NCBI GenBank assembly: GCA_937900965.1
Contig: CALCGJ010000089.1
Coordinates: 1 to 48,812 of the forward strand
Reading direction: 5' to 3'
DNA: 48,812 nt
Source of the DNA: an uncultured Bacteroidota bacterium
GTDB taxonomy: Bacteria > Bacteroidota > Bacteroidia > Bacteroidales > FEN-979
The position numbers and the translations under genes were made by a program. This document shows positions 1 to 48,812 of the stretch, in pieces; position 1 is the first letter of the stretch; every line of letters starts with the position of its first letter. The notes beneath the pieces are model-generated. The model searched no databases, was not told where the DNA came from, and saw only the letters and a list, made by a program, of their open reading frames with translations.

Positions 1-41
1 TTGTTGGATAAAAACAACATTAAGTACTTTTTAGATTGTTA

Positions 42-389
42 ATGATGGATATAAACAACAAAGATTGGTACGCAATGAGTGATGATGCCATGATAAAAAC
101 AATCGGAGCATTTATTAAACATCATCGTGTGGTTCAAAATAGAACACAGCAAGAAGTGGCAAATGATGCCGGGATTAATCGATCAACGTTAAGCCTATTG
201 GAGAATGGCGATATTGTGAATATATCTACGTTAGTTCAGGTATTCCGTGCCTTGGGTTTGTTACGAATTATGGATGTATTCACAATTGAGACCCAGGTAA
301 GCCCGCTTAAACTAGCAAAGTTGGAGGAACAGAGGAGAAAAAGAGCGAGCAATAAAAGAAACAACGAAAAACCTGAAAGTGATTGGTAA
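42..389 (+). CDS. HipB-like XRE-family antitoxin/repressor
   Basis: Short helix-turn-helix protein of about 115 residues. The central part (IGAFIKHHR, then TQQEVANDAGINRSTLSLLE) is a classic XRE/Cro HTH with the Q..VA..AGI..ST.S..E pattern, and the tail is Lys/Arg-rich. In HipBA systems the antitoxin binds operator DNA and neutralises the HipA kinase. The next gene is HipA and its ATG overlaps this stop codon (TAATG), which implies translational coupling and supports the pairing. ATG codons at 42 and 45 are both plausible starts; a TTG at 36 is in frame but less likely. Autoregulation of the operon is the family norm but no operator was identified. Confidence 0.85.
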   Translation: MMDINNKDWYAMSDDAMIKTIGAFIKHHRVVQNRTQQEVANDAGINRSTLSLLENGDIVNISTLVQVFRALGLLRIMDVFTIETQVSPLKLAKLEEQRRKRASNKRNNEKPESDW

Positions 390-1675
390 TGGTAACAACT
401 GCATTTGTAAATATATGGGGAATAAGGGTCGGAGCAATAGCTTGGGATAGTAACACCCGATTAGGTAGTTTTGAATTTGACCCTTCATTTAAAACGAAAT
501 CCATTGATCTGGCTCCAATCAAAATGTCTATTGATTCTGACAGAACTATTTTTTCATTTCCGGAATTAAGAAATAGTTCCACATTCAACGGCTTACCTGG
601 ACTGCTGGCAGATTCATTGCCTGATAACTATGGAAATACACTGATTGATGTTTGGTTAGCTCAACAAGGAAGACCTCCGGATTCCATGAACCCGGTCGAA
701 AAATTATGTTTTATAGGATCTCGGGGGATGGGGGCATTAGAGTTTGAACCTGCCAAATTTAAAAAAGCTAAGCATACATTTAGTGTTGATATTGATGAAT
801 TGGTTGATTTGGCACAGCAAATCCTGCATGAACGAGTGGGTTTTCATGCCAATCTGAATGTTGATGAGAAAAGAGCAATGCAGGATATCCTTAAAATAGG
901 TACTTCTGCAGGAGGCATGAGAGCTAAGGCAATCATAGCATATAACGAAAAAACCGGGGAGGTAAGATCGGGCCAAACCCGCGTGCCCTCAGGGTTTGAA
1001 CATTGGCTGATAAAACTTGACGGCGTCAATGATTCAACGCTGGGGTACCCCAAAGGTTATGGTAGAATTGAAATGGCCTATCACATGATGGCCGTTGATT
1101 GTGGCATTGAGATGATGGAGTGTCGGCTTTTTGAGGAAGGTGACAGAGCTCATTTTATGACCAAAAGGTTTGACAGGGAAGGATCTGAGACGAAGCATCA
1201 TATCCAGACATTGTGTGCAATGCAACACTTTGATTATCATGATGTTTTAAGTTATAGTTATGAGCAGCTGTTCCAAACAATGAGAATATTGAGATTACCC
1301 CATCCCCAGGCGGAACAAATGTTCAGGAGGATGGTGTTCAATATTTTTGGGTATAATTGTGATGATCACACAAAAAATTTCTCATTTAGACTAAAAGAAG
1401 GAAAAGCATGGGAGTTATCTCCGGCCTATGATATAACCTGGTCATTCGATCCATCCAGCCAATGGGTGAATCAGCATGCATTAAGCATTAATGGGAAAAG
1501 AAGGAACATTACAACAGATGACATGCTCGCAATTGCAAAATCCATTCGGGTTAAAAATGGCAAAGAAATTATAAGCCAAATACGCGATATCATTGATAAA
1601 TGGCCCTCCTATGCCAAACAAACCGGTGTTTCATCAAAAAAGACCCATGAACTATATTCAGTGCTGAAATCCTGA
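389..1675 (+). CDS. HipA-family Ser/Thr kinase toxin
   Basis: Protein of 428 residues, the usual HipA length. Visible are the N-terminal HipA motif (LPGLLADSLPDNYGN, about residue 70), the glycine-rich loop GTSAGGMRAKA (about 171-181), the catalytic N-x-D-x-H-x-K-N motif (NCDDHTKN, Asp about 325) and the metal-binding SPAYD (Asp about 348). All residues expected for an active kinase are present. Family members phosphorylate targets such as glutamyl-tRNA synthetase and cause growth arrest; the target here is unknown. The start chosen is the ATG at 389, which overlaps the antitoxin stop; an upstream TTG at 383 would lie inside the antitoxin gene. Confidence 0.9.
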   Translation: MVTTAFVNIWGIRVGAIAWDSNTRLGSFEFDPSFKTKSIDLAPIKMSIDSDRTIFSFPELRNSSTFNGLPGLLADSLPDNYGNTLIDVWLAQQGRPPDSMNPVEKLCFIGSRGMGALEFEPAKFKKAKHTFSVDIDELVDLAQQILHERVGFHANLNVDEKRAMQDILKIGTSAGGMRAKAIIAYNEKTGEVRSGQTRVPSGFEHWLIKLDGVNDSTLGYPKGYGRIEMAYHMMAVDCGIEMMECRLFEEGDRAHFMTKRFDREGSETKHHIQTLCAMQHFDYHDVLSYSYEQLFQTMRILRLPHPQAEQMFRRMVFNIFGYNCDDHTKNFSFRLKEGKAWELSPAYDITWSFDPSSQWVNQHALSINGKRRNITTDDMLAIAKSIRVKNGKEIISQIRDIIDKWPSYAKQTGVSSKKTHELYSVLKS

Positions 1676-1741
1676 TCACTGAGGATCATCGGTTGAAAAT
1701 CTCACCCCTTTCTGTCCAGTTTGCCGTAAATGGAAATTCAC

Positions 1742-1905
1742 AAAGGTATGCTTGTGAAAATATTTTTCACTAAGCACGACCTCCTTCCGGAATTGTCGCC
1801 TTCCAGGTTCATTCAGATTTTTCCTCCGGAATAATCATGACCTGAATGCTTGTTTAAAATTTTCACTTCCCATGTTTGGCCGGGTAAATTTCATTTACTC
1901 ACCGC
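1742..1905 (+). repeat. Diverged leader repeat, copy A
   Basis: Lies in the gene-free stretch between hipA and radC. It aligns over its whole length, with small gaps, to the segment at 7910-8065; both begin AAAGGTA, contain GGTTCATTCAGATTTT and then TTAAAATTTTCACT. It includes a small hairpin GTGAAAA-TAT-TTTTCAC. It ends shortly before the radC start, as copy C ends shortly before the 148-aa gene, so it may be a shared untranslated leader, regulatory RNA or recombination footprint. No function can be read from the sequence. Confidence 0.6.
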
Positions 1906-1934
1906 GGCCAACAGCTGCTTAACATTATCAAGCT

Positions 1935-2675
1935 ATGAGAAAACCGATCATGAATCCGGACCTTGCCAAAGAAAACAGCAAACACTATGAAAACAGAATC
2001 CCTATGCGCTTCTGGGCAGAGGATGACATTCCAAGCCAGAAACTCCTGCTTAAAGGTAACAGTAGCCTTTCTGATGCTGAACTCTTAAGTATCATCATTG
2101 GCTCGGGTGTTTCCGGGGAAAACTCCCTGGAGATTGCCATGAAAACACTCTCGACGTGCCAAAACAACCTTTCCGAATTCTGGAAGTTCAGCGTTTCAGA
2201 TCTTCAGAAGATCAAAGGCATCGGCCAGAAACGTGCCGTGAAGATCGCTGCCATGTTTGCACTGGCTCGCCGGCGAAATGAGTCAGAAGTGATCTTTAAA
2301 AAGAAGATCTCAAAAAGCCAGGATGCCTTTGAAATCTTCCATTCCCTCATTGGCGACCTTCCCTATGAAGAATTCTGGATCCTGTTGCTGAACAGGGGAA
2401 ACAGGATTGTTAAGAAAGTGAAGATCTCCGAAGGCGGGATCTCCGGGACCGTCGTGGATCCTAAGAAGATCTTCCAGATTTGTTTGGAACAGCATGCTAC
2501 CAGCATCATCCTGGGGCATAACCATCCCAGTGGCAACACAATGCCCAGTGATGCCGATACTAAGATTACCAAGAAGATCAAGGATTGCGGCATTCTGCTG
2601 GATGTTGCCGTATTGGATCACATTATCGTCGGAGAGGACCGGTACTATTCGTACGCAGATGAGGGTAGCCTTTAG
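1935..2675 (+). CDS. radC: RadC family JAMM/MPN protein
   Basis: 246-residue protein. The N-terminal half has a helix-hairpin-helix-like segment (IKGIGQKRAVKIAA, about 95-108). The C-terminal half is the MPN/JAMM metalloprotease-like domain with the signature HNHPSGNTMPSDAD beginning at His195, giving the zinc ligands H-x-H and the downstream Asp. Full length for RadC, with no truncation. Its role in DNA repair is disputed and the biochemical activity is unproven; RadC-like proteins are frequent on mobile elements and in anti-restriction contexts. The neighbours here (HipBA, defence-type ATPase) fit an accessory island. Two in-frame Met codons (1935 and 1950) could start it. Confidence 0.9.
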   Translation: MRKPIMNPDLAKENSKHYENRIPMRFWAEDDIPSQKLLLKGNSSLSDAELLSIIIGSGVSGENSLEIAMKTLSTCQNNLSEFWKFSVSDLQKIKGIGQKRAVKIAAMFALARRRNESEVIFKKKISKSQDAFEIFHSLIGDLPYEEFWILLLNRGNRIVKKVKISEGGISGTVVDPKKIFQICLEQHATSIILGHNHPSGNTMPSDADTKITKKIKDCGILLDVAVLDHIIVGEDRYYSYADEGSL

Positions 2676-2756
2676 ATGCAGGTCACTTGATCAACGAATG
2701 TTATTTCAAAACATAAAAATATTTGCCTCAAAGCAATAATATTCATTTATAAGTGT

Positions 2757-2764
2757 TATATTTG
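2757..2764 (+). promoter_or_regulatory. Bacteroidota -7 box upstream of the ATPase gene
   Basis: TATATTTG matches the TAnnTTTG consensus of the Bacteroidota primary sigma factor and lies 28 bp before the ATG at 2793. No convincing -33 TTG was found at the right spacing. Confidence 0.45.
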
Positions 2765-2792
2765 CAAATATTTTACATAATAGCCTTATAAA

Positions 2793-4049
2793 ATGGTATT
2801 AGAGATTCGTTTAAGCAACTTTTTCTCTATAAAAGATGAAGTTGTTATGGATTTCAGGGCTGCTAACCTGAAATCTCACAATGTTAAGGCTCTGAAGGAT
2901 AATTTATTCGAATTCGATAAATCATCCGTACTTAAAACAATAACGATCTATGGCGCTAATGCTTCTGGCAAGAGCAATGTCATCAAGGCGATTCGCTTTT
3001 GTCATTCGCTTGTCATGGAATCCCATATGCATAACGAAAATACCGTTTACAATTTCCAACCGTTCAAATTCGACAACTTCGAGAACAAGCCCAGCTCCTA
3101 CTCTATCCGATTTGTGATGAACGGCATTGAATATGTATATGCTTTCTCCCTGACCAGAAATAAGATTCTTTCTGAAAGCCTTCATTTTTACCCGAAAGGC
3201 AGAGTCAAAGAAATCTTTTTCCGGGATGAGAGGAAGGGAAAAACTAAAAAGGAGAAGTATTCTTTTGGAGATCAGATCAAACGTCCTCTTGATGTTGCTG
3301 AGAATACTTCAGAAAAGAGTCTGTTCATCTCCAGGGCAAGTCAAATGGACAGGGAGATCGCAAAAGAAGTCTTTACTTATTTTTACCGATCATTTATTCT
3401 TGAGTATCTGCTTTTCGGGGTTTCAGCCATTGAAAACCTGTCCTCGAAACATAAGGAACAACTGGTAGAAACTCTTAAAATTGCGGACAGTGACATCGTG
3501 GATGTGAAAATCAAAACGTTGAAACGGCTAGGGAAGAATTTTAATGCTGACCTTTCGACGCTCACAATGACCGTGGAAGATGTTGTTCAGAATGCCCTTG
3601 AAATCAGGACCTATCACAGACATGCCCCTGGAGTTGCCTTTGATTTTTTGAGGGAAGAGTCGCAGGGTACCATAAAGCTGTTTTTCATCATGCTTACCAT
3701 CCTCGATGTCATCAATAATGACAAAGTCTTATTGATTGACGAGATTGAGGACAGTTTGCATCCTAAAATCATTGAATACATATTCAACCTGTTCAAAACA
3801 GGAAAGACTGCCCAACTAATTTGTACGACCCACAACACCCGTTTCCTGGATCTGAAAAAGTTCAGGAAAGACCAGATCTATTTCACAAACAAGAAGTCTG
3901 ACGGATCGACTGATCTGTATTCTCTCTATGATTATAGCGACTTTCGTGATACGATGGATCTTGAGAAAGCCTATATGCAGGGCCGGTTTGACGCGATCCC
4001 TTTTATCGATGACTCAGATGTCAAATTAAAAGCCTTGTTGAATGAGTAG
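2793..4049 (+). CDS. AAA15/AAA_21-type ATPase, AbiLi/AriA-like
   Basis: 418-residue SMC/OLD-like ABC ATPase. Motifs: N-terminal strand pattern EIRLSNFFSIKDE, Walker A GANASGKS (residues 54-61), ABC-type signature REESQGT, Walker B VLLIDEIEDSLHP with Asp316, and an H-loop ICTTHNTRF. Such ATPases act as sensors or scaffolds in abortive-infection systems, including AbiL and PARIS, beside a TOPRIM-like effector. The following RloB gene starts 8 bp before this stop, so the two are co-translated. No nuclease domain is fused to it. The exact defence type cannot be fixed from motifs alone. Confidence 0.85.
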   Translation: MVLEIRLSNFFSIKDEVVMDFRAANLKSHNVKALKDNLFEFDKSSVLKTITIYGANASGKSNVIKAIRFCHSLVMESHMHNENTVYNFQPFKFDNFENKPSSYSIRFVMNGIEYVYAFSLTRNKILSESLHFYPKGRVKEIFFRDERKGKTKKEKYSFGDQIKRPLDVAENTSEKSLFISRASQMDREIAKEVFTYFYRSFILEYLLFGVSAIENLSSKHKEQLVETLKIADSDIVDVKIKTLKRLGKNFNADLSTLTMTVEDVVQNALEIRTYHRHAPGVAFDFLREESQGTIKLFFIMLTILDVINNDKVLLIDEIEDSLHPKIIEYIFNLFKTGKTAQLICTTHNTRFLDLKKFRKDQIYFTNKKSDGSTDLYSLYDYSDFRDTMDLEKAYMQGRFDAIPFIDDSDVKLKALLNE

Positions 4050-4602
4050 AAAGCGAGCGGCATCAAGAGGAAAAAAGATAAATCCGAATTTTTGGGTCTT
4101 CTGTGAGGGTGAAACAGAAGAGGCTTATGTCTCGTATCTGCGTTCTCGTTACAGGATACCGATTACTATTGTTCCGAAGATTGTCGGAAACAGAATAACA
4201 GAAAGGTTCATCAAAAGCTATAAGAAAGGGAAACCGATTCATGAAAAGGATAGAGATTTTTTAATGTATGATGCTGATATTCCTACTCTTCTGGAGCAAT
4301 TAAGATCAATAAAAACTGCCACTCTCCTCGTCTCCCTACCATCAATTGAGCTTTGGTTCTTATTGCATTATAAGAATCATACATCAGAAATAACTACAAA
4401 GGAATGCATCAATGAACTGTGTAATCGAAACAGGAATAGCTATCAGAAAGGAGTAATCGACTCCAAACTTGAAGCAAGACTTTCCGGTCATGTGGCGGAA
4501 GCATGTAAAAGAGCAAATTCTCTGACCTTGTTCCAGAATCCCTTTTCGAATTTAAATCTCCTCATCAAAGTTTTAGATGAAATCAAGGAATTAACAAAAT
4601 AA
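4042..4602 (+). CDS. RloB-like TOPRIM-fold protein
   Basis: 186-residue protein of the RloB family. It shows the TOPRIM-like acidic start FWVFCEGETEEAY (Glu22), a D-x-D in MYDADIP (Asp77, Asp79), and the family hallmark SIELWFLLHY near residues 103-112. The family is found as the second gene of AbiL systems and near type I restriction loci; it is presumed to act as a nuclease or other toxic effector under control of the partner ATPase. The 8-bp overlap with the ATPase gene supports a two-protein system. The basic N-terminus (SRKRAASRGKK) may contact nucleic acid. Confidence 0.85.
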   Translation: MSRKRAASRGKKINPNFWVFCEGETEEAYVSYLRSRYRIPITIVPKIVGNRITERFIKSYKKGKPIHEKDRDFLMYDADIPTLLEQLRSIKTATLLVSLPSIELWFLLHYKNHTSEITTKECINELCNRNRNSYQKGVIDSKLEARLSGHVAEACKRANSLTLFQNPFSNLNLLIKVLDEIKELTK

Positions 4603-4649
4603 TCTTCAGTAAGACAAAGACTTATATATATTTTTGATTGATCTTATTT

Positions 4650-5693
4650 ATGAGTGAAAAGAAATTTCTTCTTGATTTTGAGATTGAAGCCGAGGGATGC
4701 TTATGCGAAGGTCTGGGGACGATTAAGACAAAGCATCCTGAAGATTTGTATGAGGTACAAATAACAAATCTGCAGGTTCAACCTGGAGTTGACAGACCTC
4801 TTCTTTCTCTTCAAATTATCCTTCCAGGGGAGGACATTAATTCTGTAGAGGAAATAGGCATTCAAACTGCAAAAGAATACTTGACATACCTTTCCTTTGT
4901 GACCAACATGAGTTTTAAGATTCATAAATTAATTAGAATTGTTGACTGGACAAAAGGTCTTACTCAAAGGGAATGTATCCAGCTAAATCTATTTCCTGGC
5001 TCTGAACTGCCTCATGCTATAATCGAGGAAAAACATATCCATTCGATTGAAAAACTACAGCAGGTAAAGGCATCTCTTCCATTTAAAAGAGCAATGAAAT
5101 GGTTCTCTAATGGAATCGGTGCCACTTCTCTTGATGATCAATTTCAATATTTCTGGCTTACAATTGAACTACTTTCACAGGTTAACAAAGATTCAAGTAA
5201 AGTTAATGATTTATGTCCAAAATGTCATTCTCCTTTATTCTGTCAAGTCTGTGGGGAATATGCCCTACATAAACCATACCCAAAACAATCAATTAAGCAG
5301 TTAATAGATGGTATTAAAGCCTTTGATACTGAAGGTTTTTTTGAGGTGTCAAATGAAATTCGTAATGCTATCATGCATGGAGAAGACGTTAATGAATCCT
5401 GCATCAAATTAAATGTCGAAATGGCACATATTGTTGACGTTTTAGGTAAGATAACATGGATTGCAATATTAGATTTGTTTAAGTCCGATCTGACAGAAAA
5501 TTTTGGTGCAGTAAAACTTGATCTGATGAACGTAAATAAATATTCAAACCACATCTTACAGGTTAAGTTAAATTTAGTACTATCATGCCAGGATCCTGAT
5601 AACCCTAAATTATCTGATCTAGGCAAATTTGATGTTTCCGTTTCCTACCCGGAAAAGAAAAATCATGATAGACGCCATAGAGGGGCTAATTAA
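4650..5693 (+). CDS. Unknown protein with HEPN-like motif and zinc knuckle
   Basis: 347-residue protein with no family I can name. A C-x2-C-x5-C-x2-C zinc-binding cluster (CPKCHSPLFCQVCG, about 189-202) splits a helical region. It is preceded by FWLTIELLSQ and followed by EIRNAIMHGED, where R-N-A-I-M-H fits the R-x4-H catalytic motif of HEPN ribonucleases (Arg238, His243). HEPN domains are common RNase toxins and defence effectors. It follows the ATPase-RloB pair in the same direction after a 47-bp gap and may be a third component. The first in-frame ATG is at 4650; a TTG at 4638 is possible. Function inferred only from the motif and position. Confidence 0.6.
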   Translation: MSEKKFLLDFEIEAEGCLCEGLGTIKTKHPEDLYEVQITNLQVQPGVDRPLLSLQIILPGEDINSVEEIGIQTAKEYLTYLSFVTNMSFKIHKLIRIVDWTKGLTQRECIQLNLFPGSELPHAIIEEKHIHSIEKLQQVKASLPFKRAMKWFSNGIGATSLDDQFQYFWLTIELLSQVNKDSSKVNDLCPKCHSPLFCQVCGEYALHKPYPKQSIKQLIDGIKAFDTEGFFEVSNEIRNAIMHGEDVNESCIKLNVEMAHIVDVLGKITWIAILDLFKSDLTENFGAVKLDLMNVNKYSNHILQVKLNLVLSCQDPDNPKLSDLGKFDVSVSYPEKKNHDRRHRGAN

Positions 5694-6179
5694 TCTATTA
5701 GACAAAGATTCTATTGTAAGATAGGATTTGCTTGAATCATGTTTTCTAGAAAGGTCTTACTCTTTCAATGCTTTTTTCTTTCCTACCAGGCCAAAAGCAA
5801 AAAGCTTGGTAAAAAAGAAGCCCATTCCGGGTAGCTTTTCAGAAAAGCAAGTAAAAGCGGTGAACTCCTTTAGAAAACGTCACCCTTCCGGTTTATTCAG
5901 TCTGTCGTATGATTTCTGGAAGATTCCTTTTCTGCGAGTGATTTGATTCTTTCAATCTCTCACCTTTCTTCTACCTGATTGGTTTTTCAAAGCTTCATGT
6001 CTTTGTTTTCCGGCCAATTCCTATGCTAAGTTAACAGCCCCTTCCAGGATTAGCTCCTCTCATTCAAGGATTTTCCCGGCATATCCTCACGATGTATCGG
6101 TATTCCAGTTCCTCCTTGAGTGTCCCTCCAGGGTCTTGTTCTCACTTGCATATAAATTAACCTTAAAAAACTCAAAGCC
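5694..6179. other. Gene-free stretch with a 23-bp repeat core
   Basis: No convincing gene is seen; the only sizeable open frame (5728-5946) has no family features. At 5878-5900 lies a 23-bp core that matches 21 of 23 positions with 7962-7984 inside leader repeat C, and 18 of 23 with 1794-1816 in copy A. Sequence outside the core does not align clearly. As in the other two places, an island-type gene follows downstream. Confidence 0.5.
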
Positions 6180-6476
6180 ATGAAAAAATTTGTAAAAAAC
6201 TACATCGGAAAAGGAAAGAAAGTAGATGGGCTTGACATCATAAAGCTCAACCTGAAAATCACAGACCTATTAAAGTTCGCTCATAAATACAACGACGAAG
6301 ATTACATCTCCCTGGAAGTCGCAAAATTGCAGACCCCCGACAACTTCGGCCATGATTACACGGTTTACGTCAACCGCCTGGAAGAAGAACAGGTCAGCGA
6401 ACCTGCTCCGGCTCCGAAGAAGCAAACCAAAAAATCCAAAACTGCAAAGCAGGAAACCTCCGAAGTGCCCTTCTAA
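6180..6476 (+). CDS. Small conserved-type island protein, 98 aa
   Basis: 98-residue soluble protein with a folded-looking core (residues 1-70, mixed charged and hydrophobic) and a Lys/Pro/Glu-rich tail (APAPKKQTKKSK) ending in EVPF. An acidic tail finishing in hydrophobic residues recalls single-stranded DNA-binding proteins, but no OB-fold can be read and this is speculation. It is followed by a strong terminator. Similar small proteins occur on Bacteroidota mobile islands to my knowledge, but I cannot name the family. Start ATG at 6180 follows an A-rich leader typical of Bacteroidota. Confidence 0.7.
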   Translation: MKKFVKNYIGKGKKVDGLDIIKLNLKITDLLKFAHKYNDEDYISLEVAKLQTPDNFGHDYTVYVNRLEEEQVSEPAPAPKKQTKKSKTAKQETSEVPF

Positions 6477-6496
6477 AAGGGTACATCTCCCTTAGA

Positions 6497-6525
6497 AAGG
6501 GCTGGCCAACAGGTCAGCCTTTTTT
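6497..6525 (+). terminator. Rho-independent terminator after the 98-aa gene
   Basis: Stem GGCTGGCC (6500-6507), loop AACA, stem GGTCAGCC (6512-6519, one G-T pair), followed by a run of six T. Confidence 0.85.
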
Positions 6526-6593
6526 ATGTTTATCCCTAAGTCTGCATTTTTAGGATATCAAGAGGAATCCTCAGGTATTAAAGAGAGTTAAAA

Positions 6594-7340
6594 TCATTTA
6601 TTATCCAAACTTTCAACTCTTCCGGGATTTTCCTTCTTTATCTCCAGCATTCTCCTTAAAGCAGCATTAGCATAGTTAAATTTGAACGTCCAGTCTTTAC
6701 AATATTTTCTTGTTTCTGGCTTGATGTAGCGTTCGTATGTATAGGTATATCTGAAATAGGCCTGGGTTTTCCCGTCATACAGCTCAATGTATTCAGAAAG
6801 GTCAAACTTTTTATATTCATCCAACAATTCCTTGATTTCTTTTCTTGCCAGTTCTTCGGTTTCCGATGAATAGGGTTTGTCGGTAATGTTTTGGAGTCCT
6901 TCAGGTATTTTATAATGTTTCTTTGTCTTAGTTCCTTTCGGGAGTTTGATGCTTTTGATCAGTTCGTCAAATTTTTCTTTCTCAAAGACAAGTGTCGAGT
7001 ACTTGTCAAGGTTTATTTTCCTTTCTTTCAGTTCCTTGTTTAAAGCGATCAAATCTTTCCTGTTAAAGTAAAGTTCCCGACCCCATTTGAAATAGTTTGT
7101 AAATCCTAGCTTTTCAATCAGGAACTTACCCGGGCGATAATGTGCTGTCCGGATAATTTTATCGATCTTATCGTCTGGCACCCATTCACCTCTTTCAATT
7201 GACAGTTTCTGAAAATCCTTTGCTGCTTTTAAAATCGCATCCTTCGAAAATCTTTCCGTTGCCGGAAGATCGAAGGTCCCGATTAACTTTGACAGAAGCC
7301 TCCTGATCTGCTTGATTTCGTCATAAATTTTCTCTTCCAT
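6594..7340 (-). CDS. Unknown charged protein, 248 aa
   Basis: 248-residue, Lys/Glu-rich, soluble protein with no recognised domain. The N-terminal 25 residues (EEKIYDEIKQIRRLLSKLIG) look like an amphipathic coiled coil, similar in character to the start of the neighbouring HTH protein (ESIDKRLEAIEHKLEGLIQR). The middle and C-terminus are rich in aromatic residues (YFRYTYTYERY). It lies 38 bp downstream of the 110-aa HTH gene on the same strand, so the two are likely co-transcribed. It may be a DNA-binding or structural partner encoded by a mobile element; this is inference from context only. Confidence 0.65.
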   Translation of the reverse strand: MEEKIYDEIKQIRRLLSKLIGTFDLPATERFSKDAILKAAKDFQKLSIERGEWVPDDKIDKIIRTAHYRPGKFLIEKLGFTNYFKWGRELYFNRKDLIALNKELKERKINLDKYSTLVFEKEKFDELIKSIKLPKGTKTKKHYKIPEGLQNITDKPYSSETEELARKEIKELLDEYKKFDLSEYIELYDGKTQAYFRYTYTYERYIKPETRKYCKDWTFKFNYANAALRRMLEIKKENPGRVESLDNK

Positions 7341-7378
7341 GTGACGTTGATGGTTAATCCTGTTGAAAATAATGAGTG

Positions 7379-7711
7379 TTACAACCTGAACCGTTTTTTA
7401 TTGTCCGTATCACCTTCAAGATGTTCGTCTAAATATTCTCCACCAGTCTTATGTCTGGTCTTCTCAATGAATTCGTCAACCTCCTGCTTCTTGAACAAGA
7501 TCTTGCCGCCTATTTTGTAATAGGGTAGTTTACTGTATCTAAGCTTCGTTACGGCCGCGGGAGAAATCCCGAGGTGCTGTGCAAGCTGTTTTGATGTAAT
7601 CCATGCAGTCGCTGATAGGACCGGCGGCTTGTCAATTCTTTGAATCAAACCTTCAAGCTTATGCTCAATCGCTTCCAGTCTTTTGTCTATTGATTCGAAT
7701 GGGTTATCCAT
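7379..7711 (-). CDS. Excisionase-type helix-turn-helix protein
   Basis: 110 residues. An N-terminal coiled coil (IDKRLEAIEHKLEGLIQRI) is followed by a MerR/excisionase-like HTH_17 domain: ITSKQLAQHLGISPAAVTKLR and then YYKIGGKILFKKQEVDEFI. This layout is frequent in Bacteroidota integrative elements, where such proteins regulate excision or transfer genes. It is upstream of, and probably in an operon with, the 248-aa gene. No integrase is in the window, so a role in excision is not shown. Confidence 0.8.
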   Translation of the reverse strand: MDNPFESIDKRLEAIEHKLEGLIQRIDKPPVLSATAWITSKQLAQHLGISPAAVTKLRYSKLPYYKIGGKILFKKQEVDEFIEKTRHKTGGEYLDEHLEGDTDNKKRFRL

Positions 7712-7909
7712 ATTGATTTTATTAAGTTTCGACTAAAAAATGAAAAATGTTGGATTCCTCTGTACCACAACAGAATCCCTTACAATATTAAAAAGATTGT
7801 GTATGATGATGACTTCTTCAAATCAAAATTGTCTCTTTAAATAATAATCTCCGGGGAACTTTTGTGAAAAGTACCAAAACCCAACCCACTATTACTCAAA
7901 ATTTGCTGC

Positions 7910-8065
7910 AAAGGTAAACGCATGAAAATGTTTCTCGCTAAGAGTGACCACCTCCAGGTACCGTCACCCTTCGGGTTCATTCAGATTTTGAAGAAAAAAT
8001 CAGACCTGAACTCTTGCTTAAAATTTTCACTCCGTTTGTTCCCGGTGGCATAAATTTTTTCTTAA
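7910..8065 (+). repeat. Diverged leader repeat, copy C
   Basis: Part of the 406-bp gene-free stretch 7712-8117 between the divergent HTH gene and the 148-aa gene. It aligns to 1742-1905: shared blocks include AAAGGTA, TGAAAAT, GGTTCATTCAGATTTT, GACCTGAA and TAAAATTTTCACT. It ends about 50 bp before the start codon at 8118. The rest of the stretch (7712-7909) is AT-rich with nothing recognised apart from room for the divergent promoters. Confidence 0.6.
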
Positions 8066-8117
8066 ACCCAGGCGAGCCAGATGCCTAAAAAAGTCTGCAG
8101 GGCAGCAGCGCAATACA

Positions 8118-8564
8118 ATGTCAAAGATTACCGCACCAGTCCAGAAGCCGTCCAATGGTGGATCATCCAAGGAAGAAGCCGCTGTTTTAGTTGCAGCCAC
8201 AACGATTCTTGGACCCGAGAAAAGCAAAACCGAAGTGATAAAGCCGGTTTTGAAGGCCGAACCTGAAAAACCCGTTGTGCCTGCTCCAGAGCCGGTCAAG
8301 GAAATGACCCTGATGGAAAAGATCCTCAAGGTCGAAAACCTTCAGCTTGTTATCGAAAAAAGGGCTAAGCTGGTCCAGACACGCAGCGAACTGGAAAGGT
8401 TCCAGACAGCATCCAATGATTTCAACTGCTCCATGCGGCTGAATGATTCAGACGGAAACGTCTTCACCACCAGCTTCACCCCTGGAATCAAGAAAGTCAT
8501 TGACTTTCTCAGGACATCCTTCGATGCAAGCATCAACGATGTCGAGAACAAGATCACGTTCTGA
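8118..8564 (+). CDS. Small conserved-type island protein, 148 aa
   Basis: 148 residues. The N-terminal 55 residues are low-complexity and Pro/Ala/Lys/Glu-rich (PVVPAPEPVKE), probably disordered. The rest appears helical: a segment ELERFQTASNDFNCSMRLND and a C-terminal helix IKKVIDFLRTSFDASINDVE. No enzyme motif is seen and I do not recognise the family by name. It is preceded by leader repeat C and followed by a perfect terminator, so it is a monocistronic unit. The start ATG at 8118 is the first that gives the full frame. Confidence 0.7.
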   Translation: MSKITAPVQKPSNGGSSKEEAAVLVAATTILGPEKSKTEVIKPVLKAEPEKPVVPAPEPVKEMTLMEKILKVENLQLVIEKRAKLVQTRSELERFQTASNDFNCSMRLNDSDGNVFTTSFTPGIKKVIDFLRTSFDASINDVENKITF

Positions 8565-8588
8565 CCTTCGGTTCACCATCGGATTACG

Positions 8589-8619
8589 GCGTTCAGGCTT
8601 AGGCCTGAACGCTTTTTTT
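8589..8619 (+). terminator. Rho-independent terminator after the 148-aa gene
   Basis: Perfect 10-bp stem GCGTTCAGGC / GCCTGAACGC with loop TTAG, followed by seven T (8613-8619). Confidence 0.92.
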
Positions 8620-8713
8620 ATGGTCGTAAAAGCTGTGGATTTGTTCTGTTTCTGTTATTCTCAGGAAGATTTGCTTGGCAGATTTCTTGTCATGTAATCA
8701 TCTATTCTTAAAA

Positions 8714-9133
8714 TCAAATCTTTATAAATCTATAAATGATATGACGGTCCGTTCCTGTTATCATCAGGAAGTAGATTCCTGGAGAGAAGTCACGAATAGA
8801 AATCCTTACAAGGGAAAGCCCATTCTGATTCTCAGGATAACGGATCAGTATTTTTCCATAGATGTCACAAACTGAAAACGCCGGAATGGCTTCCGTGCTT
8901 ATTCCAGTGGTATAAGATGTGATGGAATCGCCGGTGACGGAAGTGACCAGGCAGTAACCCGGAGTTATGTAATCTCCAATATTAACATAAAAACGATCGT
9001 TTATCGTATCGTAACCGATTGATGTAATAAAGGTAAACAGAAAAGAACCCGGATCTGGTATGATTACAGAATCGGCAATCACAAAGTTAGTCAGGTCGAT
9101 GGATCCAATCCCCTCGTTCCTGGTTAGATTCAA
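8714..9133 (-). pseudogene. Truncated secreted-protein gene with sorting tail
   Basis: The 139 encoded residues match the C-terminal part (about residue 254 onward) of the intact 437-aa protein at 29841-31154. Shared segments include the GIGS-DL, DTINDRFYVNIG and ITSY-TGISTEA blocks and the sorting-tail motifs DIYGKIL and IYFL. Two losses are visible: the whole N-terminal region with the signal peptide, and an internal block of about 45 residues between STEA and the DIYGK motif, including the YPNPA start of the sorting domain. Without a signal peptide it cannot be a working secreted protein. The apparent Met start at 9133 is incidental. It lies on the opposite strand to the intact copy. Confidence 0.8.
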
Positions 9134-9147
9134 TTTTTGATTGTCGC

Positions 9148-9234
9148 TTATGGCAGAGGGATGCCGTTGGTAAGTTCTTTGAAATGTATTGCCCGGTAAA
9201 GTTGTTCCAGCTCGGGAGTGGTAAAATGCCTGTT
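9148..9234 (-). other. Short coding-like remnant without a start codon
   Basis: A 28-codon frame bounded by stops reads NRHFTTPELEQLY followed by RAIHFKELTNGIPLP. It has a protein-like composition but no start and no match I can name. It directly abuts the truncated gene and may be debris from the rearrangement that removed its 5' part. Confidence 0.25.
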
Positions 9235-9268
9235 CTAATTATGTTAGATCTAATTTGATGAAGTAATA

Positions 9269-11431
9269 TTAATATTTTTCAAGAAACTTACATACTTTTT
9301 CAACCAAATCCCCCGGGATGATCGGTTTGGCCAGGTAATCATCGCAACCGGCTTTGTAACATTTTTGCTCCTCTCCCGACATGGTATAGGCAGTTTGGGC
9401 TATCACCGGCAAATCCGGGCGGATTTTCTTGATCATGGGGGTTGCTTCAAAACCTGTAAGCTTTGGTAACTGGATGTCCATCAACACCAGGTCAATATCG
9501 GACATTTCCTTGCAGTACTTCACGGCGGTTTGCCCGTCTTTGGCCCAGATAAGCTTCGTTCTTAGCCTTTTTAACGCTGCCTGCAGGTAGCTGTAACTTG
9601 AGAAGTCGTCTTCTACGATGAGTATTTTTTTATCAGAGAGATCGGGAAGCGCTGTAAGCCTTGGTTTGGGAATGGGAGATTTATAGGTCTCTTCAACCGG
9701 GGAGTAAGGTAGTGTGAAATAAAATGCACTTCCCTTTCCAACCTGGGATTCAACCCACATCTTCCCTCCCAGTAAAATGGTCAGGTTTTTGGAAATGGCT
9801 AGTCCGAGCCCAGTCCCGCCCTGGTTTTGTTCCATTACCGACTCCACACGGGTAAATTGATCAAATATCCGGTCATGATCTTTTAGGGGAATACCTATAC
9901 CGGAGTCCCTCACAAAGAATTGAAGGGTCTGTTTATCTGCAAAGGCATATCCAAATTCAATACTTCCCTTCTCGGTAAACTTGATGGCGTTGCTCAGTAG
10001 GTTCGACATGATTTGCCTGAACCGCATCGGATCCGTAACAATCAACTGATTGAGATCATCAAACCCTCTGATGAAATTTAAGGTGACCTGTTTTTTCGCT
10101 TTCAGCGCCAGGTACCCCGAATAAAAATCATACAATTCAATGCAGATCTGGTTGATCGGGCAGTTCGCTTTGTGAATGCTCAACACCCCTGCCTCAATCT
10201 TCGAGACATCAATGATATCGTTCACCAGGTTGAGCAGGCTCTCCCCGTTTTTCGTGATCTGGTCCAGGAATTTCCGTCGCTCCTCCTCTGAGAGTTCTCT
10301 CTCCTTGAGCAGTTCCGAGAAACCGATGATGGCGTTCATAGGAGTGCGGATGTCATGCGACATATTCGCTAAAAAGGAGGACTTCATCAAATCTGATTTT
10401 CTCGCTTTTTCGCGTCCTTGGATCAATTCGTTTTCATAGTCTTTTCGTTCTGTGATCTCATGTGCCGAAAAAACAATGGATCCTGAGGTAGTTATTTCGC
10501 CGGGGATGAAATTGGCGGTACACTCCATCCAAATATAGTGACCATCAGTATGTAAAAATTTAAACTCAGATGTGTATTCAATCTCTTCGGTCATTTGTTC
10601 GCGAAAGAGTTTGATGATCTTGTCCCGGTCTTCTGAATGAATAAATTCAAAAAACGATCGTCCGATCAAGCGCTCCTGGTCGTATCCGAAATAGAGAGTG
10701 TGGGCTGAGTTTGCCCATAAATAGACACCTTCCATGTCGGTCTTAAAGACCAGCGCCCGTATATTTTCTGTGATCTCCCGGATGACCCGTTCCCGTTCCC
10801 GGATGCTCTGTTCTGCCTTCTTGCGCTCCCCGACCTCTTTCTCCAGTTCGGCTGTTCGTGATGCGACTTTGCTCTCGAGTGTTTTATTCATCTCACTCAA
10901 TTCACGTTGCGCGGCTAACAGTGACTTGTTCTTCAAAATCGCCGTGTCATACGTGCTCAATAAAAACCGGAGTATCTTTTCGTGATTGGCTGTCAGGGTA
11001 TGGGTCTCGCCATCAATGATCACAGCAATTTCCTTTGTCTCCTGGGCTGGAGCACCCGATTCGGTCTTTTGGATGATCGTGTCAAGGACTTTTTTCAGGG
11101 AGGTTTCATCAATAGGTTTGGAGATGAAGTTATCGGCGCCGGCAACCAATCCTTTGATCACATCGGAAGGGTCTGACAACGAAGAGAGCAGGATCACCGG
11201 TATCTGCTGAAACCTGCTGTCGGATTTCATCCTTTTGCACAGGGTATAGCCGTCCATCTCCGGCATGAGGATATCTGAAACAACCAGGGCCGGCGGGTTG
11301 TTTGCGATGAGTTTCAAAGCGGCTGCCCCGTCAGGAGCAATGGTTGCCTCAAATCCCAGTTCTTCCAGCATGAACTTCAGATTCTCTGCCTGGGTGGGAC
11401 TGTCCTCTGCGATGATAATCTTATTTTTCAT
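9269..11431 (-). CDS. Hybrid histidine kinase, REC-PAS-HisKA-HATPase-REC
   Basis: 720 residues, cytoplasmic (no membrane segment). Order: receiver 1 (residues 1-120, Asp53); linker with the LLSTYDTAILKNKSLL motif (157-172) and a coiled coil; PAS (about 215-330); HisKA with SHDIRTPMN (His359); HATPase_c with N box SNLLSNAIKF, G1 DSGIGIP and G2 GGTGLGL; receiver 2 (603-720, Asp652). The kinase would autophosphorylate His359 and pass phosphate to Asp652; the N-terminal receiver is presumably an input from another kinase. Last gene of the chemosensory operon, 13 bp after the 578-aa kinase gene. No output domain is present. Confidence 0.92.
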   Translation of the reverse strand: MKNKIIIAEDSPTQAENLKFMLEELGFEATIAPDGAAALKLIANNPPALVVSDILMPEMDGYTLCKRMKSDSRFQQIPVILLSSLSDPSDVIKGLVAGADNFISKPIDETSLKKVLDTIIQKTESGAPAQETKEIAVIIDGETHTLTANHEKILRFLLSTYDTAILKNKSLLAAQRELSEMNKTLESKVASRTAELEKEVGERKKAEQSIRERERVIREITENIRALVFKTDMEGVYLWANSAHTLYFGYDQERLIGRSFFEFIHSEDRDKIIKLFREQMTEEIEYTSEFKFLHTDGHYIWMECTANFIPGEITTSGSIVFSAHEITERKDYENELIQGREKARKSDLMKSSFLANMSHDIRTPMNAIIGFSELLKERELSEEERRKFLDQITKNGESLLNLVNDIIDVSKIEAGVLSIHKANCPINQICIELYDFYSGYLALKAKKQVTLNFIRGFDDLNQLIVTDPMRFRQIMSNLLSNAIKFTEKGSIEFGYAFADKQTLQFFVRDSGIGIPLKDHDRIFDQFTRVESVMEQNQGGTGLGLAISKNLTILLGGKMWVESQVGKGSAFYFTLPYSPVEETYKSPIPKPRLTALPDLSDKKILIVEDDFSSYSYLQAALKRLRTKLIWAKDGQTAVKYCKEMSDIDLVLMDIQLPKLTGFEATPMIKKIRPDLPVIAQTAYTMSGEEQKCYKAGCDDYLAKPIIPGDLVEKVCKFLEKY

Positions 11432-11444
11432 GAGGGCCTCCCTG

Positions 11445-13181
11445 CTAATTCGTGTTCGATTTCTCGAATATCCGTGTAATCTTCTCCATGAGCTCGGCAG
11501 CTTTGATTGGTTTGGTCACGAGATCTGAAAACCCTGCTTCCAGCACCTGCTCTTCATCATGACTTAGAGCATATGCTGTTTGTGCAATAATCGGGATATC
11601 TCCCCTTATCCTCAGGATCTGTTCAGTAGCTGTATAACCATCCATGACAGGCATCTGGATATCCATCAGGATCAGGTCAATGGTTACCCCATTCGAGCAC
11701 ATATCCACAGCCTCTTTCCCATTTTTTGCCCGGAGCATCTCAGCCCTGGTCTTTTTCAAAATATGCTCAATTAACTGGAAATTCGAATCCACATCTTCGG
11801 CTACCAGGATACGCTTGCCAGCCCAATTCAATGTGTCGGGCCGCTGTGTCTCAACTGTTACCAGAGGCTCGACAACCTTTGGTAGTACAAGCGGTAACGC
11901 GACTGTAAAAACGGAGCCTTCTCCTACGGAGGACTCCACGTGGATCTCCCCTCCCAGAAATTCCACCAGCTTTTTGGTAATGGTCAGTCCAACGCCTGTT
12001 CCGCTGTATTTCCTGGTGTGAAACTCCTCCAGTTTGATGAACTTATCAAAGATCAGGTGAATCTTGTCTGCTGGAATTCCGGTTCCCGAATCACATACGA
12101 AAAACTCAATAAAATCTTGTTTCTCCAATGAATATCCAAATTCAATAAACCCGGATTCAGTAAATTTCAAGGCGTTCTTCAATAAATTATTCAACACCTG
12201 CTTCATTCGTACCTGGTCGATCAGGATGGTAAACTGATCCTCCTTTTTCGCAGCAGATAACCGGAAAAGGAGGTTGTCCAATTGATGCCGCTCATTTTCC
12301 ACAAAATCTGACCGGATAGATTCCATAAATGCGTTGATTCTGCACTCCTGGAGGTTGGGTACGATATGTTCTGACTCAATGACAGCCAGGTCCACGATGC
12401 TGTCGATGATCCCCAGGAGATTCTTACATCCGGTGGAGATATGACCGGCAAATTCGGCCCGTTCCTCTGCCGTTATTTCCGGATCGACAATAAAGGTAGA
12501 GAAGCCGAGGATAGCATTCATGGGGGTTCGGATCTCATGGGAGAGGTTGTTCAGAAACGCGGATTTAAGGTTGCCGGCTTGCTCAGCCACTTCCTTGGCC
12601 TTTTTCAGATCAACTTCAATCTTTTTCTTCTCTTCAATTTCCTCACGCAAACTTTTGGTCTGCTCTGCCACCTTCTGTTTGAGATCTTGATTCAATTCCT
12701 GGAGCTGTTGCTGCGTGGCTTTGAGTTCCCTGTTTTTTTGCAACGCGGTTTGGTAGGTCGAGATCAGAAAATTCTCCAGCCTGGGATTGAATGAGGCTAC
12801 TGAAGGTTCTTGCGGATGCAGTAACTTCTCCACCCAATCCAATAATTCTCCCTCGCTAAAGGGTTTGATCAGGTAACTTTCGGCTCCCACCTGCAACCCC
12901 CTGATCAAATCCTTGGGAGAAGAAAGGGTTGTGAGCAGCAATACGGGGATGTCCTGCAGCGATGCATCTCCTTTGATTGCCGCGCATAATTCATATCCAT
13001 CCATTTCGGGCATCAGGATATCGCTGATGATCAGGGCGGGCAGGTGTTTTTTCGCCAGGTTGAACGCCTCAACTCCGTTTTCTCCATGGATCACGGTATA
13101 CCCCTGATTTTGCAGGATGAAAGTTAGCATTTCGGCCTGAGTGGAACTATCTTCTGCAATGATGATCAACTCTTTTTTCAT
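11445..13181 (-). CDS. Hybrid histidine kinase, REC-HisKA-HATPase-REC
   Basis: 578 residues, soluble. Receiver 1 (1-120, Asp54) is followed by a linker with FLISTYQTALQKNREL (138-153) and a long coiled coil (155-200) rather than a PAS domain. HisKA is LSHEIRTPMN (His215); HATPase_c has NNLLKNALKF, DSGTGIP and GTGVGL; receiver 2 spans about 456-575 with Asp507. The lack of any sensory domain suggests that signal enters through the N-terminal receiver, perhaps from CheA. It sits between two kinases of the same design with 13- and 18-bp spacers, so operon membership is clear. Confidence 0.92.
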   Translation of the reverse strand: MKKELIIIAEDSSTQAEMLTFILQNQGYTVIHGENGVEAFNLAKKHLPALIISDILMPEMDGYELCAAIKGDASLQDIPVLLLTTLSSPKDLIRGLQVGAESYLIKPFSEGELLDWVEKLLHPQEPSVASFNPRLENFLISTYQTALQKNRELKATQQQLQELNQDLKQKVAEQTKSLREEIEEKKKIEVDLKKAKEVAEQAGNLKSAFLNNLSHEIRTPMNAILGFSTFIVDPEITAEERAEFAGHISTGCKNLLGIIDSIVDLAVIESEHIVPNLQECRINAFMESIRSDFVENERHQLDNLLFRLSAAKKEDQFTILIDQVRMKQVLNNLLKNALKFTESGFIEFGYSLEKQDFIEFFVCDSGTGIPADKIHLIFDKFIKLEEFHTRKYSGTGVGLTITKKLVEFLGGEIHVESSVGEGSVFTVALPLVLPKVVEPLVTVETQRPDTLNWAGKRILVAEDVDSNFQLIEHILKKTRAEMLRAKNGKEAVDMCSNGVTIDLILMDIQMPVMDGYTATEQILRIRGDIPIIAQTAYALSHDEEQVLEAGFSDLVTKPIKAAELMEKITRIFEKSNTN

Positions 13182-13199
13182 GCGTGTGAAAATTATAAA

Positions 13200-14909
13200 T
13201 CAATTTGCTGGATTTAAAAACCGGTCTAACTCTTTCAGGAGATCTTTCGGCTGGACCGGATTGCTGATATAGGCATCGCAGCCGGCGGCAAAACATTTCT
13301 CCTCCTCCCCATCCATCGCATAGGCCGTTTGAGCGATAATGGGAAGTTCTTTTCTCATTTTCTTTATCTCCCGGGTAGCCTCATAACCATTCAGGAAAGG
13401 CATCTGGATATCCATCAGCACCAGGTCTATATCCTGGTTTTGCTTGCAGAACTGGATGGCATCCAGCCCGTCAGTTGCCCTGAGCAATTTCACCTTCGTT
13501 CGAGAGAGTGCACCTTCCAGAAAGAGATAGTTGGAATGGGTGTCGTCGACTACCAGGATAACATGGTTCTCCCAGTTGTATGTTTTTTCTGTTTTGCCTG
13601 CCTTGCCATTGGCGCCAGCAGTTTCATCCACCAGCCAAGGGAGTGCGATGCAGATCTTTGTTCCCTTATTTACTACACTGTTCACTTTTATCTCACCCTG
13701 GTGGGCATCAACGATCCGTTTCACACTGAACAGCCCAAGGCCGGTTGAAGGTTCTCCCTGAGTTGCCTTTACGCTGATTTTTGCGAATGGCTTAAACAAC
13801 TCTTGCCGCTCTTCCGCTGGAATCCCCTGTCCCTGATCCTCTACGCAAATAATTACTTCACTTTTCTTTTCTGAGAGTGTTACCTCGACATTGGTTTGGG
13901 GATGGGAAAATTTGATCGCATTGGTGAGCAGGTTATTCATCACCTGGTCCAGTTTGTTGGGGTCGGCCTGAAAGGAAACAGCCTCATCAGGATGGTGAAA
14001 GTGTATCCCGATTTTTTTCTTGTCGGCCAGGTATTGATTGGTTTCGATGTTTCCTGCAATCAGTTCCGTAAGGTTGATCCTCTCTTTCTTTGGGATCAGT
14101 TTACCCGTTTCCAGTTGCGTAACGTCCAGTAAATCGGTGATGAGCTTCAGCATCTTTTTTTCTGAATTCTCAATGATATTCATGAATTTAAGATTGTCAT
14201 CCTCCGGCGGCAGATCCATCGACTCCTTCATCAGCATGATAAACGAAAGGATGTTGGAAAGTGGGTTCTTCAAATCATGCGCTGCCATTCCCAGGAAGTA
14301 GTTCTTTTCTTCATTGAGCTTCTCCAGTTCTCTCTTTTTGCGTTCAAGGTCGTCATTCACGCGCGACAGCTCCAGGTGTGCTCTCACCAGGTCGTTTGAT
14401 TTGCTTACCGCATTCTCATAGGTGGAGAGAAGCAGGTCGATGATCTGTCGCCGTTCTGATGTGATAAAGTGTTTCTCCCCGTTAAAGAAGATGTCCATCC
14501 CAAAACTCAGTTTGGTCTGTTCGCGCATGCCCCAGTTGATGAGGATACTCTCGATCTGTGTGAGGAGATACTCTTCTGTAAACGGCTTGGGAATGAAATT
14601 ATCGGCTCCCACCTCCAGCCCCTTTATAATGTCCCTGGGATCTGCCAGGGCCGTAAGCAGGATTACCGGGATATTGATATATTTCTCGTTTTTTCGGATC
14701 TCCCTGCAAAGGGTGAATCCATCCATCAAAGGCATAATGACATCGGTGAGGATCATACTGGGAAGTTCCTCTTCAATCATTTTCAGGGCTTCTTCCCCAT
14801 TGCATGCCACGCGGGTGTTGTACATCTCCATCTTCAGGATAGATTGAAGGTAGGCAGCCTGTGTTTTGCTGTCTTCCACGATCAGGATGGTATAATTTTC
14901 GTGTTTCAT
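13200..14909 (-). CDS. Hybrid histidine kinase, REC-HisKA-HATPase-REC
   Basis: 569 residues, soluble. Receiver 1 (1-122, Asp56); linker FFNGEKHFIT followed by LLSTYENAVSKSNDL (159-173); coiled coil; HisKA of the HDLKNP type (His211), different from the HEIRTP type of the sister kinases; HATPase_c with NNLLTNAIKF, EDQGQGIP and STGLGL; receiver 2 (about 448-567, Asp500). No PAS or membrane segment. Separated from cheB by a short heptamer-repeat spacer. The N-terminal receiver implies control by an upstream phosphodonor. Confidence 0.92.
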   Translation of the reverse strand: MKHENYTILIVEDSKTQAAYLQSILKMEMYNTRVACNGEEALKMIEEELPSMILTDVIMPLMDGFTLCREIRKNEKYINIPVILLTALADPRDIIKGLEVGADNFIPKPFTEEYLLTQIESILINWGMREQTKLSFGMDIFFNGEKHFITSERRQIIDLLLSTYENAVSKSNDLVRAHLELSRVNDDLERKKRELEKLNEEKNYFLGMAAHDLKNPLSNILSFIMLMKESMDLPPEDDNLKFMNIIENSEKKMLKLITDLLDVTQLETGKLIPKKERINLTELIAGNIETNQYLADKKKIGIHFHHPDEAVSFQADPNKLDQVMNNLLTNAIKFSHPQTNVEVTLSEKKSEVIICVEDQGQGIPAEERQELFKPFAKISVKATQGEPSTGLGLFSVKRIVDAHQGEIKVNSVVNKGTKICIALPWLVDETAGANGKAGKTEKTYNWENHVILVVDDTHSNYLFLEGALSRTKVKLLRATDGLDAIQFCKQNQDIDLVLMDIQMPFLNGYEATREIKKMRKELPIIAQTAYAMDGEEEKCFAAGCDAYISNPVQPKDLLKELDRFLNPAN

Positions 14910-14911
14910 AA

Positions 14912-14947
14912 TTAGGCTGTTAGGCTGTAGGCTTTTAGGCTGTAGGT
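14912..14947. repeat. Heptamer-type tandem repeat TAGGCTG/TAGGCTT
   Basis: Spacer between the 569-aa kinase gene and cheB, made of 7- to 8-bp units TAGGCTG, TTAGGCTG, TAGGCTT, TTAGGCTG, TAGG. The same units recur at 16028, 16446 (inverted) and 21241 (inverted). Confidence 0.75.
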
Positions 14948-14953
14948 ATATTG

Positions 14954-16009
14954 TTACTTGTTATTTATTTCCATTTCGTAGAGTAGTTGGCTGATTTCGG
15001 TGGCGCTTAAAATATAATTTGCTGCATCGAGTTGGGCGGCTACGCCGGGCATTCCATAGATCAGGGAGCTTTCTTTGTCCTGGGCGATGGTAAACGCCCC
15101 TGCATCCCGCAGCAGCTTCAACTCTTTTGCCCCGTCGCTGCCCATCCCTGTTAGAATGATCCCCATGGCAGATTTTCCATACATTTGGGCCACGCTTCTG
15201 AACAGATAAGCTACAGAGGGGCACAACCCATTTTTCCTGTCGCATCTTTCCAGCGCAATTTTCCCTTGTTTGGATATTCCCATCTGGTGATTATCGGGGG
15301 CAAAGTAGATGTGACCGGCGAGAAGGAGATCCCCATCAGCTGCAACATGGATAGGAATGGCTGTGGTATTTCCAAGCCATTTAACCAGTCCGGAAAGAAA
15401 CCCTTCGGTGATATGCTGGACCACCAGGATGGGGAGAGGAAATTTATTTGAAATTTTTGAAAACACCTGCTGCAACACCTGCGGGCCACCGGAGGAGACC
15501 CCGATGGCAATTACATTCAACCGGTCATGATCTTCCCAGGGAACCTCCCGCCTGACTGGGGGTGGTTTCTCCCGGGGCTTCACCCCGGGCTTGGGTTTCC
15601 GGGAAACTACCTTCACCTCGGCCATCAGCTTGATCATAGTAACCAGTTGGTCTGCCCTCTTCTGTTCGTCTGGATGACCCGTGCCAACCGGTTTTTCAAT
15701 CACTCCAAGCGCTCCGGCTGCCAGCGCTTCCATGGAGGTTGACACCTCGTTTGCATTCCTGCTGGCTGTAACAATCAAAATCGGGATCGGTGTTGTTGAC
15801 ATGATGATACGGGTAGCTTCCAGTCCATCCATAATGGGCATATTGATATCCATGCTGATGACATCGGGCTTGTGCCATTTAAGGAACTCTATTGCTTGTT
15901 TCCCATTGCTGACATTCCCGATCACCTGGATCTGGGGATCTTTGCTGAGGATGTAGTAGAGGTACTCGCTGACTACGCGGGAGTCTTCGACGATTAGAAC
16001 GTTAATCAT
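14954..16009 (-). CDS. cheB: CheB protein-glutamate methylesterase
   Basis: 351 residues. N-terminal receiver (1-125, Asp54), a Pro/Lys-rich linker (about 138-155), then the CheB methylesterase domain with the catalytic triad Ser172 in GVSSGGP, His199 in VVQHITEGF and Asp292 in GMGSDGAKEL. It removes methyl groups from (and deamidates) chemoreceptor glutamates, opposing CheR, once phosphorylated by CheA. It lies with cheR, cheA, cheW and an MCP gene in the same strand and order, supporting a complete adaptation system. Confidence 0.95.
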   Translation of the reverse strand: MINVLIVEDSRVVSEYLYYILSKDPQIQVIGNVSNGKQAIEFLKWHKPDVISMDINMPIMDGLEATRIIMSTTPIPILIVTASRNANEVSTSMEALAAGALGVIEKPVGTGHPDEQKRADQLVTMIKLMAEVKVVSRKPKPGVKPREKPPPVRREVPWEDHDRLNVIAIGVSSGGPQVLQQVFSKISNKFPLPILVVQHITEGFLSGLVKWLGNTTAIPIHVAADGDLLLAGHIYFAPDNHQMGISKQGKIALERCDRKNGLCPSVAYLFRSVAQMYGKSAMGIILTGMGSDGAKELKLLRDAGAFTIAQDKESSLIYGMPGVAAQLDAANYILSATEISQLLYEMEINNK

Positions 16010-16027
16010 TTCTACGTATGTTTCGTT

Positions 16028-16062
16028 ATAAGGCTATAGGCTTTTAGGCTGTAGGCTGTAGC
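16028..16062. repeat. Heptamer-type repeat, left flank of the four-helix gene
   Basis: Units AGGCTAT, AGGCTTTT, AGGCTGT, AGGCTGT immediately downstream (minus-strand sense) of the four-helix-bundle gene. It is in inverted orientation to the array at 16446-16507 on the other side of that gene. Confidence 0.7.
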
Positions 16063-16074
16063 TTTCATGTTTTT

Positions 16075-16431
16075 TTATCGTTTTCGCATGCTTCGGACGA
16101 GGGCTCCAAGGACTTTTTCGGCTTCCTGAAGCTTAACTTCACACTCGTCCATAAATGATTCTTTAATGTAATCCAGTCGGAATGCTAACCCAAACTGATA
16201 GTGCAACTCCCTCAAGGAGGCAAAACTTATTTCAAGGAACCTTAGATATTCACTTTGACTTTCACGTGCGCATCCTTCGACAATATTTGAAGGAACCAAA
16301 ATAGCGGCTCTTCTCATTTGAGAGGTCAACCCAAACATCTCTGCTTTTGGAAATTCTGCAGTTATCCGATACGTCATCAGTACTATTTCATCAGCAAGTT
16401 CAAACGCTCTAAGTTTATTATGATCCCTCAT
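16075..16431 (-). CDS. Four-helix-bundle protein, S23/IVS family
   Basis: 118 residues with the features of the four helix bundle (S23 / 23S rRNA intervening-sequence) family: an aromatic start ending KLRAFELADEIV, the middle FGLTSQMRRAAILVPSNIVEG with the conserved R-RA--S---NI-EG pattern, and E--R-L---S--EL-Y--L. The family is related to the Avd accessory protein of diversity-generating retroelements and is widely scattered in genomes; its role is unknown. It breaks up the chemotaxis operon between cheB and cheA, and both flanks carry the same repeat units in inverted orientation, so it looks like an inserted cassette. No rRNA or reverse transcriptase gene is nearby. Confidence 0.88.
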   Translation of the reverse strand: MRDHNKLRAFELADEIVLMTYRITAEFPKAEMFGLTSQMRRAAILVPSNIVEGCARESQSEYLRFLEISFASLRELHYQFGLAFRLDYIKESFMDECEVKLQEAEKVLGALVRSMRKR

Positions 16432-16445
16432 TTTACTTTTGCTTT

Positions 16446-16507
16446 AATTTCTATTTCCCTACAGTCTAAAAGCCTTCAGCCTTTCTTCCGACAGCCTACA
16501 GCCTAAA
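16446..16507. repeat. Heptamer-type repeat, right flank of the four-helix gene
   Basis: Units ATTTCTATTTCC, then CTACAGTCTAAAAGCC, TTCAGCC and CAGCCTACAGCCTA, the reverse complement of the TAGGCTG units at 16028 and 14912. The cheA stop codon (16503-16505) lies inside the array. Confidence 0.7.
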
Positions 16508-18827
16508 GTAAGCGTTCCACTACCTCCAGCAGGTTACTCTGATCAAAGCTGCTCTTGACGATGTAAGCGTTGGCTCCGACCTCCATGCCACGTTCACGGT
16601 CTTCTTTTTTCGAAAGGGATGTGACCAGCACGATGGGCAATTCGGCCAATGCCTTATCAGAGCGGATCTTGGCTGTCATATCAAACCCGTTCATCCTCGG
16701 CATATCCACGTCTGATACGATCAGGTCGAACGGTTCCTCTTTCAATTTTGTATATCCTTCCACCCCGTCGATGGCTGTGGATACCTTGTAACCGGCTGTT
16801 TCCAATATGTTCTTCAGAAGCATCCGGGAGGTGATGGAGTCTTCCACCACCAGGATCGTATTCATTTCCTTCTCTTTTTCGGTACGCTTCTCCCTGACTC
16901 TTTGAGAGGTCTCCTTCACGGCAGATTTCAGCAGGTCCGACACATTCAGGATGGGTATTACCTTTCCTGAGCCTAGTACCGTGGCCCCGGCCACATTACG
17001 GACCCGTTTCAATTGATTGTTGAATTTCTTCACCAGAACCACCTCTTCATCCAGGATCTCGTCCACGGCAAAACCGATCGGTTCATCCAGGGAGCAGAAA
17101 ACCAGCGCCAGGATGTGTGTACCTTCACTCTCTTTGAATGGCATCTCCAGAAGGTCAGAAAGGTGTACCAAGGAAATCACTTCTCCGTTGTACGGAATCG
17201 TTTCTTTGTTCTCTACGGTTTTCACCGCCGACTTATCCAGCCGCAGAACCCGGTCGATCTTGGAGGTTGGCACGATGTATTCCCGCTCTCCCAGCAACAC
17301 ACGTACGCCCCGGAATGTGACCAATGCCAGCGGGATCTGGATCCTGAATTCGGTTCCTTTTCCCGCGGTAGTCTTAACCGAGACCGAGCCGCCCAACTGC
17401 TCAATTTTCTCCTGTACGATCGCCAGACCCAGCCCTCTTCCCGACAGGTCGGTGATCATATCACTGGTCGAAATGCCTGATTTGAATATATAATTCAGGA
17501 GTGTCTGCTCCTTGATCCCGCTCGCCTCCGATGCAGGAATTTTTTCCTGCTTCAGGTACCTCTTCATCAGCTTGTCCATGTCGATCCCGGCTCCATCGTC
17601 GGCGATGGTGATCTCGACCATATTGTTTTCCATGCGATCGATGATCAGTTGAATCAATCCTTTCTCCGGTTTGTTCTTCTGTTTTCTGATCTGAGGCTTC
17701 TCGATGCCATGATCCACGCAATTCCGGAGCAAGTGCATCAACGGATTCCGGATCTCCTCCAGGATTCTCCGATCAACTTCAATCTCTTCCCCCCGGATTG
17801 CGACCGATACCTCCTTGCCCTTGTCTTTTGACATATCACGCGCTGCTTTGGGAAATACATCGAGGATGGTGGAGACCGGCACGGAGATCATCTTTTTTAC
17901 CTCATCAAGAAGAGATTCTATTTTTGCACCGGAGTTATAAGCCTCCATCATGGAAAATTTCCGCAATTTCTCCAGGTCGGCCTCCACGGTTTTCACGAGG
18001 GAAGAGGTCCATTCAACATAATCTTCCATTTTTAATGAGACTTCGGAAGCTTCATAGCTCCATGAATTCAGTTTCTTTACCGTTGCACGCAATCCTTCAC
18101 CCACATGGTCGAACGTTTGCTTCAGAGCCAGCATCTCCTCCGACTGGAATAACAGGTTGTCCAGTTTTTCCACAGAGATCCGGATCGTTTCATCGTGTTT
18201 GACCGCAGGAGACACCTGTATGGTCTTTCGCGAAGCTTCCGCTTTTTGTGGCTGATCTGTTGGTTGATAGCGGTGAGCTTGCTGTGGTTGCTGGTGGTGA
18301 TCTTGCTGTAGTTGCTGTGGTAGTTTGTCATCCGGGTGTTTCCCATCGTTGATAGTGAACGGTTGAGCTTCCGGGGGCGATGCCGGTTCAGGTAATTCCA
18401 CCTCATTGATCTCTCCTGCTTCCACCTTCAGTAAGTTGATGGAGAGGGTGGTAACACGGCCTTTTAGGGTTTCGGGAATCTCCTGGTCGGCTACCTCCAG
18501 GATGTTGCTCAGGGTGTTCACCGTGAGGTGAAAGAGGTCGAATAACCGGGAATCGAGGGCAATCGTCTTGTTTTTCAGGGCAGAAAAAACACTCTCCATC
18601 GCCTGGCAAATGGTTTCGATCTCCGTGATGTTTACCGCGCGGGCCGCTCCTTTCAAACTATGCGCCTCCCTGAATATCGCTTCAATGAGCTGCGCTTGCT
18701 TTGCTTCCGGGGGCTTCTTCTCCAACTCAATGAGATTGGATGTAATATTCGCAATGCCCTCTGTTGCCTCAATTTTAAAGGTGGCCCGTATCTTCTTTAA
18801 AAATTCTTCCCGGTTATTCATTTCCAA
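16503..18827 (-). CDS. cheA: CheA histidine kinase fused to a receiver
   Basis: 774 residues. P1/Hpt domain (1-120) with phosphorylated His56 in REAHSLKGAARA; a Gln/His/Pro-rich linker (about 160-200, LPQQLQQDHHQQPQQ) where P2 would be; P3 dimerisation helices; P4 HATPase with EIRNPLMHLLRNCVDHG, DDGAGID and GRGLGL; P5 CheW-like domain; and a C-terminal receiver (655-774, Asp706). CheA-receiver fusions are known in gliding and alternative chemosensory systems. The receiver may act as a phosphate sink or relay. No obvious CheY/CheB-binding P2 domain is seen. The likely N-terminal extension MEMNNREEF makes the two nearby Met codons equally possible. Confidence 0.95.
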   Translation of the reverse strand: MEMNNREEFLKKIRATFKIEATEGIANITSNLIELEKKPPEAKQAQLIEAIFREAHSLKGAARAVNITEIETICQAMESVFSALKNKTIALDSRLFDLFHLTVNTLSNILEVADQEIPETLKGRVTTLSINLLKVEAGEINEVELPEPASPPEAQPFTINDGKHPDDKLPQQLQQDHHQQPQQAHRYQPTDQPQKAEASRKTIQVSPAVKHDETIRISVEKLDNLLFQSEEMLALKQTFDHVGEGLRATVKKLNSWSYEASEVSLKMEDYVEWTSSLVKTVEADLEKLRKFSMMEAYNSGAKIESLLDEVKKMISVPVSTILDVFPKAARDMSKDKGKEVSVAIRGEEIEVDRRILEEIRNPLMHLLRNCVDHGIEKPQIRKQKNKPEKGLIQLIIDRMENNMVEITIADDGAGIDMDKLMKRYLKQEKIPASEASGIKEQTLLNYIFKSGISTSDMITDLSGRGLGLAIVQEKIEQLGGSVSVKTTAGKGTEFRIQIPLALVTFRGVRVLLGEREYIVPTSKIDRVLRLDKSAVKTVENKETIPYNGEVISLVHLSDLLEMPFKESEGTHILALVFCSLDEPIGFAVDEILDEEVVLVKKFNNQLKRVRNVAGATVLGSGKVIPILNVSDLLKSAVKETSQRVREKRTEKEKEMNTILVVEDSITSRMLLKNILETAGYKVSTAIDGVEGYTKLKEEPFDLIVSDVDMPRMNGFDMTAKIRSDKALAELPIVLVTSLSKKEDRERGMEVGANAYIVKSSFDQSNLLEVVERLL

Positions 18828-18864
18828 TTTCTTTGCTTCACTGCGTTCGCAATGATATTAATTT

Positions 18865-20607
18865 CTAATTTCCACTTTTAACCAGTTTATATTGTTTCAT
18901 CATTTCATCCAGTTTCTGTCCTACCTTTTGCAGTTCATTTACCGAATCGACCGATTGCTGCGTGCTGGCGGCAGCCTGCACGCTAGCCTCCTTGATGTTT
19001 TCCATAGCTGCTACCATCTGGTCCATCCCTTCGAGTTGCTGCTGGCTGGAGGCCGCAATCTGGATCGCAGCTTTGGCTGCCTCCGTTACGCTTTCAGAAA
19101 GGCTTTTGATGGTATCTCCCGAGAGCATGGTAAGTTTCAATCCCTCATCTACGGCCTTCCCCCCTTCCTCGGTTGCCATCACCGCCGAGCTGATGGACTT
19201 CTGAATATCCCGTAAGATGTTGCGCACCTGAGCGGTAGCTTCCCTGGAACGGTCGGCCAGCATTTTGATCTCCTGGGCCACCACGGTGAAGCCTTTCCCC
19301 TGCTCGCCTGCTTTGGCGGCTTCGATGGCAGCATTGACGGCCAGCAGGTTCGATTGCTCGGCCAGTTCATTGACCGAAGCCGTGATCTCTCCGATGGTCT
19401 GACTCTGTTCACTCAGCTTGACGACCATCCCGGCAATGGAGCTCATCTGCTGCCGGATCCTGTTCATTCCTTCGATGGTATTGGCAATGGCTTTGGTCCC
19501 TTCCGAAGAGATCTCAGCGGTTCTGACGGCATTCTCCGATACGGCTTTGGCCTTTTGGTTGGAGACCTCCGCGGTTTGCTTAACCTCTTCCACCGTGGTA
19601 GTGGTCTCCCCAACCGAAGTGGCCGTTTCGGCCGAACTTGAAGCCAGTTGGGTGACCGAGGCCATGATCTCGCTCGAAGAGGAGGCCAGCACATTGATCC
19701 CTTCTCCGATCTCATTCAATTGTTTACGAAGTTTTTCTACCATCGTTTGAAAAGACAGCCCCAGGAGATCTTTATCTGATTTGGGTTTTGCAATCACTGT
19801 CAGATTACCCGTTGCGATTTGTTCCGCGGTTTCTGCCATATCCCGGAGATATTTTGTCATATTGTTAAAAGATCTTATCAGAACTCCTACTTCATCACTT
19901 CGCGTGGTGGATACGATATTTCCCAACAGCTCTCCGTTAGCAACTAATTCAGCCATACGGGTAACTTGCCTGAGTGGTCTGGATATGTTAAGCGTAATTA
20001 CAGATCCAATCAAAGCCAAAAGAAGTATAGCTATTGGGACTCCATACAGAATTGTAGAAAGTGTTGCTTGGGCGGTAGCATTTGTTTCAGCGCTTCGTTG
20101 AACTAATAAACTATTTTCTTCGTTTGTCATCTCAGCTAAAATGGCTCTGATCTCATCCATGATCTTCTTTCCTGCATCCGTCTTGACAAGTTCTTCGGCA
20201 GCTGAAAAACCCTTGCTCCTCCGTAACTGGAGAGTTTCTTCCATTTCCACAAATTTGCTTTCAATAAGGGAATTTAACTTGTCAGCCCTACCTGTTTGAT
20301 TTTGGTTATCAATAATCATGTGCTGGAGACGCTTTAATCTTATGTAAACAGAATCCTTTCCGGTGTTAAAAGGCTTAAGGTAACTTTCGACCCCCGTTAT
20401 GAGGAAACCGCGTTGTCCTGTTTCAGCATCTTTCAATGATGAAAGAACTTGAGAAATTTCATACTTAACCAGGTTGGTGTGGGTTACCCATTCAGCATCC
20501 TTAATAAGTCTACTCGTATTTATATACGAAATCAGGCCGATAATGACAAGTATGATTAACGCCAGGAAATATCCTCCGATAATCTTTGTTCCGATGTTGA
20601 GTTTCAT
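18865..20607 (-). CDS. Methyl-accepting chemotaxis protein with CHASE3-type sensor
   Basis: About 580 residues. Membrane segment 1 (KIIGGYFLALIILVIIGLIS), a periplasmic four-helix CHASE3-like region (around AETGQRGFLITG, typical CHASE3), membrane segment 2 (LYGVPIAILLLALIGSVIT), a HAMP domain, and a long cytoplasmic signalling helix pair with the conserved tip EQSNLLAVNAAIEAAKAGE. No NWETF-type CheR docking tail; it ends QYKLVKSGN. The ligand is unknown. The start is set at the Met just before the first membrane segment; an in-frame Met 10 codons upstream (20637) is equally possible. It is the only chemoreceptor in the cluster. Confidence 0.93.
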   Translation of the reverse strand: MKLNIGTKIIGGYFLALIILVIIGLISYINTSRLIKDAEWVTHTNLVKYEISQVLSSLKDAETGQRGFLITGVESYLKPFNTGKDSVYIRLKRLQHMIIDNQNQTGRADKLNSLIESKFVEMEETLQLRRSKGFSAAEELVKTDAGKKIMDEIRAILAEMTNEENSLLVQRSAETNATAQATLSTILYGVPIAILLLALIGSVITLNISRPLRQVTRMAELVANGELLGNIVSTTRSDEVGVLIRSFNNMTKYLRDMAETAEQIATGNLTVIAKPKSDKDLLGLSFQTMVEKLRKQLNEIGEGINVLASSSSEIMASVTQLASSSAETATSVGETTTTVEEVKQTAEVSNQKAKAVSENAVRTAEISSEGTKAIANTIEGMNRIRQQMSSIAGMVVKLSEQSQTIGEITASVNELAEQSNLLAVNAAIEAAKAGEQGKGFTVVAQEIKMLADRSREATAQVRNILRDIQKSISSAVMATEEGGKAVDEGLKLTMLSGDTIKSLSESVTEAAKAAIQIAASSQQQLEGMDQMVAAMENIKEASVQAAASTQQSVDSVNELQKVGQKLDEMMKQYKLVKSGN

Positions 20608-20654
20608 ATTTTGATCATTTAAAAGATTAATACTCATTGGTTATAACGACCAGA

Positions 20655-21203
20655 CTATACTTCTTCATCAACAATGATGTTGCGCCCGGTTAAAAACTTC
20701 TCTATGTTGAATACGATCGATCTATCTTCTGTTACGCCCACCAGGTATTCCTTCTGATTCCCCTTTATCGTGGGAAGGGATGTTTTGAGTTGATCCGAGA
20801 AGAAAGAGACCTTTCCGATCACTTCATCCACCAGGATTCCAAGTTCAATGTCTGATCGCTTCAGGATGATCACCCGGTTCAGGTTGGTGATCCCTTTTTC
20901 GGGAAGGGTCAGGAAGGTCTTCAGGTTGATAACAGAGAGGATCTTCCCGCGCACGTTGATGATCCCCAGGATGAACGGAGGGGAGCAGGGAAGCGGCGTT
21001 AGTTCTTTCAACGGGATTACCTCCACTACCAGGGTCGTATCGATGATATATCGCTCTTCGGTCAGAAGGAATTCCAGCCCTTCAACCTGTACCCCTTTGT
21101 TGATCTCTTTTTCCGGCGCTTTTGCATAGAGTGCAGCGCGTTGTTTGAGGATCTTTTTCTTTCTTACAGGATCAATCTTTACGATCTCATCTTCTGGTTC
21201 CAT
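20655..21203 (-). CDS. cheW: CheW adaptor (first copy)
   Basis: 182 residues with an extended basic N-terminus (about 35 residues) before the CheW domain, which begins at LEFLLTEERYIIDTTLVVEV and contains PFILGIINVRGKILSVINL, the CheW hallmark. It couples CheA to chemoreceptors. It directly precedes the MCP gene (17 to 47 bp, depending on the MCP start) and follows cheR. A second CheW lies on the other side of cheR; the two differ in N- and C-terminal extensions and may serve different arrays. Confidence 0.93.
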   Translation of the reverse strand: MEPEDEIVKIDPVRKKKILKQRAALYAKAPEKEINKGVQVEGLEFLLTEERYIIDTTLVVEVIPLKELTPLPCSPPFILGIINVRGKILSVINLKTFLTLPEKGITNLNRVIILKRSDIELGILVDEVIGKVSFFSDQLKTSLPTIKGNQKEYLVGVTEDRSIVFNIEKFLTGRNIIVDEEV

Positions 21204-21217
21204 AGTGTTTCAGTTTG

Positions 21218-21237
21218 AGCCGCAATAAATTGCGGCT
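21218..21237. repeat. Perfect hairpin in the cheR-cheW spacer
   Basis: AGCCGCAA-TAAA-TTGCGGCT, an 8-bp perfect stem with a 4-base loop. It is not followed by a T run on either strand, so it is more likely a dispersed palindrome or an mRNA-stability hairpin than a terminator. Confidence 0.6.
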
Positions 21238-21240
21238 GTA

Positions 21241-21293
21241 CTAATTTCTAATTTCCAATTTCCTACAGCCTACAGTCTAAAAGCCTACAGCCT
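21241..21293. repeat. Two adjoining heptamer arrays
   Basis: TTTCTAA and TTTCCAA units run directly into CAGCCTA, CAGTCTA, AAAGCCTA and CAGCCT units. Both kinds recur elsewhere in the window. The array fills the spacer between the cheR stop and cheW start. Confidence 0.75.
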
Positions 21294-21295
21294 GA

Positions 21296-22822
21296 TCACA
21301 ATGTTATCGCATTCAATATTTCTCTAAACCTCCCCACCGTGATTCCGTCCGATTCGGGGAGGATTTCGTCGTGACTGAGTTTTGAGAGGCTTTTGATCGC
21401 GTTTCTATAGGATTTCTTTCCTGAATCCTGTTTTCCTGCTCTCATCCAGAGGGTTCCCAGCAGGAACCAGGCCAGTACAAAGTCGTGGTCGAGGTAGAGG
21501 GAGCTGTTCAGCAGGTGGATAGCCTTTTCATCATCTCCCTGTTCATGCATCACTATGGCCATCAGGTAATGGAGCTTGGGATCGAGTTTATCCAGATGTA
21601 TTGCCCGTTCGTATAATTCCCCGGCCTCTTTCAGTTTCCCCAGGTTGGCTTTTGTTCTCGCCAGCAAGGAGATCGCTGATTTTCCATTCAGTGCTTCTTT
21701 TCTAACCAGACCTGAAAGAATTGACTCCGCCTCTGCGAAGTCGCCCAGTTCGAAGAGAAGAAGCGCATCTTCATAGGCTTGTTCTTGCTCTTTTTCTGTT
21801 TTTAGTATGGTCTCTGGTATCCGTTTTTCAGGCAACAGTCGTTTCAGACGATGGAGTCCGGATTGATCGTCGAGATGATGGACCGGTTCTTTTTTCAAGG
21901 CAGGTATCGGATCCGCTTTGACCGTCTGGAGAGAGGTACCCTTCCTGAAGCAGGATGGCTCTTCTTCAGGGCCGTGGGCTCCTTTTTGATAGACCGAAAA
22001 CCCGGCATAATTGATTTTGCTGAATTTGGGCGATATCATCCCCGACATCTCTACCGGGCTAACCACCAGAATTCCGCCCTTCACCAGGGATTCATAGAGG
22101 CGATCGGTCAGCGTCCGGGTACCTTCGGGAGAGAAATAGATCAGTACATTGCGGCAAAAAATGATGTCTATGCCTTCGGTACCGGTCTGCACCGACGGGT
22201 AGCTATCATCTGCCAGATTCAGCTGCGCAAAGGTGACCATCTGTTTGACCCGGGGCAGGATATGGAATTCATTGGGACCCTCTATGCGAAAATATTTAAG
22301 GATAAATCCTTCGGGATTATTCCGGAATGACCATTTGGAGAAGATTCCTTTTTTCGCTTTCTCCAGGAACACCGGATTGATGTCTGTTGCCAGAATCGAA
22401 ATGTCCCAGTGCAGAATATCCGGGATAGATTGAAGTAATACGATAGCTATGGAATAGGCCTCTTCCCCTGTGGCACATCCGGCACACCATACACGAAGCC
22501 GCTTGTCGGCTCCATACCTCTTTTGGATCAGTCCCGGCAGGTAGAGCTGTTCGAGAAAGTCAAAGCTTTTTTTCTCACGCAGGAAATAGGTCTCCCCGAT
22601 GGTGAGGTGGCTGGCAAGTGCCCCGGTTTGCTGATCGGTTAGCTTAGCTTCGAGAAGCCAATCCACAAACCGTGCCGGATTTGCATAGCCAAACTCCTTT
22701 GCCGCATATTCGATCTTCCTGGAGAGATCCTTTTCGTGGTTTTTCGAATAGCTCAATCCCAGATGCGCGAGGAGGTACGCTCTTAAGGCATGTATGGTTG
22801 TATCTGAGATCGACGTTGTCAT
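21296..22822 (-). CDS. cheR: CheR methyltransferase with C-terminal TPR domain
   Basis: 508 residues. The N-terminal CheR domain (about 1-275) has the helical start, GETYFLREKKSFDFL, the SAM-binding motif I WCAGCATGEEAYS (112-124), ATDINPVFLEKAKKG and DIIFCRNVLIYFSP. After a basic linker, residues of about 345-480 form tetratricopeptide repeats (patterns ALLLFELGDFAEAESIL, ARTKANLGKLKEAGELYERA, AIVMHEQGDDEKAIHLL). It methylates chemoreceptor glutamates. TPR-bearing CheR proteins are typical of systems where the enzyme is tethered by protein contacts; this suits a receptor lacking a docking pentapeptide. Confidence 0.94.
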   Translation of the reverse strand: MTTSISDTTIHALRAYLLAHLGLSYSKNHEKDLSRKIEYAAKEFGYANPARFVDWLLEAKLTDQQTGALASHLTIGETYFLREKKSFDFLEQLYLPGLIQKRYGADKRLRVWCAGCATGEEAYSIAIVLLQSIPDILHWDISILATDINPVFLEKAKKGIFSKWSFRNNPEGFILKYFRIEGPNEFHILPRVKQMVTFAQLNLADDSYPSVQTGTEGIDIIFCRNVLIYFSPEGTRTLTDRLYESLVKGGILVVSPVEMSGMISPKFSKINYAGFSVYQKGAHGPEEEPSCFRKGTSLQTVKADPIPALKKEPVHHLDDQSGLHRLKRLLPEKRIPETILKTEKEQEQAYEDALLLFELGDFAEAESILSGLVRKEALNGKSAISLLARTKANLGKLKEAGELYERAIHLDKLDPKLHYLMAIVMHEQGDDEKAIHLLNSSLYLDHDFVLAWFLLGTLWMRAGKQDSGKKSYRNAIKSLSKLSHDEILPESDGITVGRFREILNAITL

Positions 22823-22863
22823 GCTTTGTTTTGAAATTGGAAATTAGAAATTCGTTTTATGTT

Positions 22864-23394
22864 TTATTTTTTGGATTTTGGGTTTTGGATTTTGGATTTT
22901 GGGTTCCTCGTCCTTCGTCCCTCGTCCCTCGTCTCTCGTTGCTTCTTCAGCGCTTCCAGCAGCTTTGACGTCTCTTCCGGTGTGAGGAATTTGTCGAGAT
23001 CGTGGATCAGCACCATCCCATTGTTGAGTTTGAACAATCCCTCCACATACCCGACATTCAACAGGATCTTTTTTGTGTTGCATATCTCATCATTTTCCCG
23101 CTCTACGATTTCACTGACAAGATCTACCCAGAGAGCCACTTTATTTTTAGGTGTAATCGTTATGATCAGTTGATCAGTCAACTCCACATCACGTTGAGGA
23201 AGCAAAAAAAGTTTCCGCAGATTCACCACCGGCAAAAACTCTCCCTGCAGGTTGATGGTTCCCAGAATATATTCAGGAGCCATTGGCAGCGGGTGGATCT
23301 CCACGGCCGAAATGATTCTTTCCACCGTGGACAGGTGCAGGGCAAACTGCTGCTCATCCAAACGGAATACTACGAGTTTGTTTACCTTCTCCAT
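22864..23394 (-). CDS. cheW: CheW adaptor (second copy) with repeat-derived tail
   Basis: 176 residues. The CheW domain occupies about 1-150 (KLVVFRLDEQQFALHLSTVERI, then PEYILGTINLQGEFLPVVNL). The last 25 residues are encoded by two heptamer repeat arrays (22869-22940), giving the arginine-rich RETRDEGRRTRNPKSK segment and a run of NPKSK repeats ending at a TAA. The tail is therefore not conserved CheW sequence and seems to have been acquired when repeats invaded the 3' end. It sits between cheY and cheR, on the same strand. Confidence 0.92.
   Translation of the reverse strand: MEKVNKLVVFRLDEQQFALHLSTVERIISAVEIHPLPMAPEYILGTINLQGEFLPVVNLRKLFLLPQRDVELTDQLIITITPKNKVALWVDLVSEIVERENDEICNTKKILLNVGYVEGLFKLNNGMVLIHDLDKFLTPEETSKLLEALKKQRETRDEGRRTRNPKSKIQNPKSKK
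22869..22940. repeat. Two heptamer arrays inside the cheW 3' end
   Basis: Five copies of TTTTGGA/TTTTGGG (22869-22903) followed by five copies of CCTCGTC and variants (22906-22940). Both have an exact 7-bp period and are read as protein in the cheW frame. Confidence 0.88.
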
Positions 23395-23403
23395 ATCCTA
23401 TGG

Positions 23404-23769
23404 CTATTTCTGTTTCCCAAAACCATCCAGTAAATCCAGGAACTTTTGGATGTCGGTATTCTTGTCAAAAAAATAGTCGGCTCCTTCTGCTTTGCAGCGC
23501 TCTCTGTATTGTTTGTACGGATAGTTCGTCAGCATACATATTTTCGCCCGGCAGCCTCTGCGTTTCAGCTCGATGAGTACCTCTATTCCGTTCTTTACCG
23601 GCATCCGGATGTCCAGGATTACAACATCGGGATCTGTTTCGGTCACTAGCCTTAATGCGTCTAGCCCATTGTCGGTCTCTGCCACGATTTCGAGGTTTTC
23701 ATTATTGGTGATCAATTCACGGATCCGTTCTCGAACCAAGAGGGAGTCATCTGCAATCAGGATCTTCAT
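23404..23769 (-). CDS. cheY: CheY-like single-domain response regulator
   Basis: 121-residue free receiver: acidic pocket ADDS near the N-terminus, phosphoacceptor Asp about 55 in VVILDIRMPVKNGIE, switch Thr in MLTNYPYK and Lys in FFDKNTD. Its ATG overlaps the stop of the 840-aa kinase gene (ATGA), so they are translationally coupled. A CheA or hybrid-kinase phosphotarget; no flagellar switch is encoded nearby, so its output partner is unknown. Confidence 0.92.
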   Translation of the reverse strand: MKILIADDSLLVRERIRELITNNENLEIVAETDNGLDALRLVTETDPDVVILDIRMPVKNGIEVLIELKRRGCRAKICMLTNYPYKQYRERCKAEGADYFFDKNTDIQKFLDLLDGFGKQK

Positions 23770-26288
23770 GACAAGTAGTTATTTATAATGTGTATCAGAT
23801 TTTCTTTGCGTATGGGTTTGGGAAGGTAGTCATTGCAACCGGCTGACAGACAACGCTCCCGGTCACTGCTAAGAGCGAATGCAGTAGTGGCAATAATGGG
23901 CAAATCAGGCCGGAATGTCCGGATGATTCGTGTTGCTGCCAGTCCGTCTAAAACTGGCATTTTGACATCCATAAGTATCAGTGAGATATCGGGATGTATT
24001 TTGCATGCTTCAACCGTCTCCTTTCCGTTACTCGCGGTGATGATCTCTATACCGGTTGGCTTGAGGATGGTACTCAGGTAAAACGCATTTCCCTCCTCGT
24101 CTTCCGCAATGAGAATAGATAGTCCTTTCCATTTACCGGCAAGTACTTCGGAAACATCCCTTGTCGGTTCTTCAGGCAAAAGTCCGGTATCTGACGGAAT
24201 GTATGGAATATATAACGTAAAGGTACTTCCTTCGCCCGGTGCGCTATCGACGCGTATTGATCCACCCAACATTTCAACGTAAGATTTTGCCAGAGCTAAA
24301 CCTAATCCGGTTCCTCCATATTTCCGTGCCGAAGTTAGCTCACCCTGCCGAAAGCGATCAAAGATTTTGGGTTTCAGTTCCGGTTCAATTCCAATTCCCG
24401 TGTCAATAACAGAAAATGATAAGATTTCCTGGTGCATTTCAACCTCAACGGTAATCCATCCATTATCGGTAAATTTGAGCGCATTGTCGATTAAATTCTC
24501 AAGCGCCTGTTTCAACTTTACCGGATCGGATGAGATCATGGCTTGCCTTTCCGTCAACCGGTTGACAAGAACCAGTTTCAGGTTTCGCTTAAGAGCGATT
24601 GGTGTGTAAAGGGTTATTACTTCCTGTAACAACTTGTTCAGATTGAAATCTATCGGTACGATCTCTTCATATCCGGCTTCAATCTTCGAAATGTCAACAA
24701 TGGCGGTAATAATTTTGAGAAGCTGAAGGGAACTGCTGTTGATGATCCCAAGGAATTTATCCCGCGCCTCCGGTGTCAGATCCGGATCCTGAAGCAATTG
24801 AGTAAACCCAAGAATTCCGTTCATCGGGGTTCGGATCTCATGCGACATATTGGCGAGAAATGCTGATTTCAGACAGTCGCTCTCCTCGGCTTTGTTTTTA
24901 GCAATCAGGAGCTCTTTTTCCACTAGTTTCCTCTCTGTTATATCCCGAATGATCCCTGTAAGGTATTGACCTTCTGATGTGCTCCATGTTGCCATCGAGA
25001 GTTCTAACGGAAAGAGGCTCCCGTTTTTACGTTTACCCTCCAGTTCTAAAGTCCGTGTGATTGTAAGAGTCTTGTTCTTTCCCTCAGGAGACTTAAATCC
25101 GGCAAGATGTCGCTTAATGAAATCCCCCGGGATGATTATAGTAACAGGCTGGGCCAGGATATCTTTTTCCTTGTACCCGAACAGTTGTTGAGCAGCGGGA
25201 TTCCATCGTACAACCAGGCCAACTTCATCCACCGTGATAATGGCATCGACGGCTGTCTCCTCTATAGCCCTGTATTGTTCTTCACTCAGTCGAAGCTCTT
25301 CTTCAATTTTTTTTAGTTCACTGATATCCTGGAGCACCGTTCGTGAATATATAAATTTCCCGTCATGATCGCAAACAGCCGTAGCATTTAGTAATACAGG
25401 GATTTTCCCGCCCAGTTTTGTTTGCAGGCACATTTCTATGTTCGTCACCTCGCCGGCCTGCCGGAAGAGTTCCAGATTGTTTTTTACCTGAAGGTGGAAA
25501 TCGGGGTGATAGAGGTTGGATATATGGGTTCCGATTACCTCTTCCCGGAAAAATCCGGTTCGGTGCAGCAGGGTGTCGTTGCAGTCAACAACCAAACCCG
25601 TTCCCGCCTCCACAGAATAAAACATAGAGGGTGCGTTGTTGTACAGGTCCAGATACTTTTCTTCATTGGATTTGAGGTCCTTAGTCCGTTCCTCCACCAT
25701 TTCCTCTAACTGCTCATTCATGGCTTTTAGCTCCTCATGCATCTGAAGCAGTTCCCTGTTCCTTATGGTAGCGGCTTCGTAAGTCGAAATGAGAAGTGTA
25801 AGCATCTGTTGCTGATCGACCGTGATAAACCTGCGTTTACCGGCAAAGAGGATTTCGGTCCCGATGCGAAGACGTTCTGTTTGATAGAGGTGACGATTGA
25901 CCAGGATATGTTCGACCTGCGAAAGAAGATAGTCTTCGGAATAAGGTTTTGTGATGAAATTATCGGCTCCGCAGGCCAATCCTTCAAATACATCTTCCGG
26001 GTTCGACAGGCAAGTGAGGAGAATCACCGGAATGTGCCGGGTTCGCTCGTCACTTTTGATCTGCTGGCACAACTGATACCCGTTCATCTCAGGCATCACA
26101 ATATCCGAGATAACGATATCGGGCATTTTTTTCATCATAATCGCCAGGGCCTGTTTCCCATTGGTTGCGGTATAGAGTTGATATCCTTGCTCAGACAGAA
26201 GATATTCCAGATTCATAATCTGGGTGGGGCTGTCTTCAACTACCAGGATTGTGATTTTCCCTTCTTTGGGTTTAGAGGGCTTGTTCAT
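23766..26288 (-). CDS. Hybrid histidine kinase, REC-PAS-PAS-HisKA-HATPase-REC
   Basis: 840 residues, soluble. Receiver 1 (10-130, Asp62); linker ILFAGKRRFIT then LLISTYEAATIRNREL (165-180) and coiled coil; PAS A (about 210-325); PAS B (about 335-452); HisKA SHEIRTPMN (His483); HATPase_c with ENLIDNALKF, DTGIGI and GGTGLGL; receiver 2 (722-840, Asp774). It is the first gene of the minus-strand chemosensory run and overlaps cheY by 4 bp. Sensing is probably by the cytoplasmic PAS domains; no heme or flavin signature was identified. Confidence 0.93.
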   Translation of the reverse strand: MNKPSKPKEGKITILVVEDSPTQIMNLEYLLSEQGYQLYTATNGKQALAIMMKKMPDIVISDIVMPEMNGYQLCQQIKSDERTRHIPVILLTCLSNPEDVFEGLACGADNFITKPYSEDYLLSQVEHILVNRHLYQTERLRIGTEILFAGKRRFITVDQQQMLTLLISTYEAATIRNRELLQMHEELKAMNEQLEEMVEERTKDLKSNEEKYLDLYNNAPSMFYSVEAGTGLVVDCNDTLLHRTGFFREEVIGTHISNLYHPDFHLQVKNNLELFRQAGEVTNIEMCLQTKLGGKIPVLLNATAVCDHDGKFIYSRTVLQDISELKKIEEELRLSEEQYRAIEETAVDAIITVDEVGLVVRWNPAAQQLFGYKEKDILAQPVTIIIPGDFIKRHLAGFKSPEGKNKTLTITRTLELEGKRKNGSLFPLELSMATWSTSEGQYLTGIIRDITERKLVEKELLIAKNKAEESDCLKSAFLANMSHEIRTPMNGILGFTQLLQDPDLTPEARDKFLGIINSSSLQLLKIITAIVDISKIEAGYEEIVPIDFNLNKLLQEVITLYTPIALKRNLKLVLVNRLTERQAMISSDPVKLKQALENLIDNALKFTDNGWITVEVEMHQEILSFSVIDTGIGIEPELKPKIFDRFRQGELTSARKYGGTGLGLALAKSYVEMLGGSIRVDSAPGEGSTFTLYIPYIPSDTGLLPEEPTRDVSEVLAGKWKGLSILIAEDEEGNAFYLSTILKPTGIEIITASNGKETVEACKIHPDISLILMDVKMPVLDGLAATRIIRTFRPDLPIIATTAFALSSDRERCLSAGCNDYLPKPIRKENLIHIINNYLS

Positions 26289-26421
26289 ACCAAACGAAAT
26301 TTATGATGAACCATTTTCATTAAAATAGTAAAAATAGACCAATTCGCAAAATTTCGAAGTAGGACAGAAGATGATTTTGGGATAGGATAAAAGGAAATTG
26401 TATGTAGGTATTTATCCTACA

Positions 26422-27066
26422 TTACTTAAAAAGATCATTCCTGACAAGATCATTGCTGATTGCATAGAGCGTCAACTCCGCATTCCGTTTTAGTCCCATT
26501 TTTTCCAACAGGTGTAAGCGATGTGTACTGACGGTCTTGACGCTGATACAAAGATGTTTCGCTATTTCCCCCACGGATAATCCTCCGGCAAGGAGTTGCA
26601 TGATCTGAAATTCGCGTTCCGACAGCAGTTCATGAGGAAGTTTATCCCTGTCGGCGGAGAGAGAAAGCGCCAGGTGTTCGGCCAGCAGGGAAGATATATA
26701 CCGGCCGCCGGATATAATCTTATTCAACGCCTCTGCAATTTCCCCGAAGGCAGCGTCTTTGGTAAGATACCCGGCAGCGCCCAGGCGGAGCACCCTGATG
26801 GCGTACTGTAGCTGTGGATGCATGCTCAACACGAGAACAGGATAGTTCAGTGAACGTTCCTGCATTTTCACCAGGATCTCCATGCCATTTATGCCTGGCA
26901 TAGATAGATCCAAAACGATCAGATCAAATTTTTGTGACAGGATTCGCTGAAAGGCATCCTGTCCGTCCATTGCTTCCTGGATAATGGCTTCAGGGTAGAG
27001 TTCCTGGATCAGTTGTTTCAATCCATTGCGAACCACCATATGATCATCGGCAATCAATATTTCCAT
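26422..27066 (-). CDS. NarL/FixJ-type response regulator
   Basis: 214 residues. Receiver (1-120, Asp53 in LIVLDLSMPGINGME) followed by a LuxR-type helix-turn-helix: LLSEREFQIMQLLAGGLSVG and IAKHLCISVKTVSTHRLHLLEKM (about 145-195). It lies 5 bp after the PAS kinase gene, an almost certain cognate pair. It is the only DNA-binding output domain in the whole signalling block. Its start follows the kinase stop closely, with no alternative Met upstream. Confidence 0.95.
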   Translation of the reverse strand: MEILIADDHMVVRNGLKQLIQELYPEAIIQEAMDGQDAFQRILSQKFDLIVLDLSMPGINGMEILVKMQERSLNYPVLVLSMHPQLQYAIRVLRLGAAGYLTKDAAFGEIAEALNKIISGGRYISSLLAEHLALSLSADRDKLPHELLSEREFQIMQLLAGGLSVGEIAKHLCISVKTVSTHRLHLLEKMGLKRNAELTLYAISNDLVRNDLFK

Positions 27067-27071
27067 TAGCT

Positions 27072-29609
27072 CTAATTGTTTGTAATTGGAATCGATACGA
27101 TTAGTTTGGTACCTGCATTTGGGGAGGAGTAGATTTCAACCGTTCCGGAAATCTGTCTGACCCGTTCCCTGATCCCGAGTAATCCCAGAGAAGTTGGCGC
27201 CCCAAGAACTTCAGGTAAAAAGCCAATGCCATCATCGGACACCATCATCCTGAAATGTTCTTTTTCGTGTCGCATCTCCACCTCAACCCGTGAGGCCTGC
27301 GCATGCCGCATGACGTTCGTCAACGACTCCTGCAGTATTCTGAATAATGAGGTATTTTGTGTGTCGGATAAACCATCTGTCTCCTCAATAGTCGTAAGGA
27401 CAGAAAGGCCAGTCCGTTTCTCAAACTCCTCGCAATACCATTCAAATGCAGACGATAATCCCAGGTCGTCGAGTAGTCCCGGCCGTAATTCTGAGGAGAT
27501 CCGCTGCACATCTTTAATGGTATTGGCTACCATTCCAATCATGGTTTCCACTTTTTCTCTGAGTCTATTTTTCCGGTTCAGTTTTTCACAAACCATTTCA
27601 AGGTCCATTTTCAACGCTGACAACGATTGTCCGAGTTCATCATGGATCTCTCTTGAGATTCGGCCCCGCTCATTCTCCACGGCCTCAAGAACATATTGGT
27701 TCAGATCCTGGAGCAATTGATGAGACTGTTGAAGTTCATCCTCCATTTGCAGGCGCGGTGTAATATCGGTATCGGCGCCACGATACCCGATCAGGTCGCC
27801 TGTTGGACTGAGAACAGGAGATCCGCTCGTTGAGAGGATTACCGTATGCCCGTCCCTGTGCGCATTCCGGTTTTCAAAGTTCCGGAAGTGTTGCCTGGCA
27901 GCGAAGACCTCCATCGCGCCGTGTTTCAGTATTTCTTTCTCTTCCGGCAGGAAGAAATCGTAGAAGTGTTTCTGTCCGACAATTTCATCCGGTGTATATC
28001 CTAAGATATCGCGGATAACATTATTCGAGTATGTGTACAAGCCATCCGTGTTCACCTCCCAGATCCATTCCCCGACAGTTTCGGCAACCTGTTTGAAGCG
28101 CTGTACACTCTCTTCCAACACCTGTTGGGAGTGTTTCAAGTGAGTGATATCATGAAGTGTTACAGCAACCCGATACGGTATATCCTCTCCCGTTATAAAT
28201 TCCGGTATGGCATTGACGATCATCCAGGTATGAGCCTGTTCTCCTGGATTGAACACACCGACCGTCACAGCCCTTACCAGCTTGCCCGTCTTCATCGCAA
28301 TCACAGACGGGCGCTCCTCGTCAGGAAGGATTGTTCCGTCCCCCCTGACCAATTTCAATCCTAAAGGTAACGAATTTGCTCCCACAAACTCATCGCGCAT
28401 AAGTCCCAGCATCCTGATGGCGGAAGGATTTGCATCCGTAACCATTCCCGAAGGATCCCGGTAAAACACACCTTGTGTCATGGATTCAAACAACAACCTG
28501 AATGCTTTTTCACTTTTCAGGAGCGTCTCCTCCGACTTTTTACGTTCCTGGATCTCACTGTTCAGGTCGTCAAAAAGATTGAAGGAAGCCTGGCGGGCAG
28601 ATAGCAACTCTGCGTTGATTTCTTCAAGTTCGGCAGTCCGTTTCTTTTCCTCATCGCCGGTCTTCTTCTTATCTTCCCTGAGTTGTTTTTTTTCATGGGA
28701 TTCCAATTCTTCAGTTATCTTGTACTTTTCAGCTTCCCCCAACCGCTTCAGCAGTGAATTGATCTCTTTTTTCAATTCAATCATCCGGAGTTCCCTTCCA
28801 ATCATCGCTTTGTTAAAACGGGATAGATCCTCCAAAGTCTGTTTTAGCTCTGCAGACTTTTTTCTACTCTCCGTCACATCCTGGAAAATGCAGTGAGTCC
28901 GGAGAAAATTCCCCTTCTCATCCCGTTCGATATGTGCAAAATAATCGGCAATGATTACGGTTCCATCTTTTTTCGTCAGATGATTTTCGATGTGATTAAC
29001 GATGCCTTTTCGCTCAATAATCAAGGGAAATGATCGTCGGAAGGTCTCTTTATGATCAGGATGAATGAAATCTCCAAACCATCTTCCCAACACTTCATCA
29101 TTGGTATAACCAAGTATAGATAACCACATGTCATTGACTTCCAGGACTATCCCGTTCCTGTCTAACGACTGATACCCCAGAGGGGCATGCCTGAAATAGG
29201 TGTTGTATTTCAATTCCCTCTGCCGTAATGTTTCTTCTGCAATTTTCCGTTCCGTGATATCACGGATCACACAGATAACCTCCTGAATCCCGCCCGTTAC
29301 CTGATCGAAGATCGTATGGGAACGGTTCTCGACCCAGATATAGGTCCCGTCTTTTTTTCGTCTCCGGTATTCTGAATTCGCGTAGTTCCCATGTTTGATC
29401 TGTTCATTATACTCTCGTTGGAACCGTTCTAAATCCTCCGGATGTATCTCATTTGTAGGGTTTGTTCCGATAAGTTCTTCCGGATCCTGACCAAATACTT
29501 TTTTACTGGATGGTGAGACGTATATATAGGAGCCATCAGAGCCATGCCGGGTAATGACATCTAAAGCATATTCGGCAATGATGCGATAGTTTTCGTCAAG
29601 GTTATTCAT
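27072..29609 (-). CDS. Multi-PAS NarX-type histidine kinase (HisKA_3)
   Basis: 845 residues with no membrane segment. Two PAS domains (about 5-125 and 130-250), a long charged coiled coil (250-365, many Lys/Glu), two more PAS domains (about 365-490 and 500-620), then HisKA_3 dimerisation with ENERGRISREIHDELGQ (His656) and a NarX-like HATPase_c (LQESLTNVMRHAQA, DDGIGF, GLLGIRERV). Partner of the adjacent NarL-type regulator. PAS domains carry the usual DGT-IWVE and DITERK end motifs. Signal unknown; the cytoplasmic location suggests redox, oxygen or metabolite sensing. Confidence 0.95.
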   Translation of the reverse strand: MNNLDENYRIIAEYALDVITRHGSDGSYIYVSPSSKKVFGQDPEELIGTNPTNEIHPEDLERFQREYNEQIKHGNYANSEYRRRKKDGTYIWVENRSHTIFDQVTGGIQEVICVIRDITERKIAEETLRQRELKYNTYFRHAPLGYQSLDRNGIVLEVNDMWLSILGYTNDEVLGRWFGDFIHPDHKETFRRSFPLIIERKGIVNHIENHLTKKDGTVIIADYFAHIERDEKGNFLRTHCIFQDVTESRKKSAELKQTLEDLSRFNKAMIGRELRMIELKKEINSLLKRLGEAEKYKITEELESHEKKQLREDKKKTGDEEKKRTAELEEINAELLSARQASFNLFDDLNSEIQERKKSEETLLKSEKAFRLLFESMTQGVFYRDPSGMVTDANPSAIRMLGLMRDEFVGANSLPLGLKLVRGDGTILPDEERPSVIAMKTGKLVRAVTVGVFNPGEQAHTWMIVNAIPEFITGEDIPYRVAVTLHDITHLKHSQQVLEESVQRFKQVAETVGEWIWEVNTDGLYTYSNNVIRDILGYTPDEIVGQKHFYDFFLPEEKEILKHGAMEVFAARQHFRNFENRNAHRDGHTVILSTSGSPVLSPTGDLIGYRGADTDITPRLQMEDELQQSHQLLQDLNQYVLEAVENERGRISREIHDELGQSLSALKMDLEMVCEKLNRKNRLREKVETMIGMVANTIKDVQRISSELRPGLLDDLGLSSAFEWYCEEFEKRTGLSVLTTIEETDGLSDTQNTSLFRILQESLTNVMRHAQASRVEVEMRHEKEHFRMMVSDDGIGFLPEVLGAPTSLGLLGIRERVRQISGTVEIYSSPNAGTKLIVSIPITNN

Positions 29610-29644
29610 ATGGAAGTTGGAAATTAGAAATTATGTTCAGTCGA

Positions 29645-29675
29645 TAAATATACAATATTCGTTTTTATTTGTCAA
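29645..29675 (-). promoter_or_regulatory. Candidate promoter of the NarX/NarL pair
   Basis: On the minus strand, TTGAC (29671-29675) is separated by about 18 bp from TATATTTA (29645-29652), one mismatch from TAnnTTTG. It lies 36 bp before the kinase start at 29609. Confidence 0.4.
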
Positions 29676-29698
29676 GCAGACACGTACTTCTTAATGAC

Positions 29699-29730
29699 AT
29701 TGCTTTTAAACCGGATATTTTCTAAATTTG
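29699..29730 (+). promoter_or_regulatory. Promoter of the secreted propeller gene
   Basis: TTGC (29699-29702), about 20-bp spacer, then TAAATTTG (29723-29730), a perfect TAnnTTTG. The start codon lies 110 bp downstream, leaving a long untranslated leader. Confidence 0.55.
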
Positions 29731-29840
29731 CCTCCTGTTAATGGTCCTTATTTCGGATGACCTTCCGGAAAAGTGAAAAGGGAATCCGGTGCGGCCGGGA
29801 ATTTGTCGTGTCAGGTTTTAACCTTTAATCAAACAAACAA

Positions 29841-31154
29841 ATGAAAAAATTATACACTGTTGCTGCCATTGGGCTGATGCTCTCATTGTCTTTCTATACC
29901 TCAGCTCAGGGGTACTATGTAAAACAAATCATTACCGGAAATAGCGGCAAATTTGAGTTTACCCCACCATTTGAGGATTATGTAATACTTCAGAATTACG
30001 ATCCTGTAACCCAATCGGGCTTACTCTTTGGAACCATTTTCACCCAGTCAATCCAGGATATTCTGATTGCAGAGCCGTTCGCTTATATCTCTGCCCAGGA
30101 TTCTATTGTCAAGTACAACCTCAACTCCCTGGAACGGGTGTCGGCCGTAGCCGATTCAGGAATAAACAAGCTGAGCATATGCCATGGCCGGCTGGTCATC
30201 TCAAAACAATATCCGGTGACAAAGTGCTTTGCCACGGTCAGGGACACATCCGACCTGTCACTTGTCAGCAATATTGAAGGTATTACAGGAGATGCTGCCG
30301 GTATGGTCACGACAAATGACACACTCTATGTTGCCGTTAACGAAGGTTGGATGGGAAGTGATGGCAAACTGGCGGTCATTGATCCAAATACCTGGACACT
30401 GGTACGGCAGATCGAACTCGGTAATGATGCAGTGGGCATTTACAATCTCTACCTTTACAACGGTCAACTCATTTCGGTCAATAAAACGCCATATGGAGTA
30501 ACGGATCAGGGGAGCCTGACAGTTTATGACCCGATAACCGGAAATGTCCAGAATTATCTTTATGGCGTAACTGTTGGAAATGGATGTGGGTTGAATGATT
30601 CGCTGCTCTATTTCCTGATCAATAATGGAATCGGCTCCGTGGACCTGAATACGATGCTCATCGCAGATTCATCCATCATCAACGATCCGGGTTCTTCCTT
30701 ATTCACCTACATTACATCCGCTGCATTTGACACTATCAACGACCGGTTCTATGTCAATATCGGCAATTACATTACTCCCGGGATCTGTCTGGTAGCTTCG
30801 GCAACAGGAGATTCCATTACCTCTTATGCAACCGGCATCTCAACGGAAGCTGTTGCCATTGACTACCGCGAGATGATGACAGGTTTTGAGGGACAAATCC
30901 CATCCATTTCGAATACTGTTACACTATACCCAAATCCGGCAACCGATCATCTTAATATTCAGTTCCGGGAATTTCATGAAGCTAAAAGCCTCCTGATTAC
31001 CGACCTATACGGAAAGATCCTGGTTTATCGTACTTGTGATGTTCAGGATAATACAAGTGTACGGCTCGACATTGGGATGTTACCATCTGGCATGTATTTC
31101 CTGGTTGTGGAGAATACTAAAGAAAAAACTGTCGGTCGATTTATCAAACTGTAA
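29841..31154 (+). CDS. Secreted YncE-like propeller protein with type IX sorting tail
   Basis: 437 residues. Signal peptide at the N-terminus (KKLYTVAAIGLMLSLSFYTSAQ). The body has repeating blade-like segments (GMVTTNDTLYVAVNEGW; GKLAVIDPNTWTLVRQI; GSLTVYDPITGNVQNYLYG) like YncE/DUF5074-type beta-propellers. The last 75 residues form a Por secretion tail: TLYPNPATDHLNI, then DLYGKIL and LPSGMYFLVVE, ending VGRFIKL. It is exported by Sec and then by the type IX system to the cell surface or medium. Binding function unknown. A degraded relative is at 8714-9133. Confidence 0.9.
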   Translation: MKKLYTVAAIGLMLSLSFYTSAQGYYVKQIITGNSGKFEFTPPFEDYVILQNYDPVTQSGLLFGTIFTQSIQDILIAEPFAYISAQDSIVKYNLNSLERVSAVADSGINKLSICHGRLVISKQYPVTKCFATVRDTSDLSLVSNIEGITGDAAGMVTTNDTLYVAVNEGWMGSDGKLAVIDPNTWTLVRQIELGNDAVGIYNLYLYNGQLISVNKTPYGVTDQGSLTVYDPITGNVQNYLYGVTVGNGCGLNDSLLYFLINNGIGSVDLNTMLIADSSIINDPGSSLFTYITSAAFDTINDRFYVNIGNYITPGICLVASATGDSITSYATGISTEAVAIDYREMMTGFEGQIPSISNTVTLYPNPATDHLNIQFREFHEAKSLLITDLYGKILVYRTCDVQDNTSVRLDIGMLPSGMYFLVVENTKEKTVGRFIKL

Positions 31155-31198
31155 CACCATCATCCGGCACAGTTTTGAATGATTAGGATACTATTGAG

Positions 31199-31228
31199 TT
31201 GGCATTTTAATCACAAAGAGTACCTTTG
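31199..31228 (+). promoter_or_regulatory. Promoter of the glycosyltransferase gene
   Basis: TTGG near 31199 and TACCTTTG (31221-31228, perfect TAnnTTTG) with about 18-19 bp between. Start codon 44 bp downstream. Confidence 0.6.
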
Positions 31229-31272
31229 CCATAGCTTTCATTTTCACATTTGTTACTAAATCCACAAACACC

Positions 31273-32469
31273 ATGAACATTGTTTTTGTTATTGATTCGT
31301 ACAATGATGGCAATGGAGGCTGCATTGCAACGAAACGACTGGTCGGGGAACTCCGGAAGCGTGGCCACAAAATCAACATCGTAACGGCTATCCACGAGGA
31401 TCCTTCAGATCCAGACTTTTACCAGGTTCCCGGTTTTGTGCTGCCTGGTACTGAGGCATCCCTGGAAAACATGAAGTTCTTATTCGGCCGGAACGACAAG
31501 AAGGTCTATAAACAAGCCATGAAAGATGCCGACTTGGTACAGGTTCAGTTTCCTTTTCTGATGGCCAAAGGTGCCGTAAAAGTGGCGAAACTCCTTCGCA
31601 AGCCGGTGGTCGGCGCATTCCATGTGCAGCCTCAGAACATCATGGCTGCCATGGCTAAAACCAGTAAACTCCTGGAGTGGATCATCTGGTCCTCTTTTAA
31701 ATATTTTCTCTTTAATCGGGTCGATATCATCACCTGCCCTTCAGTGTTTGCCGCAGACCTGCTGAAATTGCACGGTGTGGAAGCTGACATGTTCCCGATT
31801 TCCAATGGGATCCCGGTCGAGTATAAACCAGGTGAATATGAGCGACCGGATGAATTCGGCGATAAACTGGTCTTGTTGAATATCGGACGGCATGCTTATG
31901 AAAAGAGGCAGATGTTGCTGATCGAAGGAGTCAAACGTTCCAGATACGCAGATAAAATTCTGCTCATCCTCGCGGGAAAAGGAGAACGGACAGAAGAGAT
32001 CAAAAACAAAGCGAAAGAGTTACCGGTAGAGCCATTCATTGAATACATCAGTATGGAAGACAAACTCAGATACCTGAATACGGCAGATTTGTTCCTGCAT
32101 GGCTCGATAGTGGAACTGGAAAGTTTATCCTGTTTGGAGGCCATCGGCTGCGGTCTGCCATGCCTGGTTAGTGATTCGAACTATTCGGCGGCTCCCCAGT
32201 TTGCTCTTGATGAACGGTTTTTATTCACCTCCGACGATCCGGACAACCTGGCCGAAAAACTTGACTACTGGTATGAACACCGGGATGAGTTAAGAAGCCC
32301 CGCCATGAAGAAGAAGGTGCTTACTGAGGCCACACAGTATCGCTTCGACAAAGCCGTGGATGATTATGAGGCGTTTATAAGCAAAGTGCTTACTCCTCCT
32401 TCTATAAAGCGAATGGCTCATCCTGCGAGTAAGGCACCCATGCGGTACAAAAAAGCGAAACGGTCATAA
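31273..32469 (+). CDS. GT4-family glycosyltransferase
   Basis: 398 residues, GT-B fold. N-terminal donor-loop pattern DSYNDGNGGCIATKRLVGEL, a central YPISNG-like MFPISNGI, the second Rossmann domain start LLNIGRHAYEKRQ, and the E-x7-E motif ELESLSCLE (Glu281 and Glu289) of retaining group 1 transferases. The overall pattern resembles diacylglycerol alpha-glucosyltransferases, so a glycolipid product is possible but unproven. Basic C-terminus (RYKKAKRS). Transcribed alone from a good promoter and convergent with the receiver gene 45 bp downstream. Confidence 0.88.
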   Translation: MNIVFVIDSYNDGNGGCIATKRLVGELRKRGHKINIVTAIHEDPSDPDFYQVPGFVLPGTEASLENMKFLFGRNDKKVYKQAMKDADLVQVQFPFLMAKGAVKVAKLLRKPVVGAFHVQPQNIMAAMAKTSKLLEWIIWSSFKYFLFNRVDIITCPSVFAADLLKLHGVEADMFPISNGIPVEYKPGEYERPDEFGDKLVLLNIGRHAYEKRQMLLIEGVKRSRYADKILLILAGKGERTEEIKNKAKELPVEPFIEYISMEDKLRYLNTADLFLHGSIVELESLSCLEAIGCGLPCLVSDSNYSAAPQFALDERFLFTSDDPDNLAEKLDYWYEHRDELRSPAMKKKVLTEATQYRFDKAVDDYEAFISKVLTPPSIKRMAHPASKAPMRYKKAKRS

Positions 32470-32514
32470 GATTCAGCCAGATTCATCCATCATCAGAGAA
32501 CCCAGACAAAGGTT

Positions 32515-32898
32515 TTACTGCTGAAAAAGATAATGATGGATTCGGGAAATCAAAAGAGTTTTATCAAAAGGTTTTCCGAGTACCTCAACACAACCACTGT
32601 TTATTGCCTTTTCAAATGACTCATTTGAGGCATAGGCTGTAATCGCAATAACCGGTAAATCAGGATTTATCTGAAGAAGCAACTGTGTGGTTTGCATTCC
32701 ATCAAAACCGGGCATCATTAAATCCATTAAAACAAGGTCGATATCCGGATTCTCCTTATATGAGTCTATTGCTTTAGAACCATCTGCGGCATACAGAACT
32801 CTGTATCCAAACTTCCTGAGAACAAGTTCTATATAGGAGAAGTTTAACTCTTCATCATCAACTACAAGTATCGTATATGTGCCTGAGTATGATTGCAT
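32515..32898 (-). CDS. Stand-alone receiver domain protein
   Basis: 127 residues, a single receiver: DDEE acidic pocket near residue 16, Asp about 57 in DIDLVLMDLMMPGFDGMQ, ITAYASN switch region and Lys in VLGKPFDK. Its sequence is closest in feel to the C-terminal receivers of the hybrid kinases (shared DIDLVLMD), so it may derive from one or take phosphate from them. No output domain. Separated from the signalling block by two unrelated genes. Confidence 0.9.
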   Translation of the reverse strand: MQSYSGTYTILVVDDEELNFSYIELVLRKFGYRVLYAADGSKAIDSYKENPDIDLVLMDLMMPGFDGMQTTQLLLQINPDLPVIAITAYASNESFEKAINSGCVEVLGKPFDKTLLISRIHHYLFQQ

Positions 32899-33256
32899 TA
32901 ATTGTATTTACCTGGGATTTATTTTATTATGCAGATTTCGCACTTTTGAATTCGGGAAATAGAGTAGATCATTATTTTACCATTACCCCTGCATGTGAGA
33001 AAGAAGATATATCATAATGCTGTAAATAAAGTGCCAAAGGTAAGGTTAACCAGGTTGAATTTACCATATGCTCTATAGCTTTGTTTGTACCCTATTTGTT
33101 CCTCCAAACAACAAATAACTGATATACAGAAAGAGTTGATTACTTTCTGTATTTGAAGATGGGGATGTACATGCGAGTGGAATGGTAATCTTAGAAACCA
33201 TTTTACTTCAATGACTTTTTCTGATATTATTTTGTACATATTTTGTGCATATTTAA

Positions 33257-33292
33257 CAAGGGTTTTCAGATAGATATATCTGAAAATCCTTG
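33257..33292 (-). terminator. Hairpin downstream of the tRNA-Pro fragment
   Basis: 16-bp stem with one mismatch (CAAGGGTTTTCAGATA / TATCTGAAAATCCTTG) and a GATA loop. It sits just past the CCA end of the tRNA fragment on the minus strand, the usual place of a tRNA terminator. Confidence 0.65.
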
Positions 33293-33299
33293 TCGTTGT

Positions 33300-33344
33300 T
33301 GGTCGGGATAGCAGGATTCGAACCTGCGACGCCTTGCTCCCAAA
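33300..33344 (-). other. 3' half of tRNA-Pro(TGG): attachment-site-like fragment
   Basis: On the minus strand this reads from the anticodon loop TTTGGGA (anticodon TGG) through the anticodon 3' stem GCAAGG, a full T arm (GCAGG-TTCGAATC-CTGC), acceptor 3' strand TATCCCG, discriminator A and CCA. The 5' half (acceptor CGGGATA, D arm, anticodon 5' stem) is absent; unrelated sequence replaces it exactly at the anticodon loop. This is the form left when an integrase recombines within the 3' half of a tRNA gene. Confidence 0.8.
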
Positions 33345-33552
33345 ACAACCTCAAAAACATGTTGCCGAATGAAAGCCACTCCTATCCTTCCGGTTCTTAT
33401 CGTATGAATTTCTATCGAAAGTTTTAATGATTTCCTGTCTTAGTGAAAACGAAAGTATTGATGATTATTTATGTTTTTATTTGTACCCTATTTGTACCTC
33501 TAAACCGTAACATATTGAAAGATAGTATGAGTTACTTTCTGCATCGGAAAGT

Positions 33553-33579
33553 AAAAAAAAAGTCCCGCCAAGGCGGGAC
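33553..33579 (-). terminator. Rho-independent terminator of the cold-shock gene
   Basis: GTCCCGCC-AA-GGCGGGAC (33562-33579) followed, on the minus strand, by nine T (33553-33561). Confidence 0.88.
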
Positions 33580-33610
33580 CCAAAATGTTAAATGTTTATA
33601 GTATTATCGA

Positions 33611-33802
33611 CTATGCAAGTCTGACATTTACCGCATTTAATCCTTTTCTTCCTTCTTCCAAATCAAATGTAACTTCGTCATTCTCTCTGACATTGTCTTT
33701 AAGTCCATTTGCATGTACAAAATACTCTTTTGGTGAATTTGAGTCTTTGATAAAACCGAATCCTTTTGATTCATTGAAGAATTTAACTGTTCCTGTGTTC
33801 AT
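33611..33802 (-). CDS. cspA: Cold-shock domain protein
   Basis: 63-residue single cold-shock domain with RNP1 KGFGFI (13-18) and RNP2 EYFVHA (26-31); starts GTVKFFNESKGFGFI. An RNA chaperone that melts secondary structure. It has its own promoter (TATCTTTG) and a strong terminator. The 190-bp leader space to the divergent M28 gene is short, so a long cold-sensing 5' UTR like that of E. coli cspA is not evident. Confidence 0.95.
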   Translation of the reverse strand: MNTGTVKFFNESKGFGFIKDSNSPKEYFVHANGLKDNVRENDEVTFDLEEGRKGLNAVNVRLA

Positions 33803-33843
33803 GATGTGATGTAAATAATTGAATATAAATGTAAATTATGCTG

Positions 33844-33873
33844 CAAAGATACTCTTATTAATTGAATTACAAA
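33844..33873 (-). promoter_or_regulatory. Promoter of the cold-shock gene
   Basis: Minus strand TTTG (33870-33873), 18-bp spacer, TATCTTTG (33844-33851, perfect TAnnTTTG). It lies 42 bp before the start codon. Confidence 0.65.
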
Positions 33874-33918
33874 CATGCGTGTCTGTATTTTTAGTAACCT
33901 TGCAAAAAAATAATACAT

Positions 33919-35472
33919 ATGAAAGTATTTACACTTCTATTAGGACTACTCATCACTGCAACAGGTTTTGGTCAGCAATTAATTCTTAACAGCTACAGCA
34001 ATTACGCAGAAATCGAATCACTGTATGCAACGGGGTCAATCTCCATTCATCACATAGGTACTGATTTTATCATCGCAACAGCTTCAGATGAGGCCCCGGC
34101 AAGTGCACTTGTTTTGAAACAAGAGCCCTGGAGTCCCGGAGTCAGCTATTTCCTGGTCTGGCTTCCTGAAAATAATTCTTCGGATGCACTGAACGAGCTG
34201 ACAGATATATATACCTTACTGTATGCCGATGCCAGTAAAGCTATTATTGAAGTTCATCAGGCTTCACAACCAGGACCCATGCCATTTGTTCATGGAGGCG
34301 TTGTCAGGATCTCTCCTGCAAGTACCTGGACCCCGAATGTTGTTGCAGATGCAAAATATGTGATTGATACGTTTCAAACAATATATGAGATGATTGCCAT
34401 GGTTGACACGGGTGAGTTCATGCCAACAATTCGCCATCTGGAGAATTACGGAACCCGGTATTGCCAGTCGCCGGAAGCCGTCGAAGCGCAGAATTGGATA
34501 AAAGCAAAATTTGAGGAGTACCCCGAACTCGTTGTCGAGTTGCAGGATTTCCCTTATGGGTCAGGATCAAGTGACAATGTTATTGCAACATTGCCCGGGA
34601 AGGTCAATCCGGATCAGTATATAGTTATGGGATCCCATTACGATTCATACTCATGGGGCAGCACAGCGCCGGGGGCCGATGACAACGCATCAGGCACGGC
34701 TGCGGTTCTTGAACTCGCAAGGATCCTGACCCAGTACGAATTCGAAAAAAGCATCATCTTCTGCACCTTTTCTGCTGAAGAGGTAGGTCTGATTGGGAGC
34801 GAATACTATGCTTCCCAGGCACAGGCACAAGGGATGGATATCCTTGGATACTTCAACTTCGACATGATTGGTTACAGGAATGGAAATGACCCGATTCACA
34901 CAGATATGATCGCCCCTGCATCTGCTACCGAACTGGTAGATTTTTACAAAGGCGTTGTTGCCATCTACTTACCTGACTTCAATGTTTATGACGCACAGCT
35001 ATCAGGTGGTGATAGTGACCATACATCATTTAACAATAACGGATATATGGGCATCTTCCCATTTGAAGATGTGCCAAATTACAGCCCCTACATTCACACT
35101 GTTCAGGACCTCGTTGGCCCAAGCGTTAACAGTCCGGAAATGGCGACTACTTTTATCCAGGCCAACCTAGCTTCTGTGGTCTCACTCTCTACTCCATATG
35201 TTCCTGTTGGTACGGAAGCTTTTATTCATGATAATACAACCCTCCATCTCTTCCCAAACCCCGCCACTTCCAACGTAACCTTCAGATCAACGGTGAATGA
35301 ACCGCTAAAAATCATCATTTTCTCGAGCCTTGGACAACAAGTACTTCAAAGAACTGTTTCAGGGCAATTGACAGTTGACATCACCTCGTTGTCTTCAGGT
35401 GTCTATGTTGTTCAGGCTACATCACAATACGGCACCGAATTTCACCGGCTAATTGTTAGTCCAACCCAATAA
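33919..35472 (+). CDS. Secreted M28 zinc aminopeptidase with type IX sorting tail
   Basis: 517 residues. Signal peptide (KVFTLLLGLLITATGFGQ). The M28 catalytic domain spans about 170-425 with all five zinc ligands and the general base visible: His240 (GSHYDSY), Asp254 (GADDNASG), Glu287/Glu288 (SAEEVGLIGSEYY), Asp315 (FDMIGY) and His393 (YIHT). The final 75 residues form a Por tail (LHLFPNPATSNVTF, SSLGQQVLQR, LSSGVYVVQA). It would cleave N-terminal residues from peptides outside the cell. Candidate -7 box TAACCTTG about 20 bp before the ATG. Confidence 0.94.
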   Translation: MKVFTLLLGLLITATGFGQQLILNSYSNYAEIESLYATGSISIHHIGTDFIIATASDEAPASALVLKQEPWSPGVSYFLVWLPENNSSDALNELTDIYTLLYADASKAIIEVHQASQPGPMPFVHGGVVRISPASTWTPNVVADAKYVIDTFQTIYEMIAMVDTGEFMPTIRHLENYGTRYCQSPEAVEAQNWIKAKFEEYPELVVELQDFPYGSGSSDNVIATLPGKVNPDQYIVMGSHYDSYSWGSTAPGADDNASGTAAVLELARILTQYEFEKSIIFCTFSAEEVGLIGSEYYASQAQAQGMDILGYFNFDMIGYRNGNDPIHTDMIAPASATELVDFYKGVVAIYLPDFNVYDAQLSGGDSDHTSFNNNGYMGIFPFEDVPNYSPYIHTVQDLVGPSVNSPEMATTFIQANLASVVSLSTPYVPVGTEAFIHDNTTLHLFPNPATSNVTFRSTVNEPLKIIIFSSLGQQVLQRTVSGQLTVDITSLSSGVYVVQATSQYGTEFHRLIVSPTQ

Positions 35473-35544
35473 TACTTTATAAATGCTTTCACATGTACCA
35501 TATTAGATATCACAAAATTGCCATGTTTACATGTGTAATCCAAA

Positions 35545-36180
35545 TTATGGAGCCAGCCGATCCACAGTCCAGCCTTTATTTTGTCTCTGATAACGAATCC
35601 GGTCATGCAGTCTGTATTCGCGACCCTGAAAAAACTCAAACCCGATCGGTTTCACACGATAACCGCCCCATGTATCAGGAATCTCCGGCTGCTTTAATTC
35701 ATATTTCAGTTTAGCCTCTTCCCATTTTGATTCAAGCCATTTTCGGTCAGGAACAGGTTGACTCTGTGGTGATATCACCGCACTAAGCTTACTTTCCAGT
35801 GGCCTGGTATTGAAATAGGAGGCGGACTCATGTCTTGATATTTTACCGGCTACTCCGCTAATTCTAACCTGACGTTCGAGCTCCTTCCAGTAAAAAAGAA
35901 GGGCGACTTTGTTGCTTACCAACAGCTCCTCTCCTTTCCTGCTTTCATAACTGGTAAAAAAAACGAACCCCTGGTCATCCAGTTCTTTGAGCAACACTAT
36001 GCGACTCGATGGCATTCCTGAACTACCTACTGTTGAAAAAGACATAGCTGTCGCATCCTCTACTCTTACCTCAATAGCCTGGTTCAGCCAGATGTGGAAT
36101 TGTCTGAAAGGGTCAGGATCAATTTCCTGTTTTGACAATGACATTCGGCTATATTCTCTCCTTAGTGCAGAAATTTTCAT
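35545..36180 (-). CDS. pdxH: Pyridoxamine 5'-phosphate oxidase
   Basis: 211 residues, standard length. It carries the FMN-binding start (SRIVLLKELDDQGFVFFTSYESRKG), WKELERQVRISG, and the C-terminal family signature FEFFQGREYRLHDRIRY...RLAP. It oxidises pyridoxine or pyridoxamine 5'-phosphate to pyridoxal 5'-phosphate using FMN and oxygen, in the cytosol. Having it suggests at least micro-aerobic capability, although salvage enzymes also occur in anaerobes. Divergent from the iron-sulfur gene, sharing a 64-bp promoter region. Confidence 0.96.
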   Translation of the reverse strand: MKISALRREYSRMSLSKQEIDPDPFRQFHIWLNQAIEVRVEDATAMSFSTVGSSGMPSSRIVLLKELDDQGFVFFTSYESRKGEELLVSNKVALLFYWKELERQVRISGVAGKISRHESASYFNTRPLESKLSAVISPQSQPVPDRKWLESKWEEAKLKYELKQPEIPDTWGGYRVKPIGFEFFQGREYRLHDRIRYQRQNKGWTVDRLAP

Positions 36181-36195
36181 TTAAATTATTTATAA

Positions 36196-36222
36196 CAAAT
36201 ATAAATAAATTTTCTATCTTCG
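36196..36222. promoter_or_regulatory. Divergent -7 boxes, pdxH and iron-sulfur gene
   Basis: Minus-strand TATATTTG (36196-36203) faces pdxH, and plus-strand TATCTTCG (36215-36222, one mismatch) faces the gene at 36245. No clear -33 boxes. Confidence 0.45.
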
Positions 36223-36244
36223 TCAAAATTATATCCTGAAGTAT

Positions 36245-36733
36245 ATGTCTAACGAAGTGACAAAAGCCGAGTTACAGGAGTTTGAAAAGGAAAAAGAGAA
36301 GGCAAAGAGCTATTCCAATGGTGAAATTACTGTATACTGGCAGAAAGAGAAGTGCATCCATTCCGCTAACTGCATTATAGGACTCCCCGGAGTTTTCAGT
36401 GCTAACAAGCAGCCCTGGATAAACATGAAAGGGGCTGATTCTGAAAGTGTAATCAAGACTGTCGATACTTGCCCTTCACGTGCACTCCTATACCTGAAAA
36501 ATCAGAAGGCTCCCTCATCTGATACAATAAAAACTCATGGATCCAGTGGAAACGCACGGATACAGATTCTGAAGAACGGACCTGCTCTTATCTCCGGCGA
36601 TTTTATCATAAAAAATGCGGAGAATCAACAGATCGAGGTTAAAACCGAGGTTGCAGCTATTTGCCGTTGTGGAGCTTCCCGGAGAAAACCATTCTGTGAT
36701 GGCAGCCATGTACGGATTGACTTTAAAGATTAA
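36245..36733 (+). CDS. YjdI-type ferredoxin fused to CDGSH iron-sulfur domain
   Basis: 162 residues with two parts. Residues 25-85 are a YjdI/Fer4_19-type mono-cluster domain (Cys37, Cys43, Cys76 in DTCPSRALLY). Residues 105-160 are a CDGSH domain with the 3Cys-1His ligand set CRCGASRRKPFCDGSH (Cys140, Cys142, Cys151, His155), which binds a redox-active 2Fe-2S cluster. Electron transfer or cluster sensing is likely; partners are unknown. It is 27 bp upstream of pntAA on the same strand, so it may be co-transcribed with the transhydrogenase. Confidence 0.9.
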   Translation: MSNEVTKAELQEFEKEKEKAKSYSNGEITVYWQKEKCIHSANCIIGLPGVFSANKQPWINMKGADSESVIKTVDTCPSRALLYLKNQKAPSSDTIKTHGSSGNARIQILKNGPALISGDFIIKNAENQQIEVKTEVAAICRCGASRRKPFCDGSHVRIDFKD

Positions 36734-36760
36734 CAACTCTTAGAGATAATATTTTTCATC

Positions 36761-37888
36761 ATGATAATAGGCATCTTAAAAGAAGAGCTTCCCGAACGAC
36801 GAGTATCTATGCTGCCTGAAACTGTCGCGATGCTCAATAAAATGAATGCTACGATTCTCGTTGAAGCAGGAGCAGGCCTGGCTGCTTTTGCATCAAACGA
36901 TGCATATGAAATTGCAGGGGCTCAGTTGGTTTCAAAAGAGGAGTTGCTTGAAAAAGCAGGAATGATTGTTAAAATCAATGCTCCAACAGAAACAGAACTG
37001 AACGGAATGAGAGATGGCCAGATCTTCCTGGCTGCATTCAATCCTCTTTTCAATCATGAACTTGTCAGGAAACTGGCTCTGCAAAGGGTAATCAGCTTCA
37101 GCATGGATGTAATCCCGCGCACATCACGAGCACAGGCCATGGACATTCTCTCTTCCATGGCAACCATATCAGGATATAAGGCCGTTTTAGCTGCAGCCCA
37201 GCTTCTGCCGAAATTTTTTCCGATGTTTATGACGGCAGCCGGAACCATTAAACCAGCCAAATTATTGATTCTCGGCGCCGGTGTAGCAGGACTTCAGGCA
37301 GTTGCCACCGCCCGTAAATTGGGTGCTGTAGTTGAGGTATTTGATGTTCGGGCTGCTGTAAAGGAGGAGGTTGTCGGTCTTGGCGCCAAGTTCGTTGAAG
37401 TTGAAGGGGCGATTGACGACAAGGCCGCAGGAGGCTATGCTGTGGAACAGACTGAAGAGTTCAGGAAGAAACAGGCAATGGCGATTCACGATCATGCTGT
37501 GAAATCAGATGTTGTGATTTGTACCGCCCAGATTCCAGGCAGGAAAGCTCCATTACTTCTCACAAAAGAGACTGTTGACGAAATGATGCCAGGGAGTGTG
37601 ATTATCGATCTTGCTGCTTCTACCGGAGGAAATTGCGCAATGACGGTGGATAATGAGGTTATTGATCACAACGGCGTCATGATTGTCGGCGAGTCATCAT
37701 TTCCTGTAAGTATGCCAACAGATGCAAGCAAAATGTTCGGCAAAAATGTTTTTAACTTCCTGAAGCTGATGTTTAACAGCAAAGACGAATTCTATCTGAA
37801 CTGGGATGATAACCTGATCCTTGGAACCTGTGTTACAAGAGATGGGGCGGTTATCAATGAACGGGTTAAAGCAGTAATGAACGTATAA
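36761..37888 (+). CDS. pntAA: NAD(P) transhydrogenase subunit alpha, soluble part
   Basis: 375 residues: AlaDH/PNT N-terminal domain (IGILKEELPERRVSMLPETV) and C-terminal NAD(H)-binding Rossmann domain (LGAGVAGLQAVATARKLGA). This is domain I of proton-translocating transhydrogenase, which reduces NADP+ with NADH driven by the proton gradient. As in many Bacteroidota and alphaproteobacteria the alpha subunit is split into PntAA and PntAB. It begins the tight pntAA-pntAB-pntB run (11- and 5-bp gaps). Confidence 0.96.
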   Translation: MIIGILKEELPERRVSMLPETVAMLNKMNATILVEAGAGLAAFASNDAYEIAGAQLVSKEELLEKAGMIVKINAPTETELNGMRDGQIFLAAFNPLFNHELVRKLALQRVISFSMDVIPRTSRAQAMDILSSMATISGYKAVLAAAQLLPKFFPMFMTAAGTIKPAKLLILGAGVAGLQAVATARKLGAVVEVFDVRAAVKEEVVGLGAKFVEVEGAIDDKAAGGYAVEQTEEFRKKQAMAIHDHAVKSDVVICTAQIPGRKAPLLLTKETVDEMMPGSVIIDLAASTGGNCAMTVDNEVIDHNGVMIVGESSFPVSMPTDASKMFGKNVFNFLKLMFNSKDEFYLNWDDNLILGTCVTRDGAVINERVKAVMNV

Positions 37889-37899
37889 ACAGTAAAACA

Positions 37900-38211
37900 A
37901 TGGACGACGCTTTAAGATTTTTTTACGACAACAGGGAGTTGATATTTATTATCATCCTCTCTATTTTCTTAGGCATTGAGGTAATCTCCCACGTCCCGGC
38001 CGTGTTGCATACACCGCTTATGTCGGGAGCAAATGCCATCCACGGCGTTGTTATCATTGGAGCAATCATTGTGATGGGCCATGCCGACAACCTACTGGCT
38101 ATGATACTTGGGTTCATCGCGGTGGTATTGGGAACGCTGAATGTGGTTGGAGGGTTTGTTGTGACCGACCGGATGCTCGAGATGTTCAAAAAGAAAAAAG
38201 CTAAAAACTAA
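37900..38211 (+). CDS. pntAB: NAD(P) transhydrogenase subunit alpha, membrane part
   Basis: 103 residues, with hydrophobic segments LIFIIILSIFLGIEVIS, AIHGVVIIGAIIVMG and ILGFIAVVLGTLNVVGGFVV. It matches domain II of the alpha subunit, contributing to the proton channel, including the conserved SHVPAVLHTPLMSGANAIHG loop. Located between pntAA and pntB. Confidence 0.96.
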   Translation: MDDALRFFYDNRELIFIIILSIFLGIEVISHVPAVLHTPLMSGANAIHGVVIIGAIIVMGHADNLLAMILGFIAVVLGTLNVVGGFVVTDRMLEMFKKKKAKN

Positions 38212-38216
38212 GGTCC

Positions 38217-39638
38217 ATGGAAGTATTCACATCCCAGATCAGCATTCTTGAAATGTCGTACATCCTGGCCTCTGTTCTCTTTGTGCTTGGATTGAAAAAA
38301 CTCAGCCATCCTGCAACTGCCCGAAGCGGGAATCTATGGGCAGCTGGCGGGATGTTGCTGGCCATCGTGTTCACGATTCTGTTTCATAAAAAAGATGGCG
38401 CCCACATCGGGAATATCCCCTGGATCCTTGCAGCACTGTTAATCGGCACCATCGTAGGCTGGTTAGCTGCCAAAAAAGTTAAAATGACAGCGATGCCTCA
38501 GATGGTATCCCTATTTAACGGAATGGGAGGTGCATGTGCAGCCCTGATATCGCTGATGGAGTTTCCGCATATCCCTGACGAGCTAATTGTCCGTCATGGA
38601 ATGTTAAATGGAGAGACTTTCACCATCCTGATGGGTTTGATGATAGGAAGTGTCTCATTTTCTGGAAGTATGATTGCTTTTGGAAAACTGGACGATAAGA
38701 TTGGGGATGTCAAAACCAAGCTGATGCGCTATTTTAACCTCGCATTTCTTGTGCTTCTGGTAGCTATGATCGTTTATATCCTTCTTATGCCGGGCAAACC
38801 TGAGATGATCTGGATCTACCTGTTTACTGCTCTTGCGCTTATCTATGGAATTACATTTGTATTGCCGATCGGAGGAGCAGATATGCCGGTGGTAATCTCT
38901 CTGCTGAACTCCTTTACAGGTGTGGCAGCAGCCTTCGGAGGTTTCCTGTACAACAACCAGGCTATGCTCACTGGAGGTATTCTTGTGGGTTCGTCAGGAA
39001 CGATCCTGACCATTCTGATGTGCAAAGCTATGAACCGGTCGTTGCTTAACGTTATCATAGGGGCATTTGGCGGTAGCGCTGCAGGCGCTGCTGAGGATGG
39101 GGATAAAACAGTTAAGGAGATCTCTCTGAGCGATGCGGCAGTTCTCCTGAGTTATTCGCAGAAAGTGCTGATTGTTCCGGGTTATGGCCTTGCTGTAGCA
39201 CAAGCGCAGCATCTTTGCCACGAATTGGATGATCTGTTAACCAGTAAAGGTGTTGTGGTAAAATACGGTATTCATCCTGTTGCCGGCCGGATGCCCGGAC
39301 ACATGAATGTTCTTCTGGCTGAAGCCGATGTCCCCTATGAGAAGCTGACTGAGATGGAGGATGCCAACAACGAGATGAGTAGTACCGATGTTGTCATCGT
39401 TGTTGGTGCAAATGATGTTGTAAATCCTGCTTCCGAAGATGATCCGGCCAGTCCTATATACGGAATGCCTGTGATCAAAGCCTGGGAAGCAAAAAACGTC
39501 ATCGTGATGAAACGGAGTATGGCTAAAGGGTATGCTGCTATTGAGAACAACCTCTTTTACCATCCTAAAAACCGGATGCTCTTTGGCGATGCAAAAGCTT
39601 CAATGCAGAAGCTCATTGCCGAGATCAAGAACCTTTGA
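38217..39638 (+). CDS. pntB: NAD(P) transhydrogenase subunit beta
   Basis: 473 residues. The N-terminal two thirds hold about nine membrane segments (for example ILMGLMIGSVSFSGSMIAFG), and the C-terminal domain III binds NADP(H) with VPGYGLAVAQAQH and VVIVVGANDVVNPA. It completes the proton-pumping complex. It is followed by a 21-bp direct repeat and a strong palindromic terminator-like element. Confidence 0.96.
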   Translation: MEVFTSQISILEMSYILASVLFVLGLKKLSHPATARSGNLWAAGGMLLAIVFTILFHKKDGAHIGNIPWILAALLIGTIVGWLAAKKVKMTAMPQMVSLFNGMGGACAALISLMEFPHIPDELIVRHGMLNGETFTILMGLMIGSVSFSGSMIAFGKLDDKIGDVKTKLMRYFNLAFLVLLVAMIVYILLMPGKPEMIWIYLFTALALIYGITFVLPIGGADMPVVISLLNSFTGVAAAFGGFLYNNQAMLTGGILVGSSGTILTILMCKAMNRSLLNVIIGAFGGSAAGAAEDGDKTVKEISLSDAAVLLSYSQKVLIVPGYGLAVAQAQHLCHELDDLLTSKGVVVKYGIHPVAGRMPGHMNVLLAEADVPYEKLTEMEDANNEMSSTDVVIVVGANDVVNPASEDDPASPIYGMPVIKAWEAKNVIVMKRSMAKGYAAIENNLFYHPKNRMLFGDAKASMQKLIAEIKNL

Positions 39639-39656
39639 AAAAGAGGTCGGGGTAAT

Positions 39657-39705
39657 CCGAAAAAAAAGTATAAGTGACCGAAAAAAAAGTATAAGTGACC
39701 GAAAA
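39657..39705. repeat. 21-bp direct repeat after pntB
   Basis: Unit CGAAAAAAAAGTATAAGTGAC occurs twice in tandem with a partial third copy (CGAAAAAAAAGTA) that leads into the palindrome. The 21-bp period is three times seven. Confidence 0.75.
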
Positions 39706-39743
39706 AAAAGTAGGGGCGACCTGACAGGTCGCCCCTACTTTTT
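39705..39743 (+). terminator. Long palindrome, terminator-like, after pntB
   Basis: Left arm AAAAAGTAGGGGCGACC (39705-39721), loop TGACA, right arm GGTCGCCCCTACTTTTT (39727-39743), 17 bp perfect with A and T tails on both strands, so it could stop transcription from both sides. The GTAGGGGCGACC core is of the dispersed-palindrome kind seen in many environmental genomes. Confidence 0.7.
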
Positions 39744-39755
39744 GGGTTGACTGGA

Positions 39756-39983
39756 TTACTCCTTGATCAAACCCTGGGCTACTGAGTCAGCGTGAGCTGC
39801 TTCTGCCTGAGCCATTGCAATTGAATCTGCAATCCTCTGCTGTTCTGCCTGAACCATTGCCAATGAATCAGCAACGCGGATAGAGTCAGCAATTCTTGTC
39901 TCTTCTTGTTCTTTTACGCTAGGGCCGCACGCATAAATAAACGCTACAGCACCAATTACTAATAAGGTTGCAATTTTTTTCAT
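39756..39983 (-). CDS. Small lipoprotein with repeated ADS helices
   Basis: 75 residues from the Met at 39983. Lipoprotein signal KKIATLLVIGAVAFIYAC with the lipobox Cys at about residue 19. The mature part is a helix of repeated motifs (RIADSIRVADSL, RIADSIAMAQAE, HADSVAQG), a Glu/Ala/Asp-rich coiled coil. Such short lipoproteins are usual in Bacteroidales; a structural role in the envelope is likely but unproven. The open frame extends upstream to 40037 but that part has no signal sequence and overlaps the promoter. Confidence 0.8.
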   Translation of the reverse strand: MKKIATLLVIGAVAFIYACGPSVKEQEETRIADSIRVADSLAMVQAEQQRIADSIAMAQAEAAHADSVAQGLIKE

Positions 39984-40010
39984 CTGTTTATTGATTTTTG
40001 GAATTCTATG

Positions 40011-40043
40011 CAAAAGTAGTCCATTGAAGGGGTTCACTCCAAA
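40011..40043 (-). promoter_or_regulatory. Promoter of the small lipoprotein gene
   Basis: Minus strand TTTG (40040-40043), 21-bp spacer, TACTTTTG (40011-40018, perfect TAnnTTTG), 28 bp before the start codon at 39983. Confidence 0.6.
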
Positions 40044-40191
40044 TTTTCAGAGAAGTATTTTTAACATTTTTTAACATTTCGATGTAACTATCTGGTTTCT
40101 AGTCAATATGTTTTTAACATGAATGCAGAAGGATCACTGGATCCTGAAGCTTGTTTTGATACTCTCTTTCTCTAAAGTAAGCAGAAATCAG

Positions 40192-40199
40192 TACTTTTG
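40192..40199 (+). promoter_or_regulatory. -7 box of rarA
   Basis: TACTTTTG, a perfect TAnnTTTG, 25 bp before the rarA ATG. No clear -33 box. Confidence 0.5.
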
Positions 40200-40224
40200 A
40201 TGGGAACTAGTTTGAAGTTATTAT

Positions 40225-41493
40225 ATGTTGATTCCGTTAGCAGAGCAATTAAGACCGGAGAATCTGGACGACTACCTGGGACAGGAACATCTTGCAGGAA
40301 ATGATGCTATTCTTCGAAAAGCAATAGAGTCGGGAAATGTACCCTCAATGATCCTGTGGGGTCCTCCGGGAGTTGGTAAAACCACTTTGGCTTACATCAT
40401 CTCTAAGCAGTTAAACCGGACATTCTATACCCTCAGTGCAGTTAGTTCAGGTGTAAAGGAGGTGCGCGAGATCATTGCCAGCGCCACAAAAAGCGGAGAG
40501 AGCCCTTTTCTCTTTATTGATGAGATACACAGATTCAGTAAATCCCAGCAGGATGCCCTTCTTGGAGCTGTGGAAAAAGGCGTGGTAACATTCATCGGAG
40601 CTACAACAGAAAATCCCTCTTTCGAAGTTATCTCACCCCTGTTGTCACGCTGTCAGATTTATATCCTCAAAGGTTTGGAAGAACAGCAGTTGCTCCGGTT
40701 GATGGATCAGGGAAAAGAGAGGCTTGAGCAGTCGCTGGGGGCCTCCATCCGCATTGAAGAACCTGAAGCATTGTTGCGTATTTCAGGTGGTGATGCGCGA
40801 AAACTTTTAAATGCGCTGGAATTGGTTTCTACGACAGCTTCCCAAAAAGACAGTGAGGTAGTGATCACCAATGAGCTCACTCTGAGCATTATTCAGCAAA
40901 ATCTGGCTATCTATGACAAAGGCGGTGAGATGCACTACGACATCATCTCGGCTTTTATCAAATCCGTGAGGGGTAGTGACCCCAATGCTACAATATACTG
41001 GCTAGCCAGAATGGTAGCAGCCGGAGAAGATCCTAAATTCATTGCCCGACGGATGGTGATCCTGGCTTCTGAGGATATCGGAAATGCCAACCCCAATGCC
41101 CTCCTGCTGGCCACTTCATGTTTCCAGGCCATCGATGTAATCGGCTATCCTGAATGCGACCTCATACTTTCACAAACCGCCATCTATCTGGCTTGCAGCG
41201 TTAAAAGCAACGCTTCTTACCTGGCAATCCGGCAAGCGGCTAAAACATTCAAAACGCATGGCGACCTTCCTGTTCCCCTGCATATACGAAATGCCCCAAC
41301 TAAATTGATGAAAAACATCGGTTACGGGAAAGATTATAAATATGCTCACGATTATGATGAGAATTTTGTGAACCAGGAGTTTCTGCCTGAAAAACTTTCA
41401 GGAACAACTTTCTATAAACCACAGGATAATCCGAGAGAGAATGAACTAAGAGCCCGGTTAAAAGCGTTATGGAAGAAACGTTACAGGTATTAA
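40225..41493 (+). CDS. rarA: Replication-associated recombination protein RarA (MgsA)
   Basis: 422 residues. AAA+ ATPase with RPENLDDYLGQEHL start, Walker A GPPGVGKT (46-53), Walker B FLFIDEIHRFSKSQQDALL, sensor 1 GATTENPSFE, and the family C-terminal region (EDIGNANPNALLLA, then LPVPLHIRNAPTKLMKNIGYG). Clamp-loader-like protein that acts at stalled replication forks. Complete and typical in length. Downstream spacer holds repeats before kdsA. Confidence 0.96.
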   Translation: MLIPLAEQLRPENLDDYLGQEHLAGNDAILRKAIESGNVPSMILWGPPGVGKTTLAYIISKQLNRTFYTLSAVSSGVKEVREIIASATKSGESPFLFIDEIHRFSKSQQDALLGAVEKGVVTFIGATTENPSFEVISPLLSRCQIYILKGLEEQQLLRLMDQGKERLEQSLGASIRIEEPEALLRISGGDARKLLNALELVSTTASQKDSEVVITNELTLSIIQQNLAIYDKGGEMHYDIISAFIKSVRGSDPNATIYWLARMVAAGEDPKFIARRMVILASEDIGNANPNALLLATSCFQAIDVIGYPECDLILSQTAIYLACSVKSNASYLAIRQAAKTFKTHGDLPVPLHIRNAPTKLMKNIGYGKDYKYAHDYDENFVNQEFLPEKLSGTTFYKPQDNPRENELRARLKALWKKRYRY

Positions 41494-41496
41494 TAG

Positions 41497-41531
41497 AGGG
41501 TCAAGGGTCAAGGTTCAAGGGTCGAGGTTTA
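41497..41531. repeat. Heptamer array AGGGTCA
   Basis: Five units: AGGGTCA, AGGGTCA, AGGTTCA, AGGGTCG, AGGTTTA, with exact 7-bp period, starting right after the rarA stop. Confidence 0.85.
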
Positions 41532-41562
41532 TGACCCAACGATTGAGGTAGAACCTACGTAG

Positions 41563-41582
41563 GGACGAGGCATGCCTCGTCC
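41563..41582. repeat. Perfect 20-bp palindrome
   Basis: GGACGAGGCATGCCTCGTCC, perfectly self-complementary, preceded by GTA, in the rarA-kdsA spacer. Of the same general class as the GTAGGGGCGACC palindrome after pntB. Confidence 0.8.
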
Positions 41583-41659
41583 GGGGACACAGGGCAAACG
41601 ACACAGAGCACAGAATTCGTAATTCGAAAATCGAATCATTCATAATTTGAAATATTTCC

Positions 41660-42472
41660 ATGAAATTACAAGAGATTCCAAAGATCAAATTTGCGGACAG
41701 CGGCAATTTTCTACTGATTGCCGGTCCCTGCGTAGTTGAAGATGAAACTATGCCCCTTCTGATTGCAGAAAGGATCATGAAGATCTGCGACAATTTCCAG
41801 ATCCCATTCATTTTCAAAGCCTCCTATAAAAAGGCAAACCGTTCACGCTCCGACTCTTTTTCAGGGATTGGAGACGAAGAAGCGTTGAACGTAATTGAAC
41901 ACGTTGGGAATTCTCTGAATATCCCGGTTCTTACCGACATTCATTCGGAGAAAGAGGCCGAGATGGCAGCCGGATTTGTTGATATCCTCCAGATTCCGGC
42001 TTTTCTTTGCAGGCAGACTGAGTTACTGCTTGCTGCAGGAAAGACAGGCAAACCAATTAACATCAAAAAGGGGCAATTTGTTTCTGCAGGTGCGATGAAG
42101 TTTGCCATGGAAAAAGTTTACCAAACAGGGAATAAGCAAGTGATGCTTACCGAGCGGGGCACCACCTTTGGGTATAACGACCTCGTTGTGGATTTTCGTA
42201 ATATACCTGAGATGCAGAAATTTGATGTCCCGGTCATTGTAGATGTAACACACTCTCTTCAGCAACCCAATCAAACAAGCGGGATAACAGGAGGACGGCC
42301 AGATCTTATTTCAACTATTGCCCGGGCCGCAATTGCAGCCGGTGCCGATGGGATCTTCATTGAAACCCATCCGGATCCGGCACATGCCCGCTCCGACGGT
42401 GCAAACATGCTCAGGTTAGATTTGTTGGAGAGTATTATAGAAACCCTTGTCAGAATCAGGAAAGCATTGTAG
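41660..42472 (+). CDS. kdsA: 3-deoxy-8-phosphooctulonate synthase (KDO-8-P synthase)
   Basis: 270 residues. It condenses arabinose 5-phosphate and phosphoenolpyruvate to KDO-8-phosphate for lipopolysaccharide core. Motifs: AGPCVVEDE (Cys24), KASYKKANRSRSDSFSG, GAMKFAMEKV, VTHSLQQP and ETHPDPAHARSDGANML. The Cys in AGPC and the D in RSDGANML are metal ligands in the class II (metal-dependent) enzymes, so this should be a metalloenzyme rather than the Asn-type E. coli form. Ends 14 bp from the convergent DUF4831 gene. Confidence 0.95.
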   Translation: MKLQEIPKIKFADSGNFLLIAGPCVVEDETMPLLIAERIMKICDNFQIPFIFKASYKKANRSRSDSFSGIGDEEALNVIEHVGNSLNIPVLTDIHSEKEAEMAAGFVDILQIPAFLCRQTELLLAAGKTGKPINIKKGQFVSAGAMKFAMEKVYQTGNKQVMLTERGTTFGYNDLVVDFRNIPEMQKFDVPVIVDVTHSLQQPNQTSGITGGRPDLISTIARAAIAAGADGIFIETHPDPAHARSDGANMLRLDLLESIIETLVRIRKAL

Positions 42473-42486
42473 CTACACCAGCCGTA

Positions 42487-43677
42487 TCAGTCAATTACCA
42501 ATCCTTTGATACTACCCGATGTCTCATGGAAATTCACCTTCCATTTTGATGCTGGCAGGTAAGTGACAACACCCAACTGGTTGATAACACACTGCGTTTC
42601 TTCCTGTGTACCATCGGGTTGTGTTACATTCACCCTGGCAAGTTCAGGGATCCGGTAATAAAAGCCGTGATTTTCATCCTCTTCTATCGCCCTGCTCAGG
42701 TAATTTGTCACCTGATTTGTATTCCCGACACGTTGAATGTTGATAGTTATGGCTCCTCCACCCATTTCATCCAGATCCATCACTCCCCTGTCAGACAGAA
42801 ACTTAAAGATCGGAATCTCTGTATTTATCTGATTGGCAAACGGGATATATTTATAATCATAGGTATAACTCTTCTGGATACTGATTCCTGTAAAGAGCTT
42901 CATATATTCCTTTTCCAGCAGTTTTAACTGGGTATCCATATATTCAAGGGTCTCCTGGTTGTAGCTTACCTCCTGGTAGCCTGTAAGCAAATTGAACCGG
43001 TTATCTTTGATCTTGGCTATAAAATCTGCTGCTTCCCTCGCCTTCTGCTCCGGCGATTTGTCAACCATCGTTCTCTTAAGAATCTGGCGCTCGAGAGTGA
43101 GGGTATCTATACTAACTTTCCGGATTATTGTATCCACCTTTTCAAAAACACTGACATCAGCATAGTACTTAAAAATTTCAGGAAAGACATCCTTCTCTGT
43201 GAGAATATTCCCATCTTCATCCTTGAAAACACGTATGACTTGTTCGGCTGGTTCCACAGCATTCGGGAGTGTACCGAGGATCAATCCGGATTCATTGAGA
43301 CTCAGTAATCCTGCTTTTTCCGTTTTGGAAAGTTTCTCCCCCAATTTTACAAAGTAGTATTGCCCGGGATCAGGTTCAGCGGAAGTGGTAATATTGATAC
43401 CATTGATCCTGTATTCCACAGCGTTAGCCATAACCACATTCTTAAGTCCGAGATAGCGCAACGCATACTCGGCATACGGCCCTTTGTAATATTCGATCCG
43501 ATTGATGACAACTTCAATATTCACCACCGTTCGTGGCAAGGCATAAAATACTCCTTGTTTCGAATCAGGCACAGAAGATTGGTCTACATGGAAAACACTG
43601 ATTTGTCCCTGTCCCAGGATGGATATAACAAGACACAGAACAATAAGAAATCCCTGACAGATTATCGAATTTTTCAT
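42487..43677 (-). CDS. DUF4831-type secreted protein
   Basis: 396 residues from the Met at 43677, preceding a signal peptide (KNSIICQGFLIVLCLVISILGQGQ). The mature start has FYALPRTVVNIEVVINRIEYY and AEYALRYLGLKNV, the pattern I associate with the Bacteroidales DUF4831 family. Function unknown; the location would be periplasm or outer membrane. The open frame continues 21 codons upstream, but the signal peptide fixes the start. It is 20 bp downstream of glnN and probably co-transcribed, although terminator absence was judged only by eye. Confidence 0.78.
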   Translation of the reverse strand: MKNSIICQGFLIVLCLVISILGQGQISVFHVDQSSVPDSKQGVFYALPRTVVNIEVVINRIEYYKGPYAEYALRYLGLKNVVMANAVEYRINGINITTSAEPDPGQYYFVKLGEKLSKTEKAGLLSLNESGLILGTLPNAVEPAEQVIRVFKDEDGNILTEKDVFPEIFKYYADVSVFEKVDTIIRKVSIDTLTLERQILKRTMVDKSPEQKAREAADFIAKIKDNRFNLLTGYQEVSYNQETLEYMDTQLKLLEKEYMKLFTGISIQKSYTYDYKYIPFANQINTEIPIFKFLSDRGVMDLDEMGGGAITINIQRVGNTNQVTNYLSRAIEEDENHGFYYRIPELARVNVTQPDGTQEETQCVINQLGVVTYLPASKWKVNFHETSGSIKGLVID

Positions 43678-43697
43678 GATTTCAACGTTTAAGTATA

Positions 43698-45887
43698 TTA
43701 ACGCATAAATAACAGTTCGCGGTATTTCGGAAGAGGCCATAACTCATCATCGACAAGCATTTCGAGCTTATCAACATGATAGCGGATCTGATCGAAATAG
43801 GGAAAAACCTTAACACAGTAAGCATCTGCTTTGGCCGCAACATCCTCTATTTTATTGGCTATCTTTCTCTCGTCAACCATTTTATGTACATAGGTCTTTA
43901 TTTTATCAACATGCTCCGAGATTTCGGTAATTGTCTCCATCTGATTGTGTGACAGCTTGCCATACGTTTGATAATCCAGGACCTGTTTCAACCCCTTCAC
44001 ATTTTCGATCAACGTATTCTGGTATTTTATGGCAATTGGAATGATATGGTTTGTTGATAGATCGCCAAGTACCCGTGATTCAATCTGGACCTTTTTGGTA
44101 TAATGCTCCAGCCGGATCTCATAACGGGCTTCAAGTTCCCTCTTAGTGAGCACCTGGTTCTCTTCAAAAAGTTTTTCGGTTTTCCTTGATACCAGTGCCT
44201 TGACAGCCTCAGGTGTAGTGCGAAAGTTTGACATCTTTCGTTTGACAGCTTCTTTCATCCACTCTTCTCCGTAGTTATTCCCTTCGAATCGGATGTCTTT
44301 CGATTCAATGATATAGCGCCGCAATACCTTGAAAATCGCATCATCTTTACGCACTTTCTTTTCTATCAGCCCATCCACCTCCACTTTGAACTTCTTCAAT
44401 TGATCGGCCACGATCAGGTTGATCGTTATCATAGCAGGAGCGCAGCTATGGGATGAGCCAACAGCACGGAATTCAAATTTATTTCCTGTAAAGGCAAATG
44501 GCGAAGTCCTGTTTCGGTCAGTGTTATCCAGCAATATTTCGGGAATCTTGGGAAAATTCTTTAAAAGTCCCGTATCACTATCTGTATTAATCCTGATCTT
44601 TTTATCACTTTTTTCAATAATATTAAGCAATTGAGTGAGCTGTGTCCCAATGAACGCCGAAATTACAGCCGGTGGCGCTTCGTTCCCGCCAAGACGGTGA
44701 TCGTTTCCGGGAGAAGCTATTATGGCTCTGATCAGGTCAGCATGTTCATGAACTGCTTTGATGGTATTTACAAGAAATGTAAGGAACCGGAGGTTGCTTT
44801 TTGGTGTTTTCCCGGGAGAAAGGAGGTTCTCCCCGGTGTTGCTCATCAACGACCAGTTGTTGTGCTTTCCGGAACCATTAACACCAGCGTATGGTTTTTC
44901 ATGAAGAAGTACTGTAAAGTCATGCCGTTTAGCCACTTTATCCAGAAGGTGCATAAGGAGCTGATTATGGTCTACAGAGAGGTTGGCCTCTTCAAACACC
45001 GGCGCACATTCAAACTGATTGGGAGCTACTTCATTGTGACGGGTTTTAACGGGAACACCAAGGCGGTGCGCTTCCAACTCAAAATCCTGCATAAAGGATA
45101 TTACTCTCTGAGGAATCGTACCAAAGTAATGATCTTCAAGTTGCTGGTCTTTCGCGGATGAATGACCAAACAGTGTTCTCCCTGTCAGCATCAGATCTGG
45201 TCTGGCCAGAAACAAGGCTTCGTCTACCAGGAAATACTCCTGCTCCCAACCCAGTGTAGCAATTACTTTCGAGACATCTTTATCAAAATAGTGGCAAACA
45301 TCTACAGCTGCTTTGTCGATGGCATAAAGAGCTTTCAATAATGGCGTCTTAAAATCGAGAGCCTCACCGGTATAGGATACAAACACTGTTGGGATACAGA
45401 GGGTTCGATCCATGATAAAGGCAGGAGAAGTAGGATCCCAGGCGGTGTAGCCTCTTGCTTCGAATGTACTTCGGATACCACCACTTGGGAAGCTGGATGC
45501 ATCAGGTTCCTGCTGAGTAAGCTCAATACCCCTGAATTTTTCAATCCCTGTACCACCCTCAACAGGGTCGATAAATGCGTCATGCTTTTCTGCTGTTGCT
45601 CCGGTGAGCGGCAGAAACCAGTGGGTGTAATGGGTCGCTCCATGGTTTATCGCCCATGATTTCATACCTGCAGCCACCTGGTCGGCAACCCTGCGATCTA
45701 TCTTTATCCCTTTTTCTATTGCATTCGTTACCTGGCTGAAAGCCTCCTCAGTAAGGTATTCCCGCATGGCAATTTTATTGAAAGTAAGCTCGCCAAAATA
45801 TTCTGAGGCCCGCCGGTCCGGAAAAATCACAGTTTTTCGCGTTCTGCACATGGCAGACTGTAAAGCCATAAAACGTATGTTATCCAT
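43698..45887 (-). CDS. glnN: Glutamine synthetase type III
   Basis: 729 residues, the length of GSIII rather than GSI/GSII (about 450 or 370). Typical sequences: FGELTFNKIAMREYL, GATHYTHWFLPLTG, then AEKHDAF and FPSGGIRSTFEARGYTAWDP, NEVAPNQFECAPVFEEAN, KPYAGVNGSGKHNNWSL and GNDHRLGGNEAPPAV. It makes glutamine from glutamate and ammonia with ATP. GSIII is characteristic of Bacteroidota and some cyanobacteria. Gap to the upstream symporter is 21 bp. Confidence 0.97.
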   Translation of the reverse strand: MDNIRFMALQSAMCRTRKTVIFPDRRASEYFGELTFNKIAMREYLTEEAFSQVTNAIEKGIKIDRRVADQVAAGMKSWAINHGATHYTHWFLPLTGATAEKHDAFIDPVEGGTGIEKFRGIELTQQEPDASSFPSGGIRSTFEARGYTAWDPTSPAFIMDRTLCIPTVFVSYTGEALDFKTPLLKALYAIDKAAVDVCHYFDKDVSKVIATLGWEQEYFLVDEALFLARPDLMLTGRTLFGHSSAKDQQLEDHYFGTIPQRVISFMQDFELEAHRLGVPVKTRHNEVAPNQFECAPVFEEANLSVDHNQLLMHLLDKVAKRHDFTVLLHEKPYAGVNGSGKHNNWSLMSNTGENLLSPGKTPKSNLRFLTFLVNTIKAVHEHADLIRAIIASPGNDHRLGGNEAPPAVISAFIGTQLTQLLNIIEKSDKKIRINTDSDTGLLKNFPKIPEILLDNTDRNRTSPFAFTGNKFEFRAVGSSHSCAPAMITINLIVADQLKKFKVEVDGLIEKKVRKDDAIFKVLRRYIIESKDIRFEGNNYGEEWMKEAVKRKMSNFRTTPEAVKALVSRKTEKLFEENQVLTKRELEARYEIRLEHYTKKVQIESRVLGDLSTNHIIPIAIKYQNTLIENVKGLKQVLDYQTYGKLSHNQMETITEISEHVDKIKTYVHKMVDERKIANKIEDVAAKADAYCVKVFPYFDQIRYHVDKLEMLVDDELWPLPKYRELLFMR

Positions 45888-45908
45888 ATTTGATCGTGTT
45901 ATTTATTA

Positions 45909-47381
45909 TCAGTCGGAATGTTCCTCTATGCGAGATCCGCGATACGAGATAACCAATAATCCTGCAAATGTAATTAATCCATTTAAAATTAAGAGCTCGA
46001 AACCAAACTTATAACCAAATAATAATTCCTTTGAATAGGTACTCAGAATGTAACAGATGATTGGTGAAAGGATCGCTATCACCGGAACAAACCGGTCTTT
46101 CACACTGCGTTTCATGAATAAACCGAATGCATAGAGCCCTAACAGTGGTCCGTATGTATATCCGGCTACTGTAAATAGCTTGTCGATCACCGCCCTGTCA
46201 TTTATCTCCCTGAAAAGCACTATTACCGCCAATAAAATGATGGCAAAAGCGATATGCACCATGTAGCGTATCTTCTCCTTCTGTTTTTCAGACTTCTTAC
46301 CCTCTTTATTCATACCCAGAAAATCGATACTGAATGATGTTGTCAGGGAGGTTAACGCACCATCAGCACTTGGATAAGCCGCAGAAATCAATCCGATGAG
46401 AAATACAATACCGGCAACCGGGCCCAGATGTTCCAGTGCGATAATTGGAAAGAGATCATCCGACCGAACGGGCATGTCCAACCCTTTGTGACTTGCAAAC
46501 AGGTACAGCGATGCTCCCAGGAAAAGAAAGAGGAAATTGACAAACATCAATACAATCGAGAAGGAGAACATATTTTTCTGGGCATCTTTCAAAGACTTGC
46601 AACTCAGGTTCTTCTGCATCATCTCCTGGTCGAGACCGGTCATTACAATAGCAATGAATGCTCCGCTCAGTATTCCCTTGAGAAAGTATCGTTTATCAGC
46701 CCACTCACTGAAGAACGCCTTTGAATAATCGCTTTCAAAAACAGCACTGGTCATCCCTCCGAAAGTCATTCCCATACTTTTTGCTATCAGATAAATGGAT
46801 AGTCCCAGGGCAACGAGCATGAAGGTGGTCTGAACGGTATCGGTCCAGATGATGGTCTTGATCCCACCTTTTAAAGTATAGAGAATAATAAGAATGATGA
46901 AGATCATAGTGGTTACCCAGAAGGGAATCCCCCAGGCATCAAACACGAAAATCTGCAATACATTCACTACCAGAAACATACGAAAAGAAGCGCCAATCAC
47001 TCTGGAGAGAATAAAATAGAATGCACCTGTTTTGTAAGACCAGAAACCGAAGCGGGTTTCCAGGTAAGAGTATATGGAGGTGAGGTTAAGCTTGTAGTAG
47101 AGAGGCAACAGGACCGTTGCAATAACGGCATATCCGATGAGGTATCCGAAAACAACCATCATGTATGAGAACTGGGTATCCCCTACCCACCCGGGAACTG
47201 ACATGAACGTTACTCCAGATAGGGAAGCCCCAATCATCCCGTAAGCTACTACAACCCATGGCGACTCTTTATTCCCGATAAAAAAAGCCCGGTTAGTAGC
47301 ACGTCGGGCCGTTATATAGGTAATAACAAATAGCAATGCTGTATAAGCCAAAAATATAGCAAGAATCAGGGATGGAGTCAT
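45909..47381 (-). CDS. Sodium:solute symporter (SSS family)
   Basis: 490 residues with about 13 hydrophobic segments; hallmarks are GVTFMSVPGWVGDTQFSYM near the first helices, FIMIIILYTLKGGIKTIIWTD-like region with the GGI(K/R)T-WTDT-Q signature, and SAAYPSADGALTSLTTSFSID. Substrate cannot be read. The ATG overlaps the TGA of the HAD gene (ATGA), a translational-coupling arrangement, so it belongs to the same operon as the two sugar genes; a sugar or sialic-acid-type substrate is possible but not shown. Confidence 0.92.
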   Translation of the reverse strand: MTPSLILAIFLAYTALLFVITYITARRATNRAFFIGNKESPWVVVAYGMIGASLSGVTFMSVPGWVGDTQFSYMMVVFGYLIGYAVIATVLLPLYYKLNLTSIYSYLETRFGFWSYKTGAFYFILSRVIGASFRMFLVVNVLQIFVFDAWGIPFWVTTMIFIILIILYTLKGGIKTIIWTDTVQTTFMLVALGLSIYLIAKSMGMTFGGMTSAVFESDYSKAFFSEWADKRYFLKGILSGAFIAIVMTGLDQEMMQKNLSCKSLKDAQKNMFSFSIVLMFVNFLFLFLGASLYLFASHKGLDMPVRSDDLFPIIALEHLGPVAGIVFLIGLISAAYPSADGALTSLTTSFSIDFLGMNKEGKKSEKQKEKIRYMVHIAFAIILLAVIVLFREINDRAVIDKLFTVAGYTYGPLLGLYAFGLFMKRSVKDRFVPVIAILSPIICYILSTYSKELLFGYKFGFELLILNGLITFAGLLVISYRGSRIEEHSD

Positions 47382-48001
47382 TTTTCAGGTGGTGAGGTGG
47401 TGCCGTGGTGCCATGGTGCCATGGTGATTTTATGCTGTGGTGCCTTGGTGAGGGAGTTAGTAAATGTGGGAAGGTCAGGGAAGGCAAAGTCGATGAGTTT
47501 GTGGCCTTTTCTCAGGTCAGATTTGTTCTCAGATAAGAAAACAGTTTTCATCCCAAGTCGACGGCCAAAGAGCATATCTGAGAGCGAATCACCAACCATT
47601 ACCGACTCGCGGAAATGGATTGACGGGAACTCTTTCCTGGCTTTCAGCCCCATCCCAACATTGGGCTTCCGTATGAAAGCTCCCACTTTTGCCAGGTGGG
47701 GAGAAAAATAAACAGCATCAATCCGACCGCCTTGTGTCTTAACATCTTCTATAAGTCTTGAATGGATATCAGTCAACTCATCCGACGTCATGATTCCTTT
47801 GCCAATTCCCTGCTGATTGCTAACCACAATAATCGGGTTGAAAATTCCAGACAGAATTTTCAGTGAATCCAATACCCCCGGCAACCAGGCAAACTCATCC
47901 CAATGTGTCACGTACCCATCAACAATTCTCCGGTTAAGCACACCATCACGATCCAGGAACAACGACCATTTGGCCTCAATCATCAAATCGTTTAAATTCA
48001 T
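47378..48001 (-). CDS. HAD-family phosphatase, GmhB-like
   Basis: 207 residues. HAD-IIIA motifs: FLDRDGVLN (nucleophile Asp17, acid Asp19), VVSNQQGIGKG (motif II), IRKPNVGMG (motif III Lys) and MVGDSLSDMLFGRRLGMKTVF (motif IV). This is the pattern of heptose 1,7-bisphosphate 7-phosphatase (GmhB), but the zinc-binding Cys residues usual before RKP are missing (PHLAKVGAFIRKP). The final 20 or so residues (KITMAPWHHGTTSPPEK) are encoded by an 8-bp repeat array. Start ATG at 48001; a second Met at 47983 is possible. It overlaps the nucleotidyltransferase gene. Confidence 0.88.
   Translation of the reverse strand: MNLNDLMIEAKWSLFLDRDGVLNRRIVDGYVTHWDEFAWLPGVLDSLKILSGIFNPIIVVSNQQGIGKGIMTSDELTDIHSRLIEDVKTQGGRIDAVYFSPHLAKVGAFIRKPNVGMGLKARKEFPSIHFRESVMVGDSLSDMLFGRRLGMKTVFLSENKSDLRKGHKLIDFAFPDLPTFTNSLTKAPQHKITMAPWHHGTTSPPEK
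47398..47453. repeat. Octamer array GTGGTGCC inside the HAD gene 3' end
   Basis: Units GTGGTGCC, GTGGTGCC, ATGGTGCC, ATGGTGAT, TTTATGCT, GTGGTGCC, TTGGTGAG with 8-bp period, read as the C-terminal tail of the phosphatase. Confidence 0.8.
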
Positions 48002-48677
48002 CCTGTGCCTGTTTATATGTTTCTGGGATCCCTATATCAAGAAAATATCCATCGGAAGGGAATCCGAACATTCTGGAGGTTGTATAATCCCGTTCAAAAC
48101 AATCCTTTTCTATTGAGAATTTTCCCCGGAACTCCGGGTACAGTAAAAACAACTTTTCGATTATATAGACTCCGCCGTTGATATACCCATGTCCCGCATC
48201 ATTCTGTTTCTCCTTAAATCCATCAATCCGGCAACTTTTGTCCATGGTTACTCGTCCATACCGTCCTGTCTCCTGCAGTTCTCTCAAGGCAATTGTGATC
48301 TCCGCCTCCTTTTGCATGTGAGCCTCCATCATGTTATTCAAATCAACGCGAAAGAGACTGTCGCCGTTCATAGCAAAGGTCCGCATGCCGTCAACTTTCC
48401 ACATCGCCATCCTGATTCCTCCACCTGTTCCCATTGGCACCTCTTCTATTGCATAATCAATCCGCACATCACGGTATGCCGATCCGAAGTGATTTATGAT
48501 CGTATCCCTTTTATAACCAACAGACAGAACAACATGTGTGATGCCACTTGTTTTGAGAAAATCCAGCAGATATTCCATAAATGGCCTTCCATTAACCAGC
48601 GCCATCGATTTCGGCAGGTCGTTCAGCACCTCCTGAAGCCGTGTTCCAAATCCTCCGGCAAGTATAATTGCTTCCAT
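47976..48677 (-). CDS. Heptose-type sugar-phosphate nucleotidyltransferase
   Basis: 233 residues. Starts with the nucleotide-binding loop [10 protein letters not shown] (5-14), followed by [32 protein letters not shown] and FAMNGDSLF. It resembles HddC, the D-glycero-D-manno-heptose 1-phosphate guanylyltransferase, and the overlapping HAD phosphatase supports the GDP-heptose pathway; a kinase and isomerase would be expected upstream, beyond the window. Nucleotide specificity cannot be read. The start ATG lies just after the repeat array that ends the window. Confidence 0.88.
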
Positions 48678-48683
48678 AGTGAT

Positions 48684-48795
48684 CAGTTGGCAGTGGGCAG
48701 TGGGCAGTTAGCAGTTGGCAGTGGGCAGTTGGCAGTTGGCAGTGGGCAGTTGGCAGTTGGCAGTTGGCAGTGGGCAGTGAGCAGTTGGCAGTTAG
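48684..48795. repeat. 16-copy heptamer array CAGT(T/G)(G/A)G
   Basis: Sixteen consecutive 7-bp units (CAGTTGG, CAGTGGG, CAGTTAG, CAGTGAG) with an exact 7-bp period and variation only at unit positions 5 and 6. It lies 7 bp upstream of the nucleotidyltransferase start, so it occupies or borders the promoter region. Confidence 0.95.
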
Positions 48796-48812
48796 TAGTT
48801 TCAGGTTGATTT

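What the first reader, a model, noticed from the sequence alone, without database searches (positions are those of the whole stretch)
33300..33344. tRNA-Pro 3' half as a remnant integration site
The 45-bp fragment is a precise tRNA-Pro(TGG) 3' half starting at the anticodon loop and including CCA, with a terminator hairpin in the normal place. The 5' half is missing. Integrases that use tRNA 3' halves leave such copies at the far end of an element. No integrase lies in the window, so the element is either out of view or lost.
Basis: partly seen in the sequence, partly recalled or inferred. Interest (0 to 1): 0.58.

Follow-up and report, generated by a model that had tools for sequence, protein, structure and literature searches.

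The report
Stranded tRNA half in integration scar
A bacterial chromosome keeps a broken copy of a tRNA gene inside a half-kilobase patch where the ends of different mobile DNA elements lie side by side; it is a clear but essentially ordinary trace of past insertions, and it led to a family of small elements that insert at another gene, mnmE.

Summary
Window 33300-33344 (minus strand) is the 3' half of tRNA-Pro(TGG), from the anticodon loop to an encoded CCA. No tRNA is predicted in the window; the intact gene is on another contig (C201).

The plain 'far end of an element' reading needs correcting. Identity to the intact locus runs 118 bp, past CCA through a hairpin and a paired 10-base repeat. 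Comparison with relatives indicates that this block is an element-borne end in place of a native terminator. The half sits in a 471-bp patch (33084-33554) with two ends of another element type. One is a typical right boundary (attR) of an element inserted at the 3' end of mnmE. The same draft genome holds mnmE, attL and integrase on contig C113; two same-genus genomes have the empty mnmE-csp site; the integrase family lies just after mnmE in 72 of 80 named loci.

Best reading: a composite att scar, with a tRNA-Pro element end stranded beside an mnmE-element attR, away from tRNA-Pro. The scar nature is well supported. How the pieces fused is undecided, and a chimeric contig cannot be excluded.

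Known kind of thing; modest interest.

The parts
33300..33344 (-). 3' half of tRNA-Pro(TGG), anticodon loop to CCA; core of a tRNA-Pro attachment site
33256..33293 (-). hairpin after CCA, element-type terminator with altered T-tract
   Evidence: element-borne by comparison
33231..33251 (-). paired repeat TATGCACAAA-A-TATGTACAAA, arm-like end of the tRNA-Pro element type
   Evidence: same place after tRNA-Pro (C201) and tRNA-Val (C41)
33532..33554 (+). mnmE 3'-end core TTACTTTC-TGCATCG-GAAAGTAA (attR); bases 33537-33554 are the mnmE end
   Evidence: (1 match, none in shuffles)
33480..33500 (+). arm repeat of the mnmE element type (TTTGTACCCTATTTGTACCTC)
   Evidence: none in shuffles; arm-core spacing
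33084..33104 (+). second copy of the mnmE-type arm
33140..33162 (+). degenerate core of the second mnmE-type end; left half kept, right half not mnmE
   Evidence: alignment
33560..33581 (-). terminator between the mnmE end and csp
   Evidence: conserved position in G004
33611..33802 (-). csp (cold-shock protein), native neighbour of mnmE in G004 and G003

Best explanation
The tRNA-Pro half is the core of an old attachment site, still joined to the outer end of a tRNA-Pro-targeting tyrosine-recombinase element (hairpin plus paired arm-like repeats). It is stranded inside a composite scar whose outermost layer, next to csp, is the attR of a different element inserted at the 3' end of mnmE. Shown by comparison: the core, both arm types and the mnmE attR; the empty mnmE-csp site in two same-genus genomes; mnmE, attL and integrase on another contig of this genome; complete examples of both element types elsewhere. 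Inferred: the pieces came together by accretion of elements with loss of their bodies, or by recombination between att sites, so that the half lies away from tRNA-Pro. It is not expected to work as a tRNA.
For: Half. The block beyond CCA is element-borne: it follows both tRNA-Pro and tRNA-Val in this genome; in G006 it follows the intact tRNA-Pro, while the far 3' half 40 kb away has another terminator; far halves in G008 and G036 have a 'GAAAAGTCCTGGAC' terminator that also follows intact tRNA-Pro in G013 and G017. mnmE attR: arm 50 nt before the core, as in 10 of 16 complete elements; empty site, attL and attR side by side. Colinearity with G004 begins at 33537 and with G003 at 33579. The integrase family follows mnmE in 72 of 80 loci, median distance 816 bp.
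Against: I found the same junction nowhere else: the 75 bases before the half have no match of substance in the loci loaded, and two exact-pattern scans of viral contigs found nothing. The body of a tRNA-Pro element and its integrase were not found in this genome. The 24 kb to the left (about 9.3-33 kb) looks like a chemotaxis and kinase region, partly 77% identical to G004, not like an element body, so a rearrangement or a chimeric contig is possible. attL (C113) and this attR are on different contigs of a 301-contig draft, so that they bound one insertion is inferred. Arm-core spacing was 51-72 nt in 4 of the 16 complete elements and the arm pattern was not found in 2.
Confidence: 0.7

Rival explanations
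1. One reading: a plain far-end attR of an element inserted at tRNA-Pro, followed by native DNA.
For: 3' half with CCA and an intact tRNA-Pro elsewhere; such halves exist in relatives.
Against: The element-type end, not a native-type terminator, follows the half; no integrase-proximal end or integrase before it; an mnmE-type att end lies 135 bp away.
Confidence: 0.07
2. Junction of two neighbouring tRNA-Pro elements (proximal end, core, outer end), later cut by a deletion that joined it to an mnmE element end. This is one way to the best explanation.
For: G009:C14 shows exactly such a proximal-core-outer junction; tandem copies occur in the mnmE family (L151).
Against: The DNA before the half does not match the proximal end shared by G006, G008, G009 and G036.
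Confidence: 0.3
3. Secondary-site insertion: a tRNA-Pro element inserted inside the end of an mnmE element, and all but its outer end was lost. Another way to the best explanation.
For: The mnmE-type end is similar to G024:C119 up to 33380 (74%) and the half begins 35 bp further on; similarity to G024 ends before it.
Against: No second boundary of such an insertion is visible; the target half-site cannot be recognised from one example.
Confidence: 0.2
4. Assembly artefact: a chimeric contig joined at short repeated att sequences.
For: Draft of 301 contigs; the junction was not seen elsewhere; the left flank is not an element body.
Against: The mnmE core is only 23 bp and the module ends are not exact repeats of other places found in this genome, so they are weak grounds for a false join. 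No reads were available.
Confidence: 0.1
5. Split or trans-spliced tRNA half with a function.
For: The 3' half and T-arm are intact in sequence.
Against: An intact tRNA-Pro(TGG) gene exists; the half has four changes in 46 bases.
Confidence: 0.01

Closest known systems
Accretion of IMEs and CIMEs at one att site (PMC5704250; passages read)
   Same: Decayed elements that keep att sites are found side by side with later elements.
   Different: Here two target specificities (mnmE and tRNA-Pro) lie within 471 bp, and the element bodies are missing.
SGI1 and relatives at the 3' end of trmE/mnmE (PMC8409611 abstract start in listings; PMC5704250 passages)
   Same: Tyrosine integrase and the same target gene end.
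   Different: The 16 Bacteroidota elements delimited here are 5.7-11.2 kb, with no relaxase among the Pfam families shown. Homology of the integrases to SGI1 Int was not tested.
Dehalococcoides ssrA island arrays (PMC3146451; passages read)
   Same: Target-gene 3' fragments mark island boundaries, many in one genome.
   Different: Serine recombinase and tmRNA target; those fragments lie downstream of the target gene, within 100 kb.
Riemerella anatipestifer 10K genomic island at tRNA-Arg (PMC6764341; passages read)
   Same: Bacteroidota island of similar size with a tyrosine integrase next to a tRNA.
   Different: Other target gene; perfect 53-bp repeat at both ends.

Membership tests
far-end attR of a tRNA-Pro-targeting element | 3' part of the tRNA without the 5' part; intact gene elsewhere | tested here: met
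far-end attR of a tRNA-Pro-targeting element | native downstream DNA follows the half, identity to the intact locus ends with the core | tested here: not met
   identity over 118 bp and an element-type end
far-end attR of a tRNA-Pro-targeting element | integrase near the half, as in G006 | tested here: not met
   none in the window; G006 has one
attR of an mnmE-targeting Bacteroidota element | arm repeat before an inverted-repeat core that ends in the mnmE 3' end | tested here: met
attR of an mnmE-targeting Bacteroidota element | empty site in relatives | tested here: met
   G004 and G003. The other three same-genus genomes do not add: no mnmE found in G001, contig end after mnmE in G002, other DNA after the G005 copy viewed
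attR of an mnmE-targeting Bacteroidota element | attL and integrase beside mnmE in the same genome | tested here: met
   C113
attR of an mnmE-targeting Bacteroidota element | one continuous element from that attL to this attR | not testable with these tools
   attL and attR lie on different contigs
accretion / CIME | att sites kept while integration genes are lost | tested here: inconclusive
   att-like modules kept and no integrase in the window, but the original order is unknown
split tRNA gene | no intact gene for this tRNA | tested here: not met
   intact gene on C201

The most novel reading that the evidence does not exclude
Elements with different target genes (mnmE and tRNA-Pro) stack or exchange their outer ends, so that an island boundary becomes a multi-target docking patch that could receive either class of element away from its normal gene.
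Probability: 0.12. Interest if true: 0.5.

Novelty: new member of a known kind. Interest (0 to 1): 0.3.

Why it matters
It shows that a tRNA fragment, often used to call the far end of an island, can sit at a locus unrelated to its tRNA and mark a stranded element end instead. It also led to a Bacteroidota family of small mnmE-targeting elements with clean ends, useful for dating insertions and for tests of integrase arm sites.

Tried and rejected
Split tRNA: rejected, intact gene on C201. Rfam scan of the window at gathering thresholds: no match. Plain far-end reading: not kept, because of the sequence after the half. Native downstream neighbour of tRNA-Pro, sought through the gene next to G004 tRNA-Pro: no orthologue in this genome, best match 29%. 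Is the left 33 kb island cargo? Undecided: the chemotaxis cluster is patchy, and its CheR-TPR protein has close homologues (63-78% identity) only in G004 and G030 among 60 relatives; 14 of 61 genomes, the own one included, pass E 1e-40. The same junction in viral contigs: none. Phage records: 92 matched; the 20 listed match only about the tRNA half. Assigning the scar to the AAA-DUF4143 gene: dropped, more likely cargo.

Full report
Check. Reading the minus strand from 33344 to 33300 gives the tRNA-Pro(TGG) anticodon loop through to CCA. ARAGORN finds no tRNA in the window. The intact gene is on C201 of the same genome, after tRNA-Ser(GCT). Including base 33345, 42 of 46 positions agree, against at most 27 in 50 shuffles. 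The match to the intact locus runs on, however: 118 bp at 88%. It passes CCA, a hairpin (33256-33293) and a paired 10-base repeat, TATGCACAAAATATGTACAAA here and TTTGCACAAAATTTGCACAAA in C201. A similar block follows tRNA-Val in C41. Within 3 mismatches the repeat pattern occurs at four places in the genome; the fourth, on C220, was not examined. The run of T after the hairpin is altered in the window.

What the block after the half is. With the half plus block as query, 63 of 100 genomes (own and 99 relatives) had a match; in most genomes eight candidates were scored. Among the loci returned, nearly all matches outside the window are intact tRNA-Pro genes, with a few tRNA-Val and tRNA-Tyr; matches not returned as loci were not classified, apart from those fetched. 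tRNA-Pro 3' parts without the 5' part were found at seven places in six genomes: G006, G008, G009, G028 (two), G036 and G064; ARAGORN finds no tRNA in those fetched stretches. In G006 the intact gene and the half are 40 kb apart on one contig, and a 448-aa integrase gene starts 182 bp from the half (PHROGs calls it integrase). There the hairpin-arm block follows the intact gene, while a different terminator follows the half. In G008 and G036 the halves are followed by a 'GAAAAGTCCTGGAC' terminator that also follows intact tRNA-Pro in G013 and G017. The block is therefore best read as the outer end of an element. G009:C14 shows proximal end, core and outer end in a row. In the window the half is joined to an outer end but has no recognised proximal end before it.

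The neighbour. In same-genus G004 and G003, csp is adjacent to mnmE. In the window the last 18 bases of mnmE (33537-33554) lie beside csp, but what stands to their left is not mnmE; colinearity with G004 starts at 33537. To the left are an arm repeat and, 50 nt on, the core TTACTTTC-TGCATCG-GAAAGTAA. The 561-bp query found this kind of end at 17 other places in 14 of 60 relatives, by my count of the list without G004; in most genomes 10 candidates were scored, so this is a lower bound. The genome's mnmE is on C113, followed by an attL-type sequence, a helix-turn-helix protein and a tyrosine integrase. A search of named genomes with that integrase kept the best 80 of 105 confirmed loci. The mnmE 3' end lies within 3.5 kb upstream of it in 72 of 80, at a median of 816 bp. 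Of the other eight, L151 and L170 show only the core, L180, L193 and L203 have under 800 bp of upstream DNA, and L198, L201 and L202 show neither. Sixteen loci show both ends, 5.7-11.2 kb apart. Only elements short enough for the fetched flank, and matching my core pattern, could be seen, so this range is biased. The arm lies exactly 50 nt before the core in 10 of these 16 and in the window; in four it is 51-72 nt and in two the pattern was not found, though one search shows variant arms there. A second, degenerate copy of this end lies at 33084-33162.

How it most likely arose. Three short modules stand in one orientation: an mnmE-type core with outer end, a tRNA-Pro-type core with outer end, and a degenerate mnmE-type core with outer end. 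No element bodies lie between them. The modules are shown by comparison; the order of events is inferred. Accretion of elements with decay is the general model (PMC5704250, passages). Tandem neighbours do occur in the mnmE family (L151, identical 119 bp at both boundaries). A deletion, a secondary-site insertion, or recombination between att sites could have brought the tRNA half here, and I cannot choose among them.

Results against. The 75 bp before the half have no substantial match in the loaded loci. Among the integrases of this genome that I compared with the G006 one, the nearest is on C187 at 26% identity; the C211 and C178:35116 hits were not in that comparison. The region from about 9.3 to 33 kb holds chemotaxis, kinase, glycosyltransferase and secreted-protein genes, and 10029-18024 is 77% identical to G004. 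So the window's left side is not obviously the inside of an mnmE element, and attL on C113 and attR here may not bound one insertion. The genome is a draft of 301 contigs and I had no reads.

Comparison with the known. 3' fragments of the target gene at island boundaries are established (PMC3146451, passages). Insertion at the 3' end of trmE/mnmE is known from SGI1 and Vibrio islands (PMC8409611, abstract start; PMC5704250, passages). Three searches for a Bacteroidota counterpart gave no dedicated paper (none, one review, none). One search (mnmE, integrase, attachment site) listed six papers which, by titles and abstract starts, concern dusA integrases and SGI1-type islands. This covers only the open library held. 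In ten complete elements, 54 of 83 predicted proteins were scanned and none of the 25 Pfam families shown, of 28, is a relaxase; the eight L175 proteins scanned show none either. Recalled and not from a call: that tyrosine recombinases often use the symmetry of tRNA stem-loops as core sites.

Verdict. A real, decayed, composite attachment scar; a new example of a known kind, with an unresolved joining event.

Noticed in passing
L069 (G000:C113) 1-8332; loci L129-L208: Family of small integrative elements at the 3' end of mnmE in Bacteroidota: integrase after mnmE in 72 of 80 loci; 16 with both ends seen, 5.7-11.2 kb. Usual order: HTH, integrase, unknown, HTH, helicase/primase-like, Zn-ribbon/DUF6371, cargo.
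   Followed up: partly
window 1-8640: Mobile-element genes: HipA, RadC, an AbiLi/AbiLii-like pair (2793-4602) and HTH_17. Stretches are 79-87% identical in DNA to the G006 tRNA-Pro element, L117.
   Followed up: partly
L018 (C201) 660-1955; L025; L029: AAA_14-DUF4143 ATPase (PADLOC candidate PDC-S01 for the C201 copy, the only one scanned) next to outer ends of tRNA-Pro- and mnmE-type att sites; the L025 and L029 copies were recognised by eye.
   Followed up: no
window 33256-33293; C201:455-490: Hairpin stems agree between the two copies, but the 4-base loop is reverse-complemented (TATC against GATA), as if the palindrome had flipped.
   Followed up: no
window 8889-9112 and 30627-30850: Inverted partial copy (69%) of a Por-tail secreted-protein gene on either side of the chemotaxis cluster.
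   Followed up: no
L151, 1-119 and 8049-8167: mnmE-type element with the identical 119 bp (arm and core) at both boundaries and different DNA beyond: a tandem neighbour.
   Followed up: partly
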